Shown here: positions 1 through 64,000 of the stretch, in pieces
How positions within the stretch are numbered: position 1 is the first letter of the stretch
Layout of the letters: every line of letters begins with the position of its first letter
DNA from: an uncultured Bacteroidota bacterium
GTDB lineage: Bacteria; Bacteroidota; Bacteroidia; NS11-12g; UBA9320
NCBI GenBank assembly: GCA_937124965.1
Contig: CAKZLB010000032.1
Location: 1 to 64,000 of the forward strand
Length of the DNA stretch: 64,000 nucleotides
Direction: 5' to 3'
The notes under the pieces: model-generated
The model's input: only the letters and a program-made list of their open reading frames with translations
Database searches by the model: none
What the model was told of the DNA's origin: nothing
Made by a program: the position numbers and the translations under genes

Positions 1-2
1 AC

Positions 3-59
3 TTTGTACGAATGACAGCTCACAACCAAGTATTCAATCAGAAAATTATCATTGAATAA
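3..59 (+). CDS. C-terminal end of a secreted protein with T9SS type A sorting signal (partial)
   Basis: The only open frame entering the window from the left ends in FVRMTAHNQVFNQKIIIE and a TAA at 57-59. The pattern 'yFVrm...n...f.qKiiiE' is that of the C-terminal end of the Por-secretion (type IX) sorting domain, whose last beta strand is rich in K, I and E. Family knowledge says this tail is removed on export and attached proteins stay at the cell surface or are released. The rest of the gene lies outside the window, so its function cannot be given. A strong terminator follows 20 bases later, which fits a gene end here. With only 18 residues the call rests on pattern alone. Confidence 0.6.
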   Translation, partial: FVRMTAHNQVFNQKIIIE

Positions 60-78
60 GTAAAACTATCTTATAGGT

Positions 79-109
79 AAAGGGGGCACTAAAAGTGCCC
101 CCTTTTTTT
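79..109 (+). terminator. Intrinsic terminator after the T9SS-tailed gene
   Basis: A 12-bp perfect stem (79-90 with 94-105) with an AAA loop is followed by a run of T to base 109. The C-rich arm running into T identifies it as a rho-independent terminator for the + strand gene ending at 59. Confidence 0.9.
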
Positions 110-150
110 ATGCCTAAATTTGTTTGCACGAAGAGAATGAGGTAGAAATA

Positions 151-1035
151 ATGAAATTTGGAAAAGTAGATGACCCAAGTAGTTTAAATTTAAATCTCCC
201 AAAAGATCACGAAGACACGATAAGGATTCTAACTAAGAATAAAGACAATAAAAAAGCTAAAATTCGAATCGGATGTGCAAAATGGAATAAGTATGATCTA
301 AAAAACTTTTACCCAAAAGGCGTTGGCAACAAAGAACTTGAATATTACTCCAGTCGGTTTAATTCGATCGAATTCAATGCTTTCTTTTATCGAATCTTCC
401 CACCAGAAATGGTGAAAAATTGGTACTACAGAAGCTCTGATAATTTTACCTTTTTTCCTAAAATTCCACAAACGATTAGCCAATTTCGTCGACTTAAAGA
501 CTGCGATGACAAACTTGATCAATACTTTAAATCTATCATCAACTTTAAGGAGAAACTTGGGACATGTTTTTTGCAGATGCATCCGAGCTTCAAACCGGAT
601 AGCTTCGATGACTTAGTTTCATTTATTGAAAAATGGCCTTCAGATATTAAGCTTTCTATAGAAATGAGACATACAGATTGGTACAACGACCCAATAGTTT
701 ATGAAGCATTACAACAATTATTAGTTGAATATACCATATCAAGTACAATTACTGACACTGCAGGTAGGCGAGATCTCATTCACATGCGTTTATCTACTCC
801 AACAGCATTTATCCGATTTACAGGGGCAAATCATGAATCAGATTATGTTCGTTTAGATGAATGGTTTGAACGCATAAAAAGTTGGATAGATGCCGGATTA
901 AATGAGTTAAACTTTTTCATCCATCAAAACGTTGAAGTCGAGTCTCCATTACTCGCAAGCTACTTTATTGAACGATTAAATCAGGAAATGAGTCTTAATT
1001 TAGTTGTCCCTAAAACAATCTCACCTAAAAACTAA
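151..1035 (+). CDS. DUF72 family protein (YecE-like)
   Basis: A protein of 294 residues with the DUF72 hallmarks: the opening strand IRIGCAKW near residue 38, the conserved FNSIEFNAFFYR segment (family pattern 'f..vEvn.tFYr.p'), FFPKIPQTISQ, FLQMHPSFKP, and the later IEMRHTDWY, where an E-R pair lines the barrel cavity. DUF72 proteins are TIM-barrel relatives of sugar isomerase/UV endonuclease folds with no proven reaction. The frame is open from a TTG at 124, but the ATG at 151 is the better start because no family sequence precedes it. The gene overlaps the 3' end of the convergent exonuclease gene by 11 bases. Confidence 0.8.
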   Translation: MKFGKVDDPSSLNLNLPKDHEDTIRILTKNKDNKKAKIRIGCAKWNKYDLKNFYPKGVGNKELEYYSSRFNSIEFNAFFYRIFPPEMVKNWYYRSSDNFTFFPKIPQTISQFRRLKDCDDKLDQYFKSIINFKEKLGTCFLQMHPSFKPDSFDDLVSFIEKWPSDIKLSIEMRHTDWYNDPIVYEALQQLLVEYTISSTITDTAGRRDLIHMRLSTPTAFIRFTGANHESDYVRLDEWFERIKSWIDAGLNELNFFIHQNVEVESPLLASYFIERLNQEMSLNLVVPKTISPKN

Positions 1036-1789
1036 GTTCTAATCCCACTGGACAATGATCTGACCCAAAAACGTCGTTATGAATTGTAGAATCCTTTACT
1101 TTATCAATGATCGATTCTGAAACCAGAAAGTAATCAATTCTCCAGCCCGCGTTAGTCTTTCGTGCGTTAAAACGCTGACTCCAAAACGAATATTTTATTT
1201 CTTCAGGATACAAGTGTCTGAATGAATCTATTAAACCTGTATTCAATATCGCATCTAAACCGTCAATTTCGACCTGAGTAAAACCACTAGTCTTATTGTA
1301 ATTTGCCTTATCATTTTTGAGGTCAATTGCTCTGTGCGCAACATTAAAATCGCCAGTAACGATAACCGGTTTGACTTTTTGTAACTCAGCCAAAAATTTG
1401 GCAAAATCAGTATCCCACAAGCTTCGATAGTCAAGTCTCTTTAGTCCAGACCCACTGTTAGGAACATAAACATTTACTAAATAGAACTTTTCGTATTCCG
1501 CAGTCAGTACTCTTCCTTCGGTATCATGTTCCTCGATTCCAATATCTGACCATACTTTTATTGGCACTGATTTGGAAAGTATTGCAACACCTGAATAACC
1601 CTTTTTTTCAGCAGAATTCGAGTACAAATTATACCCATTTAATGAATTTAATGCCTCCTCAACTTGGTGTTCTTGTGCTTTTGTTTCCTGAAAACAGACG
1701 ATATCTGCATTAAAGTTTTCTAATGTGTCAAAAAGCCCCTTCGTTACAGATGCTCTTATTCCGTTTACATTGAATGATATTATTTTCAT
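1025..1789 (-). CDS. xth: Exodeoxyribonuclease III (AP endonuclease)
   Basis: A 254-residue member of the ExoIII/APE1 endonuclease-exonuclease-phosphatase family. It cleaves DNA 5' of abasic sites and removes 3' blocks in base-excision repair, and needs Mg2+. Visible motifs in order: MKIISFNVNGIRA at the N-terminus, FQETKA (metal-binding Glu), YSGVAILSK, NVYVPNSG, GDFNVAHRAIDL (catalytic Asp/Asn), WRIDYFLVS and the terminal FGSDHCPVGLEL (catalytic His). Length is typical. The start is taken at the ATG three codons inside the longest frame. It begins two bases after the stop of the GreA-like gene, so the two probably share a transcript. Confidence 0.93.
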   Translation of the reverse strand: MKIISFNVNGIRASVTKGLFDTLENFNADIVCFQETKAQEHQVEEALNSLNGYNLYSNSAEKKGYSGVAILSKSVPIKVWSDIGIEEHDTEGRVLTAEYEKFYLVNVYVPNSGSGLKRLDYRSLWDTDFAKFLAELQKVKPVIVTGDFNVAHRAIDLKNDKANYNKTSGFTQVEIDGLDAILNTGLIDSFRHLYPEEIKYSFWSQRFNARKTNAGWRIDYFLVSESIIDKVKDSTIHNDVFGSDHCPVGLELSF

Positions 1790-1791
1790 AA

Positions 1792-2238
1792 TCACCAAAT
1801 TTCTAAAATTATTTCTTGTGTTCCTCTAAATTCTATAGTGTCACCTACTTTTTTCGACATAAAGAGCTGCCCAATTGGAGAACCCATAGACATCGTTAAG
1901 ACTTCATCTTCGTCCAGCTTTATTTTTCCCATTCCTGCCGAAAAAAACAAAACCCTCTTGTCAGTTTGAACAAGTGATCCTAATTGAACTCTTGAATGCT
2001 TTTCATTCACGTTGAGTTTATTAATCACATTAGCATTTTTCATTAACACAGAATACGCTTGATTTAGGCGATCCAACTCATTATGACCCATAGCGCGAGC
2101 AGTTTCGTATTTGTCGCCTGCCGTACTTTTCTCCTCTCCTACAATAGATTCATTCACATTGTCTATCGACATTTTTAACTCCTCAAGTTGCTTTGATAGA
2201 ACTTTTTTTAATGCTTCTATTAACGAAATTTTATTCAT
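1792..2238 (-). CDS. GreA/GreB-like transcription elongation factor domain protein
   Basis: 148 residues. The N-terminal half is helical and charged, with a GDKYETARAMGH segment that matches the second coiled-coil helix of Gre factors. The C-terminal half (from about residue 75) matches the Gre C-terminal FKBP-like fold, with LGSLVQTD near the start, the conserved SPIGQLFMSKKVGD and the final IEFRGTQEIILEIW. Gre factors act in the RNA polymerase secondary channel and stimulate transcript cleavage. This type is shorter than GreA and is common in Bacteroidota, where it is often mislabelled '3-oxoacyl-ACP synthase'. Whether it has cleavage-stimulating activity is not known. It is the first gene of a pair with exonuclease III. 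Confidence 0.75.
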   Translation of the reverse strand: MNKISLIEALKKVLSKQLEELKMSIDNVNESIVGEEKSTAGDKYETARAMGHNELDRLNQAYSVLMKNANVINKLNVNEKHSRVQLGSLVQTDKRVLFFSAGMGKIKLDEDEVLTMSMGSPIGQLFMSKKVGDTIEFRGTQEIILEIW

Positions 2239-2432
2239 TCACTTACTGTTATTCATCCCTTTATTAATTGAATGTACCCTATTAATATGTTGGAAGCTTC
2301 AAGTTTAACTATAATGAATTTGCTTTACGTCGAAGACGTGAATATTTATTGACACCTTTTCGAATTTAATATGTCAGATTGCCAGTATAATTCATCTGGT
2401 TTAAAAGTTGCATTCAATAGTCGAAAAAGAAT

Positions 2433-2726
2433 ATGGCTAATTTCAATGCTATTGTAAGCTCGAGTGAATCAGTATTAGTTGACTTTCATGCGGAATGGTG
2501 TGGTCCATGTAAAATGATGGCTCCTATTCTAAAAGAGGTAAAATCTTCATTGGGGGAATCTATCAAAATCATAAAAATTGACATAGATAAAAACCCTTCC
2601 ATTGCTAGTTCACTTCACGTTAAAGGAGTACCAACACTCATGTTATTTAAAAATGGAAAGTCTGTTTGGCGACAAAGCGGTGTACTGCAAGCTAACGAAC
2701 TTATTAGTGTGATAAAGTCTAACTGA
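2433..2726 (+). CDS. Thioredoxin
   Basis: A 97-residue single thioredoxin domain with the active site FHAEWCGPCKMMAP at about residues 18-31 (CGPC redox pair) and the cis-proline loop VKGVPTLMLFKNGK. It reduces cytoplasmic disulfides; there is no signal peptide. It is slightly shorter than E. coli TrxA because the N-terminal strand is reduced. The ATG at 2433 is the only start close to the domain. It is separated by 55 bases from the acetyl-CoA synthetase gene on the same strand, and no shared function is evident. Confidence 0.9.
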   Translation: MANFNAIVSSSESVLVDFHAEWCGPCKMMAPILKEVKSSLGESIKIIKIDIDKNPSIASSLHVKGVPTLMLFKNGKSVWRQSGVLQANELISVIKSN

Positions 2727-2781
2727 TTTTTTATTTTAAACGTAAGACGTAGTTTAGTAAAAGTTTTAATTTTACACCATT

Positions 2782-4689
2782 ATGTCTGAATTCATTGCGA
2801 CCGATTTATCGAGCTATTACTCCCTTTATGAACAAAGTGTTAGAGACCCTTCAAAATTTTGGGGAGACTTCGCGGAAAAAGAGTTTACATGGATTAAACC
2901 GTGGGACAATGTATTAAATTGTGATTTATCGAAACCCGAAATACGATGGTTTGAAGGTGCGAAACTTAACATAGTTGAAAATTGCATAGATCGACATCTT
3001 CAGGAAAATGCTGAAAAGACAGCTATCATTTTTGAACCAAACGACCCAAATGAATCAGCCCAGAATATATCCTATGCTGAGTTGAGTAAAAATGTAAACA
3101 AGACTGCCAACATGATTCGCTCTCTTGGAGCTAAAAAAGGTGATCGAGTTTGCTTGTATATGCCTATGGTTCCTGAACTTGCCTATGCAGTCCTCGCTTG
3201 TGCCAAAATTGGTGCTATTCATTCGGTTGTTTTTGCAGGCTTCAGTGCTAAAAGTCTCTCAGACAGAATTAACGATGCAGAATGCAAATATGTAATTACC
3301 GCTGATGGAGGATATAGGGGTTCTAAAGTCACTCCTTTAAAGTCTATTACTGATGAAGCATTGCAAAGCTGCTCATGTGTCTCGAAAGTTATCGTTCTGA
3401 AACGTACAAACACTGAGGTTGATATGGTTTTAAATCGAGATGTGTGGTGGCATGATTTATATGACAATCAACCATTGGAATGCGACGCAGAGGTAATGGA
3501 TGCAGAAGATGAGCTATTTATTCTGTACACATCAGGGAGCACAGGACAACCAAAAGGAATGGTTCATACCTGCGGAGGGTATATGGTATATGCAAATTAC
3601 AGCTTTCGTAGTGTTTTCCAATATGAGTCAAATGATGTTTATTGGTGTACAGCTGATATAGGTTGGATTACCGGCCATAGCTATATTATTTATGGTCCAC
3701 TCAGCGCTGGAGCAACTACGGTAATGTTTGAGGGGGTACCGAGTTACCCAGATATGGGTCGATTTTGGCAAGTAGTAGAAAAGCACAAAGTGAACATCCT
3801 GTACACCGCTCCTACTGCTATTAGAGCGCTTGCTCAGTGCGACATTTCTCATGTAACAAATTCTGATTTAAGCAGTTTAAAGACATTAGGAACTGTTGGA
3901 GAACCTATTAATCTAGAAGCATGGGAATGGTATGATGAGCAAATTGGTAAAGGGAAATGTCCGATTGTAGATACGTGGTGGCAGACTGAAACTGGTGGTA
4001 TTATGATTTCGCCTTTAGCAGGAATCACTAAAACAATTCCAACATTTGCAACTCTCCCACTACCTGGAATACAACCATGTTTAATGGATCAAGATGGAAA
4101 TGAGATAACCGAGGATGACGCTGAAGGTCGTTTGTGCATAAAGGCTCCGTGGCCAAGTATGGCACGGACCATATACGGAAACCACCAGCGCTTTAAGGGT
4201 ACATACTACTCAGCATTCCCATCAAAGTATTTTACAGGCGATGGAGCTAAACGAGATGCTAACGGCAATTACCGAATTACTGGTCGAGTGGATGACGTAG
4301 TTATTGTAAGTGGTCACAATCTTGGAACTGCGGAGATCGAAAATGTTATTGATGAGCATGAGGCCGTAACTGAATCAGCGGTTGTAGGTTATCCTCACCC
4401 AATTAAAGGGAATAGTATTTATGCATTTGTTACACTTAAAGATGACAGCAAACACTTAGATTCTGCAACTCTAGAGACAGAAATTACCTCGTTAGTTTCT
4501 AAAACATTGGGACCAATTAGCAAACCCGAAAAAATTCAGTTTTGCGATGGATTACCAAAGACTCGAAGTGGCAAAATTATGCGTCGTATTCTCCGGAAAG
4601 TAGCGTCGAACGAGATAGACAATTTCGGAGATATCTCAACTTTATTAAATCCGGAGTGCGTCGAAAGCATTGTCGTAAATAGAAAATAA
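2782..4689 (+). CDS. acs: Acetyl-CoA synthetase (AMP-forming)
   Basis: A 635-residue ANL-superfamily enzyme converting acetate, ATP and CoA to acetyl-CoA, AMP and PPi. Visible in order: the acetyl-CoA synthetase N-terminal cap (WFEGAKLNIVENCIDRH), the P-loop YTSGSTGQPKGM near residue 250, the acyl-pocket segment VDTWWQTETGG (the Trp that restricts the pocket to acetate), the hinge GRVDDVVIVSGHNLGTAEIE, and the C-terminal PKTRSGKIMRRILRK containing the adenylation Lys, which in this family is controlled by acetylation. The length matches Acs, as does the pocket tryptophan. A close alternative is propionyl-CoA synthetase, which the WWQTE tryptophan argues against. Confidence 0.93.
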   Translation: MSEFIATDLSSYYSLYEQSVRDPSKFWGDFAEKEFTWIKPWDNVLNCDLSKPEIRWFEGAKLNIVENCIDRHLQENAEKTAIIFEPNDPNESAQNISYAELSKNVNKTANMIRSLGAKKGDRVCLYMPMVPELAYAVLACAKIGAIHSVVFAGFSAKSLSDRINDAECKYVITADGGYRGSKVTPLKSITDEALQSCSCVSKVIVLKRTNTEVDMVLNRDVWWHDLYDNQPLECDAEVMDAEDELFILYTSGSTGQPKGMVHTCGGYMVYANYSFRSVFQYESNDVYWCTADIGWITGHSYIIYGPLSAGATTVMFEGVPSYPDMGRFWQVVEKHKVNILYTAPTAIRALAQCDISHVTNSDLSSLKTLGTVGEPINLEAWEWYDEQIGKGKCPIVDTWWQTETGGIMISPLAGITKTIPTFATLPLPGIQPCLMDQDGNEITEDDAEGRLCIKAPWPSMARTIYGNHQRFKGTYYSAFPSKYFTGDGAKRDANGNYRITGRVDDVVIVSGHNLGTAEIENVIDEHEAVTESAVVGYPHPIKGNSIYAFVTLKDDSKHLDSATLETEITSLVSKTLGPISKPEKIQFCDGLPKTRSGKIMRRILRKVASNEIDNFGDISTLLNPECVESIVVNRK

Positions 4690-4782
4690 AGTTACAAAGA
4701 CACGCTAACTAAGTCAATTGCTACTCTTACTCAATCACGGTTGATTGGCGTGCTAATTCTTCAATTCTTTGAAGAAAAAAGC

Positions 4783-5796
4783 ATGAAAAACTTATTAGTC
4801 TTATTTCTTGTCATAGTAAATTCAATGGCAGGACTTGCACAAATTTCAATTAACAACTACCGACAAATCGAGGTTCAAAATTGGAATAGTAATCAGTTGG
4901 TTACAAAACAAAAACTTAACCAGCTTAAAGCGCAGTGGGCAAATGGATCAGACATTACAATGGATCTCAATGTATTAATGAACATTGAAGCCACAACGTA
5001 TACAGCGATTTTCAACGTTCGTCAGATTGCCAAAACATCATTGACCGTAAATACTCTTTTAAATGAACGTATTGAAGCGTTCAAAAAGGCCTTAGACGGT
5101 CAAGGGATTTCTAATAAACAGGTTATTGTAGAGGTCATTTCACAAGTTCCAATTTACGGTTTAAGTAACTCTAAAAAATTATTTAGTAACAGCCAAAACG
5201 AAGTGCCTATTGGCTTCGAACTTCATAAAAACATTACTGTAGTTTTTGATGAGTATGACATGTTGAACAACATTGTATTCGAAGCCTCAAAATCGGAAAT
5301 TTATGACCTTGTGAAAGTAGATTATTTCGTATCAAATCCAGCCGATTACTATGATACTATGCGACAAATTTTGACTTCATACGTTGATATTTTGGCAGAA
5401 AGGTACGATGAAGTAGGAATAACCCTAGATTCATTTGACAGAATACTTTCAGAAAAAACCTCAGCCGTTTATCCAATTGGTAGATATACCCCATATTCAG
5501 GTTTAACTCGAATGTCCTATGATGAATTATTGGATAAGAACCAAGAACTGGCGTCGCCCGTCAGAACGATAGTAGCACCAAGTATGTACTATGACTACTT
5601 GCCGTTTGAAAATTTTGATATCATACTGCACCCCAAAGTCGTTAAACCCTCTATTCAATATACGTTGAATATGAAAATACGCTTCACAAAAAAGCAACCC
5701 ACTCAAGTAAAAGAAATAACCAAGGTTGAAGTTCAAAAGAAATTCTTCATGTTGACCGATCAAGGAGAAGTAAAACTAATTGATATAATAAAATAA
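4783..5796 (+). CDS. Secreted protein with weak SIMPL (DUF541)-like pattern
   Basis: 337 residues from the ATG at 4783, which begins a clean signal peptide (MKNLLVLFLVIVNSMAGLAQ); the longer frame from a TTG at 4741 would bury this signal and is rejected. Residues 50-125 alternate strands and a helix in the manner of SIMPL domains ('aD.a.i...v...s......l...i..f..al...Gi..k.i....'), including a 'KKALDGQGISNKQVIVEVISQVPIYG' type segment. SIMPL proteins are periplasmic or surface proteins without a defined biochemical role. The similarity is from pattern only. The downstream gene starts 3 bases after this stop, so the two are almost certainly co-transcribed. Confidence 0.5.
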   Translation: MKNLLVLFLVIVNSMAGLAQISINNYRQIEVQNWNSNQLVTKQKLNQLKAQWANGSDITMDLNVLMNIEATTYTAIFNVRQIAKTSLTVNTLLNERIEAFKKALDGQGISNKQVIVEVISQVPIYGLSNSKKLFSNSQNEVPIGFELHKNITVVFDEYDMLNNIVFEASKSEIYDLVKVDYFVSNPADYYDTMRQILTSYVDILAERYDEVGITLDSFDRILSEKTSAVYPIGRYTPYSGLTRMSYDELLDKNQELASPVRTIVAPSMYYDYLPFENFDIILHPKVVKPSIQYTLNMKIRFTKKQPTQVKEITKVEVQKKFFMLTDQGEVKLIDIIK

Positions 5797-5798
5797 GT

Positions 5799-6383
5799 AT
5801 GAAAATCCTTAACAGCTTTCAACCATTGGTCAAGACCTTTATGATTCTGATTAGCGTATTTGTTGCATCAGGATGTTTAGCGCAAAATACTTCAGTTACA
5901 AGTAACGACACTACTAACGCAAACTTTAATGTATTTGCCAAGAATCTTTATTCTCTCGAGAACCGTAATTATTATTTTGACACTACCTGCTCCTATCGCT
6001 TATTGTTTACAAATACAATTTCAAGATTTGATCGGGGTAATATGTATCCGATTTTATCACAGAATACTTCCTCTACAAAACACATTAACATCGGAGTGAA
6101 TACTCACTCCAACGTTTTCTCGTTCCATGATTCGTTATTATCAGCAACTGACTTGATGAAGTCGTACAATATTCCTTTAAGATATTTAGATCAAAATAAT
6201 AAACCACTAAGTGATTCAACAAACACTGTGATTTTAGAGGCATTCTTACATGACGCATCCATTATTATGTATGACAAAACGTACTTGGTTGTAACCCAAA
6301 AATCCTCATTTGTTAATCATGATAGTAGAGGATCACATCTCACAATAAGTGAACATATTAGTTATTTTGAATGCATCCGCTAA
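5799..6383 (+). CDS. Hypothetical exported protein, possible lipoprotein
   Basis: 194 residues. An N-terminal hydrophobic stretch (FMILISVFVASGCLAQ) ends in ASGC, a possible lipobox; cleavage after LAQ by signal peptidase I is the alternative. The mature part is polar, rich in N, S and T, with no motif recognised. It starts two bases after the stop of the SIMPL-like gene and probably works with it at the cell envelope. The 3' end stops 4 bases before the convergent tadA gene, with no terminator visible between them. Confidence 0.6.
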   Translation: MKILNSFQPLVKTFMILISVFVASGCLAQNTSVTSNDTTNANFNVFAKNLYSLENRNYYFDTTCSYRLLFTNTISRFDRGNMYPILSQNTSSTKHINIGVNTHSNVFSFHDSLLSATDLMKSYNIPLRYLDQNNKPLSDSTNTVILEAFLHDASIIMYDKTYLVVTQKSSFVNHDSRGSHLTISEHISYFECIR

Positions 6384-6387
6384 ATAA

Positions 6388-6828
6388 TTATTCACGCTTT
6401 TTAGCGAAGAAATCCTGCATTATTGACCTACATTCTTCTTCTAAAACACCCGCAACTGTGGTCGTTTTGGGATGAAGAATTGTTGGTTGGTATTGAGAGA
6501 ATCCACTTTTGGGCTCTTTTGCCCCAAATACCACTTTTTTAATACGCGCCCATTTAATGGCACCAGCGCACATTGCACATGGTTCAACGGTAACATACAA
6601 TGTACATTCATCAAGAATGGCTGATTGAAAATGATTAAACGCTGAAGTTATTGCTAACATTTCAGCGTGTGCTGTTGAATCATTTAGCCTTTTGGATTGA
6701 TTGTATCCTTTACCAATTATCTGATTATTTACGACGACTACCGCACCAATAGGCACCTCGTCATCTTCAAAAGCTCTTATTGCTTGTTTCAATGCCTGCT
6801 TCATAAAATAATCATCTCCTAATTCCAT
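6388..6828 (-). CDS. tadA: tRNA-specific adenosine deaminase
   Basis: A 146-residue zinc-dependent deaminase that converts A34 to inosine in tRNA-Arg(ACG), allowing it to read CGU, CGC and CGA. Visible: DDEVPIGAVVV near residue 23, the zinc/catalytic motif AHAEMLAI (His and Glu), and TVEPCAMCAGAI supplying the two zinc cysteines, followed by FGAKEPKSG. The pattern HAE...PCxxC and the length are those of TadA rather than of cytidine or guanine deaminases. The gene stands alone between two + strand genes. Confidence 0.92.
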   Translation of the reverse strand: MELGDDYFMKQALKQAIRAFEDDEVPIGAVVVVNNQIIGKGYNQSKRLNDSTAHAEMLAITSAFNHFQSAILDECTLYVTVEPCAMCAGAIKWARIKKVVFGAKEPKSGFSQYQPTILHPKTTTVAGVLEEECRSIMQDFFAKKRE

Positions 6829-6880
6829 GTGTTGTTCTAATGCTAATTACGATATTTGTTAGGTCAAAAATGCAACGAAT

Positions 6881-7303
6881 ATGTCTAAAATCGATAAAAA
6901 ACTAGAGCAGATAAAACTTCAACATCAAATTGGAGAAATTTTACGACAAGATAATGGCGTTTCTTGTCATTTTGATTATCACGTTAACCTCTTATCGGAT
7001 TACGAAACTATAAAGCTCAACTTATTAACCTATAACAAGCGACATGATGAGTATATGTTGCTTCACTCCATTAAAGGCACCAGCAGTATCGATTGTTTGG
7101 ATAAAATGAAGACGTTTCTGAACCAACTTAATCACGATGCAAAAGAACATTCGTATACTGTATCGTGGCAACGTTCTGGTGAGGATATAAAACATGTTTC
7201 ATACTTTATCGGTACCTCAAAGGAAGAAGTGCAAAAAAAGTTTCTGCACGAAAAAGATGCAAGTTTATATACTTTCGAAATAACTCAAAACCCTGTTTCT
7301 TAA
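6881..7303 (+). CDS. Hypothetical protein
   Basis: 140 residues, not recognised. The N-terminal half is charged and helical (KLEQIKLQHQIGEILRQ). The C-terminal half looks like alternating strands and helices ending in a long helix (GTSKEEVQKKFLHEK). There is no signal peptide or membrane segment, so it should be cytoplasmic. It is divergent from tadA with about 50 bases between starts. An ATG at 6881 begins the frame. Confidence 0.55.
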   Translation: MSKIDKKLEQIKLQHQIGEILRQDNGVSCHFDYHVNLLSDYETIKLNLLTYNKRHDEYMLLHSIKGTSSIDCLDKMKTFLNQLNHDAKEHSYTVSWQRSGEDIKHVSYFIGTSKEEVQKKFLHEKDASLYTFEITQNPVS

Positions 7304-7475
7304 CACATTAGACAAAATATCAATTTCATTAAATCAATCATTTATACTTTTCTGTGACTCTTAACCGTTAAGATTTCACCTAACCAGCCTTTGCCCAAAG
7401 GTTACCTTTTATTAATTCATGTATTAACCTTAAAACAGGAACTACCCTGCTTTAAAACTTGTAAATAATTTAAAC

Positions 7476-8957
7476 ATGAATATGAAAATCAATTTATACT
7501 ATTTTGCTTTAATAGCAGCATTAGTATTCTCTTTCACAGCTTGTAACTCAAATCAAAAAAGTGGATTGAGTAGTAAGCAAGTCAAAAAAGTGGCTGCAAA
7601 ATTTGCACGGCAAGTCTCCCCCAAAAATTTAGTTGTTGGATGTCAATCTGACGTTTTTGATGCTTCTAAAGGTGCTCAAATAAACTATGAAAGTGGTGCA
7701 AAAGTAATTGTTCCAAAAAATGCATTTGTGGATGAAAATGGTAATCCAGTTACAGGCGAAGTAAAACTGGAGTTTTCAGAGATTAACGATCCTGCTTCCA
7801 TTATTGCCAGTGGTTTGCCAATGTGCATTGAGGAAAATGGCAAAGTTGGCTACATGGAAAGCGGTGGTATGTTTGAAATAAATGCAAAACAAGGAGATTC
7901 AAAGTTGCGATTGGCTGAAGGAAAAAACATCGAAATTCAAACGATGAGCAACAAACCTGGTGACTTTAATTTTTATGAGTACGATGGAAATAATGAAACA
8001 TGGGTAGAACAGAATAAACAAAACTTAACCGCTACCTCAGGACCAAATGAACAGGTTTCTGACTCTATTTTAGGAGGTTCAGAACTGCTTAGTATGGAAT
8101 TGAGTTCAACGGAATCTGCTCCAGTGATAAAGCCAATTAAGGCGAAAAGCACTGATTTTATTTTTGACTTGAAAGTCGATAACATGGAAAAATGGGGTTT
8201 AAAAAACTGGGAAGGCATAATGTGGAAGTTTGCAAACCAATCTTCGAATGATAAAAATGAGTCTCATTGGTTGTTCAATCGCAAGTGGGAATCCATCATA
8301 ATTGGTGCTTTTGATTATAACAAGTCGACTTGTTCAATTACCGCTTCTTACAATGAAAGAATAGTTCAGACCAATAAAAAAACTGGAAAGAAAAAAGTAT
8401 CGTACAAAAAAGTATCTAAAAAGGAACAAATCACTCCAGTTCTATTTGGAAACGGGTACAAACTAGCTTTAGAACAATATAGTAAGGAGTTAAATCGAAA
8501 AGCCAAAGAGCAAAACCGTATTGCACAACGACAGAAATCATACGCTGCTAGTCAAAGCTTTTTACGAAGCGTAAGAGTTCAAAACCTTGGTGTATATAAT
8601 TGGGATAGAATAATTAAACAACCAGAAATGTTGGTGATGAATGCCAATTACAAGGTTGAAGGCATTTACGACCATGAAGACCTTCCCGTAGTTTATATGA
8701 TCACGGGTGACAAACGGGAGCTTATTACGTTTTATCAAAGAGCAGAAGGAAACCTCGCATTTAATCCAAACTATACCAACACATTGTTAGCAATTATGCC
8801 AAACCAGGAGCTCGCATTAATCAAAACAACTAATTTACCGAATGGAATTAATTCACAAGCTCGTTCAGGTAAAACCGTAACGATTAATTTGAACCCAACT
8901 GGAGTATTTGTTAATTCAACTGATGAATTAAACGATTTCATTCGAAATAACTCCTAA
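7476..8957 (+). CDS. Lipoprotein with ZU5-like beta domain
   Basis: 493 residues. The signal peptide ends in VFSFTACNSN, a clear lipobox, so the mature protein is lipid-anchored. Residues 60-160 (GAQINYESGAKVIVPKNAF, then VDENGNPVTGEVKLEFSE and a GYMESGGMFEINA segment) match a beta-sandwich repeatedly seen in Bacteroidota envelope proteins and reminiscent of ZU5: 'G..v.iP..AF.d..G..v.G.v.l.f.e...'. The central part has a basic stretch (KKTGKKKVSYKKVSKKE). The function is unknown. It lies 11 bases upstream of the WG-repeat gene, likely in one transcript. The second ATG at 7482 is an equally possible start. Confidence 0.65.
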   Translation: MNMKINLYYFALIAALVFSFTACNSNQKSGLSSKQVKKVAAKFARQVSPKNLVVGCQSDVFDASKGAQINYESGAKVIVPKNAFVDENGNPVTGEVKLEFSEINDPASIIASGLPMCIEENGKVGYMESGGMFEINAKQGDSKLRLAEGKNIEIQTMSNKPGDFNFYEYDGNNETWVEQNKQNLTATSGPNEQVSDSILGGSELLSMELSSTESAPVIKPIKAKSTDFIFDLKVDNMEKWGLKNWEGIMWKFANQSSNDKNESHWLFNRKWESIIIGAFDYNKSTCSITASYNERIVQTNKKTGKKKVSYKKVSKKEQITPVLFGNGYKLALEQYSKELNRKAKEQNRIAQRQKSYAASQSFLRSVRVQNLGVYNWDRIIKQPEMLVMNANYKVEGIYDHEDLPVVYMITGDKRELITFYQRAEGNLAFNPNYTNTLLAIMPNQELALIKTTNLPNGINSQARSGKTVTINLNPTGVFVNSTDELNDFIRNNS

Positions 8958-8968
8958 TTCATAGCTGT

Positions 8969-11900
8969 ATGTACTTGTCTAAAATATATCTGACCATAAG
9001 TCTTATTTGCTTGAGCGTTATTTCATTTTGTCAGAGCAACTATCTCCCAGTTAAAATTGGTAGTCACTGGGGGTACATTGACAAAATAGGTAATGTCAAG
9101 ATTTCCGGTAACTTCACTTCAGCATCAGACTTCTTTGCCGGAGCTGCAAAAGTTCATAAAGGCGAGAATGCTTTTCTTATTGATACGTTAGGAAATCGCA
9201 TCAGTCCTTTAGGAATTGACAATTTTAGACAAGTAGGTAGTGTCATAATTTTTACCCAAAATAATATGATGGGGGTTTGCACGTATACGGGTAAAATGAT
9301 TGCAGAGCCCGTTTATTCATCTGTGGTCGAAACATCATTTCCTGGGATTTTTCAAATAGGAATTGACAATTCTTTTGGCTTAATCAACGAAGCTGGAAGG
9401 CTTTTGGTGTCAATAGAATATGAGTCAATACATTTTTCAGAAAGCGTTTTCTGGTGCTCTACGAAATCAAATGGATATTACAATTTCTATCTTCCAAAAA
9501 CAGACCAATATATCGAAGGAGATTTTCAAAACATTCGTCTATTCGATCGGCACGTTTTTGTTCAAAATGCAGATCATTGGACGTTAATAAATGACCAAAT
9601 ATCGTCTTCTGACACACTGTTTTGGGAAGACGTCCTACAAATTACTGATGGTTACTATTTAGGCATTTCACCAGAAGACACTACATTGTATTATGGTGAT
9701 AGTTTTATACGTGTTGGTTCAAACCTTGGTTTAATTGAAGCTTCTCGAGGGGTTAGACTTGTAGTAAATCAACAGCGAAAAAGACACATCATTCAGCGCG
9801 GAATACTTGATGAAGTTGCGTACGATTTTATTGATTTAAAGGTCAGCCAAGGCTGTTATGTCCTTTTAAATGGATATGCAAATTATTTGGATTCTAGTCT
9901 TAACCCAACATATCCATGGAAGTATTCCGCTATTGAACCAATCGAACAGGGTTTTGCAAAAGTTTATGACAACAAGGGTGTTGGGTTAATAAATTGTGTA
10001 AGTCAGAGCGAGGTTATTCAACCACGTTTTACGTCACTAAATGTTTACGGTAGTCGCATAAAAGCCTATAGTCAGAATAATACACTATGGTTGTTCAGCA
10101 TTGAAAACGGAAAAATTGCAGACAGCATAGAGTTTTCAAATTTCAGCTCTATTCGAACTAGTTTTGTTCAAGTCAGTACCGGTGCAGATGTTCTAAATCC
10201 AAGAGACACTGGACAAGTTGTGAGAGGTCGGTGGCATATTGTAAACAACTTATGGGGATTAAAAGATAGGGATGGAAAGCAACTGATTAAACCGTTTTTT
10301 TCTTCATATGAGCAGATTGCAGGAACCGCATTTACGATTGTTACAAAGAGAAGTTATAATTCGACAACTGGTTCAATAGTTAAAACGAGGCTCGGATTGG
10401 TTAATGAAGAAACGGGAAAAATAATTATCCAACCAAACTGTACCTACTTTGATCGCGAGATGTTGAGGAATCCATCGTTTAGTGTTGTTAGAGTTCGATC
10501 TGAATATGGTGCATTTAATTTGTATGATAAAAACACTGGTAAGTCTAAGCGCTTAGTTAGTCCGTTTATTGATGAATATATTAATGGACGAGCGCGTATT
10601 TACCTTGGAGGAAAATTGAGTTACACTGAATCTCCAAGTACACCAAGTGTTGGTTACGCGGCAAACTTCCTTGACAAATATGGATATAGTTTAGGTACTG
10701 GTTATGTAAGAATGCAGCGGTTTATTCAATCTAAGTATAAGGCCAAACGCTTACAGGTATATGCAGTTGGAGGGCAGTGGAATTACGTCGATCGGAACGG
10801 GAACCTGCTTCTCCCCGTCTATAAGTATTCATATTCCAAAATATCATTTGCCACCTCCTTCGATCCAACAAATGCTGTGGTTTACAGAAGCGATTCGTGT
10901 GCATTGATTAATAGAAATGGACGCTTTCTGACACCTTATTCGTATAAATCGATTGTCAAAACAACTGATTCTGATTCGAGTGCTTATAAAGTGTCTAAGT
11001 TGTCTGCATCGTATAATTATTATACTAAAAACGGTGCGAAAATTGGAAATGTGTTTGAGTATGGTAGCGACTTAAACAATGGTGCTGCATGGATAAAAAT
11101 GGACAAAGAGTTTCACATACTTACCGAAGCAGGCAACATTGTTAAACCTCAGGAGAATGGAATACCATTCAGAAATAAGTTCAATGATGGCTACTCTCCA
11201 GTTCAAGTTAACCGAAACTGGACGGTTATCGACACAAGTGGTGAGTTTCAATTCGAACCACGTAGCGGAAAGATAATATGGAGTTCCCAAGGATTTTCAG
11301 CAATACGTGATAGAACCAAACTAAAAAACGGAAAATCTATAAGAGGATATACTGTTCTAGATAATGCTGGAAATAAAGTAGGATCTTCAATTTACAGTAA
11401 GGTATACCCATACAAAAATGACTTTGCTGTTGTAAGGCTTGCAAATCGGAAGATTGGATTTATTGACACAGAAGGTAATTTAATTCATTCGAGACGGTAT
11501 TCAAGAATGTCTTCATTTGATAAAAACGGGTTGTCTGTTGTTAGGAAAAATGGAAACGGAGTGGTTAATACAGAAGGAAAAATGGTAGTACCTGCTAGGT
11601 TTTCAAAAGTTATTGTTTCAGATAGCACCATAGTTGCGCAAGTTGGGAAGCGCCTTTGTATTTTTGATTTTGACGGTCGGAAATTGGCGTCAATAAGAAA
11701 AGTGGATAGGTATAGTGGATTTGAAAATGGTCTCGCCATGATTCGACGGAAAAATTCTGTTGGTTATATAGATCCAAAAGGCAATTACGTTATTCCACCT
11801 ATATATAAATCAGGAAGTGGATTTGAGCAAAATACAGCGCTTATTCGCAACAAAAACAAACAGTGTATTATTGATCAAGATCAGAATATTCTGTCTGAAT

Positions 11901-12313
11901 ATCCTTATAAAGAACGAATGGTTTTTTCGGAAGGTATTTTAATTCGGTATACATCCTCAGGCTACAGATATTACAACGCATATGGAAAACTAATTTCACC
12001 CAAGTATTATATGAAAGCTAGACCTTTCAAAAATGGATATGCTATAGTAATGCACAACTATAAATGGGGGGTAATTGATAGAACTGGAAAAGAAATTTTA
12101 CCATGTGAATTTATGTCGATACGGATAAATGAACTTGGAGAAATATCTGCTCAAAAAAGTATTTCATTCGGATTGATAGACGTAAATGGAGCAGACATTG
12201 TAACACCAACGTATGATTCCATTCATGTTGATACTGAAACAAATTTATACAAGCTTCAATACGGGGTGGTTCCAAGTTACCTCACAATGACCGGTGATTG
12301 GGTTTGGAAATAA
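8969..12313 (+). CDS. Large WG-repeat protein, exported
   Basis: 1,114 residues with a signal peptide (LTISLICLSVISFCQ). The rest is built of many WG repeats of about 25-45 residues, with the repeated scheme 'W G l i d . . G . . i i . P . Y . . i . . F . . G . a . V', e.g. SHWGYIDKIGNVKISGNF near the start, LWGLKDRDGKQLIKPFF and KWGVIDRTGKEILPCEF near the end. The repeats form beta-propeller-like or extended beta structures and are usually extracellular binding modules. The C-terminal end shows no T9SS tail. It is the largest protein in the window. It probably forms an operon with the upstream lipoprotein, which suggests a shared envelope role. The partner is unknown. Confidence 0.85.
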   Translation: MYLSKIYLTISLICLSVISFCQSNYLPVKIGSHWGYIDKIGNVKISGNFTSASDFFAGAAKVHKGENAFLIDTLGNRISPLGIDNFRQVGSVIIFTQNNMMGVCTYTGKMIAEPVYSSVVETSFPGIFQIGIDNSFGLINEAGRLLVSIEYESIHFSESVFWCSTKSNGYYNFYLPKTDQYIEGDFQNIRLFDRHVFVQNADHWTLINDQISSSDTLFWEDVLQITDGYYLGISPEDTTLYYGDSFIRVGSNLGLIEASRGVRLVVNQQRKRHIIQRGILDEVAYDFIDLKVSQGCYVLLNGYANYLDSSLNPTYPWKYSAIEPIEQGFAKVYDNKGVGLINCVSQSEVIQPRFTSLNVYGSRIKAYSQNNTLWLFSIENGKIADSIEFSNFSSIRTSFVQVSTGADVLNPRDTGQVVRGRWHIVNNLWGLKDRDGKQLIKPFFSSYEQIAGTAFTIVTKRSYNSTTGSIVKTRLGLVNEETGKIIIQPNCTYFDREMLRNPSFSVVRVRSEYGAFNLYDKNTGKSKRLVSPFIDEYINGRARIYLGGKLSYTESPSTPSVGYAANFLDKYGYSLGTGYVRMQRFIQSKYKAKRLQVYAVGGQWNYVDRNGNLLLPVYKYSYSKISFATSFDPTNAVVYRSDSCALINRNGRFLTPYSYKSIVKTTDSDSSAYKVSKLSASYNYYTKNGAKIGNVFEYGSDLNNGAAWIKMDKEFHILTEAGNIVKPQENGIPFRNKFNDGYSPVQVNRNWTVIDTSGEFQFEPRSGKIIWSSQGFSAIRDRTKLKNGKSIRGYTVLDNAGNKVGSSIYSKVYPYKNDFAVVRLANRKIGFIDTEGNLIHSRRYSRMSSFDKNGLSVVRKNGNGVVNTEGKMVVPARFSKVIVSDSTIVAQVGKRLCIFDFDGRKLASIRKVDRYSGFENGLAMIRRKNSVGYIDPKGNYVIPPIYKSGSGFEQNTALIRNKNKQCIIDQDQNILSEYPYKERMVFSEGILIRYTSSGYRYYNAYGKLISPKYYMKARPFKNGYAIVMHNYKWGVIDRTGKEILPCEFMSIRINELGEISAQKSISFGLIDVNGADIVTPTYDSIHVDTETNLYKLQYGVVPSYLTMTGDWVWK

Positions 12314-12435
12314 ACTATTACAATAGCAAAAGGTGACTATTTAACGGAAATATCATCTTAGTGTCTTTGAATTGTGGATAAATTACTCTTATTTCGCTAG
12401 CGTTTAAAAGGATTTAAGACCTTTATCCACACAAT

Positions 12436-12870
12436 ATGAGCAATTCGAACACATCTCAGGCCGGTTTTCAATTTAAGGATGAGTTGTTGTTCATGAACCA
12501 ACATCTCTACAGTGGCGTTGTAAAAGACTACCATAAAGACGGCTCGGTTAAATCCGTATCTCAATATGTTGAAGGAAAGATTCATGGCATTTATAAAGAA
12601 TGGCATGAAAACGGAAAACTTTATAAGGCTTGTTTGTTTAAGTATGGAGTTCAACACGGAGAATGTAAAAAGTGGTGGGACAATGGCCAGGTTCAACAAA
12701 ATTGTTCATACCATGATGGTAAACTGAATGGTTCTTATGAAACGTGGCACTCGAACGGAATCAAGTCAAGCTCGAAACAATATATTATGGGCAAAGAATG
12801 GGGACGTCAGAAAGAGTGGGCCGAATCAGGCGAAGAGCTAGAGAACTATTGCGTTAGTAATTCTCGATAA
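12436..12870 (+). CDS. MORN-variant repeat protein (YwqK-like)
   Basis: 144 residues made of four to five MORN_2-type repeats of about 23 residues: YSGVVKDYHKDGSVKSVSQY, then GIYKEWHENGKLYKACLFK, GECKKWWDNGQVQQNCSY, GSYETWHSNGIKSSSKQY and GRQKEWAESGEELENY. Such proteins are annotated as YwqK-family antitoxins, but in Bacteroidota most stand alone and have no toxin partner; none is visible here. There is no signal peptide. The ATG at 12436 starts the frame 120 bases after the WG-repeat gene. Confidence 0.8.
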   Translation: MSNSNTSQAGFQFKDELLFMNQHLYSGVVKDYHKDGSVKSVSQYVEGKIHGIYKEWHENGKLYKACLFKYGVQHGECKKWWDNGQVQQNCSYHDGKLNGSYETWHSNGIKSSSKQYIMGKEWGRQKEWAESGEELENYCVSNSR

Positions 12871-12958
12871 ACTTTAAACGCAACCCAACCTTACATCTTA
12901 ATTTCACGTCATCATGTTAGAAACGCTATTTTTAACGTTACGTTGATATGCCTTCTAA

Positions 12959-13510
12959 ATGCAAGATTTAGACAAAAACATAGCTGAATGGGTGCAAGGT
13001 TGTAAAAACCAAGACCGAAAGTCACAGGAAAAATTATACAAACATTTTTACCCGTTACTTATGCCTGTTTGTATGTCGTATGTTACCAACAATGACGATG
13101 CTGTTGACATATATAATCAAGCATTTTTAAAAGTATTTAGCTCACTTTCTCAATATACTGGGACAGGTGCAGTAGGTGCGTGGATTCGTCGTATCATCGT
13201 AAATACATCCATTGATTTCATTCGCAAACAGGAAAAATTTAAGTTTCAAACGCCAATTGAAGATGCTCATCACATTGGAATTGATACAAACATTTTATCT
13301 CAGTTAACGTCTAATGAAATACTTGAATTGTTTAGATTTTTACCACCAGCACAAAGGCTGGTTGTGAACCTATACATTATTGAAGGAAATTCTCATGCTG
13401 AGATTGCAAAAGAATTAGGTATCAGTGTTGGAACAAGCAAGTGGCATTTAAATCAAGGACGTAAAGTTTTACAAGAAAAAATTTACGAATACGGAATAGT
13501 GAGTAGATAA
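12959..13510 (+). CDS. ECF-type RNA polymerase sigma factor
   Basis: 183 residues. Region 2 is seen around residues 25-90 (YKHFYPLLMPVCMSYVTNNDDAVDIYNQAFLKVF, then GAWIRRIIVNTSIDFIR), with the 'D-A-x-D-x-x-Q-x-x-F-x-k' core of the polymerase-binding helix. Region 4 follows at residues 125-175 (LPPAQRLVVNLYIIEGNSHAEIAKELGIS, then a GTSKWHLNQGRKVL recognition helix). The first of three closely spaced genes. The next gene starts with a cytoplasmic segment and a transmembrane helix, the usual place of an anti-sigma factor, so the pair probably senses envelope conditions. Confidence 0.9.
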   Translation: MQDLDKNIAEWVQGCKNQDRKSQEKLYKHFYPLLMPVCMSYVTNNDDAVDIYNQAFLKVFSSLSQYTGTGAVGAWIRRIIVNTSIDFIRKQEKFKFQTPIEDAHHIGIDTNILSQLTSNEILELFRFLPPAQRLVVNLYIIEGNSHAEIAKELGISVGTSKWHLNQGRKVLQEKIYEYGIVSR

Positions 13511-13529
13511 TTTAAATAGAGTGCATGAA

Positions 13530-14708
13530 ATGAAAACTACCAATACAAAACATATCGTAAACGAGAAACTTCAAGGAGTTGACTTGCCAGATATGCAGTC
13601 ATCTTGGGATCAAATGGATAAAATGATAGATTCGCAAGCACCTGTAACTACTGGTTTTTCTGCGTTTATTGGAAAATATAAACTATTTCTAAATGTATTT
13701 TTAGTTAGCCTTACTATAGGAGTCATTGGTTTATATGTAAAGTCAACAAATAAAAAATCAGATATAGTAACCCCACTTTCTTCCGACGTGAGTCATCAAT
13801 CCGCATTTTCGCAAGAAGTGATGCGTTATGTAGCGACAGTAGACCACACCTACGATTTACCGATACTAGCAGAACCTGTTGGTCTTAACGTATTTACAAG
13901 CCAAGAAATCAGTGGCATTTCCACAAGTGTAACTAGAACAACAGACTACAACCGACGTCCTTTTGACAACTTAAACATAGCTATGAAAAAGCTTCAATTT
14001 GACGCTTTGGGAGATTACATTATTGATGATACTATTGAGCTTAAAGAGAATTCGAGTATCACAACACCTTTAGTTGAAGACATGTTACCTACTGTTCGAT
14101 TTGTTCATAATGAACTAGGTTTAAACATTCAAACCGCTCTTTGGCCAAATTCTGCAGCTGGAGATTTATTACGAAATTCTGGATACTCATTGTTTGCTCG
14201 AAGGTATATAAGCAGCCAAATGGCATTGCAAATAGGTATTGGTTACAATCCTGTTCCAATACGACCTATAAGTTATGTGGAGGAATACAACGTTTTCAAC
14301 AACTTCAATTATACACAAACGGACAGCGCAGTAGTAAATTCATTACGATATGTTTCCATTCCTGTTAATATTTACTGGACAAACCCAACTCGAAAATACA
14401 GCTTCACTTTTGGCCCTCAGTTTTCGTTTTTATCTGGTTTGAACGGTGACATGCACCAACGTTTTAACTATCCAGGTGCAACTGAAGATCGTTCCGTTTC
14501 AGAAAACATATTAATTCGAAATAGAGGTGGGTTTGCAACTACTGATTTCGCACTAAACTTTGAAGTTGGAGTTCGTGTTAAACCAAAACTAGCGCTAGCT
14601 TTCCGATTCCAGCAAAGTCTGAGTGACTTTAGTACGTTCCAACTTAGTTCAACCTCGCACATGTTTCAAACTCTTCAAATAAAAGCAGAATGGTTATTAA
14701 ACAAATAG
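13530..14708 (+). CDS. Putative anti-sigma factor with C-terminal outer-membrane-barrel-like domain
   Basis: 392 residues from the ATG at 13530 (a GTG three codons upstream is less likely). The first 45 residues are soluble with the 'W..M....D' segment typical of Bacteroidota anti-sigma N-termini. One transmembrane helix follows (FLNVFLVSLTIGVIGLYVKS, near 50-70), then a linker, and from about residue 190 a set of amphipathic strands like those of PorT/OmpW-type barrels (FARRYISSQMALQIGIGY, ending FQTLQIKAEWLLNK). It starts 20 bases after the sigma gene and its end overlaps the next gene by 19 bases. A barrel behind an inner-membrane helix with no signal peptide is odd; the strands may form a periplasmic sensor instead. 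Confidence 0.65.
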   Translation: MKTTNTKHIVNEKLQGVDLPDMQSSWDQMDKMIDSQAPVTTGFSAFIGKYKLFLNVFLVSLTIGVIGLYVKSTNKKSDIVTPLSSDVSHQSAFSQEVMRYVATVDHTYDLPILAEPVGLNVFTSQEISGISTSVTRTTDYNRRPFDNLNIAMKKLQFDALGDYIIDDTIELKENSSITTPLVEDMLPTVRFVHNELGLNIQTALWPNSAAGDLLRNSGYSLFARRYISSQMALQIGIGYNPVPIRPISYVEEYNVFNNFNYTQTDSAVVNSLRYVSIPVNIYWTNPTRKYSFTFGPQFSFLSGLNGDMHQRFNYPGATEDRSVSENILIRNRGGFATTDFALNFEVGVRVKPKLALAFRFQQSLSDFSTFQLSSTSHMFQTLQIKAEWLLNK

Positions 14709-15337
14709 TTCTACTAATTGCAAGTGTATGTTTCTCGACGATGCTATACTCACAAGAAACTATTCCGTACCCATTAGAAAATAGTGTTGGTACAGTTCGG
14801 TTGAATATTGAAACGTCTTTGATTAATTATCGGCAAAAAGACGCATCTAATTACACCAAAATGGGATTTGGTTTAGGAGCAGACATAATTTTATTTAATC
14901 AAAACAAATCGTTTATAAGTCTATCTCCTTCATTTTTGTTTAACGGAACGGAAGAGGAACGGAAAACCTATAGCGTTGAAAACAGTAATTACTATTATCG
15001 TTCAACAACGTTAACTGGAAGAATCTTAGGAGCAACTGCACTGAATTACAGCAGACAAATTAACAGTCAAATCGCCATTGGTCTAGGTTTTCAGCCACAA
15101 TTTGTACTAAGAAAGTTTCAAAATCAGTATCGTTACGGGGAATCGGCAATTACAATTCCTGATGTTGAATTTAGAAAAACTGAGTCAACCATTTTATTCT
15201 CTATGATTTATCAAATTGACTATACTTGGAATATTAAGCTCATTGGGCAAATGGGGGTTAGTCCTGTCACTCAAGATGATAATTCACCATATTCAAATGC
15301 AGTGCGCTTTCAGCTATCCAGAAAGATTGTTAACTAA
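14690..15337 (+). CDS. Exported beta-rich protein, probable outer membrane barrel
   Basis: 215 residues with a signal peptide (MVIKQIVLLIASVCFSTMLYSQ). The rest consists of alternating amphipathic strands with aromatic ends (MGFGLGADIILFNQNKSFISLSPSFLFNG, IAIGLGFQPQFVLRKF, FSMIYQIDYTWNIKLIGQMG) and ends in an aromatic-poor strand, RFQLSRKIVN. It looks like an eight-stranded porin-family barrel. It overlaps the anti-sigma gene by 19 bases, so the sigma factor, anti-sigma and barrel genes form one operon. The stop codon abuts the stop of the convergent ybaB gene. Confidence 0.6.
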   Translation: MVIKQIVLLIASVCFSTMLYSQETIPYPLENSVGTVRLNIETSLINYRQKDASNYTKMGFGLGADIILFNQNKSFISLSPSFLFNGTEEERKTYSVENSNYYYRSTTLTGRILGATALNYSRQINSQIAIGLGFQPQFVLRKFQNQYRYGESAITIPDVEFRKTESTILFSMIYQIDYTWNIKLIGQMGVSPVTQDDNSPYSNAVRFQLSRKIVN

Positions 15338-15634
15338 TTACAGCCCTAGACCAGGAATGTTGGGCATAATATCTTTCATCTCACTCTCAGTGAATCTGTC
15401 AGCTTGAGCAAGAGCATCTGCTACTGCCTCTAAAACCAATTTATCAACGTCAGGCTTCAAAGCTGTTCTCAGCACTGATTCGCTAATGTCTACAGACACT
15501 ATTCTTTTACTAGCGGTGCAAGTTACTTTGACCAAATCTGACCCAGCAACACCTTCAACGGTTATTGACTCTAAACGTTGTTTGGCTTCTTCTGCGTTCT
15601 TTTTGAAATCTTTAAGTTTATCTAATCCAAACAT
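15338..15634 (-). CDS. YbaB/EbfC-family nucleoid-associated protein
   Basis: 98 residues, the usual length of this family of small dimeric DNA-binding proteins. Visible are the N-terminal helix (LKDFKKNAEEAKQRLESITVEG), the beta strands VAGSDLVKVTCTASKRIVSVDISE, and the C-terminal helix (DKLVLEAVADALAQADRFTESEMKDI). Family members bind DNA without strong sequence preference; the gene is often next to recR or dnaX, but not here. It ends directly against the convergent barrel gene. Confidence 0.85.
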   Translation of the reverse strand: MFGLDKLKDFKKNAEEAKQRLESITVEGVAGSDLVKVTCTASKRIVSVDISESVLRTALKPDVDKLVLEAVADALAQADRFTESEMKDIMPNIPGLGL

Positions 15635-15682
15635 TTTTTCTTACAAAGGTGGCACCATAAGACCTGTAATGCAACATAAATA

Positions 15683-16015
15683 TTAGCGCCACATTGCATA
15701 CGACTTTCGACCATTTGTATAGTTACTATTTGAATGATTCTGATACGCTTCTTTTTCAAAAGATATCGCACGATACGCTTGATTCCAGTTCTTGAAACGA
15801 ATGAAATGGATAATAAATTCACCGAAATACAGCACATAAAATGGGAGAATTAGAAGTTCCACTTGTTGCTTTAAATGAATCCTTTCATGGTTTATGAGTA
15901 TTCGGTCCTTAACTAAGTACTTGTCCCTGATTATAACAAAAGGCCAAAATGCAAAGGCTCTTATATCTTTTCTAAAGAACGTCTTAAACACCAAAGGTGA
16001 GCATAAAACTAACAT
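15683..16015 (-). CDS. Small conserved membrane protein with HExxH motif
   Basis: 110 residues. It has an N-terminal hydrophobic segment, then a strand-like FVIIRDKYLVKDRILINHERIHLKQQ with an HERIH (HExxH) motif near residue 43, a hydrophobic helix (VELLILPFYVLYFGEFIIHFI), and KNWNQAYRAISFEKEAYQN, whose Glu/Tyr lie where a third zinc ligand could be. I recognise the layout as a short flavobacterial family of uncharacterised proteins that resemble a minimal M48/M56-type metallopeptidase core. Whether it is a protease is not known. It lies 10 bases downstream of the putative anti-sigma gene, so it may be co-transcribed with that sigma locus. Confidence 0.6.
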   Translation of the reverse strand: MLVLCSPLVFKTFFRKDIRAFAFWPFVIIRDKYLVKDRILINHERIHLKQQVELLILPFYVLYFGEFIIHFIRFKNWNQAYRAISFEKEAYQNHSNSNYTNGRKSYAMWR

Positions 16016-16025
16016 TGCAATCTAT

Positions 16026-16865
16026 TTAATATGGAAAATCATCTTCGACATCTCCTCTAGGCTTTATTGCTGGAGGTAAAGGTTGAATCTCTGGGTCTTT
16101 TTTCAACTCACTGCTTGGCTTAGTTTGGTTGCTCTGAGGCTGTTTAGATATTACTTTTTTAGTGATAGTTTTGGTATTTTTTGCTGACGAACCGTTAGAT
16201 GACTGCACATTCTCCTCAATAGCTTCATTTGCCATTTTAGTCAGGCGATCGTCCATGTTAGGGTCTTGACTCTTAATAATCTGAACCTGACCATCGTGTG
16301 AAATCTGATAGGTGTATACACCATTAACTTCGGACAACTCAATAATTGAAAAAGTTGTGGGATCTTGAATATCTAATTGAATATCTGCAACCTGTTCTTC
16401 AGAAGTTTTAAGTTCTGTATACGACTCCGTTTCTATTGAGGAGTCAACTTGGTTTTGACGAGATTCAGGTGTTTCAATTGAAGCTGGTTTCTGTGGAGAG
16501 AGCTCTAATGGTTTTTGTTCTTTAGGAGATTCTTCTCGCTTTGTATAATACCACACTGCTCCAGCGATGACAGACAAAACTGCGATTGTACTGATAATCT
16601 TTACCAATGTGCTTTTAGCGAGCATCTCTGATTTGTAAGGCTTAAAACCCTCTTTCTTCCAATCAACCATATCAGCCCGAAGAGCCGTTCCCATTTGAAC
16701 AGCACCAAATAGTTCTAGATTCTCAACTGCATGTATTTGGTGCCGCACAGCTTTTGCGAACTCTAAGTCCTCCTTTACGCGCATTTCGAACTTGTGCTTA
16801 TCTAGCCCTGTAAGTTCACCCGCAATGAACGCATCAATCAACGCTATATCATTCTCGTACATCAC
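16026..16865 (-). CDS. Putative anti-sigma factor, single-pass membrane protein
   Basis: 279 residues. The N-terminal soluble part (ENDIALIDAFIAGELTGLDKHKFEMRVKED) has the 'l.e.YL.GeL...e...FE..l..d.el' scheme of Bacteroidota anti-sigma factors, without zinc-binding His/Cys. One transmembrane helix follows (LVKIISTIAVLSVIAGAVWYYT, near 87-108). The periplasmic part is low-complexity, rich in K, P, E and Q, and ends in DVEDDFPY. It overlaps the sigma gene by 4 bases (translational coupling), which supports a regulator-target pair. The target signal is unknown. Confidence 0.7.
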   Translation of the reverse strand: MMYENDIALIDAFIAGELTGLDKHKFEMRVKEDLEFAKAVRHQIHAVENLELFGAVQMGTALRADMVDWKKEGFKPYKSEMLAKSTLVKIISTIAVLSVIAGAVWYYTKREESPKEQKPLELSPQKPASIETPESRQNQVDSSIETESYTELKTSEEQVADIQLDIQDPTTFSIIELSEVNGVYTYQISHDGQVQIIKSQDPNMDDRLTKMANEAIEENVQSSNGSSAKNTKTITKKVISKQPQSNQTKPSSELKKDPEIQPLPPAIKPRGDVEDDFPY

Positions 16866-17407
16866 GGATTCAAGCTTCTTTTAAGTTGACGAATACATTT
16901 GTATTTCTGCGTTTTGACTGAATCGGCATCTGCATAGTCCAATGCTGTTGCTATTTGTTGCATTGAGTGCTTTTGGTAATAAAACATCAACAATATTTGT
17001 TGACATTTATCGCCTAAATACTTCATAGCATTTTCCATTCGTTGAATGGTTTCTTCTTGTGTTTTCTTCCAGTTTAGTGCAAGTTCATGCCCAATATCTA
17101 TATGTTTTTCGTAGTCTTTAAGTTTTATAGACTTTCCACTTCGTACTTTAAGTTCTGTAAGCCAAATATTGCGGCACACTGAGTACAAAAACGTTTTGAA
17201 TTTTACCGTTAACCTAAATTCTGAATGGTTAAACTTTTTGAATAATATTACTAATGCATCTTGAAACACATCTTCAGCATCCAATTCACTCCCGGAATTC
17301 TTGATGACTAAATTACGCACCATTCCGAAATAGTCTGAATAAACTGATTTTAGTACTTCAGAATCGCCTGATTTGATGCCTGTAATTATGTGATTCTCGT
17401 TCTTCAC
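16862..17407 (-). CDS. ECF-type RNA polymerase sigma factor
   Basis: 181 residues. Region 2: SVYSDYFGMVRNLVIKNSG, then the LDAEDVFQDALVILFKKF polymerase-binding core ('D-A-E-D-v-f-Q'), and the FKTFLYSVCRNIWLTELK promoter-melting helix. Region 4: MKYLGDKCQQILLMFYYQKHSMQQIATALDY followed by ADSVKTQKYKCIRQLKRSL. The segment between region 2 and region 4 is longer than average. It is the first gene of an operon with the anti-sigma gene (4-base overlap). Confidence 0.9.
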   Translation of the reverse strand: MKNENHIITGIKSGDSEVLKSVYSDYFGMVRNLVIKNSGSELDAEDVFQDALVILFKKFNHSEFRLTVKFKTFLYSVCRNIWLTELKVRSGKSIKLKDYEKHIDIGHELALNWKKTQEETIQRMENAMKYLGDKCQQILLMFYYQKHSMQQIATALDYADADSVKTQKYKCIRQLKRSLNP

Positions 17408-17455
17408 CTACAGATTAATAGTGGTAATCAGGTAAAGGTAACCTTTTACGGCTAA

Positions 17456-18367
17456 CTAAACACCAATAGAATCCTTATGCTTCCGCGGAGATTGCGAAAA
17501 ACTTCGCTCGATAAACTTAATGATTTCCGAAGCGATGTCTTTCCCCGTGGCATTTTCGATACCCTCTAAACCAGGTGATGAATTAACTTCAATAACCAAA
17601 GGTCCACGATCACTTCTCAACATATCAACTCCAGCAATTTTTAAATTTAATGCTTTAGCTGCTTTTATAGCCGCAGATTTTTCTTTTCTTGTCAAGTTAA
17701 CTTGGACAGCTGTACCACCTTTATGGAGGTTGCTTCGAAACTCCCCGGGAGAACCCGTTCTTTTCATTGAACCGACAACTTTCCCGTCGACCACAAATGC
17801 TCGAATATCCTCAGCTTTTGACTCCTTAATAAACTCTTGAACAATAATATTAGCATCTAAACCATAAAACGCTTCAATCACAGAACTGGCGGCTTTGGAG
17901 GTCTCTGCAAGAACAACACCCTTGCCTTGGGTACTCTCTAAAAGTTTTATTACAAGAGGTGCTCCTCCTACTTGTTTGATTAAATTCTTAATATCTCCTG
18001 GATGTTTTGCAAATGCTGTGCGGGGAATACCTACACCTGACTTAGATAGTATTTGAAGACTTCTTAGCTTATCTCTAGATCGCATTAAAGCTAAAGAGCT
18101 AAGTGTTGTAAATACCTTTTTAACTTCAAATTGACGAACTACTGAACTACCATAAAAAGTGACTGAAGCTCCAATTCTTGGAATAATAGCATCGATGTCA
18201 TCCACCTCATGATCACCAAGGAAAATATCTGGATCTTCACTTTGAAGTACCATATAACACTTTGCGTGATTGATGATACTCACGTTATGACCTCTTTCTT
18301 CCCCAGCTTCAATCAACCTTTTGGTAGAATATAAGGACGCCTTGCGACTTAAAACGGCTATGTTCAT
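17456..18367 (-). CDS. rimK: ATP-grasp ligase RimK (S6-type alpha-L-glutamate ligase)
   Basis: 303 residues, the size of RimK. It adds glutamate residues to the C-terminus of a target, in E. coli ribosomal protein S6, using ATP. Visible: the N-terminal RimK domain ([15 protein letters not shown]), the ATP-grasp lid [47 protein letters not shown], and the metal-binding end [15 protein letters not shown]. It overlaps the retropepsin-like gene by 4 bases, a conserved pairing. Which protein is modified in this organism cannot be told. Confidence 0.88.
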
Positions 18368-18822
18368 TTAGAAATTTTTAGTTCTGCTGAAATATCACGT
18401 TGAGAAACATCAACTAAGAATTTTTTTGCAAGAAATTTTCGACCTAACAACACAGGATATTTCATTTTTTTTCGGTTTGATAAGTTAAAGGAAACGCGAT
18501 ACGTTTTGTTAAAAATTACCAATTTGAGTTTTACTTGATAGCGAAATTCATAATCACCAAATGAACTCTTCACCTTACGTTCTCTAAAGTCAGTAGTTAC
18601 AATATCTTTGCCCGTATACAATGGATGTGATTTATCTAAAAGCTTAAACACTAAGCATTCGACACCATCGATTTCTTTGAGTCTTATTCGTTCGCAATGA
18701 ATTGCTGAAGTATCCGCACCTGTATCAATTTTACAGGGTAGATCAAAAAGATCAACCTCTGGTAAATCAATTTTATCTGTAATGCCGATTGTTTTGAATT
18801 TGTGCCTTACAACTTTAGTCAT
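18364..18822 (-). CDS. RimB-type retropepsin-like protease
   Basis: 152 residues. The motif [14 protein letters not shown] (residues 30-43) has the D-T-G-A core of aspartic proteases of the retropepsin fold, and PVLLGRKFL near the C-terminus matches the 'lLGR..L' psi-loop. Family members (DUF785, often called 'ATP-dependent zinc protease', a misnomer) lie next to rimK and are thought to act in the same poly-glutamate modification pathway. It begins the two-gene operon, overlapping rimK by 4 bases. Some relatives trim the glutamate tail; this is knowledge of the family, not visible here. Confidence 0.8.
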
Positions 18823-18926
18823 TGGATGCTATTTTATTGACACAAAAGTGCATTATTGATTGAATAGAACCATAACACGTATTAAAAATTAATGAGTATT
18901 TAACAAAGGAGGATATAGCGGTTTAA

Positions 18927-19154
18927 CTACCTTTTTTTTCGTTTGTTACGCTGAGTGGCAACAAAGAACATTATAACACCGACTCCCCCAAAAATCAACC
19001 AATATAAATGATTCCATTTGTCGATTCGCATCAGGTACGCAACAAGAGTGAAGGTCAGAATCCATTTAAAGGCAACGTAAACCGCTGTCCATTTGATGGT
19101 TTTCTTAGTAACTCCCCAGGAATAGAGTTTTCTCCAAATTGACCTAATGCTCAT
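18927..19154 (-). CDS. Small two-helix membrane protein
   Basis: 75 residues from the ATG at 19154 (an in-frame start five codons upstream is possible). Two predicted membrane helices (WTAVYVAFKWILTFTLVAYLM and HLYWLIFGGVGVIMFFVATQ) and a strongly basic C-terminus (RNKRKKR), which should lie in the cytoplasm. No family recognised. It lies alone between the rimK pair and fabH. Confidence 0.5.
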   Translation of the reverse strand: MSIRSIWRKLYSWGVTKKTIKWTAVYVAFKWILTFTLVAYLMRIDKWNHLYWLIFGGVGVIMFFVATQRNKRKKR

Positions 19155-19303
19155 AGAATGATTTCTCACAATAGTTTAACGTATAAATTGGGCGCAATGT
19201 TATAACCTTGTTTGTTATTTAAACAGTTTAAATTTCATTGAGTTTACCCAAATCATTTTGTTTCAATGATTTTAGACAAAGTAATATCTCATTTCGATGG
19301 GAA

Positions 19304-20311
19304 TTAGGATTCCCAACGTATTAAAGCACTAGCCCAAGTAAAACCACTTCCAAAAGCCGCTAAACAAATCAAATCACCATCTTTCACTTTACCTTCTTTA
19401 ATTGCTTCAGATAATGCAATTGGAATAGATGCAGCCGTCGTATTTCCGTATCTCATTATATTAGAATACACTTGATCATCACGGAGTTTCATCGAGCGCT
19501 GTATAAACTGAGAAATTCTCAAATTTGCTTGGTGTGGAACTAATAAATCAATATCAGCCGTACTAAATCCATTTTTATCCAATGCTTCTTGAATAACCTC
19601 TGGAAATCGTGTAACTGCATGTTTGAATACAAAATTTCCATTCATATATGGGAAATATGATAAATCTGTTTCATCGGCCTCCTCTATAATTTTATTTACC
19701 CAGCGATTTGTTGCCGGACCAATTAAAGCCAACTCTTTTGCGTGTTCTCCTTGACTATGTAGATGCGTACTTAAAATCCCACCTTCGCCTTTTGCTGCAG
19801 TTACAACAGCTGCTCCAGCGCCATCACCAAATATTACGGTAACACCCCTACCTCGTGTTGTTTTATCCAAACCTCCAGAATGTAATTCTGACCCAATAAC
19901 AAGGATATTGTCGTACATACCTGTTTTAACAAATTGATCTGCAACACTCAGTGCGTATACAAATCCTGAACATTGGTTTCTTACATCAAGAGCGCCAACA
20001 GTATCCATTCCTAACGCCTCTTGCACTTGAACACCAGGTCCAGGAAAATAGTAATCCGGGCTCAATGTCGCAAAAATGATAAAATCGATATCTTGAGCAG
20101 AAATATTGGCATTTTTAAGCGCCATCTTAGCCGCCTTCACACCCATGCCAGAAGTCGTATCTTTTCCTGGCTCAACCCATCTTCTTTCTTCAATACCAGT
20201 GCGTTCTCGAATCCATTCATCATTGGTATCCATAAATTTCGACAAGTCATCATTCGTGACTATATTTTCTGGGACATAAAAGCCCATTCCTGATATTTTC
20301 GAATTTCTCAT
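19304..20311 (-). CDS. fabH: 3-oxoacyl-ACP synthase III
   Basis: 335 residues, a KAS III-type thiolase-fold enzyme that condenses an acyl-CoA with malonyl-ACP to begin fatty-acid synthesis. The catalytic triad is present: Cys in DVRNQCSGFVYAL (near residue 113), His in LLVPHQANLRI and Asn in RYGNTTAAS. The N-terminus ISGMGFYVPENIVTNDDL and WIRERTGIEERRW are classic. The gene is not in a plsX-fabH cluster, so it may be a second FabH with a different acyl preference; the substrate cannot be read from sequence. Confidence 0.88.
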   Translation of the reverse strand: MRNSKISGMGFYVPENIVTNDDLSKFMDTNDEWIRERTGIEERRWVEPGKDTTSGMGVKAAKMALKNANISAQDIDFIIFATLSPDYYFPGPGVQVQEALGMDTVGALDVRNQCSGFVYALSVADQFVKTGMYDNILVIGSELHSGGLDKTTRGRGVTVIFGDGAGAAVVTAAKGEGGILSTHLHSQGEHAKELALIGPATNRWVNKIIEEADETDLSYFPYMNGNFVFKHAVTRFPEVIQEALDKNGFSTADIDLLVPHQANLRISQFIQRSMKLRDDQVYSNIMRYGNTTAASIPIALSEAIKEGKVKDGDLICLAAFGSGFTWASALIRWES

Positions 20312-20355
20312 TTCTGCGAACTAATTAGATGCAAGGTAGCAAAAAGCAGATTGCT

Positions 20356-22083
20356 TTATTTAATCAATGGTTTTTTAGAATCAATCTCAGATTGCTTCCA
20401 TTCAACATATTCGGTCATTAACGCATCATACAGTATTTCACCAATGTATCTCGCCCCTCTTGCATTAAAGTGTGTATAATCTTTTGACGCCAACGCTGGG
20501 GTGTTATTCACCCAACCCACCATCGAATTTTCTCCACCCATGACACTATATAAATCCCAAAAAGCACACCCATTTTCGAAGGCCGCATTTTTCATGGCAT
20601 CTCTAATTTTTGTGATATTCGGGTACGAAACGTATTCTCCAGCTACTTTTCGGCTCATATCGCTTGGACCTATAACCAAAATATTGACATCCGGCATTGC
20701 CGCCTTAATTGCTTTGAGTTCCGCATCAAACATCCTTTGATAAAAGTTATAACTCTTTTGTGGGTTTGGCACAACGTTAATGCCGTATTGCATTACCACA
20801 AGTTTGGTATTACTTAAAGCAAGTTGCCTTTTATATATCGACTGCTTGATTGTTGAATACCCAGTTCCACTGCTTCCTCTCATAGGGAAATTATCGACAG
20901 CCACGCCCCGCTCACCATCCATAACAACACCAAAAACCAACGGTGAAACTCCAGTGAACTTCAAAAGAACTTCATTTGTCACTAACCCTTTATGTAAGGT
21001 TACAACTGTCCCATATGGTGCTGGCGGAAACTCTAAAACACTCTCCTTTTGGTCAATTTGTGTGGTTAAATACACTGAATCTTTAGATTGATACATTAAC
21101 TGCACATGACTAAATGTTCGTACACGAGGATAACTACGGCTCGCACACCTAAATTTTAACCAGCTATACGACGAAGTTTTCTTTTCGTAAATTGGTTTGT
21201 ATTGTGTGTCTAACGTAAACTTAGAAGAGTCAAATGGAATTTTTATAATCGTTGTTTTTTGATCAACTGTATCATTTAATGTCAGTGTATCCGTAGTTTT
21301 AGCACTTTTCTTTGGAACAATTTTGGATTTAGTAATTAATGAGTCATAGACCTTAGTGACTATAGTGTCTTCGCCGACTTTCACTAAAAATTGACCTGTA
21401 TACGCATACGACGAACCTCCAATACCGTATAGGCCTTGCTTTTGCCTCTTTCTACCATACATGGCAAATTTTTCCCAATCATTGCTTTCGCTTTGATGGA
21501 TTGAAACTCGTGAACGACTAACGTCTATAGGCAGCACAATACCTGGCCCATTGCCACCAAATCGATTTTGCACTTTGTTACGTAGATAGTCCGAAATGCG
21601 ATCACCTTCCAATTGAGAGTCTCCATAATGCAAAATACGAATAACTTCATTGCTGCCATTTTCAACCTCTTTTAATGATCTGAAAAAGTTTGACAAGCTC
21701 GTTTTATCCTGACTTGCAAATTGGATACGTTTATTCAATTCCGGTGCTGAATAGCTAGTGTCAACTATAACTTCGTTTTCAATAATGGTATCCAAATCAA
21801 TATCTCCTAAAACACTATCCAAATCAACTACAACAGTTTCTTTCGGATTAAATAATTCGTGCGCAGATACAAACTGAAATTTAAAACTAAGCGAATCATC
21901 TGAAACAGAAGAGTCTGCCAGGTGCAAAAAAGGAGGATTTGCATTTACCACAAAACCGCGTTCTCCACTTGGAAATAATAACACAATTAGCCCGAGGAAG
22001 GTATTCAACAAAATCAATAGCATAACGATTCGCAGTGGACTAACTGGCATCGTTTCGAAATATTTTTTTGAATCGAGTTCCAA
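20356..22083 (-). CDS. Membrane-anchored SGNH/GDSL-type hydrolase
   Basis: 575 residues. A membrane helix near residues 17-38 (IVMLLILLNTFLGLIVLLF) anchors a periplasmic domain. The nucleophile motif ILHYGDSQLEGDRISDYLR is near residue 150 (GDSQ, the Ser nucleophile), and the conserved IGPSDMS and the terminal DYTHFNARGARYIGE (Asp-x-x-His pair) complete an SGNH triad. An insertion of about 200 residues, mainly strands, separates the blocks. This 'GDSQ-EGDR' family occurs in Bacteroidota near cell-envelope genes and is related to O-acetyl esterases or transferases; the substrate is unknown. The next gene in transcription order starts outside; upstream is the LysM gene 13 bases away, so the two are probably co-transcribed. 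Confidence 0.75.
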   Translation of the reverse strand: MELDSKKYFETMPVSPLRIVMLLILLNTFLGLIVLLFPSGERGFVVNANPPFLHLADSSVSDDSLSFKFQFVSAHELFNPKETVVVDLDSVLGDIDLDTIIENEVIVDTSYSAPELNKRIQFASQDKTSLSNFFRSLKEVENGSNEVIRILHYGDSQLEGDRISDYLRNKVQNRFGGNGPGIVLPIDVSRSRVSIHQSESNDWEKFAMYGRKRQKQGLYGIGGSSYAYTGQFLVKVGEDTIVTKVYDSLITKSKIVPKKSAKTTDTLTLNDTVDQKTTIIKIPFDSSKFTLDTQYKPIYEKKTSSYSWLKFRCASRSYPRVRTFSHVQLMYQSKDSVYLTTQIDQKESVLEFPPAPYGTVVTLHKGLVTNEVLLKFTGVSPLVFGVVMDGERGVAVDNFPMRGSSGTGYSTIKQSIYKRQLALSNTKLVVMQYGINVVPNPQKSYNFYQRMFDAELKAIKAAMPDVNILVIGPSDMSRKVAGEYVSYPNITKIRDAMKNAAFENGCAFWDLYSVMGGENSMVGWVNNTPALASKDYTHFNARGARYIGEILYDALMTEYVEWKQSEIDSKKPLIK

Positions 22084-22096
22084 CCGATTTTAATGT

Positions 22097-23302
22097 TTAG
22101 TCCTTCTTAATGATTTGATTCTTCTGAGCTGCGCTCATTGAATTGATTTTATTGTATTTCGAGTATACAGAGGCAGGTTTGTATATTTTCAGTCGTTGGT
22201 TTACATTAATTCTATCCCCCCTTAATCGATTCCATTTTCTTAAATCCGAAACACCTACATCATATAAATCTGCTATTCGACCCAAATAGTCACCACTTCT
22301 AACAGTATAATATATTAACCTAGGTCCAGCTGCAGCAGGCTTTACCACTTCTGCTGGTTCTTCCACTTTAGGTTGGTTTGGGTTTTCCTCTACATTTGGC
22401 TCAACCAAACCTTGTTTTACCTCATGACTTTGATATCGGTAGATGGAGTCTCCTAATTCATAAAATCGTTTAACACGGTCAAACGGAATTTTAACTTGGT
22501 AAATCTTGTCTGTGTTTGGTATGACTTGTTTTTTATAGATAGCATTTGCCTCTTTCAAAACATCAAATTCTACGTTTAGCGCTTTACTTAACTGGTAAAT
22601 CGTAACCCATTCCGAAATTTCAACATTTTCCAATTGTGGCAAAACAGTTTCTTGCGGAGCAATTTGATGCTCGTTAAAATAACTATGAATATATATGTTC
22701 GCGATAAAATCTGGAACCGCGTTTTGGTATTGTGATGGAAGAAATCGATGGTAGTCCCAGTATGAAGAATCTTTACCAGCCATTCTCATTGCTTTTCGTA
22801 CTTCGACAGGATCTGAAATAAACGCTGCAATTACTGCATGCCAATCGCCAAACTCCTTGTAAAGTGCTTTAAAATAAGGAATTGCTGCTGAAGTTGCTTT
22901 ACGATAATCTCTTCGTTCATCTATGTAACTACTGATTTTTAACCCATAACGTTTTGCAGTTACGTAACGCAACTGCCAATACCCAGAACCACCATCATCA
23001 GAAACTTTCCAATTATCGTATTTGCTAACTGTTGGTATCAGATATTGTAGTTCATGCGGAAGACTGTGTGCTTCAAGGCTATCTTCAATTTCTGGCAAAT
23101 ACACACTTGATTTACCTAAAATTATTTGAGTTTCTTTATTTTTATTTAGGAGAAGGTCATCTATAGATTCTTGAACAATCCCGTTGTATGATAATTCTAC
23201 ATCCGTTGATATGATGGCAGCCAACCGCGTTGCTACTACACCTGATTGTGCCTGGACAAGTAAAGTAAATAATAGACAGAAAACGCTAATTGTACCTCGC
23301 AT
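22097..23302 (-). CDS. MltD-like LysM protein with degenerate transglycosylase domain
   Basis: 401 residues with a signal peptide (GTISVFCLLFTLLVQAQ). Residues 70-190 align with the lytic transglycosylase domain of MltD, e.g. SLPHELQYLIPTVSKYDN and GSGYWQLRYVTAKRYGL. At the position of the catalytic Glu (MltD 'LPIVESAF') this protein has Val in 'IPTVSKYD', and the 'AYNSGEG' active-site motif is replaced by AFISDPVE. A LysM domain near residues 330-375 (YYTVRSGDYLGRIADLYDVGV, then LRKWNRLRGDRI) should bind peptidoglycan. It is therefore probably a peptidoglycan-binding scaffold rather than an enzyme. The start codon overlaps the gatA stop by one base. Confidence 0.8.
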   Translation of the reverse strand: MRGTISVFCLLFTLLVQAQSGVVATRLAAIISTDVELSYNGIVQESIDDLLLNKNKETQIILGKSSVYLPEIEDSLEAHSLPHELQYLIPTVSKYDNWKVSDDGGSGYWQLRYVTAKRYGLKISSYIDERRDYRKATSAAIPYFKALYKEFGDWHAVIAAFISDPVEVRKAMRMAGKDSSYWDYHRFLPSQYQNAVPDFIANIYIHSYFNEHQIAPQETVLPQLENVEISEWVTIYQLSKALNVEFDVLKEANAIYKKQVIPNTDKIYQVKIPFDRVKRFYELGDSIYRYQSHEVKQGLVEPNVEENPNQPKVEEPAEVVKPAAAGPRLIYYTVRSGDYLGRIADLYDVGVSDLRKWNRLRGDRINVNQRLKIYKPASVYSKYNKINSMSAAQKNQIIKKD

Positions 23303-24729
23303 TACGCTTGCATTAAGTCGAAAAGATATTTCGAAATTTGGAATAATCCAACTTCATCATAACTACGAGCCATTAACTGTAGCCCAAACGGCATCCCGTT
23401 TTTTGCCTTACCCGTAGGTATGCTAAGTGCTGGAATACCTGCAAGTGGTGCTTGAACCGTAAAAATATCCGCCAAATACATAGCAATAGGATCACTTGCT
23501 TTTTCTCCAATTTTAAACGCCTCACTTGGTGTTGTTGGGAGTAAAATATAGTCGTAAGACTCTAAAATTTTATTCGTTTCGTCTTGAATAACACGACGTA
23601 CTTTTTGAGCCTTGGTGTAATAAGCATCATAATGGTCGGAACTTAGAACAAACGTTCCAGCCATAATTCTTCGCTTAACTTCATCTCCAAAACCTTCCGA
23701 TCTACTTAACTTAAAGGTAGATTCTAAATCATGGGCTTTAGTACTTCGATGACCAAAAACCAACCCTGAATATCGCGATAAATTTGAAGACGCCTCTGCT
23801 GTTGTTAACACATAATAGCATGGCACCATGTAGTCGAGATATGGAAACGAAACCATTTCGACCTCGTGTCCTTCGCTCCTTAATTTGTCAATCGCGGCTT
23901 CTGTATGCTCTTTAACTTCTGGGGAAAGACCTTCAGAAACTAAACAATCCTGTATTACAGCAATTTTCTTTTTTCCGTGTAATTGTAAGTCAGATGAATA
24001 AGACGGAACAGACTCTTCAGAAACAGTGGCATCATGTTCATCCAGTCCCGCTATGACTTCTAAGATCAACGCCATGTCATCAATTGAGTTTGTGATTGGC
24101 CCAATTTGATCAAACGACGAAGCATAAGATAATAGGCCCCATCGCGAAACACGGCCATACGTAGGCTTCATTCCGAAGGTACCGGTAAATGACGAAGGTT
24201 GACGGATAGATCCACCAGTATCAGAGCCAAGTGCTGCGTGGCACAATCCTGCTTGAACGGCCACTACCGAACCACCAGAAGACCCACCAGGTACTCGTGA
24301 ATTGTCTGCCGCATTGAGCACATTACCATAGGCACTGTTCTCGTTACTTGCTCCCATAGCAAACTCATCACAATTTAGTCTTCCAATGATTATTGCATCT
24401 TCAGCAAGCAATCGCTCTACGACAGTTGCGCTAAATACAGAGGTGAAACCCTCTAAAATTTTGGAAGAAGCTGAAACATGATGGTTTTTGAAAGCAATAT
24501 TATCTTTTAGCCCAATAACCAAACCCGCAAGTTTGCCTTGAGTGCCGGACTTAAACTTTCCATCTATAAGAGCTGCGCGTTCTTTAGCTTCATCTGAGTA
24601 AACCTCTAAAAAAGCGTTCAGATGTTTGTTACTTTCAATGGTGTGCAGGAAAGCATTAACCACGTCAAGACAAGATTCTTGTCCTTTAGTAATGTTCGAT
24701 TGTAAGTCGACGAGCGTAGAAACGTTCAC
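23302..24729 (-). CDS. gatA: Glutamyl-tRNA(Gln) amidotransferase subunit A
   Basis: 475 residues, an amidase-signature enzyme. GatA hydrolyses glutamine and passes ammonia to GatB, which amidates Glu-tRNA(Gln). The Ser-cisSer-Lys triad is visible: Lys in LVIGLKDNIAFK (near 75), the cis-Ser in GGSSGGSVVAVQAG and the nucleophile in LGSDTGGSIRQPSSF. MNLKPTYGRVSRWG-like text (GMKPTYGRVSRWGL) and 'DQIGPIT' are specific to GatA as opposed to other amidases. gatB and gatC are not in the window. The tatA gene starts upstream and ends 6 bases before, so tatA and gatA are probably one transcript. Confidence 0.93.
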   Translation of the reverse strand: MNVSTLVDLQSNITKGQESCLDVVNAFLHTIESNKHLNAFLEVYSDEAKERAALIDGKFKSGTQGKLAGLVIGLKDNIAFKNHHVSASSKILEGFTSVFSATVVERLLAEDAIIIGRLNCDEFAMGASNENSAYGNVLNAADNSRVPGGSSGGSVVAVQAGLCHAALGSDTGGSIRQPSSFTGTFGMKPTYGRVSRWGLLSYASSFDQIGPITNSIDDMALILEVIAGLDEHDATVSEESVPSYSSDLQLHGKKKIAVIQDCLVSEGLSPEVKEHTEAAIDKLRSEGHEVEMVSFPYLDYMVPCYYVLTTAEASSNLSRYSGLVFGHRSTKAHDLESTFKLSRSEGFGDEVKRRIMAGTFVLSSDHYDAYYTKAQKVRRVIQDETNKILESYDYILLPTTPSEAFKIGEKASDPIAMYLADIFTVQAPLAGIPALSIPTGKAKNGMPFGLQLMARSYDEVGLFQISKYLFDLMQA

Positions 24730-24735
24730 AAAAAA

Positions 24736-24942
24736 TTATTCTTCTGCTTTTTTTTCTTCCTTCATGCCATCTTCGATGTGTTTTTTTACATCTTTTTTGG
24801 CATTATTAAATTCACGAATTCCTTGTCCTAAACCTTTCATAAGTTCAGGAATTTTTCTTCCTCCGAAAAGTAGCAGAACGGCCAAAACGATAAGGCCCCA
24901 CTCTGGGAATCCGAAGGCTAGAAGTACTGTTAACATTGTCAT
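24736..24942 (-). CDS. tatA: Twin-arginine translocase subunit TatA
   Basis: 68 residues from the ATG at 24942 (ATG at 24936 also fits); the longer open frame to 25074 runs into the promoter region and is rejected. One short membrane helix ([21 protein letters not shown]) with the conserved FGxxKxPEL hinge is followed by an amphipathic helix ([25 protein letters not shown]) and an acidic/basic tail. TatA oligomers form the channel for folded proteins. tatB and tatC are not present in the window, which is usual because Bacteroidota often scatter the tat genes. Divergent from the dioxygenase gene. Confidence 0.9.
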
Positions 24943-25073
24943 AATGCTTTGAAAATTTATGTGCCACAAACTTACAATTTTTAACTCGGTTTTTGGTATT
25001 CCGCAAAACTGCCTTTGACTTCTGACAGATTTGACAATTTTCACTAATTTCGGCAGTAGTAAAAATCGAAACA

Positions 25074-25595
25074 ATGGTAAGAAAACCTTTTAATTTACAG
25101 GCTTGGATAGACGAACACAGAGATGAACTAAAACCACCTGTAGGAAACCGAAATTTATACAAAGATGCAGGAGACTACATCGTAATGATTGTGGGTGGGC
25201 CAAATGCTAGAAAAGACTATCACTACAACGAAACAGAGGAACTGTTTTATCAGTTGGAAGGTGATATTAACGTGCGAATTCAAGATGAAGGGAAAGCCGT
25301 TGACATTCCAATAAAAGCAGGAGAAATGTTTTTATTACCAGCAAAAACACCTCATTCGCCAATGCGAAGCGAGAACTCTATTGGATTAGTAATCGAATTA
25401 AAACGACCAACAACTACCGACGGACTGTTATGGTTTTGCGACAATTGTAACAACAAACTACACGAAACATACTTTACTCTGGAGGATATTGAGAAAGACT
25501 TTATTCCACGTTTCAAAGAATATTATGGTTCAGAAGAATTAAGAACATGTGACAAGTGTGGAACAAAAATGGAAACTGACGAGCGATTTGTATAA
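25074..25595 (+). CDS. 3-hydroxyanthranilate 3,4-dioxygenase
   Basis: 173 residues, a cupin Fe(II) enzyme of the kynurenine pathway that opens 3-hydroxyanthranilate to 2-amino-3-carboxymuconate semialdehyde. Visible: [36 protein letters not shown] (His and Glu iron ligands), [14 protein letters not shown] (third ligand His) and the C-terminal rubredoxin-like site with CDNC and CDKC, present in the bacterial and fungal type. The next gene encodes the following enzyme of the route, ACMSD, 30 bases downstream, so this is a two-step operon. Length as in the family. Confidence 0.93.
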
Positions 25596-25625
25596 TTGTA
25601 CGCTGAAATAAAACGAAAGATAAGA

Positions 25626-26624
25626 ATGCTCAAAATTGATAGTCACGCACACATAATGCCGCCAAATTGGGAACGATTGGATAAAAAATATGGTTATGGC
25701 GGTTTCATTTACTTAGAAGATGAAATAGAAACAGGCGCGAAAAAAATGATGCGTGACGATGGGGTATTCTTCCGTCGAGTTGAAAAAAACTGTTATGACG
25801 TTGAAGCTATTCTTCCTGAAATGGATGAGTTTAACGTTGACAAAATGGTTTTATGCACTATTCCAGTATTATTTAATTATTGGGCAAAACCAGCTCATAC
25901 GAAAGAATGGAGTCGGTTTATAAACGGACATCTTCTTGAGGTTCAAAATCACCATTCAAATCGATTTATCAGCTTGGGCACCTTACCAATGCAAGATGTT
26001 TCTTTGGCGATTGAAGAGCTTCGTTGGTGTAAACAAAATGGTATGCCTGGAGTAGAAATAGCGTCACACATTGAAGACAAGAACTTGGATCATCCAGACT
26101 TTTTTCCATTGTGGCAAGCTGCTTCGGATTTGAATATGAGCATTTTTGTTCACCCTTGGGAAATGATGGGTCAGGCTGATATGACTAAGTATTGGTTACC
26201 TTGGTTAGTTGGTATGCCGGCAGAAACAAGTAGAGCCATTTGTAGTATGTTATTCGGTGGAATATTTGACAAATTTCCTGATTTGAAAGTGATGTTTGCT
26301 CACGGTGGGGGGTCTTTCGCACATACGTTAGGAAGGATATCACACGGATGGCACTGTAGACCTGACCTAGTGAATGTTAATGATGTAGACGATCCATACA
26401 ATTATGTAGGAAAGTTTTGGGTAGATGGTATAACACATGATCAAGATGCCTTACGATACTTAATGCAAGTAATTGGGGAGGACAAAATCTCTTATGGGAC
26501 CGATTATCCATTTCCATTGGGTGATTTGAGACATGGTGAATTTATTGAGCAAATGGACGATTTATCAAATGACACCAAAGAAAAGCTGTTTTCTAAAAAT
26601 CTTATAGATTTTTTAAGCCTTTAA
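25626..26624 (+). CDS. 2-Amino-3-carboxymuconate-6-semialdehyde decarboxylase (ACMSD)
   Basis: 332 residues of the amidohydrolase superfamily. It decarboxylates the product of the upstream dioxygenase, steering tryptophan breakdown away from quinolinate. Visible: the zinc motif IDSHAHIMPP at the N-terminus, FGYGG-like KYGYGGFI, the conserved FVHPWEMMG (zinc His), MFAHGGGSFAHTLGRI and GTDYPFPLGD (zinc Asp). The text matches ACMSD rather than other decarboxylases such as gamma-resorcylate decarboxylase. The ATG at 25626 is used because the upstream TTG at 25596 precedes the conserved start by 10 unusual residues. The gene overlaps the convergent marR gene by 4 bases. Confidence 0.92.
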   Translation: MLKIDSHAHIMPPNWERLDKKYGYGGFIYLEDEIETGAKKMMRDDGVFFRRVEKNCYDVEAILPEMDEFNVDKMVLCTIPVLFNYWAKPAHTKEWSRFINGHLLEVQNHHSNRFISLGTLPMQDVSLAIEELRWCKQNGMPGVEIASHIEDKNLDHPDFFPLWQAASDLNMSIFVHPWEMMGQADMTKYWLPWLVGMPAETSRAICSMLFGGIFDKFPDLKVMFAHGGGSFAHTLGRISHGWHCRPDLVNVNDVDDPYNYVGKFWVDGITHDQDALRYLMQVIGEDKISYGTDYPFPLGDLRHGEFIEQMDDLSNDTKEKLFSKNLIDFLSL

Positions 26625-27070
26625 ACCGTTCGAATTTTATCTAGTAGTTCATTGAGTTGATTAACTTCTTTAGAGTTCAAATTAAAAAATGCTTCATCAA
26701 TAGCATGGATACGCGTTTGAACATCTTTAAATTGTTCCTGACCAGTTACTGTAATAGATATTTCTGAATGTCTGCGATCCGTAGGACTCGCTGTTTTGGA
26801 GACTAGGTTTAAATCGACCAACCTTCGAACTAAGCGAGAAATGTCTGAATCACTCTCAATAAAGCGGTCTTTTATATATAAAATATTTACAGGTTCCTCG
26901 CAGTCATTTAATATTTTGAGCACCATGTACTGAGAGTAAGTTATTGATGATTCGCGGAAACAATCACGCACAAATTTGTTGATGGTTACATTTGTTAATT
27001 GAAAATTAAAGAAGAGTTTTTCCCATTTATTTCTGAAACCTTTGACCTTAAGGGCTTTTTTTAACTTCAT
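26621..27070 (-). CDS. MarR-family transcriptional regulator
   Basis: 149 residues with the winged-helix scheme of MarR: a long N-terminal helix (NVTINKFVRDCFRESSITYSQYMVLKIL), the recognition segment LYIKDRFIESDSDISRLVRRLVDLNLV and the wing SPTDRRHSEISITVTGQEQF with the 'D-R-R' signature. MarR proteins repress genes and respond to aromatic or stress ligands. The gene converges on the ACMSD gene and a promoter target cannot be determined. A control of the kynurenine genes would be plausible but is inference. Confidence 0.88.
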   Translation of the reverse strand: MKLKKALKVKGFRNKWEKLFFNFQLTNVTINKFVRDCFRESSITYSQYMVLKILNDCEEPVNILYIKDRFIESDSDISRLVRRLVDLNLVSKTASPTDRRHSEISITVTGQEQFKDVQTRIHAIDEAFFNLNSKEVNQLNELLDKIRTV

Positions 27071-27100
27071 AAAACAAAGGTAATATGTTTAAACAAATAA

Positions 27101-28798
27101 TTATTTCGCTTCAAGGTTCCCATTAACGATTTTATAAACCTTGTTTGCGTACTCGAACGCATCTAAATCGTGAGAAATCATAATAATAGTTGTACCAAGA
27201 GCATGGAGGTCTCTAATAATACTCCATATGTCGCGTTTATTGACATCATCCAGCGAATTGGTAACTTCGTCAAAAATCAAAACTGAAGCATTCCGGTAAA
27301 GTGCCCTAGCAATTGCAATGCGTTGCTTCTGACCACCAGAAATTAGAGAACCATGATCACCAATAGATGTTTGGACACCGTTAGGTAAATCTTGAACCCA
27401 AGAAAGTAAGTTTACTTGTTTCAAAAGTTCTAGCACACGCGTTTCCTCGGGGTTTTCATCACCAAAAGCAATATTTTCGATAACGCTTTTCGACAGCATA
27501 AATGCATCCTGTTTGACATAGCCCAGCATACTTTGCCAAGAATTTTGCACCTCATTAATTGGGTACTCGTTTATGAGCACTGAACCTTGTTTCGATTTAT
27601 ATAGTCCAAGAATCAAATTAATAAGTGTTGTTTTTCCAGTTCCAGAGGGGCCATAAATTCCAACATAATCACCTTTCGTGACTAATAAATTTGTGTTCTT
27701 AAAAATGGGGAATTGATTAGTGAAAGCGAAATGAAGATTTTTAATTTCTAATTTCTGAAATTGTTCAATATCAATGGAGTTTGTAGGCTTTTTATCAATC
27801 GGAACTTTTGGGATTGATTCGGTTATGTCGATGTACGCATTAAAACTATTCGCGCTGCCAACAATTCGATTCAGAGACGGTAGTACCCGAAACGCAGTTG
27901 CAGCAAAAAGAGCCAAAGTACCAAGCAATGCTTCGTAGTCATTGCTTTGGTAAAGATATACTGAAAGAATACATAAACCACCTATGGTCAAAGCTTCAAG
28001 CAATCTTGCAGGTAAAGCCGCTCCAAAAACCTGTATTTTCATTCTGTCTTTGTAGATATCGTTTTGAATATCACGGTACTGCTGTTTATATAAATCACTG
28101 AGGTTAAAAAGATTTATTTCTGCATACCCATGTACGCTATTAGCGATTACTTCATTTTGTATGGCATACTTGTCTGTAACGTCTTTTCCAACTGAATCTA
28201 ATTTACGTTTGCTGAGAAACAGAATTACCGCAGTTTGCGGCAACAACCCCAAAATTAAAACTAGAACCAAAACTGGTTTTAACAAGATAAGAACAACCAC
28301 TGCAAAAACTAGAATTCCAAGTTCTGTAATAACTGTTATAGCCGGTAACAAAACCACCATTGGAAAACCGTTCCCAATTGTTGTGACATTATTTAAACGT
28401 TCGGTCATGCTCACGTTTTTATGTTCTTCAAGCCCAAATTCAAAACTCTGATCAAAGACTCGTGCAGCTAGGTTACCTGAAATATTAAACAGTTTTTTGA
28501 GTTGCCATTTATGGACCAAAACAGCCGTAATACTCTTCATAATAAATGTTATCAAGAGTGATATAACAGCATAGGTATAAGACAAGTTATTATATTGAAG
28601 AAACGTCTCAATTTTTGACAATCCGGAATCCCGGTCTAAAACCAAGATTATCAGTAAATAAATTATCGCGAGACCAACTATTTCAAGAATAACGGATAAG
28701 AAACTGATGCTAATTAGTTGGTAAAACGTACGCTGCTCTTTCGGCTGAAAAACTCCGAAAAGCTTTTTATAGTTTCCAAAAAGAGAGCTTAACTTCAA
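27101..28798 (-). CDS. ABC exporter, fused permease and ATPase
   Basis: 565 residues: six membrane helices in the first 310 residues, then an ATPase with the Walker A GPSGTGKTTLINLILGLY (near 384), the signature LISGGQKQRIAIARAL, the Walker B VLIFDEVTNSLDD and the H-loop MISHDL. Layout matches MsbA/PglK-like half transporters that flip lipids or lipid-linked sugars. It abuts rfbA (the stop codon of this gene is near 27101 and its start at 28798 touches the rfbA stop at 28799), so transport of a surface glycan intermediate is likely, but the substrate is not shown. Confidence 0.88.
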   Translation of the reverse strand: MKLSSLFGNYKKLFGVFQPKEQRTFYQLISISFLSVILEIVGLAIIYLLIILVLDRDSGLSKIETFLQYNNLSYTYAVISLLITFIMKSITAVLVHKWQLKKLFNISGNLAARVFDQSFEFGLEEHKNVSMTERLNNVTTIGNGFPMVVLLPAITVITELGILVFAVVVLILLKPVLVLVLILGLLPQTAVILFLSKRKLDSVGKDVTDKYAIQNEVIANSVHGYAEINLFNLSDLYKQQYRDIQNDIYKDRMKIQVFGAALPARLLEALTIGGLCILSVYLYQSNDYEALLGTLALFAATAFRVLPSLNRIVGSANSFNAYIDITESIPKVPIDKKPTNSIDIEQFQKLEIKNLHFAFTNQFPIFKNTNLLVTKGDYVGIYGPSGTGKTTLINLILGLYKSKQGSVLINEYPINEVQNSWQSMLGYVKQDAFMLSKSVIENIAFGDENPEETRVLELLKQVNLLSWVQDLPNGVQTSIGDHGSLISGGQKQRIAIARALYRNASVLIFDEVTNSLDDVNKRDIWSIIRDLHALGTTIIMISHDLDAFEYANKVYKIVNGNLEAK

Positions 28799-29659
28799 TT
28801 ATCGGATAAGATTAAGGAGGTAGTTTCCATAGCCACTTTTGACCAATGAATTTGCAAGAGTTGTCAACTGATTTTTGTCTATAAAACCTTGTTTATAGGC
28901 AATTTCTTCAATACAACCTACTTTTAACCCTTGACGTTCTTCGATTACCTGCACAAACTGCCCAGCTTGCATAAGTGACTTAAACGTTCCTGTATCTAAC
29001 CAGGCAGTTCCTCTATGCAAAACACCTACTTTCAATTCTCCACGCTTAAGGTATTCCTTATTAACGTCAGTTATTTCATATTCACCTCGTTTAGATGGTT
29101 TTAAGTTTTTAGCAATTTCCACCACCTGATTGTCATAGAAATATAGACCAGGGACTGCATAATTTGATTTAGGATTTTCCGGTTTTTCTTCGATTGAGAT
29201 TGCGTTCATATCGTCATCAAAATCTACCACTCCATATCGTTCTGGATCACTAACGTGGTAAGCGAAAATTACACCACCCTCTGGGTTCGAGTTTTGTTGC
29301 AGCATATTTCCAAGGCTAGTTCCGAAGAAAATATTATCGCCCAAGATTAGAGCTACCTTATCATCACCAATAAACTCTTCTCCAATTACAAATGCCTGTG
29401 CAAGTCCATTTGGCACTTCTTGCACCTTGTATTCAAATGTGCAACCAATAGCGCTACCATCACCCAGTAACTTCTTAAAATGTGGTAAATCATGAGGCGT
29501 AGATATAATCAATATTTCCCGTATTCCAGCCATCATGAGCGTTGACAAGGGATAGTAAATCATTGGTTTATCATAAACAGGCATTAACTGTTTGCTGATC
29601 GCTAATGTTAACGGATGTAATCGTGTGCCAGAGCCTCCGGCCAAAATAATTCCTTTCAT
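28799..29659 (-). CDS. rfbA: Glucose-1-phosphate thymidylyltransferase
   Basis: 286 residues. It makes dTDP-glucose from dTTP and glucose-1-phosphate, the first step to dTDP-rhamnose. Visible: [20 protein letters not shown] (nucleotide loop), [29 protein letters not shown] (catalytic Asp), [22 protein letters not shown] and [19 protein letters not shown]. All are at the usual places in RfbA/RmlA. It lies directly behind rfbB (abutting ORFs). rmlC and rmlD for rhamnose are not in the window, so the end product of the pathway cannot be told. Confidence 0.95.
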
Positions 29660-30703
29660 CTATCTGTTTTCGTATTGTTCTTTGTAGTATTCTGTATAAG
29701 CCCCTGACGTTACGTTGTTCAACCAATCTTCATTTGCCAAGTACCAATCTATAGTTTTTGATAAACCTTCTGCAAATTGTAGTGACGGTCGCCATCCGAG
29801 TTTTGTCATTAGTTTGGTAGAATCTATTGCATATCTGTAATCATGACCTGCTCTATCAGTAACATATGTAATCAACTTCACAGCATCACCTTCTGGACGC
29901 CCAAGTTTTTGATCCATTAACTTACATAAAAGCTTTACCAAGGCAATGTTGGTCCATTCATTGTTTCCACCGATGTTATATGTTTCCCCAAAAGCTCCTT
30001 TATGAAAAATCACATCAATGGCAGAAGCATGATCCTCAACAAATAGCCAATCTCTCACGTTTTCACCCTTTCCATATACTGGCAAAGGTTTTTTGTTTTT
30101 AATATTATTAATAAACAATGGAATGAGTTTTTCTGGGAAATGATGAGAACCATAGTTATTTGAGCAATTCGAAATTTTAACCGGCAAATCATAGGTTTCG
30201 TGGTAGGCTCGAACAAAATGATCTGAACTAGCCTTAGAAGCTGAATACGGTGAATTAGGACTGTACGGAGTTGTTTCCAAAAACTTCCCTTCGTCTGTTA
30301 ATTCTCCATATACCTCATCCGTGCTTACATGGTAGAAAAAGCCTTTTTCGTTCGTTCTGTGCTTTTTAAAAGCATTTAACAAATTGACTGTCCCAACTAC
30401 ATTTGTCATAACAAATTCTAGTGGATTAGAAATACTTCTATCAACGTGTGACTCAGCTGCCAAATGTATCACAGCGTCGAATTTCTCTTCCGAAAAAAGA
30501 GTCTCTAAAAAGGCTTGATCAACAATATCACCCTTAACAAAACGATAATTATCGTAATGTTCTATGTCTTTTAAATTTTCAAGATTCCCAGCATATGTAA
30601 GCTTGTCGAGATTAATGATTTGATATGTTGGGTATTTAGTTACAAACCGCCTAACAACGTGCGATCCAATAAATCCTGCTCCTCCTGTGATTACTATTTT
30701 CAT
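29660..30703 (-). CDS. rfbB: dTDP-glucose 4,6-dehydratase
   Basis: 347 residues, an extended short-chain dehydrogenase. Visible: the NAD loop ITGGAGFIGSHVVRRF, LDKLTYAGNLENL, HVSTDEVYGEL (catalytic Thr-Asp-Glu), the YSASKASSDHFVRAYHETY (Tyr-Lys pair) and NCSNNYGSHHFPEKLIPLFI. The length and the TDE motif mark it as RfbB/RmlB. The gene overlaps the FKBP lipoprotein gene by 4 bases and abuts rfbA. Confidence 0.95.
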   Translation of the reverse strand: MKIVITGGAGFIGSHVVRRFVTKYPTYQIINLDKLTYAGNLENLKDIEHYDNYRFVKGDIVDQAFLETLFSEEKFDAVIHLAAESHVDRSISNPLEFVMTNVVGTVNLLNAFKKHRTNEKGFFYHVSTDEVYGELTDEGKFLETTPYSPNSPYSASKASSDHFVRAYHETYDLPVKISNCSNNYGSHHFPEKLIPLFINNIKNKKPLPVYGKGENVRDWLFVEDHASAIDVIFHKGAFGETYNIGGNNEWTNIALVKLLCKLMDQKLGRPEGDAVKLITYVTDRAGHDYRYAIDSTKLMTKLGWRPSLQFAEGLSKTIDWYLANEDWLNNVTSGAYTEYYKEQYENR

Positions 30704-31527
30704 TCTGCAATATCTGCTTTAAGTTCCAAAACTAAGGTAGTGTATGGAGGAATCATTGGTCCATAACCATCCTCACCAAATGCTTCGGCAAATGGAATGA
30801 TTGCTCGCACCTTTTGCCCATGTTTCATGAGTGTTAAGAGTCGCGAAAGTCCGAAAACGTTTGTTTGTAATCCTCCAATTTCAAATTTCCAAACGTCATT
30901 TGTTCGCGTCTTTTCAATTATTCTTCCATCAAGTGTTGAGTATACATAAGATAGATTGGCGCTATCACCAAGTTGAAAGTATTCATCTGAAGTACCTTCT
31001 TCCACTACCTCATACATAATACCAGTGGTATCAGATTGAACGTTCCAGCCATTTTTGGCGACGTATTCTTTCATTTTTACCAATTCCTGTTCACTTTTAT
31101 AAATTAAGTGATCAAGAGGGTTCAATATGTTTTCAACCCCAATTAGAAGTTTAAACATAGAATCATTTTCTAAACCTTTTGGAATTGTTAGATTGTGCAT
31201 CCCAAAAAACGAATCAACGTTTAAAATAAAGCCTACACTATCTCCAACATGAAGCATGCTCAAGCCTTCGTGAAAGTCTCCTGGATAAATAGATGCATTC
31301 CTCTTAAACATGGCGTGTTCGTTAAACAGTAAACTATCACGGCGTGTTGTTGCAGTAACATTTATATTGTAGATGTCTCCGACCTGCCCCATTTTCCCTT
31401 CTTTGTTTTTATCAAAGAAGTAGTATTCAAGACCCGTTGGTGTCATTTCATAAAACTGCTTTGGTCCACATGACTGTAAACCCAACGTTGTAAAAACTAG
31501 CACAATTAATACTTTATTAAACTTCAT
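30700..31527 (-). CDS. FKBP-type peptidyl-prolyl isomerase lipoprotein
   Basis: 275 residues from the second Met (31527); an ATG two codons upstream is also possible. The signal peptide ends in FTTLGLQSCGPK, a clear lipobox, so the protein is anchored on the periplasmic side of a membrane. Residues 180-275 (GDSANLSYVYSTLDGRIIEK, then GLQTNVFGLSRLLTLMKHGQKVRAIIPFAEAFG and PPYTTLVLELKADI) follow the FKBP fold; an earlier part (residues 40-130) appears to be a diverged second FKBP-like unit. It lies between nrnA and rfbB in one transcript. Activity is plausible but the usual aromatic pocket residues are incomplete. Confidence 0.8.
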   Translation of the reverse strand: MKFNKVLIVLVFTTLGLQSCGPKQFYEMTPTGLEYYFFDKNKEGKMGQVGDIYNINVTATTRRDSLLFNEHAMFKRNASIYPGDFHEGLSMLHVGDSVGFILNVDSFFGMHNLTIPKGLENDSMFKLLIGVENILNPLDHLIYKSEQELVKMKEYVAKNGWNVQSDTTGIMYEVVEEGTSDEYFQLGDSANLSYVYSTLDGRIIEKTRTNDVWKFEIGGLQTNVFGLSRLLTLMKHGQKVRAIIPFAEAFGEDGYGPMIPPYTTLVLELKADIAE

Positions 31528-32578
31528 TGTCATAGCTATTAAGTAATTGATTTTTATACTCAGGTAAAACCGTTTTGAATTTCTTTACAACCGCTCCAAG
31601 TGTTTCGTTCGAAGCTCCTCCAGCAGCATTTAGATGTCCTCCGCCATTAAAGTGTTTTGCAGAAAACTCGTTACAGGGGAAACTACCTTGTGATCTGAAA
31701 GACATCTTAACCATTACCGATCGATCAATAATTAAAGCTGAAAAAACGATACCTTTTATACCTAAACCAAAGTTAACAAATCCTTCTGTGTCCCCTGTTT
31801 GAATATTAAACTTCATAAGTTCATCTTGATTTAGGTAAACTAACGCGGTTTTCAACTCAGGTATTATTTGCAGTTTTTTATAGAGTACGTATCCCATTAA
31901 TCTGTATCTACTTAGGGAGAAGTTATCGTGTAAAAGGGCGTGAATTTTGGCAGAGTCGACTCCTAAATCGATAAGTTTAGCTGCAATTCTATGCGTGTGA
32001 CTACTAGTGGAGTTAAATCGAAACGAGCCTGTATCGGCAATAATCCCTGCATAAATACACGACGCAATATCCACATCAATTAACTCTTCACCACCATTAG
32101 CTATAATAAAGTCGTAAATTAACTCACACGTTGAGCTTGTGTCGATTGTCCAAAAACGGTGATCATCAAACCCCGAGGGATTTCTATGGTGATCTATCAT
32201 TATTTTTACTGCAGAAGAATTCTTTACTACATCCCCAAGCTCGTTGATGCGCGAAAGATCATTGAAATCGAGACAAAAAACGATATCAGCAGCTTTAACA
32301 AGTTTAATAGCATCCTCTTGATTCTCTTCAAAATTGACGACAAAATCATTTCCGGGCATCCAATGAAGGTTTATCGGGTAATCCGTTGGTGTTACGACAG
32401 TAACCTCCTTGCCTAATTTTTTTAAATAATAATATAAGCTCAAAGACGAACCAAGTGCATCTGCATCGGGTTTGTGGTGTGTAGTAATGACGATTTTAGT
32501 TCCAGAACCACTATTAAGAAAAGGCTTAATGCCTTCAGTTGTATCTTCCAATATATTCTCTTTAGAAATCTTTAACAA
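31517..32578 (-). CDS. DHH-family phosphoesterase (NrnA-like)
   Basis: 353 residues. The DHH domain contains THHKPDADALGSSLSLYYYL, VFCLDFNDLSR and MIDHHRNPSGFDDHRF (metal-binding Asp-His-His), and the DHHA1 end carries NGGGHLNAAGGAS, the substrate glycine-rich motif. NrnA/RecJ-like members degrade nano-RNA and pAp or cleave c-di-AMP products; which of these applies is not shown. It overlaps the FKBP gene by 11 bases and is divergent from ndk. Confidence 0.88.
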   Translation of the reverse strand: MLKISKENILEDTTEGIKPFLNSGSGTKIVITTHHKPDADALGSSLSLYYYLKKLGKEVTVVTPTDYPINLHWMPGNDFVVNFEENQEDAIKLVKAADIVFCLDFNDLSRINELGDVVKNSSAVKIMIDHHRNPSGFDDHRFWTIDTSSTCELIYDFIIANGGEELIDVDIASCIYAGIIADTGSFRFNSTSSHTHRIAAKLIDLGVDSAKIHALLHDNFSLSRYRLMGYVLYKKLQIIPELKTALVYLNQDELMKFNIQTGDTEGFVNFGLGIKGIVFSALIIDRSVMVKMSFRSQGSFPCNEFSAKHFNGGGHLNAAGGASNETLGAVVKKFKTVLPEYKNQLLNSYDNEV

Positions 32579-32606
32579 AACTCGTAAAATTCTATTGAAG
32601 TAAGCC

Positions 32607-32614
32607 TATTTTTG
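32607..32614 (+). promoter_or_regulatory. Possible -7 promoter box for ndk
   Basis: TATTTTTG fits the Bacteroidota TAnnTTTG -7 element and lies 31 bases before the ndk start codon. A clear -33 TTTG at about 19 bases upstream is not seen, so support is partial. Confidence 0.35.
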
Positions 32615-32644
32615 CACCCGATTTTAAGCAAAGCAAAAGAAAAC

Positions 32645-33064
32645 ATGGCTACGAATAGAACATTTACGATGATTAAGCCGGATGCAACAGGCAACGGACA
32701 CATTGGAAGTATTTTAGCAGACATTATTGCAGGTGGATTTACCATCAAAGCGATGAAGTACACACATTTAACTGCTGAAACCGCTGGTGCATTTTATGCG
32801 GTTCATAAGGAAAGACCATTTTATAACGACTTAGTTTCGTTTATGAGTAGCGGTCCGATTGTAGCTGCGATTTTGGAAAAAGACAATGCGGTTGCTGATT
32901 TCAGAACATTGATTGGGGCTACAAACCCTGCAGAAGCAGCAGAAGGAACAATCCGAGCTAAGTATGCAAAATCAATTGATGCAAATGCTGTTCACGGAAG
33001 TGACAGTGATGACAATGCTGCAATTGAGGGAAGTTTCTTTTTCAGTGCGTTAGAAGTGCACTAA
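32645..33064 (+). CDS. ndk: Nucleoside diphosphate kinase
   Basis: 139 residues from the ATG at 32645 (the open frame continues upstream but the family starts here with [21 protein letters not shown]). It transfers the gamma phosphate among nucleoside triphosphates through a phospho-histidine. Visible: the catalytic His in [21 protein letters not shown] and [23 protein letters not shown]. Length is typical. A 7-bp hairpin at 33107-33129 (AAGAGAC/GTCTCTT) lies 43 bases after the stop but lacks a T-run, so it is a weak terminator candidate. The gene is the last core gene before the tRNA. Confidence 0.95.
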
Positions 33065-33237
33065 GAGAATTGTGTAAAGATTTTATCTTTGCGCACACAA
33101 ATGTTCAAGAGACGAGGGATTTGTCTCTTTACAGAAAAAATTGAGTTTTTATCCGTCAGGAGACGGACGAGAGTAAAATCTTGAATGGACTTCAAAAGTT
33201 AAGGTTTAGCAAGCCTCAAATTGCTAGTACAATTAAG

Positions 33238-33311
33238 GGGCCTATAGCTCAGTTGGTTAGAGCACCTGACTCATAATCAGGTGGTCCATGGTTCGAGTCC
33301 ATGTGGGCCCA
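33238..33311 (+). tRNA. tRNA with CAU anticodon, probably Ile2 (lysidine-modified)
   Basis: Folds as a full cloverleaf: acceptor GGGCCTA with TGGGCCC, D arm GCTC/GAGC, anticodon arm CCTGA/TCAGG with loop CTCATAA, variable TGGTC, T arm CATGG/CCATG, discriminator A. The anticodon is CAT. The loop context 'CTCATAA' and the TAGCTCAG..GGTTAGAGC body resemble tRNA-Ile2 of other bacteria, where C34 becomes lysidine so the tRNA reads AUA; elongator Met cannot be ruled out. The 3' part from the anticodon arm is contained in the 49-bp repeat that also occurs at 43,757, so it is the integration site. Confidence 0.85.
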
Positions 33312-33312
33312 C
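33264..33312 (+). repeat. attL: left 49-bp core repeat of the element
   Basis: Identical base for base to 43757-43805. It covers the anticodon stem-loop, T arm and acceptor 3' strand of the tRNA gene, so insertion here restores the tRNA. Confidence 0.9.
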
Positions 33313-33323
33313 CCAATGAAGAC

Positions 33324-33354
33324 AAGGGTTTCGAGAAATCGAAGCCCTTTTTTG
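33324..33354 (+). terminator. Terminator after the tRNA, supplied by the element
   Basis: An 11-bp stem (AAGGGTTTCGA with TCGAAGCCCTT, one G-T pair) with a GAAA loop and a T-run begins 12 bases after the tRNA core. It lies inside the element, replacing the chromosomal one that is now past attR. Confidence 0.85.
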
Positions 33355-33363
33355 TTTTGTCAT

Positions 33364-33382
33364 TGTAACACATTTGTAACAC
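33364..33382 (+). repeat. Putative integrase arm sites, left end
   Basis: TGTAACAC occurs twice, starting at 33364 and 33375 (11 bp apart), 52 bases from attL. The same motif with the same spacing is found three times near attR (43612, 43623, 43634). Paired occurrence at both ends points to arm-type binding sites for the element's tyrosine recombinase. Confidence 0.65.
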
Positions 33383-33497
33383 TATCCCACTTTTAGTCTT
33401 GTAAAAACTTACTATCAAAGTTCCGCATGGTACAATTATCGTTTTATTCATCAAACACAGAATTGGAAATGCTTATTTTTGAGAAAAAGACCTAAAC

Positions 33498-34334
33498 ATG
33501 AACTTTTTTGCTCTAGACGTTGAAACTGCCAACGCAGACTATTCTAGCATTTGCCAAATCGGAATCGCTCAATTCAAAAATGGCGAAATCGTACAAACGT
33601 GGACACAACTAATAAACCCTGAAACCCATTTCGATTTTATGAATACGATGATTCACGGTATTGGGGAAATAGATGTCGAAGGATGTCCAACATTTAAAGA
33701 ATATATTTTACAGATTGAGCATATTCTAAAAGGTGAATTTATAGTTCACCACATGCCTTTTGACAGAACCGCAATAAATAGAGCTTGCATTAAAGCTGAA
33801 ATCCCTTTACTTGAAGTTGAATGGATTGATACTGCAAGAGTTGCGAGACGTACATGGAATCAATTTGCTAAAAAAGGCTATGGACTGTCAAATCTTGCCA
33901 ATTTCTTAAATATCCAATTTGAACATCATGATGCTTTAGAAGATGCAATGACAGCAGGAAAAATATTTATAAAAGCATTAGAAGTTAATCCTAACCCATT
34001 AAAGGAAGTACAACGACTTTCGACCTACAATCCACCTATTCGATTGGAAGGAGTTGCAGACGGTGTACTTTCTGGAGAATTAGTTGTATTTACGGGATCA
34101 TTGACATCACCAAGAAAAGAAATGGCCGAAATGGCTGCATCTTTTGGCTGCGATGTAAAAGACAGGTTAACGCTTAAAACAACAATTCTTGTGGTTGGCC
34201 TACAAGATCAAAACAAACTAAACGGTCACGTCAAAAGCAGTAAACACCGTAAAGCAGAAGAACTTATTAAAAATGGTCACCCAATTAGAATTATGTCCGA
34301 AACTGACTTCTTAGAATTAGCAAACTACTTATAA
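33498..34334 (+). CDS. DnaQ-like 3'-5' exonuclease fused to a BRCT domain
   Basis: 278 residues. Residues 1-165 form a DEDDh exonuclease of the DNA polymerase III epsilon family: FFALDVETANADY (first Asp-Glu), FIVHHMPFDRTAI (second Asp), and HHDALEDAMTAG (His and last Asp). Residues 185-275 are a BRCT domain (GELVVFTGSLTSPRKEMAEMAASFGCDVKD, ending in the IRIMSETDFLELA strand-helix). The fusion is not rare in Bacteroidota and suggests a role in DNA repair or replication. It is the first gene inside the element after attL, and its stop overlaps the next start by one base (TAATG), so it is coupled to the membrane-protein gene. Confidence 0.85.
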   Translation: MNFFALDVETANADYSSICQIGIAQFKNGEIVQTWTQLINPETHFDFMNTMIHGIGEIDVEGCPTFKEYILQIEHILKGEFIVHHMPFDRTAINRACIKAEIPLLEVEWIDTARVARRTWNQFAKKGYGLSNLANFLNIQFEHHDALEDAMTAGKIFIKALEVNPNPLKEVQRLSTYNPPIRLEGVADGVLSGELVVFTGSLTSPRKEMAEMAASFGCDVKDRLTLKTTILVVGLQDQNKLNGHVKSSKHRKAEELIKNGHPIRIMSETDFLELANYL

Positions 34335-35038
34335 TGCAAAATATATTTTCATCTGTCTCAACAATATTAATAAGTGACGTAATCGCCTTCCTTGCTTTAA
34401 TCGTTGGGACAATAAGTTTGTGTTGGCAAATTATTGAGAAAAGAAAAAAAAACGAAGACACCTTAACAAACTTGCAGTTTGATACTATTATTCAACTAAT
34501 AAATCACTTAAATAGTAATATCATAGAAATGAAGCTACGGAATGAGGACGGCGTAGGAACAATGTGCGGGGTTACTTTATTAAATTTACCAACCCCACAA
34601 TTTATTGATGAGCACAATAACTATTGCTCTGTACCTGTCTTCTTAGGAGCAAATTCTAACCAGCTCGGAGATCTGAGGAAATTCATCAATAATCCTAAAC
34701 TACCAAAGGAAATAAGTATTGCCCTATCAGAATTATACCTTAACCGAACAACGGTCATTAATGATCGTCTTTGCGCACCTAAGTCCATAATTTTAGAAAC
34801 AAATATTTTTGAACCAGTAACCTTTGATCCTGTTGTTCTAGGAACTTTCGGTTATCGGAAAACAAAGTTTACAAACTACATCGACTTCTACAATACATGT
34901 GATAGCTTGGTACAATCTTTAGTAAATTGGTGTGACAAAAACAAGATACACAACCTTAATATCGTTCCACTTGTTGTCGGTCAATTTGTACTTGACCCAA
35001 AAAAAATATCTTACATAGACAGCAACTCCAAGAACTAA
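34334..35038 (+). CDS. Hypothetical single-pass membrane protein
   Basis: 234 residues with one N-terminal membrane helix (VIAFLALIVGTISLCWQII, near 15-34) followed by a basic patch and a soluble domain; the Lys/Arg after the helix predicts the domain is cytoplasmic. No family recognised. Its start overlaps the exonuclease-BRCT stop by one base, so translation is coupled and the pair may be a two-gene unit on the element, possibly a defence or maintenance pair; this is inference. Confidence 0.6.
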   Translation: MQNIFSSVSTILISDVIAFLALIVGTISLCWQIIEKRKKNEDTLTNLQFDTIIQLINHLNSNIIEMKLRNEDGVGTMCGVTLLNLPTPQFIDEHNNYCSVPVFLGANSNQLGDLRKFINNPKLPKEISIALSELYLNRTTVINDRLCAPKSIILETNIFEPVTFDPVVLGTFGYRKTKFTNYIDFYNTCDSLVQSLVNWCDKNKIHNLNIVPLVVGQFVLDPKKISYIDSNSKN

Positions 35039-35452
35039 CATAAAATTTATCTAAGTCCAACACTTTTCACCTTTTTTGAAACTGGCTTCACACAAAAAGA
35101 TGATAGCTCCGTTGTAATGGTCTTAGATCAGACATTTCCAAATGTCCCCCTACACCCTTTCCAACTTTTCAAAACTTGACATCTTACAGATAGTTGATAG
35201 CTGCGTTTCCATCATCAGGACTTGAACACTTTTAGGTATGTAGTTCAAAACTTGCACGTTCGCAAATAGATAATAGCTGCGTTACGTTATACATTTCCAC
35301 AAATCGTTTTAGACGCCAAAACATGTAAAACTTCCTAAACAACACCATTTAATACCCAACTTTCTTTATCAAGTGCTATGCACTCATTTAGTAAATTTAG
35401 AAACTACTGGACTACCCCCAAAAAAGTTATACTTGCGTTAAATTAAATATAC
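35039..35452 (+). repeat. Gene-free stretch with three copies of the ATAGCTGCGTTTCC-type repeat
   Basis: 414 bases without a gene. Three copies of a degenerate repeat of about 25 bp occur with their GATAGC cores at 35102, 35196 and 35272 (spacing 94 and 76). The rough consensus is acaaATAGatGATAGCTGCGTTTCC. An inverted pair TTGAAC/GTTCAA lies between copies 2 and 3. Three more copies follow within 1.3 kb (36121, 36175, 36568). No small gene is supported here. Confidence 0.6.
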
Positions 35453-36064
35453 ATGGTACAGTTGAGCGGTTTCGGAGAAGGTTTATTAGGATTTATTGGG
35501 TTTTGTTTTGCAATAGCATTGTTGTATATTTTGGTCAGTTTGGTAGGTCGTTTATTCAACACAACTTTTAAAACACGTGATGGATCAGAAATACAACCGT
35601 TTATGACGCCAAAGGAAATTAAAGATGAAAGGCGCAAAAACCTATTACAAAAAAAAATAGAAATACTACACGAATTTGTTCGATTGTCAGGGGTGGATGT
35701 TGAACGACGGGTTGAATTAGAAAAACGTAAAATCGAGGCAGACAGGCGTAAAGAGGAAAGAAGAAAAGAAAATAACACTCAAGCTGATCAATATGATGAG
35801 CTAAAAAAAATTTTCGATATGGATAATATATCGGGAATGTTAAGCTCTCTGCATTCTTCAACGCCTGACTTTTACTTTGATAGTAACGGTACGAGAAAGT
35901 TTTGGTCAAAGATTGTTAATCTGGACAATACGGATTATACGATAGAAAAATACAATAGCCTAAAAGATTTGTACAACCAAAAGGTAATTGACTATGCTAC
36001 CTATAAAAAATCTGCGGAACAACTTTACATCTTAGTGACTTCGAAAAAAGTAACAGATTATTGA
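35453..36064 (+). CDS. Hypothetical membrane protein with charged coil and SHOCT-like end
   Basis: 203 residues. A membrane helix near the N-terminus (GLLGFIGFCFAIALLYILVSLVG), then a long highly charged helix (VELEKRKIEADRRKEERRKE) that should be a coiled coil, and a C-terminal segment YNSLKDLYNQKVIDYATYKKSAEQL that matches the short SHOCT motif ('L..L...GiIt..Ef...K..LL'). Function unknown; SHOCT domains are thought to mediate oligomer formation. Repeats lie on both sides of it. It may be a small cassette of the element. Confidence 0.55.
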   Translation: MVQLSGFGEGLLGFIGFCFAIALLYILVSLVGRLFNTTFKTRDGSEIQPFMTPKEIKDERRKNLLQKKIEILHEFVRLSGVDVERRVELEKRKIEADRRKEERRKENNTQADQYDELKKIFDMDNISGMLSSLHSSTPDFYFDSNGTRKFWSKIVNLDNTDYTIEKYNSLKDLYNQKVIDYATYKKSAEQLYILVTSKKVTDY

Positions 36065-36215
36065 ATTAGTTTGCATCATGTTAAACAGATTCAAAAGTAT
36101 AACTGTCAAATCAAATAGATGATAGCTGCGTTTCCATGATGGATTTTTTGAATTAACACGTCACACAAATAGTTCATAGCAACGTTTCGCTTACCTGAAT
36201 TATTAACTTTGGTGT
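36065..36215 (+). repeat. Two further copies of the degenerate repeat
   Basis: Between the two small genes, copies with GATAGCTGCGTTTCC (core at 36121) and CATAGCAACGTTTCG (core at 36175) lie 54 bases apart. The second is immediately upstream of the next gene. A sixth copy (core 36568) overlaps the stop codon of that gene. Confidence 0.55.
36204..36211 (+). promoter_or_regulatory. Possible -7 promoter box for the 117-residue gene
   Basis: TAACTTTG fits TAnnTTTG and sits 5 bases before the ATG at 36216. A near-leaderless transcript would result. No clear -33 TTTG at proper spacing. Confidence 0.3.
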
Positions 36216-36569
36216 ATGAACGCATTTATTGATTTAGAAGTTAGACGTCTTGAGTTTGAACAAACGTATGCTAAAAAATGGTATTACCGCTTACCGCGTC
36301 CTACTGAGCAAACAAGCATACCACTTCAGGGGTATTATAATGTGAATTACATTTCAAGAATCTTTGAAGGTTACATTTATGACCCTGAGTTAGTACCTTT
36401 TATTGACCCTGACATGCCTTCCGCTGGACGCGTCCTAGTTAGAGGCGACAGGTATTACTCGGAAATGAAAGAAAAAGTCACAATTATTTTTTACTCTGAC
36501 GGACATTATAGTTTTTTTCTAGAAGTGATAAATTATTCAGTTCAAGAACTTTTAAACAAGATTGGATGA
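36216..36569 (+). CDS. Hypothetical protein
   Basis: 117 residues, no family recognised. Polar and beta-like with several aromatic residues (WYYRLPRPTEQTSIPLQGYYNVNY, FYSDGHYSFFLEVI); no signal peptide or membrane helix. Its stop codon TGA is part of a repeat copy (GGATGATAGCAACG), so the gene ends inside the repeat. It is flanked by repeat copies on both sides, like a small cassette. Codon use is AT-rich like the neighbours. The start ATG follows a TAnnTTTG box. Confidence 0.5.
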   Translation: MNAFIDLEVRRLEFEQTYAKKWYYRLPRPTEQTSIPLQGYYNVNYISRIFEGYIYDPELVPFIDPDMPSAGRVLVRGDRYYSEMKEKVTIIFYSDGHYSFFLEVINYSVQELLNKIG

Positions 36570-36718
36570 TAGCAACGTTTCCTAATAGCTGTTTTAAGCC
36601 TGTTTCAAGCCCTTTGACGTTTGGAGACTGGATAAGTACTAACGGAGTGCTATTAGTTGAGTGACGGTAACTTGTGGCTATTATTGAATTAACTTTCAAG
36701 CCAGAGGTATGGCTGAAG

Positions 36719-36753
36719 AGGGGTTGTACTTCATCGTCGCAGCCCCTTTTTTT
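36719..36753 (+). terminator. Intrinsic terminator
   Basis: An 8-bp stem (AGGGGTTG with CAGCCCCT, one wobble pair) followed by seven T. It would end + strand transcription from the small genes before they meet the convergent lipoprotein gene. Confidence 0.75.
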
Positions 36754-36769
36754 ATGAAGTAGAAAAACG

Positions 36770-37528
36770 TCAATTAAAGTTAATTTCACTTCTAATTATT
36801 TCCAGTTCAGGGTTAAAATAAATAAATCCTTTTAACTCTTGTTTTGCCCCTTTGAGCAACGGGTTTTCGATAGTGTATTTGTTTATCCCTTTGAAATAAA
36901 TAGGAGTGCTTCCGTCGATATTGCTATATTTTGAGATACTGTCATTGTATGCCTTTATCGTATCAGAATACTGTATAGCTAAGTCCCAAAAATCCGCAGT
37001 TACATGATTTTTTTCATAACTCTCTGTTCTTTTATAGAACCATGCAAGGGTTTTTATCCAAAATGGGTCACTCTCTTTAAAGTTGTCATAGTTGCTGATT
37101 ATTGAATCCAGCCCATCAATATTATCTGCATAACTATTTATGAAGCTCGACAACCCATAGTTTTTCTTTGCAAAGGCAATGTAGTCTCCGTTCTCCTTGT
37201 GCCCATGTTCATTCTCAAAGTTTCTCAGCTGCTTCAGCTTACTAATAGAATTATAACTCTTTGTTAGGATTTGACAGTGGTCATGGTGAGGATAAATGTA
37301 ATATTCGAATCCAAGTATTGGTTCAATAATCCCGTTTGTTTTTCTCTTAAAAGAGTCATTTAATTCTGAAACCGTTAATGTATCAACCCATTGAAATGAT
37401 TGAGACTTATAATTGATTTCTAAACCCATCGCTTTAGATTTAAGATGTGTCTCTATTTTTTCTTCAATATCACTTTGACATGAAACTAAAGTTAGTGTGG
37501 CAATAAGAAAGATTAGTTTTGTTTTCAT
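36770..37528 (-). CDS. Hypothetical lipoprotein
   Basis: 252 residues. The signal ends in IATLTLVSCQSD, a clear lipobox. The mature part has no recognised domain; it contains repeated aromatic/charged stretches (FEYYIYPHHDHCQILTKS, DPFWIKTLAWFYKRTESYEKN). Its upstream region is the iteron-like repeat block at 37557-37690, so it may be controlled or replicated from there. It is the last gene in the - strand row of the element. Confidence 0.6.
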   Translation of the reverse strand: MKTKLIFLIATLTLVSCQSDIEEKIETHLKSKAMGLEINYKSQSFQWVDTLTVSELNDSFKRKTNGIIEPILGFEYYIYPHHDHCQILTKSYNSISKLKQLRNFENEHGHKENGDYIAFAKKNYGLSSFINSYADNIDGLDSIISNYDNFKESDPFWIKTLAWFYKRTESYEKNHVTADFWDLAIQYSDTIKAYNDSISKYSNIDGSTPIYFKGINKYTIENPLLKGAKQELKGFIYFNPELEIIRSEINFN

Positions 37529-37802
37529 AGTTCGAATATAAAGAAAGGTTCTTTTTTCCCGTGCGTAGTGGTAGGAGAAAAACCTTCGTGCATAATGATA
37601 CTGAATAAATCTTCGTGCGTAGTGACTTGTGAAAAATCTTCATGCGTGCGTGTGACCTACATAAAATCTTCGTTATCGTAATCACTCAAACATTTAAATG
37701 TTGCAAAACGGTAATAGTCTTTTTTTTACGTGTACGAAAACACTTCATAAGAATTGAAACTATCAAAACAAATTTCTTTTTTACGGGTGGGAAAACACTT
37801 CG
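37529..37802. repeat. Iteron-like direct repeats (27-bp period), candidate origin
   Basis: Four direct repeats start at 37557, 37584, 37611 and 37638, exactly 27 bp apart, then a partial one at 37668. The conserved part is CTTCGTGCGTAGTG with A-rich ends (GAAAAAT). Two further repeats of the form TTACGTGTACGAAAACACTTC and TTACGGGTGGGAAAACACTTC lie 55 bp apart (starting near 37726 and 37781). Such evenly phased repeats beside a RepA-like helicase and primase-like gene resemble plasmid replication iterons. A transcription regulator array is the alternative. Confidence 0.55.
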
Positions 37803-39152
37803 TCATTGTGTAACGATTAACACTTGTTTTAACTCATTCAATCGGTTTAGAAAGGGTAAAAATGTCAAATTCCCGTTGTTTGCGTTCACGGTGTTCAGGT
37901 GTTTTTCAATGAACAGTGAACAATCATTTACTGTGCTGCATTTATTCAGTTTCACGGGCTGGGTTGGCAGTTCTAAATTTGAAAAGTAGTTTTCCAGTTC
38001 TGCAATTGAATTGCTCCAGTTTTCGGGTTGTTCCTTTTTAGGTGGTTCAATTCGTTCAGTTTTGAATACCTCAACTTTGGCCAATGGTTCACAAGAGTGG
38101 GTTTCTTTTTCGTCTTGCTTTCTGAAAAGTCGCCAATCCTGTTGAATAAGATAGTCAGCAATGTCTTTGCCTTGTTCCTTGTCCTGCTGTGGTGCTAACT
38201 TTTCAAGTAAGTCTGAAACATGGAAGTAAGTACCCTGTAAACGCTGTTGTATTTCGGTTGCTTTATTGCTCCATAACTCAAAGGCTTTGCCGTCTTTTGA
38301 TAGATCAGGGAACAAATAAACATTCCGACCTTTCAACACTTCGCATTTGTCAATATTTAAGCTGCTCAAATTGTAGACAGCCAACCAAATAAAGTTTGTC
38401 GACTGTTCAGGGAAACCAAAATACAACGTGCCATAAATAGCCGTTTTAGGTGCTTCAACCAACGCAACTGGATTGTTTGGGTATCTTCTTAATAGGTGTT
38501 CGCCAAACAAACAGGAAACCTTTGTTTCGTTCTCATTGTATGCTTTCAACCATTCAGGCAATTGCTTATTTTTTCGGGTGTGGTGCTTTTCAATTATCGA
38601 GTGCAAAAAGTCTGTGCCTTTGGTGTGGTTTTGTTCGTCAAATTGTTTTACCTGTACGGCTCTTACATTATTCTTTACATCAATGAAAGGAAAAGTATTT
38701 CCCCCTGTACGGTATCCATTTTGTACCGTACCTAAATGATACAATGATATTACCTTTTCAATCTCCTTAACTTCAAAAGGAAATGCAACCCGAGCAAGTA
38801 AGTTCTGAATAAATACATTCTTTTCATATCCTGCACGGGTACGGTTAAATACATCAAACGGAATAAATGCCCTTTTGGGCTTGCTTACAGGTCTTTTTAT
38901 TCGTTTTGGTTGCTGTGGCTTCCATTCGGTTTTGTCGCCTTGCTCCTGCTCTCGAATTGCTTTTACATAACCGTCATCATAAGGGTTCACGAAATAACCG
39001 CATTTGCTTTCACGGTCGCAACGTCCGTATTGTTCGGGCAAATATTCGCCTGTTTGAGTATCAATGTATCTTACAAAGCGAGTTTTAGCACATTCAGGGC
39101 AATGGTATTTTTTGCTGCCTTTCTCAAGGGTGTATCTGTGTTCAGTATTCAT
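37803..39152 (-). CDS. Zinc-finger/Toprim primase-like protein (DUF6371 type)
   Basis: 449 residues. The N-terminus holds a zinc finger (YHCPECAKTRFVRY, then GRCDRESKCGYF; Cys 18, 21, 45, 51) like that of CHC2 primases. The middle (NPVALVEAPKTAIYGTLYFG, then KCEVLKGRNVYLFPDLSKDG) resembles a Toprim-type nucleotidyl transferase core (E and DxxxDG). It is probably a primase-related replication protein of mobile elements of Bacteroidota. The gene is 62 bases behind the helicase gene and on the same strand. The activity is inferred from the fold only. Confidence 0.7.
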   Translation of the reverse strand: MNTEHRYTLEKGSKKYHCPECAKTRFVRYIDTQTGEYLPEQYGRCDRESKCGYFVNPYDDGYVKAIREQEQGDKTEWKPQQPKRIKRPVSKPKRAFIPFDVFNRTRAGYEKNVFIQNLLARVAFPFEVKEIEKVISLYHLGTVQNGYRTGGNTFPFIDVKNNVRAVQVKQFDEQNHTKGTDFLHSIIEKHHTRKNKQLPEWLKAYNENETKVSCLFGEHLLRRYPNNPVALVEAPKTAIYGTLYFGFPEQSTNFIWLAVYNLSSLNIDKCEVLKGRNVYLFPDLSKDGKAFELWSNKATEIQQRLQGTYFHVSDLLEKLAPQQDKEQGKDIADYLIQQDWRLFRKQDEKETHSCEPLAKVEVFKTERIEPPKKEQPENWSNSIAELENYFSNLELPTQPVKLNKCSTVNDCSLFIEKHLNTVNANNGNLTFLPFLNRLNELKQVLIVTQ

Positions 39153-39214
39153 ATTTTTACTGTTTTAGTGTTCATAGTGTTCAGGTGTGAACATCGTGAA
39201 CGGTGTGAACGCTT

Positions 39215-40285
39215 TTACATTTTCAAATACTTATTTACTGCACCTAGCGAGATGTTTAATTGCTTAGCAATATCCCTTTGAGAAAACTTCTTTTCGCTTA
39301 ACTCCTTCGCCTGTTCAATTAGACTCTCACGGTCTTTTTCTGAATACTGTTTTAAGTGTTCCCGTTCTGCTCCTAAGTCCAAAAATTCAAATGATAAAAA
39401 ATTGAAAGTCTTATCTAATTGGCAAACAACTACGTTTTCAGTATCGTAAATCATGGCTGTATTTCGTGCTTTTACCTGCTTTATGTATCTCAGGCTTTTA
39501 TCCGAATTGCTTTGCCCAATAGCAAAACAACTATCAATGAAATTGTACAACATCTTACTGCCTCCCAAATCATTCTGTGTAATTGGTCGGCTCAAATCAC
39601 GTTTTGGTGTGTGGGCAAGTGCTAAGATTGAAAGGCTATATTTGCTCTTTAATTCCTTTAAATACTTCATAAGTGGCAAAGCATCTTTTGAGCGTTCCGT
39701 CTCATTCTTTAGATAGGTAATATTGTCAATGATCAAAACTTTTGACTGTGTTTCGATTATACATTGCTCCAATGATTGATTCAGATAATTTTCAAAAGAA
39801 ATTTCTGTTGGTATTTCTGCTTCAGGGTTTATTTCAATTCGCTTAAAATTGTCGTCAAACGAATAATGATTTTCAAACACCTTTTCTGTTTCACTTTTCA
39901 CAGAATATCTTACCTCAAATTGTTTGGCAGAAAGTTCAAAATCAAAGTATAACACTGGCTGTCTTTTTGCCTCAAGGTTAAACCCTCTTATTTGCTGACC
40001 CCTGCTTATGCTATCGGCATTTTGTACCGCTAAAATTGACTTGCCTAAATTGCTATCGGCAAACAGAATACATATTTCGTTTTCGTGCCAAAATTCGCCA
40101 AATAGCATTTCGGGTATTGGTGTGGTCATAGCTTGTTCCAACCATTCGTTTGCTGTTTTGACTTTAAATAGTCCTTTATCCTGCTTTTTTGCCTCCAGTT
40201 CTCGTTGAATTTCTTGGATATGGTCTGTAAACGTTTCAGGTTGCTGCAAGTCCGCAAACTGTGGGTTTATATTATTAGCCGTCAT
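39215..40285 (-). CDS. RepA-like helicase ATPase with C-terminal HTH
   Basis: 356 residues. A RecA-fold ATPase with Walker A ADSNLGKS (residues 76-83) and Walker B KVLIIDNITYLKNE, and the arginine-rich LALAHTPKRDLSRPITQNDLGGSK that is typical for the plasmid RepA/DnaB-like hexameric helicases. The C-terminus has an HTH (KFSQRDIAKQLNISLGAVNKYLKM). The protein would open or process DNA in element replication. It overlaps the 100-residue upstream gene by 4 bases and so is in its operon. Confidence 0.75.
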   Translation of the reverse strand: MTANNINPQFADLQQPETFTDHIQEIQRELEAKKQDKGLFKVKTANEWLEQAMTTPIPEMLFGEFWHENEICILFADSNLGKSILAVQNADSISRGQQIRGFNLEAKRQPVLYFDFELSAKQFEVRYSVKSETEKVFENHYSFDDNFKRIEINPEAEIPTEISFENYLNQSLEQCIIETQSKVLIIDNITYLKNETERSKDALPLMKYLKELKSKYSLSILALAHTPKRDLSRPITQNDLGGSKMLYNFIDSCFAIGQSNSDKSLRYIKQVKARNTAMIYDTENVVVCQLDKTFNFLSFEFLDLGAEREHLKQYSEKDRESLIEQAKELSEKKFSQRDIAKQLNISLGAVNKYLKM

Positions 40286-40584
40286 ATCCCAAAAAGATTT
40301 AATTGGTTATCAAAAGGGGCTCGCTCGGGGTTGGTGGTTAAATACCACGCTTTGAAACCTGTCTCTTTACATATCTTCTTTTCTATTTCCCAAAGTCGTC
40401 CTGCCTTTTCTAAATCTCGTTTGTATCTACAAATATTTTTCTGAGGTACTCCCGTTGCAGCAGCAACCATTGAAGCGGTTGCATTATGCTGTTGTAAGTA
40501 CAGAAATATGGTTTTCAACTGGCTATTAAAATCTGTATCTTTACCCTGTCTTTTATACAAAGGGTTGTTGTTAGTGCTTTCCAT
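40282..40584 (-). CDS. Small winged-helix-like DNA-binding protein
   Basis: 100 residues. The segment DFNSQLKTIFLYLQQHNATASMVAAATGVPQKNICRYKRDLEKAGRLW has the scheme of a helix-turn-helix with a C-terminal wing (tri-helix; ATGVPQKNICRYKRDLE as recognition helix). The rest shows no domain. It lies between the Xis-like and the helicase genes with 1- and 4-base overlaps; a role as repressor or loader is inference. Confidence 0.6.
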   Translation of the reverse strand: MESTNNNPLYKRQGKDTDFNSQLKTIFLYLQQHNATASMVAAATGVPQKNICRYKRDLEKAGRLWEIEKKICKETGFKAWYLTTNPERAPFDNQLNLFGI

Positions 40585-40937
40585 TACTTCAACCCTTTTT
40601 TATTGTTAGATAAATACGCTTCCGCTTTCTGCTCTATTTCAGCGTTTGATTTCTTGCGCCCTTGTTTTAACCATTCATCAATTTCAGACTTCAGGAAATA
40701 GACTTTTTTACCACGTTTATAGTGTGGTACTTCTTGACGAGAAATTTTACTGTACCAAGTGGGTTTTTTGCGCTTCTCAGGATCGTACTTTACAAGATCG
40801 TTGAGATCAAGCCATTGTTGAGATTGTTCTGTGGGTTCTACCTTTGTTGGTTGAATTTCTGCTTGTGCTTCTTTAATCCAACGTTTAAAAATTGGTTCTA
40901 ACTTAGATAAAGGCACGTTAAAGAATACTTGTTCCAT
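40584..40937 (-). CDS. MerR/Xis-like HTH protein, probable excisionase
   Basis: 117 residues. The central segment (WLDLNDLVKYDPEKRKKPTWYSKISRQEVPHYKRGKKVYFLKSEIDEWL) is the 'helix-turn-helix domain, excisionase type' common on Bacteroidota elements: a small winged helix that directs integrase to excise. The N-terminus has ELEPIFKRWIKEA-like text. It is the first gene of the row with the helicase and starts 31 bases from an inverted repeat at 40968-40993, its likely operator. Confidence 0.65.
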   Translation of the reverse strand: MEQVFFNVPLSKLEPIFKRWIKEAQAEIQPTKVEPTEQSQQWLDLNDLVKYDPEKRKKPTWYSKISRQEVPHYKRGKKVYFLKSEIDEWLKQGRKKSNAEIEQKAEAYLSNNKKGLK

Positions 40938-40967
40938 TTGTAAATGTTTTTCTGCAAATACAAAAGG

Positions 40968-40993
40968 TGTAACCCCTCAGGTAACTGGTTACA
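40968..40993. promoter_or_regulatory. Inverted repeat, possible operator of the Xis-helicase operon
   Basis: TGTAACC (40968-40974) and GGTTACA (40987-40993) form a perfect 7-bp inverted repeat with 12 bases between, upstream of the Xis-like gene. It resembles a dimer binding site. The first arm has TGTAAC in common with the TGTAACAC arm repeats of the element ends. Confidence 0.45.
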
Positions 40994-41016
40994 GTTTAAA
41001 AGATAAACGTAAACAC

Positions 41017-42267
41017 TTAGTATTCAGGGTTATTTTCATTTAAAAAAATTATATCGTTCTCAACTTTAGTAACCGTCTGTTTGTAGTTTTTGCTAAGAAA
41101 TGGCATAATCAATTCAAGTTTATTAATCGGGTAATTGTTCATCACGTTTATACGTCTCTTAGCCTCATAATACTCAACTTTGAAATTTTTAGAACTTGTA
41201 TGGATTTTGTGTTTACTCATAAAGTCCAAAATTCTATTCAATACTGTTTTTGCATTTGAGGTCAATTTTGTCTCTTCTGCATAATAAAATATGGTTGCCC
41301 ATTCAAGTACACTAAACTGTGTTTCATTTTCAATTTTTTGAATCGCATTTGTTAAGTATGTCTTTGCAAATTGTAGTTGCGTCCCGACAAAAGGAAAAAG
41401 TTTGTTTTGCATGGCTTTGAAGTCAGGGAAGGTTTCTATTTTATTGGTTCGCGAATTGACCTTGTTATAAGTAGGAATTTCCAAACCTACTTCAATACAT
41501 TTATTTTGAACCGCCTCTATAATCGTCTCATTAAATACCATATTCTCAAAAACCTCTAACTCAAAAAGAGCTTTTTCGGTAAACTCCTTTTCAAAGTTGT
41601 TGGTTAAACCTTTAAGATAGTTCATTACCTCAATATCAGAAATCTCTGTGTTGGATTCCTCGTTTAATTTAAAAACATAGCGTTTTAAGTCTATCCATTT
41701 TGATTCGTTAGCGGCAACATTTAACTGTTCTAATGTGCCTATTATCTTGTCATCATAGTCAACTAAAATTCTATGTCTCTCAATACTCTTAATGTTGCTA
41801 ATAGTTGATAAAAATTCTAGATAGCTTGTTTTCTCATTAATATGACTTGGTTCATTTGGGATGATTGTTTGTAAATGTTCTTCGTAAAATTCAACTAGAC
41901 AAATAGCACGATACGCTTTTAACATTTCAGCAGCTTCCTGCTCCATTGCCTTGCTAAAACTATTTTGGTTCAAGTAAATTTTAGCGTCTCCAGCATCATA
42001 CCATTCTTCGACAAAATACTCAACAATTGTGTCAATCGGATTTTCTCTAAATTTTTTTAGCGCAAAGGGTGTGGAATTGATAAAATTCAAATGATCGTCA
42101 ATCACTTTTTCAAGTGCTTCTATCTGTTTCTCATCGGTTCTATACGCCTTACCAATTTGCAGTCTATAACTTATTGACGCTGCATTTATTTGCCATTTTA
42201 GCACCTCTCGAACCCTTTCTTCAAATTCTATTTGCTCAGAACACTTTGATTTTTTTTTATGGTACAT
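41017..42267 (-). CDS. Hypothetical protein on the element
   Basis: 416 residues from the ATG at 42267; the open frame goes 16 codons further but there runs over the integrase stub in another frame and is rejected. Mostly helical and charged (EIEFEERVREVLKWQINAAS, QEAAEMLKAYRAICLVEFYEEHL). No domain recognised; a distant resemblance to RteC-like regulators is too weak to use. It starts 11 bases inside the remnant of a tyrosine recombinase and follows the intact integrase gene on the same strand. Confidence 0.55.
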   Translation of the reverse strand: MYHKKKSKCSEQIEFEERVREVLKWQINAASISYRLQIGKAYRTDEKQIEALEKVIDDHLNFINSTPFALKKFRENPIDTIVEYFVEEWYDAGDAKIYLNQNSFSKAMEQEAAEMLKAYRAICLVEFYEEHLQTIIPNEPSHINEKTSYLEFLSTISNIKSIERHRILVDYDDKIIGTLEQLNVAANESKWIDLKRYVFKLNEESNTEISDIEVMNYLKGLTNNFEKEFTEKALFELEVFENMVFNETIIEAVQNKCIEVGLEIPTYNKVNSRTNKIETFPDFKAMQNKLFPFVGTQLQFAKTYLTNAIQKIENETQFSVLEWATIFYYAEETKLTSNAKTVLNRILDFMSKHKIHTSSKNFKVEYYEAKRRINVMNNYPINKLELIMPFLSKNYKQTVTKVENDIIFLNENNPEY

Positions 42268-42377
42268 ACAAATCCAGTTTAATTTTACCCGTTGCCTTCC
42301 TTTTCGCTTCATCAACTACTTTGGCATAAATCTGTGTTGTTTTTAGGTTCTTATGTCCCAACATCTTTGAAACGGTT
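42257..42377 (-). pseudogene. C-terminal remnant of a second tyrosine recombinase
   Basis: Directly after the integrase stop, in another frame, about 38 codons read ...LTKTVSKMLGHKNLKTTQIYAKVVDEAK... to a TAA at 42257. This is the box II end of a tyrosine recombinase, with GHKNLKTTQIYA holding the second His and the catalytic Tyr. The rest of the gene is missing. It may be the result of recombination between two elements. Not expressed as a functional enzyme as it lacks the catalytic Arg-His-Arg. Confidence 0.75.
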
Positions 42378-43595
42378 TTAGTTAGCTTTCTTGAATGCTA
42401 TTAGTGAATCGGTCTTATCTTGTATTTGTTCGTTCTCGAAGCTATCTAAATAGCTTTCTGTAACACTCATTGAACTATGACCAAGTAGTTCGCTTATCAT
42501 TTCTGTTTGTACCCCTGAACGCTTTAATACCGTGGCAAAAGAATGCCTAGCAAAATACGTGGTGACGGTTTTATTTATTCCTTCTGCAATTGCAATTTTT
42601 TTGACGTATTTATTTATTTTTTTTGTTAGTTGTTTTCCAGCTTTTCTCATTTGCAAAGCGTCCATCTTATTACTGAAATGTGGGAATATGTAAGCATCTT
42701 TATTTAGAGAAGGAATGGACCACTTTTTTATTATTGTTAAACTATCTGCTTTTAAAGCAACAGTTATAGTTTTTTGTTCTTTGTTACTTCTTTCGGTTTT
42801 GGCTCTTTTATAAGTGAGAATATTTCCATCAATATTCTTCCATTTAAGTAAACATAAATCTTTGACGTTCATGCCGTTGGATAAGTACATAAATATCCAG
42901 TAATCTTTTGCCATTTCCATCGCGCTATTTTTAACCGCAACATGATTGTATATTTTACCTATTTCGTCAAGTGTTAACGCTTTTTTTGTGTTCTTACTTG
43001 TTGGTATGGTGTACTTACCCTTTCCAAATGGGTATGCTGATTTATCAATTACATGTTCATTATAAACCGCTCGAAGACTTCTTAAATAAATGCCAACTGT
43101 TGAAATACTTCGACCATTATCTGTCATCCATTTTTGATATTTCTTCAAAAACTTTGGTGTTATTTCGGCAAATGTTAGTCCTGACCTAAACTCCGAAATA
43201 CTATTTTTTGCACATTCATAACTTGAAGCTGTCCCAAGCCTATTTTCAAGTTTTAATTCGTCTATGTATTTGTCAAATGCAAATGATACGCTATTAGCCG
43301 TATTTCTATTCTCTAAAAATTTCTCCTGAAAAGCATCAAATGAAAAAATATGAAGATCTTTAATTACATCATTGGCTTTATTTTCAAAATACGAAATCTT
43401 CTTATTAAATTCTTTCTGCTCGTTGGTTTTCCGTTTGCCGAATAATGTTTGCTCAAATTCGGAAGGTGTTAAGTCTATTCCAGTAGAATAGTATTTGCGT
43501 TTGCGGTTATACGTGACTTTTATCTTAACTGAACAAAGTCCATTCTTTTTTGGTCTGATCGAATCTAAATAAACTGCTGTGTGGGCTTTTAACAT
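42378..43595 (-). CDS. Tyrosine recombinase (site-specific integrase)
   Basis: 405 residues with an N-terminal arm-binding domain (HTAVYLDSIRPKKNGLCSVKIKVTYNRKRKYYSTGIDL), a SAM-like core-binding domain and the catalytic domain. Motifs: YFARHSFATVLKRSG (Arg-His), LLGHSSMSVTESYL (His and Tyr). At box I, SNGMNVKDLCLLKW has Asn where most family members have the first Arg, a variant known in Bacteroidota integrases. It is adjacent to attR and points into the element, as expected for an island integrase. The recognised site is presumably the 49-bp tRNA core. Confidence 0.88.
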   Translation of the reverse strand: MLKAHTAVYLDSIRPKKNGLCSVKIKVTYNRKRKYYSTGIDLTPSEFEQTLFGKRKTNEQKEFNKKISYFENKANDVIKDLHIFSFDAFQEKFLENRNTANSVSFAFDKYIDELKLENRLGTASSYECAKNSISEFRSGLTFAEITPKFLKKYQKWMTDNGRSISTVGIYLRSLRAVYNEHVIDKSAYPFGKGKYTIPTSKNTKKALTLDEIGKIYNHVAVKNSAMEMAKDYWIFMYLSNGMNVKDLCLLKWKNIDGNILTYKRAKTERSNKEQKTITVALKADSLTIIKKWSIPSLNKDAYIFPHFSNKMDALQMRKAGKQLTKKINKYVKKIAIAEGINKTVTTYFARHSFATVLKRSGVQTEMISELLGHSSMSVTESYLDSFENEQIQDKTDSLIAFKKAN

Positions 43596-43611
43596 ATTGA
43601 CGAATAATTAT

Positions 43612-43641
43612 TGTAACACATTTGTAACACAAATGTAACAC
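43612..43641 (+). repeat. Putative integrase arm sites, right end
   Basis: Three direct repeats of TGTAACAC at 43612, 43623 and 43634, each 11 bp apart, just upstream of the integrase start codon and 116 bases from attR. The left end has two copies with the same spacing. Probably arm sites for the integrase and possibly for autoregulation of its gene. Confidence 0.65.
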
Positions 43642-43756
43642 AACAACACAAAATAAACCGCTATTAAATCGAACCCAATAAAGCCAAAACCGTTGTAAAC
43701 AAATGGTTCAAGTACTATTATTTATAAAATGGCTATTTGTTTGTTTTGTAGTTCAG

Positions 43757-43805
43757 ACCTGACTCATAATCAGGTGGTCCATGGTTCGAGTCCATGTGGG
43801 CCCAC
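43757..43805 (+). repeat. attR: right 49-bp core repeat, tRNA 3' part
   Basis: Identical to the anticodon-arm to 3'-end part of the tRNA at 33264-33312. The 5' part of the tRNA is absent here (preceding bases differ), so this is a truncated copy and not a functional tRNA gene. Confidence 0.9.
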
Positions 43806-43818
43806 AGTTTTATCAGTT

Positions 43819-43854
43819 AAACCCTTTCAAATCAGGCATTTGGAAGGGTTTTTT
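43819..43854 (+). terminator. Terminator after attR (original tRNA terminator)
   Basis: A 14-bp stem (AAACCCTTTCAAAT with ATTTGGAAGGGTTT, one wobble) with a CAGGC loop and a T-run. It follows the attR core by 13 bases at the distance expected for the tRNA's own terminator before the element came in. Confidence 0.85.
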
Positions 43855-43920
43855 GTTGAATAGGTAAAACAATGGTAAAACATCCAGGATTATTTTAGCT
43901 CATATAAGTGCGTTGCTCCT

Positions 43921-44619
43921 CTATTCCACCACAGACCGCAATAGATGTAGTTTGTAATATGCAAAATTCCTTTTAGCCAAATGGTTGATAAGATATATTG
44001 ATATCTGGTCAGATGGGACAACAGATGTTAGACGGAAGTTTGTTTGCTTACATAATGATTCATAACTATTACCCTGTATTTCTTGTAAATATTTAATGTT
44101 ATGTTCAGGACTATTACCTCGTTCATCTTTCAACCAACTTATTGGCAAATCATCTAGCCCAATAAGTATAGGTGACGACCTTAACCGAAGTAAATTAAAT
44201 AGATCAGGGTTATCATTTGCTAAATCTTTTACAATGGAGATGTCATGCTTTATAAGCTCTTCAATAAATTTTAACGTATATGAAACAAATTCGGAACCGT
44301 ATAGATTGCTAACTGCATAGTTGCTTGCTGTTTCCATAGACGGAGACAAATATGTTTGCCCGTGCTGATAATTAAAAGATTTTGTCACTTCTTGCTTTAT
44401 CATTTTGTTAAATGACACAAAGTTTTTTTGATACAGTATTGACTCACTTATATGTTCTTTGGCGAGTTCAAACACAGCAGCAGCAGTCGCTTTAACATTT
44501 AGGTCAGAAATAGGATTACAATATCCTAGACCTTTCTCTAAGATACTATCCATAAATATACTATTTGTGCCATGGTACAGAGTAACTTTTAACTTACCAT
44601 TTTCTTCTATATTTTTCAT
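43921..44619 (-). CDS. ADP-ribosyltransferase-like protein
   Basis: 232 residues. Residues 13-30 (TLYHGTNSIFMDSILEKG) match the first ART-fold motif ('yHGT...n..sI...GL') and GQTYLSPSMETASNYA (near 86-101) the second motif ('yl....A..YA'), and the end (SVVPSDQISIYL) may be the third strand with its acidic or glutamine position. These are the features of PARP/ART-type or RNA phosphotransferase-like folds. It may be a toxin of a defence system. The trio with HNH and HEPN genes is on one strand. The catalytic third residue is not certain. Confidence 0.5.
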   Translation of the reverse strand: MKNIEENGKLKVTLYHGTNSIFMDSILEKGLGYCNPISDLNVKATAAAVFELAKEHISESILYQKNFVSFNKMIKQEVTKSFNYQHGQTYLSPSMETASNYAVSNLYGSEFVSYTLKFIEELIKHDISIVKDLANDNPDLFNLLRLRSSPILIGLDDLPISWLKDERGNSPEHNIKYLQEIQGNSYESLCKQTNFRLTSVVPSDQISIYLINHLAKRNFAYYKLHLLRSVVE

Positions 44620-44700
44620 TTAGTTTGAGTTGATTTAATAATGCAACACCGACAACATAGGTGGTACCCACCTTTCTTATACAACTGGATATCCATACCT

Positions 44701-45531
44701 CTAGTTTATTACAGAATTTCTTATGACACTATTATTAATTGTAAACAAAGTTCGATGCAGTTCCCTTCGATCATCCAAATAGGACAGTTCTAATTCCAAC
44801 CCACTTAGAACCAACGGGACCATAGGCTCTAAAATTTCATCTGCCTCTTTTGACATACCGTGAATATATTTTTCATATCTCGCTTCAATGATAATAGACT
44901 CAAATGGTAGTAAGTGATTTACCTTTGGTAACTCTTCTAATTGACCAAATGTTATGTCAGCAGTTTGCATCACAGATGCATTGTATGCTGTGACTTCAGA
45001 GTTATTGTGGATAACCAAACTAAAATTCCAAGACAAACGCCAATGTGCATATAAATCTGTTCCAGCAGGAATTGGTCTTTCATAAATTTCTTTGTTATAT
45101 GCACTCCACCCTAAATTAGTTCTCCCTCCATGTGACCAAATTAAATCCACTTCTAAAAATGGAAACTTACCGTTCTCATTACTTCTGCCTCCAACAAGCT
45201 TCAACAGATTAGTTTCCTCAGCCGATTCCTTCCATTCCTGTAGGAGTCCAATTGAATAACGTTTGGAATCAACGTCTATTAGCCGTGAGTGAGTTTGGCA
45301 CAACCATATTCCATTGCTTACATGAGCTCTCTGTGCCTCTGACATATTAACGTCATACCGAGGGCCGCCTGGTGATGCTGCTGTAATATGCGCTGCAACA
45401 CCAATGCTTATAACCTCCTCATCCTTTACACCTGGACCAACCGTAGGTTGACCACAATCTGGTTTTGAACAGCGATAACCAACTCTTTTAGCAAGTATCT
45501 CTTTAGTTTTATTTGTAAAATCTGTCCTCAT
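44701..45531 (-). CDS. HNH nuclease with C-terminal beta domain
   Basis: 276 residues. Residues 1-90 form an HNH nuclease of the type fused to many defence effectors: ILAKRVGYRCSKPDCG (Cys 21, 26), GVAAHITAASPGGPRYD (His 48), AHVSNGIWLCQTHSRLID (Asn 73, Cys 78, His 81). The end after residue 105 is beta-rich (HWRLSWNFSLVIHNNSEVTAYNASV) like an Ig-like fold and may be a sensor. HNH domains of this type occur next to SAVED and other sensors of CBASS systems; none is fused here. 81 bases from the ART-like gene. Confidence 0.75.
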   Translation of the reverse strand: MRTDFTNKTKEILAKRVGYRCSKPDCGQPTVGPGVKDEEVISIGVAAHITAASPGGPRYDVNMSEAQRAHVSNGIWLCQTHSRLIDVDSKRYSIGLLQEWKESAEETNLLKLVGGRSNENGKFPFLEVDLIWSHGGRTNLGWSAYNKEIYERPIPAGTDLYAHWRLSWNFSLVIHNNSEVTAYNASVMQTADITFGQLEELPKVNHLLPFESIIIEARYEKYIHGMSKEADEILEPMVPLVLSGLELELSYLDDRRELHRTLFTINNSVIRNSVIN

Positions 45532-45749
45532 GAATTAAGTCTAGCAATCTACAACCATTTATAAATATGTACAAAAGGTAGCTATCAAACTAAATAATAA
45601 TGCGACGCCTACAGTTCGCTTGGGTGTAAATATGTTTGACCCAGAATTGGTCTGATTGAAAGATACAAGAATCTGTTTTTTCTATTTGTCAAACCCAATC
45701 TAATTGCCAGATTAGCAACATACGTTAAATATTAAGATGCGGTAATTTG

Positions 45750-46931
45750 CTAAAAAGGCAATTCCTCCTTATCATCAGATATATCAACAGGCATCCAGGG
45801 ATATTTGTCGGTATCAGTCATAAAATCACTATAAGCATAATTTAAAGACCCCCAAAACTCAACAGGCGTGGTTTCCGTCAATTCCGTATAAAATTCATCA
45901 GTATAAACATACTGATAAATCCCGTCGTCTGCGTCGATAAAACAATTTACAACTTCAATTAGCTTCCCTTGAGCTAAATTATCAGCCTCTATAAGTGCTA
46001 ATTCTTTAGAAATTTCAAAAAGAATTTCTTCAAGTTGCGTCTTTATTGTAGAATAATCTTCGGCTAAAGTGTTTCTACTAAATGTTAGTGAAATTATTTT
46101 TTTTATTTCAAGATCATCTAGATTATCTTCTTTTGCAGTAGCGATTCTCTCAGTACATGAAATTAAGAATTTTGTAAGATTTGGATAATGTAACAATAGA
46201 TTATCAGTTTTTAAATTTGTTAATCTCGTTGTATATCCTTCGTAATAGGCATCTTCCGATAATTTTGGTGGCCTGAATTCTATAAAAAGTTTTATCCAAT
46301 TTTCGTTTTTGCTTTGTTTAAAGCTAATTTTTACCTCAGGGATGCCAATAGTACTTAATTTGTTGTACCAATCGTCATCAGTATTCGTAGGTACCATATT
46401 TGGACAAGATATGTAGTCACTAAAGGTTTTTTCGATTAAAGAAAGACTATGATTAGAGTTTTGTTTCACCAGTTCAATATCACCTTTTTTTAAAGGTCTA
46501 AAATGTGCTAAGGAATTTCGGACATTGCCGATTTCGTCTAGTTTATTTTTCATAATTTCTTTCGACCCAGGAAAATACTTTTTGAAGTACTTCCAATATG
46601 TGTCGGAAGTTATAATACGAATTAATTCGCCACTTGTTAAATGTAAAAGTGGACTTGTAATTACGTAGCCCAAATATGCATAGTTTTTGTCTTGAGACAA
46701 CCTTCTTTTGGCAATTGCACCTATTGTAGAGTTTTCAGCATCGTCGGAGGTTATAGACAAATCTTTCCATTTGTCTTTATGCTCATTTTTTAAGATAATA
46801 TAAACGAACATCCGCAATAAGTTCTCCACTCTGAACAGGATATTAAGAGCTTCAAAATATTCAATTTTTAACCAATGTCCTGGTAAATCATAGATATTAT
46901 CTTTAATATGTTTTGCTCCTTTCCAATTCAC
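45750..46931 (-). CDS. HEPN/Swt1-like protein, putative RNase
   Basis: 393 residues. The helical N-terminal domain has NVRNSLAHFRPL (Arg138, then His143), which is the R-x4-H motif of HEPN RNases, in a Swt1/ApeA-like context; NLLRMFVYIILK lies before. The C-terminal part (residues 180-390) has alternating strands and helices with no recognised domain. HEPN proteins are often toxin or defence effectors cleaving RNA. It is the first of the three genes on the - strand. The start codon lies about 60 bases from a good -7 box. Confidence 0.65.
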   Translation of the reverse strand: MNWKGAKHIKDNIYDLPGHWLKIEYFEALNILFRVENLLRMFVYIILKNEHKDKWKDLSITSDDAENSTIGAIAKRRLSQDKNYAYLGYVITSPLLHLTSGELIRIITSDTYWKYFKKYFPGSKEIMKNKLDEIGNVRNSLAHFRPLKKGDIELVKQNSNHSLSLIEKTFSDYISCPNMVPTNTDDDWYNKLSTIGIPEVKISFKQSKNENWIKLFIEFRPPKLSEDAYYEGYTTRLTNLKTDNLLLHYPNLTKFLISCTERIATAKEDNLDDLEIKKIISLTFSRNTLAEDYSTIKTQLEEILFEISKELALIEADNLAQGKLIEVVNCFIDADDGIYQYVYTDEFYTELTETTPVEFWGSLNYAYSDFMTDTDKYPWMPVDISDDKEELPF

Positions 46932-46986
46932 TTTATACTTTTTTAAGTTGTTCCTAGCTGGCCCATAGGCGAATATAACGTACCTG

Positions 46987-46994
46987 CAAATGTA
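46987..46994 (-). promoter_or_regulatory. Promoter -7 box for the HEPN-HNH-ART row
   Basis: On the - strand TACATTTG matches TAnnTTTG, 55 bases before the HEPN start codon, with a TTTC (TTTG-like) 18 bases upstream. This is the best promoter in the intergenic space and suggests one transcript for the three minus-strand genes, although gaps of 218 and 81 bases could hold others. Confidence 0.45.
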
Positions 46995-47118
46995 TTACTT
47001 TGGTTTGAGCTCGAAACCCCCTGCACACAAAGTTCACCAAGAATAAACCCCCTCCTTGTTCTAAGGAGATAATAACCCCCGTCTGTTTGAGGGTTTTCCG
47101 AATTAAAATAAATCTATT

Positions 47119-47463
47119 ATGGTTACAATTTCAAATTTCAAATCAGCCATCAATGCTGAAGGTGAAGAGTTTTTCTTACTCGAACTTTTAGGTGGCGTGG
47201 AGTCTGTCCAATCCAAGGAGACTGGAAGAATCTATTTAACAGCTAGAAAGGCAACTGTTTCGTCAACGTTTAACGAAAGCACGTGTCAATCCTTAATCGG
47301 CACTAAAATGCCAGGTACAATACAACGAGTAGAGGTCGAACCTTACGCGTATGTCATTCAAGACACAGGTGAGGAGATTACGCTGTCTCATCGTTATGAG
47401 TACGATCCAAATCCCAGTCTGGAGGAAACAGTCTTAGAACGTACGAACGAACTTGTACTTTAA
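47119..47463 (+). CDS. Hypothetical phage-type protein
   Basis: 114 residues without a recognised domain; beta-rich (EFFLLELLGGVESVQSKETGRIYLTARKATVSSTF) with a C-terminal acidic tail. It leads a row of + strand genes (ATPase, DUF3871, HTH, RadC) that resembles the recombination module of mobile elements. A terminator follows it. Upstream the sequence has two small hairpins (47052-47068, 47074-47095) of unknown purpose, maybe a leader. Confidence 0.55.
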   Translation: MVTISNFKSAINAEGEEFFLLELLGGVESVQSKETGRIYLTARKATVSSTFNESTCQSLIGTKMPGTIQRVEVEPYAYVIQDTGEEITLSHRYEYDPNPSLEETVLERTNELVL

Positions 47464-47489
47464 GTAACTCCACACTGGGTACAACACGA

Positions 47490-47517
47490 AGGAGTAGCAT
47501 GTTGCTGCTCCTTTTTT
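47490..47517 (+). terminator. Intrinsic terminator after the 114-residue gene
   Basis: A 9-bp stem (GGAGTAGCA with TGCTGCTCC, one wobble) with a TGT loop and a T-run. The following AT-rich stretch (almost only A and T, 47520-47560) leads to the ATPase gene start. Confidence 0.8.
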
Positions 47518-47560
47518 ATTTCAATTAATTAAAAATATTAAAATAATAATAAATATTATT

Positions 47561-48418
47561 ATGAACTTAACCCTCAGAAAATCAAATAGAAAGCAAGCCA
47601 AAATCAAGCTTGCATTGCAAGGAGCTAGTGGATCAGGTAAAACCTATTCTGCTCTTTTACTTGCTAAAGGTATGACAGACGACTGGTCGAAAGTAGCCGT
47701 CATTGATACCGAAAATGGTAGTGCAGATCTCTATGCAGATTTAGGACAGTACAATGTACTTCCACTACATCATCCATATTCTCCAGAAATGTACATCAAA
47801 GCAATCGATGTATGTGTCGAGAATGGCATTGAAGTACTCATCATCGATTCGCTTAGTCATTGTTGGGAATATTTATTAGACGAACATTCAAAGATGGCTG
47901 GTAATTCATTTACCAATTGGAGTAAGATAACTCCTCGATTAAATGCTTTAATTCAAGCTATACTAAATGCTCCAATTCATGTTATTGCTACACTTCGAAC
48001 GAAGCAAGACTATGTGCTGTCAACTAAAAATGGAAAAGTAGTTCCAGAAAAGGTTGGACTTAAGGCTATACAGCGAGATGGAGTCGATTACGAGTTTACA
48101 ATTGTCTTAGAAATTAACGCTAAACATCAAGCAACGACTTCAAAAGACCGTACAGGACTATTTGTAAATCTTCCTGCCTTTAGTATTACCGAACAAACAG
48201 GAGCACGCATTAAAACATGGTGTGAACGAGCGAGTGCATCAACAGATAAGTCGTTTTCTGAACGAATTAATGAAACAAAGACTGTTGCAGAACTTCTGGA
48301 AATATATAACGCTCATCCTGAATGTAGACTTGAATTTAAAGATGCGTTTATAGTTCAAAAAGCACGTCTAACAAATCCTCAATCATTTAGTAAAGAAGGG
48401 AGTGTAACGAATGGATGA
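47561..48418 (+). CDS. RecA-fold ATPase, phage nucleotide-binding type (Sak4-like)
   Basis: 285 residues. Walker A GASGSGKTYSALLLAKG (residues 21-37), then VIDTENGSADLYADL, and Walker B EVLIIDSLSHCWEYLLDEH (near 91). The layout fits the AAA_24/Sak4-type ATPases that help single-strand annealing recombination in phages and related elements. The last 60 residues are helical (FSERINETKTVAELLEIYN). The end overlaps the DUF3871 gene by 8 bases, so the pair is coupled. Confidence 0.7.
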   Translation: MNLTLRKSNRKQAKIKLALQGASGSGKTYSALLLAKGMTDDWSKVAVIDTENGSADLYADLGQYNVLPLHHPYSPEMYIKAIDVCVENGIEVLIIDSLSHCWEYLLDEHSKMAGNSFTNWSKITPRLNALIQAILNAPIHVIATLRTKQDYVLSTKNGKVVPEKVGLKAIQRDGVDYEFTIVLEINAKHQATTSKDRTGLFVNLPAFSITEQTGARIKTWCERASASTDKSFSERINETKTVAELLEIYNAHPECRLEFKDAFIVQKARLTNPQSFSKEGSVTNG

Positions 48419-49340
48419 CTCTAAATACAACCAGTTCATTACTGCTAATACTATAGCTCTGGATATAGATACGATACGAGAAGAGCATGTTGTTCCTGTG
48501 CACGTAAAAGATAATGAGCAGACTATTTCTCATACAGAGTTTATTGAATCTACCTGTGCCATTGCACGTGAAGTATTTGGTGAATGTACAGATCCCGTTA
48601 TACGTGTATCTCATCCTATAAAAGGAAGAGTCCCAGAGGCTAGAAACAAACCTGCAAGTGAGTTACTTCCAGAAGAAACCACGCTATATTACGAACGTAT
48701 GGCTTGGATGGTCAACTTTCCTGGTATTAGTGCCAAAGTGGGTGACGAAGTGCTAGATTTAGCCATTGGAGGTGTTAAAGCCTTTAATTTGGATAATCTC
48801 AATACCACCAAAGACAGCTTTGAACATTTTAAACTGTTTGTTGGCTTTAAGAACCAGGTGTGTACCAACTTGTGCATTTCAACAACTGGATTTCAAGATG
48901 CAGTTAAAGTTCAATCTATTGATCACTTGAAAGTAACTGCAAAAGATCTGTTTCGACAATTTCACAGTGAAGGCGGTAGAAATACTATCAATGAGTTCAA
49001 TCAGCTTAGACAACGACACCTAACAGAAAAGCAGTTTGCTCAAGTTCTTGGTCGAGTGAAACTATTTAATGCTATGAATAAAACGCAACGATCAGGTATT
49101 CCAGAAATTGGTCTAACCGACAATCAACTCAACACGGTTGCTGTAGATTATTTTAACGACAAGTCACACGCTCGAAACGATAATGGTGACATATCCTTAT
49201 GGAACGTCTATAATCTGTTTACAGGAGCAAATAAGAGTTCATACATTGATAAGTTCTTACATCGTAATATACTTGCTTTTGAAGGTGTCAATCACTTGTC
49301 AAAGGCTGTTACTGATGGAGATAGTTGGTATTTGAACTAA
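48411..49340 (+). CDS. DUF3871 family protein
   Basis: 309 residues. The core, from FIESTCAIAREVFGECTDPVIRVSHPIKGRVPEAR to GDEVLDLAIGGVKAFNLDNL and FKLFVGFKNQVCTNLCIST, I recognise as DUF3871, found on conjugative or integrative elements of Bacteroidota and distantly like DUF932 phage proteins. Function unknown; a role in recombination with the overlapping ATPase is likely by context. It starts 8 bases inside the ATPase gene and ends one base before the small downstream gene. Confidence 0.75.
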   Translation: MDDSKYNQFITANTIALDIDTIREEHVVPVHVKDNEQTISHTEFIESTCAIAREVFGECTDPVIRVSHPIKGRVPEARNKPASELLPEETTLYYERMAWMVNFPGISAKVGDEVLDLAIGGVKAFNLDNLNTTKDSFEHFKLFVGFKNQVCTNLCISTTGFQDAVKVQSIDHLKVTAKDLFRQFHSEGGRNTINEFNQLRQRHLTEKQFAQVLGRVKLFNAMNKTQRSGIPEIGLTDNQLNTVAVDYFNDKSHARNDNGDISLWNVYNLFTGANKSSYIDKFLHRNILAFEGVNHLSKAVTDGDSWYLN

Positions 49341-49341
49341 T

Positions 49342-49584
49342 ATGTCGGATGCACTGAAAGATTTACAAAAGTGGGTCAACGGAAACAGTTTGCTCATTGT
49401 TTCAATCAAAGGGATTCTTTCTCGGCTTAACTGCCCATTTGACGTCGAATCATTGACCGATGAGTTTGGATTGCAAAAGCATCACACCTATCAAGTCAAA
49501 AGAGTACTGATTGACAAACAGTTTCAACTCGTTTATCAGATTGGTGAAGAGCTGTATCCGTTTCGGTATTTTACGATACTATAA
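49342..49584 (+). CDS. Small hypothetical protein
   Basis: 80 residues. It begins one base after the DUF3871 stop, and shows a helix, a HTH-like middle (FDVESLTDEFGLQKHHTYQVKRVLIDKQ) and a short beta end (FQLVYQIGEELYPFRYF), a possible winged helix. It is the last gene of the ATPase-DUF3871 operon and is followed by a strong terminator. Confidence 0.55.
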   Translation: MSDALKDLQKWVNGNSLLIVSIKGILSRLNCPFDVESLTDEFGLQKHHTYQVKRVLIDKQFQLVYQIGEELYPFRYFTIL

Positions 49585-49586
49585 CT

Positions 49587-49616
49587 AGGAGGGCTTCGGC
49601 TCTCCTTTTGTTTTTT
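49587..49616 (+). terminator. Intrinsic terminator after the DUF3871 operon
   Basis: An 8-bp stem AGGAGGGC with GCTCTCCT (one wobble), a stable TTCG loop and a T-rich tail. Confidence 0.85.
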
Positions 49617-49656
49617 ACACCTTCTAACCTACAAAACAGATTAACAAACTATCACT

Positions 49657-50112
49657 ATGAAAACAACACAAATCCCCTTATTCCAAGCAGTAGGCGAAGT
49701 ACAAATTACCTACAAACGGAACAACATAATAATACCTTCCGAACCAATTACAACACCAGAAGCAGCCTATCGAGCTTTTAAACAAATCTTTGATCCTGAG
49801 ACGATTGAACATCGTGAATTTATGTATGCATTGTATCTAAATCGAAGAAATGAAGCTGTTGGCTATGCTCAAATTAGTGCTGGAGGACTTTCAGGAACAC
49901 TATGTGATCCCAAGATTGTATTCCAGTTTGCACTTAAACTAAACGCTTCTGGTATAATACTAGCGCACAATCATCCTAGTGGCAATCTAAAGCCTAGCAG
50001 AGCCGATAAATCTATCACTCAAAAGATAAAAGAAGGTGGCAAATTGTTGGATATCCAGTTGTTGGACCATATAGTGATAACTAGCGGTTGTTACACTTCA
50101 GTGGGCAACTAA
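49657..50112 (+). CDS. RadC-like JAB domain protein
   Basis: 151 residues. The JAMM metal motif AHNHPSGNLKPSRADKSIT is complete near residues 107-125, preceded by AVGYAQISAGGLSGTLCDP and FQFALKLNASGIILAH. It is the RadC family (DUF2466) as it occurs on mobile elements and pathogenicity islands; the name 'DNA repair protein' is historical, and activity is not shown. Shorter than chromosomal RadC since the N-terminal HhH part is missing. Last gene of the + strand recombination module. Confidence 0.85.
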   Translation: MKTTQIPLFQAVGEVQITYKRNNIIIPSEPITTPEAAYRAFKQIFDPETIEHREFMYALYLNRRNEAVGYAQISAGGLSGTLCDPKIVFQFALKLNASGIILAHNHPSGNLKPSRADKSITQKIKEGGKLLDIQLLDHIVITSGCYTSVGN

Positions 50113-50328
50113 AACATCGATATCATATTCGTTGAGCTCTAAAACTGTATTAAATACCCTGCTTGTTGTAAAACCAGCACTTTCATTATAAAAGTTCACT
50201 TCTAAAAATCACGGTCCTTTATAAACAGCTGCACTAAGTCGTTGTGCTCGAATATTTAACACAAGATGCTGACGTTAAGGAATGAGATTTATCTACAATA
50301 ACAATACATTTTAAGTACATTTGAGATT
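50113..50328. other. Gene-free stretch
   Basis: 216 bases of AT-rich sequence between radC and the DUF4230-like gene. No tRNA, terminator or repeat is seen, and no open frame with supportable start. Confidence 0.4.
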
Positions 50329-50928
50329 ATGGGGCCAAAAACTAAAAACATATTATTAATTATTTCACTTGTCCTAATAGTAGGAGGAGGAACCTACTTT
50401 GTCCTTAAGTATATTCAAAATTCAAATGCAGTAGCCATCACAACCGTGGAATTTGGTGAGCTAGAGTCTGTCAAAAAACTCACCTTAGTTACTCAGAAAA
50501 ATCTCTATTCGTCCTTGTCAAAAAAGATTTACAAACTCAAAATTGCTGGCTCTACACGGCTTTTTTGTGAGTATGAAGCCCAGCTAGACTTTGGAATAGA
50601 AATTAACGATGATTTTGTATGGAAGGGTGACATAAAAGGAGACGTAATATACGTTGTTGCACCTCCTCTTTCGCTACTGTCTTCGAACATATCTCCTACT
50701 AACTGTATTGAAACCCAGAAAGGATTGGGTGTCAATGAAACCTTTTTAAGAAACGAACTAGAGGAGGAATTCGCTAAGACTGTTAGAGAAAAGGGGGAAA
50801 TGAAATTAAAATCGGACGAATTGCACAGATTGGCGAAGCTAAGCTTGGAAGAGCATATTCTAAATTTCATTCTGTTAGCCAACCGAGAAAATAACCCAAT
50901 AAGGTCGGTGGTCGTAAAATTTGAATAA
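50329..50928 (+). CDS. DUF4230-like single-pass membrane protein
   Basis: 199 residues. One N-terminal membrane helix (NILLIISLVLIVGGGTYFVLKYI, residues 6-28), then a beta-rich part (KIAGSTRLFCEYEAQLDFGIEINDDFVWKGDIKGDVIYVVAPPLSLLS) that fits the DUF4230 pattern ('y.a.v..GvDl..i......i.i..P...il'), and a long C-terminal helix with many Glu and Lys. Found at the envelope; function unknown. Confidence 0.55.
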   Translation: MGPKTKNILLIISLVLIVGGGTYFVLKYIQNSNAVAITTVEFGELESVKKLTLVTQKNLYSSLSKKIYKLKIAGSTRLFCEYEAQLDFGIEINDDFVWKGDIKGDVIYVVAPPLSLLSSNISPTNCIETQKGLGVNETFLRNELEEEFAKTVREKGEMKLKSDELHRLAKLSLEEHILNFILLANRENNPIRSVVVKFE

Positions 50929-51066
50929 GCCTTTGAACTAGAATTATGGAGCTTCTCGAATTATCTGAGTTACCTTATGACATTATCCAATTGAAATCAA
51001 AGCGTACATTAAGTTCATTGCGAAGGCACAAACGTCTATGATATCCAAATAACTAATCAAATAAAT

Positions 51067-51720
51067 ATGACCAAATCAATTTTCAAACCGTACGTTGGAC
51101 CAAACTATTCAAACTCTGACTTCAAGCTACTTGTACTTGGAGAAAGCCATTATGCCCCTCAATTTCTGACTCAAAACTTAACTCAGAATCAAATTATTGA
51201 AAGATTTGAGTTTACTAACGATATCGTTAAAAAGCATATTTCTTATAAACAAATAAAATATCCATTTGAGCGCTGGATGAACACGTTTACAAAGTTTGCA
51301 AATGTTTATTTGGGCAGAACATTAAGTAAAATTGAACAGGTAAACTTCTGGGAATCCGTGTCATTTTATAATTTTATTCAAACCCCAATGGCCAACAATA
51401 GAACTTCTCCAAGCCACGATGACTTTCGTAATAGTTACGACGCTTTCAAACAAGTTTGTCATTCGCTCAATCCAGATTTTATCCTGTTTTGGGGCAATAG
51501 GCTTTGGAACAACTTCCCACGAAACGACTATCAGTTGACAACACACGGTGATTTACGAAAACAAAACTTTTTATCACTAGATCGTATGATACCGTTTCTT
51601 GTGACCCCGCATCCTAGTTCGAGTTATTTTAATTACAACAACATTGAGTCCATTGCTGAACACGTCACGATGGCAAAAGATTTCAAGGCAAATAAACAGA
51701 ATCCAGCGCAGGCAAGATAA
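51067..51720 (+). CDS. Hypothetical protein, possibly uracil-DNA-glycosylase-like fold
   Basis: 217 residues. DFKLLVLGESHYAP (residues 18-31) and VTPHPSSSYFNY (near 180) have the position and type of the first and last motifs of the uracil-DNA glycosylase superfamily ('v.vlGe.P', 'HPS'), and FILFWGNRLWNNF lies between, where the 'v..lG..a' strand is. Other proteins with 'GESHY' exist in defence islands. Activity is not demonstrated; there is no typical catalytic Asp in the first motif. Confidence 0.5.
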   Translation: MTKSIFKPYVGPNYSNSDFKLLVLGESHYAPQFLTQNLTQNQIIERFEFTNDIVKKHISYKQIKYPFERWMNTFTKFANVYLGRTLSKIEQVNFWESVSFYNFIQTPMANNRTSPSHDDFRNSYDAFKQVCHSLNPDFILFWGNRLWNNFPRNDYQLTTHGDLRKQNFLSLDRMIPFLVTPHPSSSYFNYNNIESIAEHVTMAKDFKANKQNPAQAR

Positions 51721-51834
51721 TTAGTTAAAAAGTCAAATAATACACGATATTTTACATGCACTGCAATCAGTGGGTTCTATCAACACCAAAAAAATGATGT
51801 TATTTAGCTGATTACTTTAGCTTTCTAACACTGT

Positions 51835-51864
51835 TAGCATTATATAGCTTTTAGTATAATACTA
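51835..51864 (+). repeat. Left copy of a repeat flanking the HNH gene
   Basis: TAGCATTATATAGCT followed by AGTATAATAC. A near copy, TAGCATTACATAGCT and AGTATACTAC, is at 52973-53003 on the other side of the HNH gene, in the same orientation. The two share 14 of 15 bases in the first block. Confidence 0.4.
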
Positions 51865-51978
51865 TCGTGGTAAAATACCTGACATTTTATGGTTGGATCA
51901 TACAGAAATTGCAAGCCGTTGTTATAAATTAGTTAACGTTTAAATTTGAAAAATTGAAAACAATAACATGTTGTTGAT

Positions 51979-52851
51979 ATGGACATTGAATACTTCATTG
52001 TTAAAAGCTATCCTGCATATAAATATGACACCCAATTGGGTAAGTTTGTTGAACGACCAAACATCTCATGGTGCCAAATTGCTCAACGGTCTCTTAAAGT
52101 AAAAGGTCGAGTTACCAAACCAGATTTTATAGTTGGTTGGATGTTCTTGGCTGTTAATGCTAGTAAAGCCCTATTCTGCCTTTTAGACCCACCAAAAATG
52201 AATTATTCGCAAGTTTTAATCACAGACAAACACGGAGACTATGTTTTAGATGATCGAGGAGTTCCTGACTTTACTTTGGTGAACTATGATTCATACGAGC
52301 GAAATGCGTATGTAGACAACAGTTTGCTGAATAGCGTAGACGTAAGTACAGAAAATGATGAAGTAATCAAATATTTGACACACGACACATGGGTTGGTTT
52401 GCTTGCCTATGATGATATTAAAAAAGCTAAGCCATCGTATGAACAATTACTAAAAACAAATGAGTGGTTAAAATTTCGTCAGGAAGTCTTTTTCGCTCAT
52501 AACTATAAATGCCAACACTGCGGACTAAAGGAAACTGTCAAAGAACACGGAGCCCCCTTTACATGGGAATATCGAGTAAATAAGTCACGAAAAACACTCG
52601 ATAGATTAAAAAGAGATTGGATTGATTACTTAAAAAATACCACGAATGAACTTTGGCCAATCGCAAAACTGTCTGACACGACAGACGAGCAAACAAACTT
52701 TGATTACCCAGTTCCAATTATAGCAGAAAAGGAAGTAATTCTAAACGCTCATCATGAGTTTTACGTTAAAGATAATTTACCTTGGCACTACCCGATTGAA
52801 GCGATGACCACATTATGTCAAGAGTGTCATAAAAAAGTTCATGCTAAATAA
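51979..52851 (+). CDS. HNH endonuclease family protein
   Basis: 290 residues. The C-terminal HNH domain has CQHCGLKETVKEHGA (zinc Cys pair), EVILNAHHEFYVKDN (His-His) and TLCQECHKKVHAK (Cys pair and His) at the end, the full HNH with zinc ribbon. The N-terminal 150 residues show no recognised domain and may be a specificity module. It is bounded by near-identical short repeats. Probably a restriction-like enzyme of unknown target. Confidence 0.75.
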   Translation: MDIEYFIVKSYPAYKYDTQLGKFVERPNISWCQIAQRSLKVKGRVTKPDFIVGWMFLAVNASKALFCLLDPPKMNYSQVLITDKHGDYVLDDRGVPDFTLVNYDSYERNAYVDNSLLNSVDVSTENDEVIKYLTHDTWVGLLAYDDIKKAKPSYEQLLKTNEWLKFRQEVFFAHNYKCQHCGLKETVKEHGAPFTWEYRVNKSRKTLDRLKRDWIDYLKNTTNELWPIAKLSDTTDEQTNFDYPVPIIAEKEVILNAHHEFYVKDNLPWHYPIEAMTTLCQECHKKVHAK

Positions 52852-53151
52852 TGTTCGACGGCTAATGCTAATTTCATGCATTTAGTCACTGTTATATATA
52901 CTTCATGCACTTTACTCTTCGAGCACATAGCTTATAATCTACATTCCTGATTACTTATCATTTTTTCACCCATAGCATTACATAGCTACAAAGTATACTA
53001 CAGTTATTAGCTCAACAACTCACGCATACACGTACTATTCTCTGAAATAGTCATTCTGAATACCACTCGATTGCTACCAATCTTTCCAAAAACGAATTAA
53101 ATTCGTGCAAATCACTAACACGCACTCGTTGCATAACCGATTTAAACTAAA
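52852..53151. other. Gene-free stretch before the restriction-modification locus
   Basis: 300 bases. It holds the right copy of the flanking repeat (52973-53003). The AT-rich end before hsdM must contain the promoter of the locus, but no TAnnTTTG box stands out. No other structure seen. Confidence 0.4.
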
Positions 53152-54609
53152 ATGAGTTTCGAACAAACGTTTAAGAATATTGATGATCTGCTCTATAAAG
53201 ATTCTGGAGCAGACAGTGAACTGGATTACATTGGACAAACGTCTTGGGTGATGTTCCTACGTTACCTTGAGGAGCTTGAACTTGTTAAGGCTGATGAAGC
53301 TGAACTTCGTGGTGAAGATTATGAATTCATTTTAGATGAAGAGTATCGCTGGCCTAATTGGGCAATGCCAAAAGGTGAAGATGGTAAGCTCGATCATCAC
53401 GTAGCTATGACTGGACCTGACTTGGTGCAATTTGTAGATGGTAAGCTGTTTCCTTATTTAGCTAAATTCAAACAAACGGCTAAAAGTGCCCAAACCATTG
53501 AATATAAGGTTGGTGAAATCTTCTCTGAGCTTAAAAACAAGATTCAAAGTGGTTATAACTTACGTGAGATTCTTGAATATGCTGACGAATTACCGTTTCG
53601 TTCTACCAATGACAAACATGAACTAAGTCATTTGTATGAAACGAAGATAAAAAACATGGGTAATGCAGGCCGTAATGGTGGACAGTACTATACTCCACGT
53701 CCGTTGATTCGAGCTATGATTCATGTGATAGATCCTCAAATGGGTGAAAAGGTATATGATGGTGCTGCTGGCTCTTGTGGTTTCTTGTGTGAAGCATACG
53801 ACTATATGTATCAACGCATGGAAAAAAATACGGAGAATCTAAAAACTCTTCAAGAAAAAACGCTTTACGGTAAAGAGAAAAAGAACCTTGCGTATGTCAT
53901 TGGAATCATGAATATGATTTTGCACGGTATTGAAGCTCCCAACATTATACATACCAATACGCTCAGTGAAAACATCCGTGATATTCAAGAGAAGGATAGA
54001 TACCATGTAATTCTAGCGAACCCTCCATTTGGTGGCAAGGAACGTAAGGAAATTCAACAAAACTTCGACATTAAAACAGGTGAAACTGCATTCTTATTTA
54101 TGCAGCATTTCATAAAAAGTCTAAAAACAGGTGGACGAGCTGCTGTGGTTATTAAAAACACGGTTCTAAGTAATACGGACAATGCGTCTGTTGCATTGCG
54201 TAAACTATTGTTAGAAAGCTGTAATCTTCATACGATACTGGATATGCCCGGAGGTACGTTTACAGGTGCTGGTGTAAAAACGGTGGTTTTGTTTTTTCAA
54301 AAAGGGGAACCAACTAAAAAGATTTGGTATTACCAGCTTGACCCAGGACGGAACATGGGTAAAACCAATCCATTGAATGACAAAGACATGCAAGCGTTTG
54401 TGGATTCACACAAAACAAAACCAGAAACCGAGCAATCATGGAACATAAAAGTTGCTGACATCGATGAAACAACGTTCGATCTAAGTGTTAAAAACCCAAA
54501 CACACCTGAAGAAGCTCCGTTACGTGCACCGTCTGAAATTATGAGCGAAATGGAACAACTAGATGCTGAGACCAATACGATTCTTCAATCGATAAAGGAG
54601 TTGATATGA
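53152..54609 (+). CDS. hsdM: Type I restriction-modification DNA methyltransferase subunit M
   Basis: 485 residues. The N-terminal helical domain (MSFEQTFKNIDDLLYKDSGADSELDYIGQTSWVMFLRYLEELE) is that of HsdM. SAM-binding motif VYDGAAGSCGFLCEAYDYM (normally DPxxGSGGFL; here DGAAGSCGFL), catalytic NPPFGG for N6-adenine methylation, and GAGVKTVVLFF at the end. It begins the locus and its stop overlaps the hsdS start by 4 bases. It acts in a M2S1 complex. Confidence 0.95.
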   Translation: MSFEQTFKNIDDLLYKDSGADSELDYIGQTSWVMFLRYLEELELVKADEAELRGEDYEFILDEEYRWPNWAMPKGEDGKLDHHVAMTGPDLVQFVDGKLFPYLAKFKQTAKSAQTIEYKVGEIFSELKNKIQSGYNLREILEYADELPFRSTNDKHELSHLYETKIKNMGNAGRNGGQYYTPRPLIRAMIHVIDPQMGEKVYDGAAGSCGFLCEAYDYMYQRMEKNTENLKTLQEKTLYGKEKKNLAYVIGIMNMILHGIEAPNIIHTNTLSENIRDIQEKDRYHVILANPPFGGKERKEIQQNFDIKTGETAFLFMQHFIKSLKTGGRAAVVIKNTVLSNTDNASVALRKLLLESCNLHTILDMPGGTFTGAGVKTVVLFFQKGEPTKKIWYYQLDPGRNMGKTNPLNDKDMQAFVDSHKTKPETEQSWNIKVADIDETTFDLSVKNPNTPEEAPLRAPSEIMSEMEQLDAETNTILQSIKELI

Positions 54610-55865
54610 CGGAAAGTTGGAAATATTCAAAAATAGGTGACATAATGGTTGTTGAAAGAGGAGGCTCGCCAAGACCAATAAAAAAGTATATAACCAATTC
54701 AGAAGATGGATTAAATTGGGTAAAGATTAGTGATGCTACTGCATCTGATAAATACATATATAAGACTAAACAAAAAATCACAAAAGACGGTTTACACAAA
54801 ACAAGATTAGTTGAAATTGGTGACTTCATTTTGTCAAACTCAATGAGTTTCGGTAGGCCATATATAATGAAAACACAAGGTTGCATTCATGATGGTTGGT
54901 TAGTTCTTAAGCAGAAGCAAAAAGACTTTCTTGATCAAGATTTTTTATATCATTTACTTGGATCCCCATATATTTTTAATGAATTTAACCGTCTGGCAGC
55001 TGGTTCAACAGTTCGAAATTTGAACATCAGACTAGTCAGCTCAGTTCAAATCCCAATCCCACCACTTTCCGAGCAAAAGGAAATCGTAGCGATATTAGAC
55101 AAGGCATTTGCCGCTATTGACCAAGCGAAAGCCAACATAGAACGTAATATACAAAACGCTAAAGAGCTGTTTCAATCCAAACTAAACGAAATATTTTCAC
55201 ATCCTTCGACTGGCTCTGGAGGTGATGGCTGGGAGGAGAAGAGTTTGGGCGAGGTTTGTTATGTACTAAATGGATTTGCATTTAAAAGTAAAGACACGGT
55301 TGAAAGGTCCAATGTCCAATTACTAAGAATGGGGAATCTGTATAAAAATGTCTTGGATTTAACTAGGAAACCTGTTTTTTATCCAGAGTTTTTCGCTAAA
55401 GAACATTTAGATTTCATAATAAAAGAAGGAGACCTAATTATGTCATTGACTGGAACAATTGATAAAACGGATTACGGTTACACAGTTAAAGTGCCTAAAG
55501 TTGATGTAAAATTACTATTGAATCAACGAATCATGAAAATAGAAGTACATGATTCTAACATCCTTAATAAGGATTACTTAAAAAATTACCTTTTGTCACC
55601 TGACTTTTTATCAAGATTATATGAGACCGCTAGTGGCACAAGACAGGCAAACTTATCTAGTCGAACTATACTCAATCTCAAAATAAACTATCCCGTTAAA
55701 ACAGAGCAACAACTCCAAATAGTTCAGCAATTCAATCAATTGAAAAATTTATCGAATCACATTGAGAATACATATCTCAATAAACTGCTAAACATCGAAG
55801 AACTCAAAAAATCCATCCTGCAAAAAGCGTTTGCTGGTGAATTGACGCAACAAATTGCAGTATGA
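54606..55865 (+). CDS. hsdS: Type I restriction-modification specificity subunit S
   Basis: 419 residues with two target-recognition domains: residues 1-150 ending in the conserved helix IPPLSEQKEIVAILDKAFAAIDQAKANIERNIQN, and residues 205-345, with the second conserved helix (EQQLQIVQQFNQLKNLSNHIENTY, then LEELKKSILQKAFAGELT). The symmetry is typical. The recognised sequence is bipartite and cannot be read. The start overlaps hsdM by 4 bases and its stop overlaps the next gene (ATGA). Confidence 0.92.
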   Translation: MTESWKYSKIGDIMVVERGGSPRPIKKYITNSEDGLNWVKISDATASDKYIYKTKQKITKDGLHKTRLVEIGDFILSNSMSFGRPYIMKTQGCIHDGWLVLKQKQKDFLDQDFLYHLLGSPYIFNEFNRLAAGSTVRNLNIRLVSSVQIPIPPLSEQKEIVAILDKAFAAIDQAKANIERNIQNAKELFQSKLNEIFSHPSTGSGGDGWEEKSLGEVCYVLNGFAFKSKDTVERSNVQLLRMGNLYKNVLDLTRKPVFYPEFFAKEHLDFIIKEGDLIMSLTGTIDKTDYGYTVKVPKVDVKLLLNQRIMKIEVHDSNILNKDYLKNYLLSPDFLSRLYETASGTRQANLSSRTILNLKINYPVKTEQQLQIVQQFNQLKNLSNHIENTYLNKLLNIEELKKSILQKAFAGELTQQIAV

Positions 55866-56329
55866 GAACATTTAGGAATAACGCCGCATTTGGTAAACGT
55901 ATAGAATTTTATATAGTTGGCCTTATGCTCAAAGAAGGGTTAGACGTGTATTTACCACTAGTGGATGATGATGCAATAGATGCTGTAGTAAAAAGGCCCA
56001 ATGGGATGTACGTTGAAGTCCAAATAAAAGCACGCTCTAAAGATGTAGTATTCGGCGATGCAGCATTGTTTGCCGCTTTAAAACATGAGTATAGACCCAA
56101 TTATTGGTTTGTATTTCACTCTGCTAGGATGGAAAAGACTTGGATCATGTCATCCAAAGAATTTATTAAAGAATCAAATCAAAATAAAAATGGAAAAAAT
56201 ATTGGAAAACGAAGTATTTGGTTCAATGGTAAAAACACCAAAAAAAAATCAGAACATGTGCATTCAAAATTCGAGAAATACGTGTCAACAAATTTTAATC
56301 GAATTTTAAACGAAAGTCCTGACGATTAA
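55862..56329 (+). CDS. PD-(D/E)XK nuclease-like protein in the RM locus
   Basis: 155 residues. DDDAIDAVVKRPNGMYVEVQIKARSK (residues 35-60) fits the PD-(D/E)XK fold: Asp40, then Glu52-x-Gln54-x-Lys56 ('EVQIK', as in Hjc-like and DUF4365-type nucleases). The last third is basic. It overlaps hsdS by 4 bases and is therefore part of the operon. The nuclease site is complete in motif, so a role as an accessory nuclease of the system is plausible, but the partner HsdR has its own nuclease domain. Not a usual part of type I loci. Confidence 0.6.
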   Translation: MRTFRNNAAFGKRIEFYIVGLMLKEGLDVYLPLVDDDAIDAVVKRPNGMYVEVQIKARSKDVVFGDAALFAALKHEYRPNYWFVFHSARMEKTWIMSSKEFIKESNQNKNGKNIGKRSIWFNGKNTKKKSEHVHSKFEKYVSTNFNRILNESPDD

Positions 56330-56458
56330 CAAATGAAAAGAATTCTGACGTACTTAAATGTCTTTTAAGTGTACAAACGAAAAGGAATAACATAAACGAT
56401 TATTGATATTCTTTATTAAATCACTATATTTTGAGCATCAAACTGTTACAAGAAACAA

Positions 56459-56842
56459 GTGACTAAGCAAGACCACCTTAACTATCTAAATGAACGAGGA
56501 GAATTTACGTTCGCCTGTAATCAAATAATCTTTGACGAGTCAGAATTGGCACTAATAATTCGCTATGGTCACTGGTTTGAAGGCCTACAAAATGGAGATT
56601 TAGTGCCATTGAATGAAGAGCAAAAAAGATTTGTTCTAGTTGCCAACTTTAAAGAAAAACCCATATCAACACACGAAAAAGTTTGGTTCAAATACCTTAA
56701 ACGTATGGAAATAGAAGCTAAAAGTAAAGACACATTGTACAAAGAACCATCTTTAAATGACGATACTTTCTATAGTAGAAAAATGGCAAAGCAGATGAAA
56801 AAACAAGTGTTTGGTGTAATAAGTTCTGCTCATAAAAAGTAA
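56459..56842 (+). CDS. DUF413 (MaoP-like) protein
   Basis: 127 residues from a GTG at 56459. The segment LIIRYGHWFEGLQNGDLVPLNEEQKRFVLVANFKEKP, followed by WFKYLKRM, fits the DUF413 pattern of E. coli MaoP ('LLerhGyaf.eL..G...P.teeEk.FV.v..ge..p......vW.KY..r'), which with maoS organises the Ori macrodomain. Here it is longer at the C-terminus and lies between restriction-modification genes, where the family has no known role. No alternative start fits. Confidence 0.75.
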   Translation: MTKQDHLNYLNERGEFTFACNQIIFDESELALIIRYGHWFEGLQNGDLVPLNEEQKRFVLVANFKEKPISTHEKVWFKYLKRMEIEAKSKDTLYKEPSLNDDTFYSRKMAKQMKKQVFGVISSAHKK

Positions 56843-56975
56843 AGATATTTAACATTGTGAACGAAATCAAATCCACACTTTATTATTTCCCAATGATTCT
56901 TCTTCAAGGTTACACTAAACATTAAGTCAAGCTATTTAAACTGAGCAAATTCCATAAACAAAAAAAAATTACCAA

Positions 56976-58688
56976 ATGCCTTTAGAATTTACACCCGAAC
57001 AGTTAGCAATATTTGATTTTGTATCCAAAGGAAGTGGTCATGGTACGATTGACGCCGTAGCAGGCGCTGGTAAAACTACTACCATAATGGAGAGTGCTTC
57101 TTACGTACCTCAAAACAATGACATGTTGTTCTGTGCATTCAATAAAAGTATTGCATCTGAAATAGAAGCTAAATTCAATGAAACGGGGATGAATCGCATC
57201 ACAGTAAAAACGATTCATGCTTTAGGGTATAACATTCTAAAACAACATAGTACCACAGGAGAAAAACCACTGCTTTCCGAGAACAAGTTCAAGGACATTT
57301 TAAAACAACCAGATTTTCAAAATGAAGTTGAAGAAAGCTATTTGCACATATATAAAATAAACCGCTTAGATCCTAATAATCTTGATGATAGGAGCAATGT
57401 AAATGCAATCCGCAGTTTAAAATTTTTAATAGATAGTAGGTTGGTCGACATATGTCAAAAATTTAGGGCAACTTTATGTAAGAATACACCAGAGGATTTT
57501 TTTAACCTCGTCACACATTTTGGGATTTTCAGCTCAATTGATCAGGCAAAATCTAATTTCAAGGAAGAAGTTGAAGAATATTTTCACATACATGACATTT
57601 TACTAAAAAGGGGCATAGACATTTCACAAAAATCAATGCTAATAGACTTTACAGATATGTTATTTTTACCATATATCTGGCAAAAATATCCCAATGAAAA
57701 GTATGACTTTGTATTCATAGATGAGTGCCAAGACCTGTCTAAGTCTCAATTTGCAATAGCGCTTAAATATTGTAAGAAAACGTGTAGAATTCTTTCAGTA
57801 GGTGACCCATACCAGTCTATTTATGGATTTACGGGAGCTGATGTTCAGTCTTTTGAAAGAGTTCGTGTTCAAACAAAAGCCAAACAACTTCCTCTAACTG
57901 TGTGCTTTCGGTGTCCAAAACAAATGATTACTTTGGCGAAGGATATTCGTCCCGATATATCTGGTGCTAAGGAGTACAATGGTATTATAAAGTCAATCAA
58001 TTTTAATGAGGTGATTGATTTAGCAAAACCAAATGATTTAATCATATGTCGTGTCAAAGCACCGTTATTGATATTGGTATTTAAATTTGTCGATAAAGGA
58101 ATTCGTGTTAAGATTCATCAGGATGAAGCAACAGAGTTCATCAATGAACTTAAGTATCTTTTCAAACAAGACGAAAGAAGAACCTCAATTCCAAATTTAA
58201 ATAATGGATTTGACACCATTAAAGATGCAGTAAGGAGTCGGGAAGAATATAAAATTGAAAAGAATGCCGAGCGTATCGTTGACCCTACCGAAAGACAGTT
58301 AATAATCCGTAAGGAAAAAGATTTTTTAAACGAAAAACTAGAGTTCATTCACAAGAAGTATATCCAATGGAGTAATAATTGCTTCACTGTCGAGGACATC
58401 CTAGTGAAATTTTGGAAATATATTACAGCTGACGAAAATCCTATTAGATTATCGTCCATACACAGAGCTAAAGGCCTTGAAGAAAATCGTGTTTTTATTC
58501 TTGAATATGACAAATTGCCATTTGTACGCCTTGAAATGCCTGAATGGCAAAAAGTACAAGAATTAAACTTAAAGTATGTCGCAGTGACTAGAGCAAAAAA
58601 GGAGTTGTATTTAGTAAAAGAGGAACAACTTTCTAATGCTGTCGATGAAGGTAATTTATTTGATGATATTTTCAATTTATTAGATTAA
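56976..58688 (+). CDS. UvrD/Rep-type superfamily 1 helicase
   Basis: 570 residues. Motifs in order: Q motif with EFTPEQLAIFDF, Walker A AVAGAGKTTTIMES (residues 27-40), Ib NRITVKTIHALGYN, Walker B FVFIDECQDLS, III GDPYQSIYGFTGAD, IV LPLTVCFRCPKQM, V SIHRAKGLEENRVFILEY and VI YVAVTRAKKELYLV. It is a 3'-5' SF1A helicase of the defence/nuclease-associated UvrD type (AAA_19). Shorter than UvrD (no 2B extension). It lies between hsdS and hsdR and its stop is directly followed by the ATG of the hsdR fragment. Role in the system is not known. Confidence 0.85.
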   Translation: MPLEFTPEQLAIFDFVSKGSGHGTIDAVAGAGKTTTIMESASYVPQNNDMLFCAFNKSIASEIEAKFNETGMNRITVKTIHALGYNILKQHSTTGEKPLLSENKFKDILKQPDFQNEVEESYLHIYKINRLDPNNLDDRSNVNAIRSLKFLIDSRLVDICQKFRATLCKNTPEDFFNLVTHFGIFSSIDQAKSNFKEEVEEYFHIHDILLKRGIDISQKSMLIDFTDMLFLPYIWQKYPNEKYDFVFIDECQDLSKSQFAIALKYCKKTCRILSVGDPYQSIYGFTGADVQSFERVRVQTKAKQLPLTVCFRCPKQMITLAKDIRPDISGAKEYNGIIKSINFNEVIDLAKPNDLIICRVKAPLLILVFKFVDKGIRVKIHQDEATEFINELKYLFKQDERRTSIPNLNNGFDTIKDAVRSREEYKIEKNAERIVDPTERQLIIRKEKDFLNEKLEFIHKKYIQWSNNCFTVEDILVKFWKYITADENPIRLSSIHRAKGLEENRVFILEYDKLPFVRLEMPEWQKVQELNLKYVAVTRAKKELYLVKEEQLSNAVDEGNLFDDIFNLLD

Positions 58689-58808
58689 ATGAACGAAGCT
58701 CAAACAAAACACGATTTAATAGAACCTGCATTAATACAAGCAAAATGGCTATACTGGTATTCTATTTGGCAAATTTCGACTTGGTTGTGGCTTTCATCCT
58801 CAGGCTAA
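58689..58808 (+). pseudogene. hsdR: Truncated hsdR 5' end (first copy)
   Basis: An ATG directly after the helicase stop begins a 39-codon frame whose first 20 codons (MNEAQTKHDLIEPALIQAKW) match the start of the intact hsdR (MNEAQTKHDLIEPALKKAGW). Bases 58690-58734 and 60498-60542 are identical in 44 of 45. After Trp20 the homology stops. So this is a remnant left when the KAP segment came in between. Confidence 0.85.
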
Positions 58809-59105
58809 GAATACCACTGACGTTTGACGTGACTTTTGGTAAAAAGATTCGTACCTTTCGCACGAAGCAGACAAATAGACATCTCATTATGACAAAACAA
58901 GACAAATAGAATTCAAAGTTGGTGAATCCTTATACCAATAACCATATTCCTCAGTTGAGGGCTACTATGACAACAGATACATGGCAAAACAAATACGGAA
59001 CTAGGTATTTAGTGAACTTATGTCTAACCATAGGATATATTGACTAAATAGAATTGACATGGGCATGTTAACACCACATTTAGATATTTAATAACCAATG
59101 CTGAT
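58809..59105. other. Non-coding scar between the hsdR remnant and the KAP gene
   Basis: 297 bases without a supportable gene; all frames carry stops. It has no visible homology to the intact hsdR. It probably contains the promoter or leader for the KAP gene. The sequence is neither terminator-like nor repeated elsewhere in the window. Confidence 0.5.
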
Positions 59106-60500
59106 ATGAATCTTAGGACAAATTCTATAAAAATTCCAAAAGAAAACCCGTTTAAAAATTGTCAACTTGATAGAGAACAATACGCTGACATACTAACCAC
59201 AATTATTAAATCATATGATGAAGGGTTCGTATTGGCACTTAACAATCCATGGGGTGCAGGCAAAACTACTTTTGTAAATATGTGGCGACAAAAACTAATA
59301 AACAAAGGTTTTACGACCATTTATTTTAATGCATGGGAAAATGACTACAACCATGACCCTTTAGTTGCTATCACTGGTGAGTTTAAGTCGTTGCTAAACA
59401 TTGATAACAAGAATTCTTTTAACAAAATACTTAAACACGGAGGTAAAATAATTGCAGCATCTGTTCCATCTATTGTAATGGCATTAGCGAGCCACTATGG
59501 TCTTGACAAGGCAGTTACATCTACCTTAGAAGCTGTTGCTGATGAATCATTTGATGTTTTTAAAAATGAACTAGAAAAATATACTGAGCGAAAGGATAAT
59601 ATTTCACAATTTCGTTCTTCCCTGACACAATTTATAGCACAAACGACTTTAAAAAAACCGGTTATTATATTTATTGATGAATTAGATAGATGTAAACCAA
59701 ACTATGCAGTTGAGTTACTTGAAAGCATTAAACATATCTTCTCTGTGCCTGGACTAACGTTTGTATTATCGGTACACAAAGACCAACTGTGTGAAGCTGT
59801 AAAAGGTGCATACGGGTCATCAGGAATTGATGCAAATGAGTACTTGCGCAAATTTTTTGATCTAGAATACACAATTAAAGCACCAAACCCCCTGCATTAC
59901 TGGGAGTTCTTATACAAAAATAGTACCGTAAAGGACTTTTTTGAAGGCCCTTTGAGGTCCGTGTATCCAGAGTTACAACAAGATGGAATTTCAGTTCTAG
60001 AAACAGGTGCGCTCTTGACACATAGTTGCTCCTTAAATTTAAGGCAAATTGAATCAATATTTAATAAATTCAGAATCGTAATAAGAAGTTTCAAATATGA
60101 AAATTTCGTCTTTCCATCTTTTTTAGTTTTTTTAATTTACATTAATGAGTTTAAATCACAAGTGTTCAAAACTATAATCGATTCCGAGTTGACTGTACCA
60201 GAGCTTATTAGCATTGTACTTACAGTATTGCCTAAACCTCACAATTTAGACTTGTACCCTTCATTTTACAAAGTCCTGGCTGAATTGATGTTTTTCTATG
60301 ACCTACGACTTGGAGAGAGAATCAATTTTCTACACTCTGACACTGGATTTATATTTAACAAAGTTCAAGAATTGACAAAAAAAGATGAAGATTTCATTGT
60401 TGAACGCTTAGCCGCATTGGATCATAACCCTAAGGTAAAACGAATTCCTATGAAATACTTTATTGATAAAATTGAATTGATAAACAAAATTGTAATTTGA
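59106..60500 (+). CDS. KAP-family P-loop NTPase
   Basis: 464 residues. Walker A ALNNPWGAGKTTFVNMW (residues 44-60), IYFNAWENDYNHDPLVA with the characteristic W-E-x-D of KAP, and the Walker B PVIIFIDELDRCKPNYAVELLESIKHIF, then LTFVLSVHKDQLCEAVK. A hydrophobic stretch at residues 112-135 (IIAASVPSIVMALASHYGL) may be the membrane insertion typical for KAP. KAP NTPases are thought to assemble membrane-associated complexes, and the family recurs in anti-phage islands. The stop codon TGA is provided by the second hsdR repeat copy, so it overlaps the hsdR start. Confidence 0.85.
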   Translation: MNLRTNSIKIPKENPFKNCQLDREQYADILTTIIKSYDEGFVLALNNPWGAGKTTFVNMWRQKLINKGFTTIYFNAWENDYNHDPLVAITGEFKSLLNIDNKNSFNKILKHGGKIIAASVPSIVMALASHYGLDKAVTSTLEAVADESFDVFKNELEKYTERKDNISQFRSSLTQFIAQTTLKKPVIIFIDELDRCKPNYAVELLESIKHIFSVPGLTFVLSVHKDQLCEAVKGAYGSSGIDANEYLRKFFDLEYTIKAPNPLHYWEFLYKNSTVKDFFEGPLRSVYPELQQDGISVLETGALLTHSCSLNLRQIESIFNKFRIVIRSFKYENFVFPSFLVFLIYINEFKSQVFKTIIDSELTVPELISIVLTVLPKPHNLDLYPSFYKVLAELMFFYDLRLGERINFLHSDTGFIFNKVQELTKKDEDFIVERLAALDHNPKVKRIPMKYFIDKIELINKIVI

Positions 60501-62947
60501 ACGAAGCTCAAACAAAACACGATTTAATTGAACCTGCATTAAAGAAAGCAGGTTGGGGAATTGTTGAAGACAGTCACCTCCGGTTAGAGCGAAAAATTAC
60601 TCTTGGTCGTTTGACGGGTCATGGTCGTAGAGCTAAACCGTTATTTGCTGATTATGTCTTGGTATATAAGAATCGAGAACTAGGTGTCATTGAAGCGAAA
60701 AAAAGGGAAGTATATTACACAGATGGTGTTGGTCAAGCAAAAGATTACGCAGAACGCTTAAACATTCGATATGCTTATGCAACCAACGGAGACCTAATCT
60801 ACAGCATCGATATGGATGAAGGTATCGAAGGTGATATTTCTAAATACCCTTCACCAGACGAGTTATGGGAAATGACGTTTCCAACACCTAAAGAAGAGTA
60901 CAAAGTTGAAATTGCTGATTGGAAGGAACGATTATTTGCTATTCCGTTTGAAGATCGTGGAGGTTCTTGGCAACCACGTTATTATCAAAACAATGCAATT
61001 ACTAAAGTTATCGAAGCTGTTGCAGCGAAAAAGGACAGAATCCTTCTAACCCTTGCTACAGGTACTGGAAAAACTGCAATCTCCTTCCAGATCGCATGGA
61101 AATTGTTTCATGCCAAATGGAATTTACGACGCGATGGACAACGAAGTCCACGCATACTATTCCTAGCAGATCGTAATATACTCGCAGACCAAGCTTTTAA
61201 TTCATTCAGTGCTTTTGAAGAAGATGCACTGGTTCGAATAACACCTGCAGACATTAAGAAAAAAGGCAAAGTCCCTAAAAACGGTAATATCTTTTTTACA
61301 ATTTTTCAATCGTTCATGGCTGGTGCTAGTCAGCACGATGAGGCTTCTGAAGATGGTTCAGATTATCAAATGGCAGCGGAATCTCCAGTACAGTACGATG
61401 AAATAAATTCCTATTTTGGAGAATATCCAACCGACTTCTTTGACTTTATCATCATTGATGAGTGTCATAGAGGTGGAGCAAATGACGAAAGTACTTGGAG
61501 AGCAATTTTAGAATATTTCTCACCTGCTGTTCAACTTGGATTGACAGCAACTCCCAAACGTGATGTTAACACAGATACGTATGCATATTTTGGGGAACCT
61601 GTATATATTTATTCATTAAAAGATGGAATTAATGATGGATTTCTAACGCCATTTAAAGTGAAAGAAATTAAAACCACCATTGATGAATACGTCTACACAG
61701 GCGATGACGATATTGAAAGTGGAGAAGAAATACCGATTGGAACTAAATTCTCCGAGGACCAAATCAATCGAATTATAGAAATAAGAGCTAGAGAAGAATA
61801 TCGTGTTAAACTGTTTATGGATCAAATGAACCAGAAGCAGAAAACACTGGTTTTTTGTGCTACTCAGATACATGCAGCAGCCGTTCGTGATTTAATCAAT
61901 CAGTATGCTGATAGTAAAAACCCAAACTACTGCCATCGAGTTACTGCAGATGACGGAAAAATTGGTGAAGCTCATTTACGAGACTTTCAGGACAACGAAA
62001 AAAGCATTCCAACAGTACTCACAACCTCTTTAAAGCTAAGTACAGGTGTTGACGCCCCAGAGATTAGAAACATTGTTCTAATGCGTCCTGTGAAGTCTAT
62101 GGTTGAGTTCAAACAAATCGTAGGGCGTGGCACTCGACTGTTTGATTCTAAAGACTATTTTACGGTTTACGATTTCGTAAACGCCCATGACCATTTTAAT
62201 GATTCTCAATGGGATGGTGAGCCTTTGGAACCTGAACCTCCGACGACCAGACCAGATGGACAAAACAAAACATGTGAGAAATGTGGTGAAACTCCATGTA
62301 TTTGCATTCTGGTTGATCCACCACTTTGCGATGTTTGTGGTTTCAATCCATGCGTTTGTGATGGAGAACCTCGAAAAGTTATTAAAGTAAAACTTGGCAA
62401 AGACAAGATTCGTGAATTTGACTCGATGATTAATACATCATTTTGGAGTCCAACAGGTGTCCCGATTTCGTCTAGTGAATTTATAAAACAACTGTTTGGA
62501 GACTTACCATCGTTTTTCAAAAACGAAGAAGAGTTACGAAAGCTGTGGAGTATTCCAACTACTCGGAAGAAACTGCTAACAGAACTTGAAGAGAAAGGCT
62601 ATACACACGAGCAACTAGACGATTTACGTCAACTCGTTCATGGAGAAGATAGTGACTTATTTGATGTACTTAGTTACATCGCTTATCACAAAGACTTAGT
62701 TCCACGTCTAACTCGAGCAGAAAAGGCAAAAATTCAGTTAAATAATTACAACCCGAAACAACAGGAGTTTTTGAACTTCGTGTTGGAGCAGTATGTTAAA
62801 GAAGGAGTTGAAGAACTGGACGATGCAAAGTTGCCAGACTTGTTGGAACTAAAATATCATGCGATTTCAGATGCCAAAAACGAATTAGGGGAGATAAAAT
62901 CTATTCGTGAAACGTTCATTGGTTTTCAGCAACACTTGTATGGGTAG
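60497..62947 (+). CDS. hsdR: Type I restriction-modification subunit R (DEAD/DEAH helicase, EcoEI type)
   Basis: 816 residues. An N-terminal nuclease domain with AD52..E66AK68 (FADYVLVYKNRELGVIEAKKREV), then the helicase core with Walker A LATGTGKTAISF (residues 186-197), IIIDECHRGG, GLTATPKRD, VLTTSLKLSTGVDAPEIRN and QIVGRGTRLFDSKDYFTVYDF. A cysteine-rich insert (CEKCGETPCICILVDPPLCDVCG, then NPCVCDG) may bind zinc. It starts with TTG overlapping the KAP stop; the first copy at 58689 has ATG. This makes translation dependent on coupling. The end is typical of the EcoEI R family. Confidence 0.92.
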   Translation: MNEAQTKHDLIEPALKKAGWGIVEDSHLRLERKITLGRLTGHGRRAKPLFADYVLVYKNRELGVIEAKKREVYYTDGVGQAKDYAERLNIRYAYATNGDLIYSIDMDEGIEGDISKYPSPDELWEMTFPTPKEEYKVEIADWKERLFAIPFEDRGGSWQPRYYQNNAITKVIEAVAAKKDRILLTLATGTGKTAISFQIAWKLFHAKWNLRRDGQRSPRILFLADRNILADQAFNSFSAFEEDALVRITPADIKKKGKVPKNGNIFFTIFQSFMAGASQHDEASEDGSDYQMAAESPVQYDEINSYFGEYPTDFFDFIIIDECHRGGANDESTWRAILEYFSPAVQLGLTATPKRDVNTDTYAYFGEPVYIYSLKDGINDGFLTPFKVKEIKTTIDEYVYTGDDDIESGEEIPIGTKFSEDQINRIIEIRAREEYRVKLFMDQMNQKQKTLVFCATQIHAAAVRDLINQYADSKNPNYCHRVTADDGKIGEAHLRDFQDNEKSIPTVLTTSLKLSTGVDAPEIRNIVLMRPVKSMVEFKQIVGRGTRLFDSKDYFTVYDFVNAHDHFNDSQWDGEPLEPEPPTTRPDGQNKTCEKCGETPCICILVDPPLCDVCGFNPCVCDGEPRKVIKVKLGKDKIREFDSMINTSFWSPTGVPISSSEFIKQLFGDLPSFFKNEEELRKLWSIPTTRKKLLTELEEKGYTHEQLDDLRQLVHGEDSDLFDVLSYIAYHKDLVPRLTRAEKAKIQLNNYNPKQQEFLNFVLEQYVKEGVEELDDAKLPDLLELKYHAISDAKNELGEIKSIRETFIGFQQHLYG

Positions 62948-62991
62948 TGGAAGGTATAGTACGATGTTTAAGTCAATTAGAATACAGTATT

Positions 62992-63563
62992 ATGAGCCTA
63001 TTATGTGAATATGTTACCTTAACAAGTATGCGTGTGGAAGCTATCATAAATTTAATTTTACTAATTCTAGCAATTGTAGGTGCATTTATTTCCATTAAAA
63101 CGTTCATCAACTCCACCAAACAACGTAGGATTGAAAATACTTATAAAACTTTAGATTTTCTGAGACAACATATCAAACAGAACGAAATAAACACTTTTAT
63201 TAAGCTATTTAATGCAAATAATGAGCTTATTGGAGCAGCTAGAAATGAGTTTAGTTTGACGATGGCACTAAGGATACTGTAGAAGATATGTTCTCTGAAG
63301 GTGGTTGTGGCAATGGAGAAATAGCTAACATGATAGATTTGTTCAATCTAGTTTGTCCAACTTTGGCAAAGTTAGAAAAAGACATAATTTGGTACGAATA
63401 CGGTCAAATAATGGGTAAGATTTATCAATGGACAAATTATCTAGAGGATCTTGAGAGTACAGAACCTGATCACAGGTTTTATGATCGTTTTAATCAGTTC
63501 ATGAAAAAATATTACACCGACATGCACTTCAAGCCCAGTAAGGTTTACGTGTCTGGCGAATAA
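62992..63563 (+). pseudogene. Frameshifted DUF4760-like membrane protein gene
   Basis: Two adjacent frames look like one broken gene. The first (to the TAG at 63282) has a membrane helix (AIINLILLILAIVGAFISIKTFI) and IENTYKTLDFLRQHIKQNEINTFIKLF. The second (from 63288) continues with MFSEGGCGNGEIANMIDLFNLVCPTLAKLEKDIIWYEYGQIMGKIYQWTNYLE. Reading across a shift near base 63255 joins 'NEFSL' to 'DDGTKDTVEDMFSEGG', which is the order expected in the family. It could be a true mutation or a sequencing error in TTTGACG. Position at the end of the RM locus suggests a role as an accessory membrane protein. Confidence 0.65.
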
Positions 63564-63598
63564 AAAAAGTGGCTACATCAAATCGATATAACCACTTG
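63562..63598 (-). terminator. Terminator for the minus-strand gene at the right edge
   Basis: On the - strand the stem AAGTGG/CCACTT (63567-63572 with 63592-63597) is followed by seven T (A-run at 63562-63568 on +). The stem is short and the loop long (about 19 bases), so it is a moderate candidate. Confidence 0.45.
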
Positions 63599-63611
63599 TT
63601 ATAAATGTTAC

Positions 63612-63647
63612 TGCAAGAAATGCAAACAATGCAAATAATGCAAGTCA
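63612..63647 (+). repeat. Four 9-bp tandem repeats (TGCAAnnAA)
   Basis: TGCAAGAAA, TGCAAACAA, TGCAAATAA and TGCAAGTCA follow each other without gap between the terminator and the stop codon of the - strand gene. The 9-bp period is exact. The purpose is not known; a protein-binding array or slippage product are possible. Confidence 0.6.
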
Positions 63648-63666
63648 CATTGTCTCTGCCAAAGGC

Positions 63667-64000
63667 CTATTTGATTTTTTGCCATTGGTTTAATTTAGGA
63701 TCCAGTTTGACTCTACCTCGTTTCTTTAATTCATTGTGATAGTTCCAGCCTGTGCGTTCACATAGGCCAACATTTTCAGCTGCCTTTTTTAGATCTGTTG
63801 TCACACTGTACTGTACTGGCAATGCATCATAGAAAAACTCTAACTTAATATTCTTACTACTGTAGGTTTGTTTTGATTGAGTACAAAATATTTGAAGACT
63901 AGACTCAAAGAACATGTTCGTCACTTCTATCGCTAACGCTAGATCGTCATTCGAACAATCAACTTTCAGCTTAGTTTTTTTGTTTTCAAAATGACGAAGA
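63667..64000 (-). CDS. C-terminal part of a probable DUF3987-type mobile-element protein (partial)
   Basis: The frame is open to the right edge, 111 codons visible, so it continues outside. The translated end (LALAIEVTNMFFESSLQIFCTQ, then EFFYDALPVQYSVTTDLKKAAENVGLCERTGWNYHNELKKRGRVKLDP) looks like the C-terminal winged-helix tail of DUF3987 helicase/primase-like proteins ('fydaLP..f...ea...a...g.s.rt...yl..L...g.v'). Identification from the tail only. The gene points to the left and would belong to another mobile unit that begins past the window. Confidence 0.5.
   Translation of the reverse strand, partial: LRHFENKKTKLKVDCSNDDLALAIEVTNMFFESSLQIFCTQSKQTYSSKNIKLEFFYDALPVQYSVTTDLKKAAENVGLCERTGWNYHNELKKRGRVKLDPKLNQWQKIK

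What the first reader, a model, noticed from the sequence alone, without database searches (positions are those of the whole stretch)
33238..43805. A 10.5-kb integrated element with exact boundaries in a CAU-anticodon tRNA gene
Seen: a perfect 49-bp direct repeat (33264-33312 and 43757-43805), an intact tRNA on the left and only its 3' part on the right, a tyrosine recombinase at the right end, and replication-type genes inside. Known: tyrosine integrases of many islands use tRNA 3' ends. Inference: excision would yield a circle with one 49-bp core. The absence of relaxase and conjugation genes suggests it depends on a helper. The rest of the genome beyond attR is again accessory, so the tRNA may be a repeated target.
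Basis: partly seen in the sequence, partly recalled or inferred. Interest (0 to 1): 0.6.

Follow-up and report, generated by a model that had tools for sequence, protein, structure and literature searches.

The report
Two stacked mobile elements in tRNA
A 10.5-kb mobile DNA element sits in the end of a tRNA gene of a Bacteroidota bacterium, with a second, separate 25-kb defence-gene element stacked behind it; it belongs to a widespread family that can apparently cut itself out and copy itself but carries no recognisable transfer gene, so it must travel with a helper.

Summary
Confirmed and extended. The perfect 49-bp repeat (33264-33312, 43757-43805) is the 3' part of a CAU tRNA gene and occurs nowhere else in the genome at up to 3 mismatches. 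It bounds a 10,493-bp element (E1) with a tyrosine integrase, excisionase-like HTH protein, AAA helicase and DUF6371 primase-like protein. Beyond attR lies a second element (E2, 43806-68803, type I restriction and other defence-type genes) with its own integrase and a third, 27-bp core copy just outside the window. Each element has its own paired arm-type sites at both ends (E1 TTGTAACAC, E2 GGTAAAACA, 11-bp spacing); this geometry recurs in 9 of 14 tRNA elements and in none of 4,200 shuffles. Most also carry a tRNA terminator just inside the core. E1 belongs to a Bacteroidota-wide family sharing the replication/excision module of Bacteroides Tn4555-like mobilizable elements, but the relaxase of the gut members was not detected in any of 38 related loci, and the helicase slot is exchangeable. 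A relaxase-free relative exists as a circular 7.7-kb IMG/VR contig. Excision of E1 itself, and whether its helper is conjugative or a phage, are not shown. New variant of a known kind.

The parts
33238..33313 (+). tRNA gene, anticodon CAU (attL side, intact); possibly tRNA-Ile2 (C4-G69, C5-G68, A73) rather than Met
   Evidence: ARAGORN; identity call is inference from the sequence
33264..33312 (+). 49-bp core, left copy (attL)
33324..33357 (+). intrinsic-terminator-like hairpin plus T-run of the tRNA, carried by E1 just inside the core; same hairpin as at the host side of attR2
33362..33382 (+). E1 left arm-type sites, two copies of TTGTAACAC 11 bp apart
33498..34334 (+). cargo: DnaQ-family 3'-5' exonuclease with BRCT domain; matches PADLOC candidate PDC-S48
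34334..35038 (+). cargo: unknown protein, hydrophobic N-terminus
35090..36581 (+). six degenerate copies of a repeat around GATAGCTGCGTTTC between cargo ORFs
35453..36064 (+). cargo: unknown protein with hydrophobic N-terminus
36216..36569 (+). cargo: unknown 117-aa protein
36770..37528 (-). putative lipoprotein, 252 aa, unknown function
37803..39152 (-). primase-like protein: zinc ribbon + DUF6371 + DUF6965
39215..40285 (-). AAA_25 RepA/DnaB-like helicase; 43% identical to the AAA protein of a Tn4555-like element
40282..40584 (-). conserved 100-aa protein, weakly similar to HTH regulators
40584..40937 (-). HTH_17 excisionase-like / AlpA-like DNA-binding protein
41017..42315 (-). accessory gene, 432 aa; conserved C-terminal 100-aa helical domain, variable N-terminus
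42378..43595 (-). E1 tyrosine integrase (405 aa)
43610..43641 (+). E1 right arm-type sites, three copies of (A/T)TGTAACAC at 11-bp spacing
43757..43805 (+). 49-bp core, right copy: attR of E1 and attL of E2
43806..64000 (.). E2, second element, continuing to contig position 68803 outside the window: type I restriction-modification, KAP-type NTPase, HNH proteins, RadC-like protein, integrase at 67391-68674, third core copy at 68777-68803
43821..43857 (+). terminator-like hairpin and T-run carried at the left end of E2
43863..43882 (+). E2 left arm-type sites, two copies of GGTAAAACA 11 bp apart (right pair at 68654 and 68665, outside the window)

Best explanation
E1 is a helper-dependent integrative element. 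Its integrase binds the paired arm-type sites near both ends and exchanges strands inside the 3' half of the CAU tRNA gene. The element brings a copy of that half, so the tRNA stays intact, and also brings a terminator for it. With the HTH_17 protein as a likely directionality factor it would excise as a 10,493-bp circle. The AAA helicase and the DUF6371 primase-like protein would then replicate the circle. It has no detectable relaxase, secretion or capsid gene, so transfer must use another element's machinery: either a relaxase acting in trans on an oriT within E1, or packaging by a phage. A second element, E2, most likely entered the same tRNA earlier. Its different arm-type sites would let each integrase act on its own element although both share the core. 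Shown by sequence: boundaries, gene content, arm-type repeats, terminators, tandem order, family. Inferred: excision, replication, directionality, transfer.
For: Boundaries and uniqueness. Third core and second integrase. Arm-type geometry: left pair 44-59 bp inside the core, right pair 123-149 bp inside, 11-bp spacing, in 9 of 14 tRNA elements, 0 of 4,200 shuffles, 0 of 1,000 interior controls. Terminators: best score 14 or more in 12 of 15 element left ends against 3 of 2,000 random 75-mers. Related integrases at the same tRNA in G008, G001 and G017. Conserved module order in most of 38 loci. No relaxase in those loci. Circular relaxase-free relative, 7,683 bp with a 127-bp terminal repeat. 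Gut relatives carry the same kind of module with a mobilization gene after DUF6371 and are deposited as circles.
Against: No read data or PCR shows the circle or the empty site of E1. No clean empty site exists in the same-genus genomes examined; G004 has a left end with arm sites but no attR and an IS remnant. The own genome has no Bacteroidota-type TraG, so a resident conjugative helper of that type is not seen. A non-canonical relaxase or unknown packaging gene among the unannotated proteins cannot be excluded.
Confidence: 0.85

Rival explanations
1. E1 is a phage satellite of the PICI type: integrase, AlpA-like regulator and helicase-primase, packaged by a helper phage.
For: Gene set and order resemble satellites. 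A DUF5681 protein, which I recall as common near phage terminases (memory, not tested), lies after DUF6371 in the G008 relative, and similar short ORFs occupy that place in L098, L102 and L106 (by eye). A DUF6371 59% identical occurs in an IMG/VR contig with tail-like genes. The circular relative sits in a virus collection.
Against: No terminase, capsid or packaging gene in E1. PHROGs match the DUF5681 protein only to families of unknown function. E1's own integrase and primase have no close match in IMG/VR. IMG/VR membership is itself a prediction.
Confidence: 0.3
2. E1 is a mobilizable element of the relaxase-less kind: it carries an oriT and is moved by the relaxase and secretion system of a conjugative element.
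For: Integrase, helicase, HTH and DUF6371 proteins are kin of Bacteroides mobilizable elements that carry a mobilization gene right after DUF6371. Relaxase-less mobilizable islands are known in Firmicutes and Proteobacteria (PMC5704250).
Against: No oriT was identified. No Bacteroidota TraG in this genome. The only relaxases found in the genome are distant PF03432 proteins on other contigs.
Confidence: 0.45
3. E1 is a decayed island that lost its relaxase and is now stuck.
For: Relaxase present in the gut relatives, absent here.
Against: Core copies still identical, arm sites intact, module ORFs intact. The absence is shared by 38 loci of diverse Bacteroidota, and a relaxase-free relative is circular. 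These fit a functional lineage better than decay.
Confidence: 0.15
4. The repeat is a chance or segmental duplication of a tRNA fragment, or an assembly artefact.
For: Draft assembly of 79 contigs.
Against: Integrase beside the distal core, arm-type sites on both sides, and the same arrangement in independent assemblies.
Confidence: 0.02

Closest known systems
Tn4555-like cfxA elements of Bacteroides (circle CP103138, 10,057 bp) and the related circles OY726037 and NZ_OY725959
   Same: Integrase, excisionase-family HTH, AAA ATPase (43% identical), DUF6371 protein (30%), similar order, circular forms deposited
   Different: They carry a mobilization protein or relaxase right after DUF6371. E1 has none and carries other cargo. 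E1's integrase is closer to the one of the NZ_OY725959 circle (34%) than to that of CP103138 (22%).
NBU1/NBU2 and other canonical Bacteroidota mobilizable elements (PMC5704250)
   Same: Small helper-dependent integrative elements with tyrosine integrase; directionality factor and a further region needed for excision
   Different: Known ones encode relaxases; E1 does not. Direct sequence comparison with NBU1/NBU2 was not made.
Relaxase-less mobile genomic islands such as SGI1 and MGIVflInd1 (PMC5704250)
   Same: Integrase and directionality factor but no relaxase; depend on a conjugative element
   Different: Described in Proteobacteria and Firmicutes; no sequence kinship shown; oriT unknown here
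PICI and PICMI phage satellites
   Same: Integrase, AlpA-like HTH, primase/helicase, small size (recalled and from abstracts, not compared by sequence)
   Different: No packaging gene found in E1; helper phage unknown
tRNA islands as in the Islander database (PMC4383910)
   Same: tRNA regenerated, displaced 3' fragment marks the far end
   Different: Ordinary in this respect; the conserved arm geometry and carried terminator are extra detail

Membership tests
tRNA-targeted tyrosine-integrase genomic island | Intact tRNA at one end and displaced 3' fragment at the other | tested here: met
tRNA-targeted tyrosine-integrase genomic island | Tyrosine integrase gene near one end | tested here: met
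tRNA-targeted tyrosine-integrase genomic island | Paired arm-type repeats inside both ends | tested here: met
tRNA-targeted tyrosine-integrase genomic island | Unoccupied site in close relatives | tested here: inconclusive
   Left flank conserved in G004 and G001; G004 holds a remnant left end; family members G015 and G016 have the tRNA without a recognised integrase within the 13 kb or so read downstream, but with a different left flank
tRNA-targeted tyrosine-integrase genomic island | Excised circle | not testable with these tools
   No reads; only a circular relative seen
Canonical Bacteroidota mobilizable element (Tn4555/NBU type) | Own relaxase | tested here: not met
   Pfam, tblastn and phmmer with three gut relaxases, PF03432 and PF01076
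Canonical Bacteroidota mobilizable element (Tn4555/NBU type) | Shared integrase, HTH, AAA and DUF6371 module | tested here: met
Canonical Bacteroidota mobilizable element (Tn4555/NBU type) | oriT | not tested
   No Bacteroidota oriT model available
Integrative conjugative element | Type IV secretion genes | tested here: not met
   None in E1; no TIGR03783 TraG in the genome
Phage satellite (PICI) | Packaging genes or cos/pac site | tested here: inconclusive
   No packaging gene by Pfam or PHROGs; DUF5681 only in relatives; cos/pac not testable
Prophage | Structural genes | tested here: not met

The most novel reading that the evidence does not exclude
The DUF6371 elements outside the gut are a Bacteroidota-wide lineage of relaxase-free, self-excising and self-replicating satellites with a standard chassis (fixed arm-site geometry, carried tRNA terminator, swappable integrase and swappable helicase). 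Several can stack in one tRNA because each integrase reads its own arm sites, and they move by a helper route not yet described in this phylum.
Probability: 0.4. Interest if true: 0.65.

Novelty: new variant of a known kind. Interest (0 to 1): 0.45.

Why it matters
Elements of this size and build are easily filed as unexplained islands. If the lineage is a functional relaxase-free satellite family, it gives a carrier for restriction and other defence genes in Bacteroidota, and a testable case of how several elements share one tRNA site without cross-excision. The review read here lists relaxase-less mobilizable elements in Firmicutes and Proteobacteria only (PMC5704250, 2017). The conserved arm-site and terminator anatomy gives a simple sequence signature for finding such elements.

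Tried and rejected
Close integrase and DUF6371 relatives in IMG/VR by single protein: none; alignment queries found five DUF6371 relatives and two of the 195-aa protein. Repeats at 35090-36581 as integron attC sites: rejected, since they do not fold better than shuffles and, by eye, lack the attC ends. The accessory 432-aa protein as a hidden relaxase: no match to solved structures by sequence; the model is poor (mean pLDDT 44.5), all helical, and only its C-terminal 100 residues are confident, so no fold search was made. DUF6371 against solved structures: none. The term DUF6371 appears in one held paper, which I did not open.

Full report
Observation. The sequence shows an exact 49-bp direct repeat at 33264-33312 and 43757-43805. 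The left copy lies in the only tRNA gene that ARAGORN finds in the window, anticodon CAU, 33238-33313. The repeat occurs twice in the 4.09-Mb genome at up to three mismatches. The distance gives a 10,493-bp element, E1. The acceptor stem of the tRNA has C4-G69 and C5-G68 and A73, which I take from general knowledge as features of tRNA-Ile2, so the annotation as Met may be wrong; this is inference.

Gene content of E1. From the right end inward on the minus strand: tyrosine integrase (42378-43595), a 432-aa accessory protein, an HTH_17 excisionase-like protein, a 100-aa protein, an AAA_25 helicase, and a DUF6371 zinc-ribbon protein, then a lipoprotein-like ORF. Cargo on the plus strand includes a DnaQ-BRCT exonuclease that matches the PADLOC candidate PDC-S48 and three proteins without family matches.

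What lies beyond attR. A third core copy, 27 bp identical to tRNA positions 50-76, lies at contig position 68777-68803, outside the window. An integrase gene at 67391-68674 precedes it (Arm-DNA-bind_5, SAM_5 and catalytic domains). It is 25% identical to the E1 integrase over the aligned columns. Hence 43806-68803 is a second element, E2, with type I restriction-modification genes, a KAP-type NTPase and HNH proteins. The host side of attR2 carries the same terminator hairpin as E1's left end. Synteny with same-genus genome G004 holds on the left up to the tRNA and resumes at 80039. Because E1 lies next to the intact tRNA, E2 most likely came first; this order is inference.

Arm-type sites. E1 has TTGTAACAC at 33363 and 33374, and at 43611 and 43622 with a third variant about 11 bp further on. 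E2 has GGTAAAACA at 43863 and 43874, and at 68654 and 68665. In an automatic search, 9 of 14 bounded tRNA elements have a 9-mer pair with 11-bp spacing near both ends. None of 300 shuffles per element (4,200 in all) and none of 1,000 interior controls do. Left pairs start 44-59 bp inside the core and right pairs 123-149 bp inside. The related integrases of L080 and L097, which target tRNA-Arg(TCT), have the same TGTAACAC arms as E1, which targets the CAU tRNA. This fits arms being read by the integrase while the core follows the tRNA.

Terminators. Sixteen 75-base stretches just inside the core, or on the host side for attR2, were scored for a hairpin followed by T. Of 15 element left ends, 12 score 14 or more, against 3 of 2,000 random stretches. 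G008 E1 scores 12.5, L102 scores 8, and G052 has none by this measure. The scoring is my own script, not a published terminator model.

Same site in relatives. G008 has the CAU tRNA followed by a 7.4-kb E1-like element (integrase 68%, DUF6371 75%) and then a second element ending at another core copy 33 kb on. G001 and G017 have integrase plus core on contigs separate from the tRNA, and G052 has a 12.8-kb element. The own genome holds another element in tRNA-Val(TAC) with a 46-bp exact repeat. Repeated use of this tRNA is thus not confined to this genome, and stacking is seen in at least one other.

The family. A DUF6371 scan of bacterial genomes gave 38 loci in varied Bacteroidota. Most share the order integrase, accessory gene, HTH_17, 100-aa protein, helicase, DUF6371. 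Exact or near-exact tRNA boundaries of 46-49 bp were found for Met-CAU, Arg-TCT (three), Pro-GGG and Asn-GTT, and shorter ones for Leu-TAA. The helicase slot holds either an AAA_25 protein or a D5/DUF5906 protein between conserved neighbours, and the first 35 or so residues are alike in both.

Relaxase. Human-gut elements with the same kind of module carry a mobilization protein right after DUF6371. Queries with three such proteins found nothing in the 38 loci by tblastn or phmmer. PF03432 is absent from 27 of 37 of those whole genomes and PF01076 from 36 of 37. I did not map the PF03432 hits of the other 10 genomes contig by contig onto the loci; the phmmer search of the loci themselves found none. 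The survey was made through DUF6371, so it says nothing of elements without it, and unknown relaxase types would be missed. Some of the 38 loci are cut by contig ends.

Circular relative. IMG/VR contig 3300043395_004351 carries integrase, accessory gene, HTH_17, AAA_25, DUF6371 and the conserved 195-aa-type protein, and no relaxase or capsid gene that I could recognise by reading its ORFs. It ends in a 127-bp terminal repeat, which indicates a 7,683-bp circle. The record does not say whether it came from a virion fraction.

Mechanism and rivals. The integration model rests on anatomy and family knowledge; excision, replication and transfer are inferred. A trans-acting relaxase (oriT only) is slightly favoured over phage packaging because of kinship with mobilizable elements, but neither is tested. 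Decay is less likely given intact cores, arms and ORFs.

Novelty. tRNA islands and relaxase-less islands are known kinds. A 2017 review lists relaxase-less ones in Firmicutes and Proteobacteria (PMC5704250). The term DUF6371 occurs in one held paper only, and subscription papers are not held. I call it a new variant of a known kind.

Noticed in passing
window 35090-36581; L009:757-779; L067:8413-8435: A degenerate repeat around CAAATAGTTGATAGCTGCGTTTC: six copies between E1 cargo ORFs, one on small contig C35 and one in the tRNA-Val element of the same genome. At 2 mismatches, 7 forward matches in this genome and at most one in any of 106 other genomes of the order, about the level of the reversed-pattern control. 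Does not fold; function unknown.
   Followed up: partly
G000 C42:35103-42632 (L067:5103-12632): A further tRNA element in the same genome, in tRNA-Val(TAC), 46-bp exact repeat, integrase about 33% identical, with what look by eye like a DNA methyltransferase and a restriction endonuclease.
   Followed up: partly
L054:8562-10043 and window 39215-40285: Helicase exchange: D5/DUF5906 type against AAA_25 type in the same slot, with a shared N-terminal peptide INPxFxDLQQPET.
   Followed up: partly
L097, L080, L109, L092, L082, L079, L091, L088, L131: A conserved 195-aa protein with a C-P-x-T-x-K-R-C-R motif follows DUF6371 in many relatives but not in E1.
   Followed up: partly
L126:66-1337: A DUF6371 protein 59% identical lies beside tail-like genes in an IMG/VR contig.
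   Followed up: no
G000 C74:132725 and C13:43338 (L124, L125): The two PF03432 relaxases of this genome do not look like Bacteroidota types to my eye; possible foreign contigs or other mobile elements.
   Followed up: no
L057:6492-9677: In same-genus G004 the tRNA is followed by a left end with two TGTAACAC arm sites and an IS remnant, without attR: apparently a decayed element.
   Followed up: partly
L062:6308-6382 and 13384-13459: In G014 a second, almost complete copy of the tRNA lies 7 kb downstream.
   Followed up: no

Follow-up and report, generated by a model that had tools for sequence, protein, structure and literature searches.

A dispersed repeat in cassette-like order in one Bacteroidota genus: a candidate recombination site

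The repeat region and its host element

The window, meaning the whole 64-kb stretch of DNA analysed here, carries a 10.5-kb element integrated at tRNA-Met, which holds all six window copies of a short repeat. The element is bounded by direct repeats of the tRNA 3' end, which identify what an earlier note on this DNA had called an island as a tRNA-integrated element. Its features are listed below, with E values from the site model built on the repeat.

33264..43805, strand not applicable: integrative element between 49-bp direct repeats of the tRNA-Met 3' end (33264-33312 and 43757-43805)
33362..33382, + strand: 21-bp repeat, second copy at 43610-43630; differs from the ~58-bp repeat
34334..35038, + strand: gene for a 234-aa protein of no family; site 1 starts 24 nt past its end
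35062..35123, + strand: site 1, core GATAGCTCCGTTG from 35102 (E 1.5e-11)
35143..35153, + strand: C-run TGTCCCCCTAC, within the window found after site 1 only
35155..35217, + strand: site 2 (E 9.0e-14)
35236..35294, + strand: site 3 (E 9.0e-11)
35453..36064, + strand: gene for a 203-aa protein of no family, flanked by sites 3 and 4
36081..36141, + strand: site 4, core starting 57 nt past the stop of the 35453 gene (E 1.4e-10)
36143..36193, + strand: site 5, core ending about 30 nt upstream of the 36216 gene start (E 1.6e-8)
36216..36569, + strand: gene for a 117-aa protein of no family, flanked by sites 5 and 6
36527..36588, + strand: site 6, overlapping the stop codon of the 36216 gene (E 1.8e-7)
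37803..40285, - strand: replication-type genes, for a DUF6371/Zn-ribbon protein and an AAA_25 helicase-like protein
40584..40937, - strand: gene for a protein with a family match to HTH_17
42378..43595, - strand: element integrase (Phage_integrase, Phage_int_SAM_5, Arm-DNA-bind_5)

All six copies were re-located on the + strand of the window sequence where the earlier note had placed them, including the last, which overlaps the 36216 gene at its stop codon (TGA at 36567-36569, core starting at 36568). Six sites and three genes alternate, all pointing the same way, and the 393-bp unit with the 36216 gene begins about 30 nt upstream of the ATG and ends at the stop codon. Among 395 genomes this gene gave one weak match (24.6 bits) besides itself. 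A search of the window with GATAGCTGCGTTTCC, allowing up to 3 mismatches, returned five matches, four of them within the repeat region, while in 100 shuffles the matches averaged 0.94 and never exceeded 4; the number of same-strand copies in the region is far above chance. On a 26-bp weight matrix, built from eight sites and so including the six window copies by construction, these copies scored 24.3-38.6 and the next best position in the 64 kb scored 12.3.

An integrase, a regulator and replication genes lie between att repeats at a tRNA, a layout like that of phage-inducible chromosomal islands (PICIs). The HTH_17 protein is probably an excisionase or regulator, and the 21-bp repeat (33362 and 43610) is probably an arm-type site of the integrase. 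Just beyond the right att repeat, positions 43921-63282 read by eye as a second island of accessory DNA, which includes type I restriction genes at about 53152-62947.

Anatomy and distribution of the site

At about 58 bp, the conserved site is longer than the motif described previously, and it terminates in ATAGCTGCGTTTC. An A/T-rich left block (around TTTCAAAACTTG) is followed by CAAATAG.TGATAGC and the terminal GCTGCGTTTC. Across 27 sites the invariant positions are -7 T, -4 C and the GTT only, after which come T (0.93) and C (0.78). A C-run (CCCCCTACC) is present 30-45 nt downstream of many copies, including those of the prophage fragment and second integrated element described below and most of those in sister genomes. 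No stable hairpin was predicted for the + strand in any of the eight sites of the genome (z -0.38 to +1.68). Three of the eight were also folded as - strand DNA, giving z of -0.20, 0.06 and -2.16, the last for the prophage copy, which alone did better than shuffles. As the control, five palindromic attC-like repeats from this genus were folded; four gave z between -2.1 and -5.3 and one short piece gave 0.06. Inverted termini were not found at the repeat copies.

The genome of the window (G000) has eight clear copies. The earlier note saw no copy outside the repeat region, which holds for the 64 kb and fails for the genome (C35:766 and C42:38422) and for two sister genomes. The uniform spread through the genome that it had named as counter-evidence was not seen, all eight clear copies being on mobile DNA: six in the tRNA-Met element, one in a second tRNA-integrated element and one in a prophage fragment. 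The 8-site model returns exactly these eight at E < 1e-6, all of them in the model by construction, and a second model with three sister sites added gave one extra weak match, on contig C55 (E 0.006).

The copy at C42:38422 is inside a 7.4-kb tRNA-integrated element (L035:5134-12633) which carries a Rep_1 gene (HUH Rep) and, as cargo, a MutH-type restriction-modification (R-M) pair. Relatives of this Rep elsewhere seemingly adjoin type I R-M genes (L233, L235; read from sequence). The copy at C35:766 is on a 3.6-kb contig, where a gene for the terminase small subunit follows about 310 bp downstream of it, and the contig end overlaps by 77 bp a contig carrying the terminase large subunit. Two near-parallel contigs, C48 and C58 (L135, L136), each encode both terminase subunits, small and large, which means that the genome holds one or more prophages besides that of C27/C35. 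The prophage copy, the C42 copy and window site 1 have a block of about 95 bp in common, including the C-run; the left block of site 1 is 90% identical to that of the prophage copy over 49 bp (blastn). Neither the lone copy of the prophage fragment nor that of C42 has an evident same-strand gene before it.

A search of five genomes of the genus at E <= 0.01 added two copies in G001 and 15 in G004, of which three (two G001, one G004) were in the search model by construction; G002 and G003 had no copy below E 0.018. The G004 copies lie at eight places, mostly in tandem with a spacing of 86-117 bp, and no gene there was seen with sites on both sides. Neighbours in G001 and G004 include genes of secreted proteins, of which some have a sorting domain, along with IS3-type transposases, ordinary genes and one Rep remnant; no terminase was noticed in the 9-18 kb stretches read. 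One site adjoins a very large, tandemly repeated secreted-protein gene (L220:5344-11062), part of which is within a 5.5-kb duplication at 480k of G004.

Across 107 genomes of the order, model R1 matched 29 at E <= 0.05; matches from beyond the genus were set aside as chance, the inspected ones mostly lacking the core. No DNA match to the repeat was obtained in phage and plasmid collections, nor was the motif string matched in the literature searched. Exact patterns were present in 61 and 3 stretches of IMG/VR and in 18 stretches among 84,980 genomes, and those with context shown look like chance, lacking the CAAAAAG context. The 14-bp and 18-bp patterns with mismatches were too loose for whole genomes. 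Judged from sequence comparison, the repeat is a dispersed family so far found in this genus only.

Joins at the core and their interpretation

When neighbourhoods of the sites were compared, related DNA was seen to start or stop at the repeat core, DNA identity switching there between loci. Identity was counted around the core in a fixed register, left versus right. The pair G4_226b/480b is alike at 58/64, 45/45 and 16/16 positions up to +6, and beyond it at 19/54 and 10/60. The reverse was observed for G4_364a/480a (left 11/64, right 51/54 and 60/60, the right side running on for 5.5 kb at 99.1%), G4_226a/480a (left 16/64, right 54/54) and G4_54b/373b (left 13/64, right 48/54). For C2/C5_418 the left flank is in common and the alignment stops at the core. 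In addition, five loci (364k, 373k, 226k and 480k of G004, and G001) contain one 94-bp unit that runs from core to core, with three unrelated left neighbours and two unrelated right neighbours.

Unrelated DNA is joined at a fixed point of the site, as in cassette systems, in about five joins, mostly from G004, a genome with many duplications, at loci found via the site itself. Random breaks in the flanks would mostly lie away from the site; the joins seen fit a cassette arrangement. Based on them, the repeat may be the recombination site of a cassette-like system with a putative enzyme, a reading to which we give slightly less than an even chance. The site would then be a double-stranded target of site-specific, cassette-like recombination on mobile DNA of the genus. 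A unit would extend from one core to the next and a gene, when present, would have the site at its 3' end; the exchange point would be the core, roughly -9 to +7 around GTTTC. We infer that the joins may be made by an enzyme and that the window genes may be exchangeable units.

The earlier note had likewise suggested a recombination element in cassette-like order distinct from attC. The core junctions in sister genomes and the lack of a hairpin in nearly all copies lend this partial support. Among the sites found, no gene-bearing unit was seen at two places.

No recombinase for the sites was found among the candidates checked. The resolvase adjoining one site is confined to G004. The TIGR02249 cut-off was exceeded in none of the five genus genomes, the best own-genome protein lying on a different contig with different repeats, and the integron-integrase search of G001 gave no match over 80 bits. 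The IntI-like integrases of the own genome, G002 and G004 have other repeats or none adjoining; no site-model match lies beside the integron-type integrases of these three genomes.

The main rival is that the copies are a dispersed intergenic repeat of REP/MITE type, whose flanks are swapped by ordinary homologous recombination or insertion sequences; we consider it a possible explanation, on balance somewhat unlikely. The copies are indeed dispersed and tandem, IS3-type transposase genes are nearby at three G004 loci, large duplications connect some loci (5.5 kb at 99.1%, 2.9 kb at 99.6%), and similar joins could arise by ordinary recombination between dispersed repeats. However, the copies across joins are just about 55-65% alike left of the core, and copies of such likeness are poor substrates for homologous recombination. 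The joins are also at one repeat edge rather than spread through the repeat, and neither inverted termini nor, in nearly all copies, a hairpin was found.

A phage packaging site (cos, or the binding site of the terminase small subunit) copied into satellites was the reading first adopted, from the position of the prophage copy upstream of the small subunit gene with the large subunit on the overlapping contig, from the block with the C-run common to prophage and integrated elements, and from the presence of the site in two such elements, one beside R-M genes. Precedents are known: P4 shares cos with P2, and according to PMC9122126 and PMC6092414 its cargo also adjoins cos, while two functional cos sites are present in the PICI EcCICFT073. 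This reading is now disfavoured because the copies of G004 and G001 adjoin secreted-protein genes, transposases and ordinary genes, and six cos copies would mean many cuts in the element. A related element in G016 that bears a terminase small subunit gene has no significant copy (10.5 bits, E 0.053), and a weak site likeness upstream of that gene was not above shuffles. We regard a packaging role as improbable. The G016 element itself (L137:7298-12867; 5.5 kb and tRNA-integrated), which besides integrase, HTH_17 and rep-like genes encodes a terminase small subunit of its own, is possibly a miniature phage satellite.

A promoter, terminator or RNA-processing element, which the earlier note had also entertained, is quite improbable and was not borne out. 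The copies are intergenic and a promoter of Bacteroidota type can be made out by eye, but most copies have no downstream same-strand gene, promoter-like matches equal the shuffled number, the terminator search found none, no stable RNA fold was predicted, and the Rfam match was to the tRNA only. Even less probable is an origin or terminus for an HUH replication protein: in C42 and at 226k of G004 the site closely follows a Rep_1 gene, or what is left of one, at its 3' end and with the same relative orientation, but ten Rep matches of 35-50% identity, found in nine other genomes among 395, have no site in their flanks, and no HUH Rep was recognised in the window element, whose replication-type genes are DUF6371 and AAA. 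An integrase arm site was rejected, other direct repeats near both ends fitting that role in both tRNA elements.

The cassette-like recombination site remains our preferred reading. A broader proposal, of non-integron cassette exchange that uses linear double-stranded sites of ~58 bp, acts within one Bacteroidota genus on its phage satellites, prophages and chromosomal islands, and lets satellites swap small cargo genes, is possible but doubtful. If a dedicated enzyme recombines the sites, mobile elements of this group would exchange small genes by a non-integron route; if the sites are merely a dispersed repeat, they still mark joining points of accessory DNA in these genomes.

Comparison with known systems

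To our knowledge, integrons have rarely been reported in the phylum Bacteroidota. PMC9024848 names the integron of Salinibacter ruber M1 as the complete one found in Bacteroidetes proper. Integron-like arrays were noticed in the genus (G000:C13:654.3k-656.9k, L250:8320-10862; G004:C4, L251:5032-8196; G002:C14, L252:4708-7120), each with a tyrosine recombinase of 377-395 aa that matches TIGR02249 below the cut-off, followed by small genes; L250 and L251 have palindromic attC-like repeats of about 150 bp.

Integron attC sites have an R' box GTTRRRY and an R'' box RYYYAAC. The present repeat resembles them in its position at the gene 3' end, the same-direction array, joins at a GTT core and a length near 59 bp, but the 27 sites do not follow these boxes, the invariant GTT being followed mostly by T and C. 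It has GTTTC in place of GTTRRRY, a folding hairpin in almost no copy and no adjoining integron integrase, and its sequence itself is conserved.

Among literature titles and the opening parts of abstracts, no report of phage satellites or PICIs in Bacteroidota was found. Judged from genes alone, the window element resembles PICI-type satellites in its integrase adjoining att, HTH_17 protein, replication-type genes, tRNA site and size of 10.5 kb, and differs in that no terminase or capsid-interference gene was detected in it. As with the cos of P4/P2 and of cos-carrying PICIs, the site is common to a prophage fragment and tRNA-integrated elements with cargo adjoining, whereas the repeat is in many copies, also by ordinary chromosomal genes in sister species. 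Finally, like REP/MITE-like repeats it is short, intergenic, present in many copies and genus-limited, but it has no inverted ends and unrelated DNA is joined at one edge.
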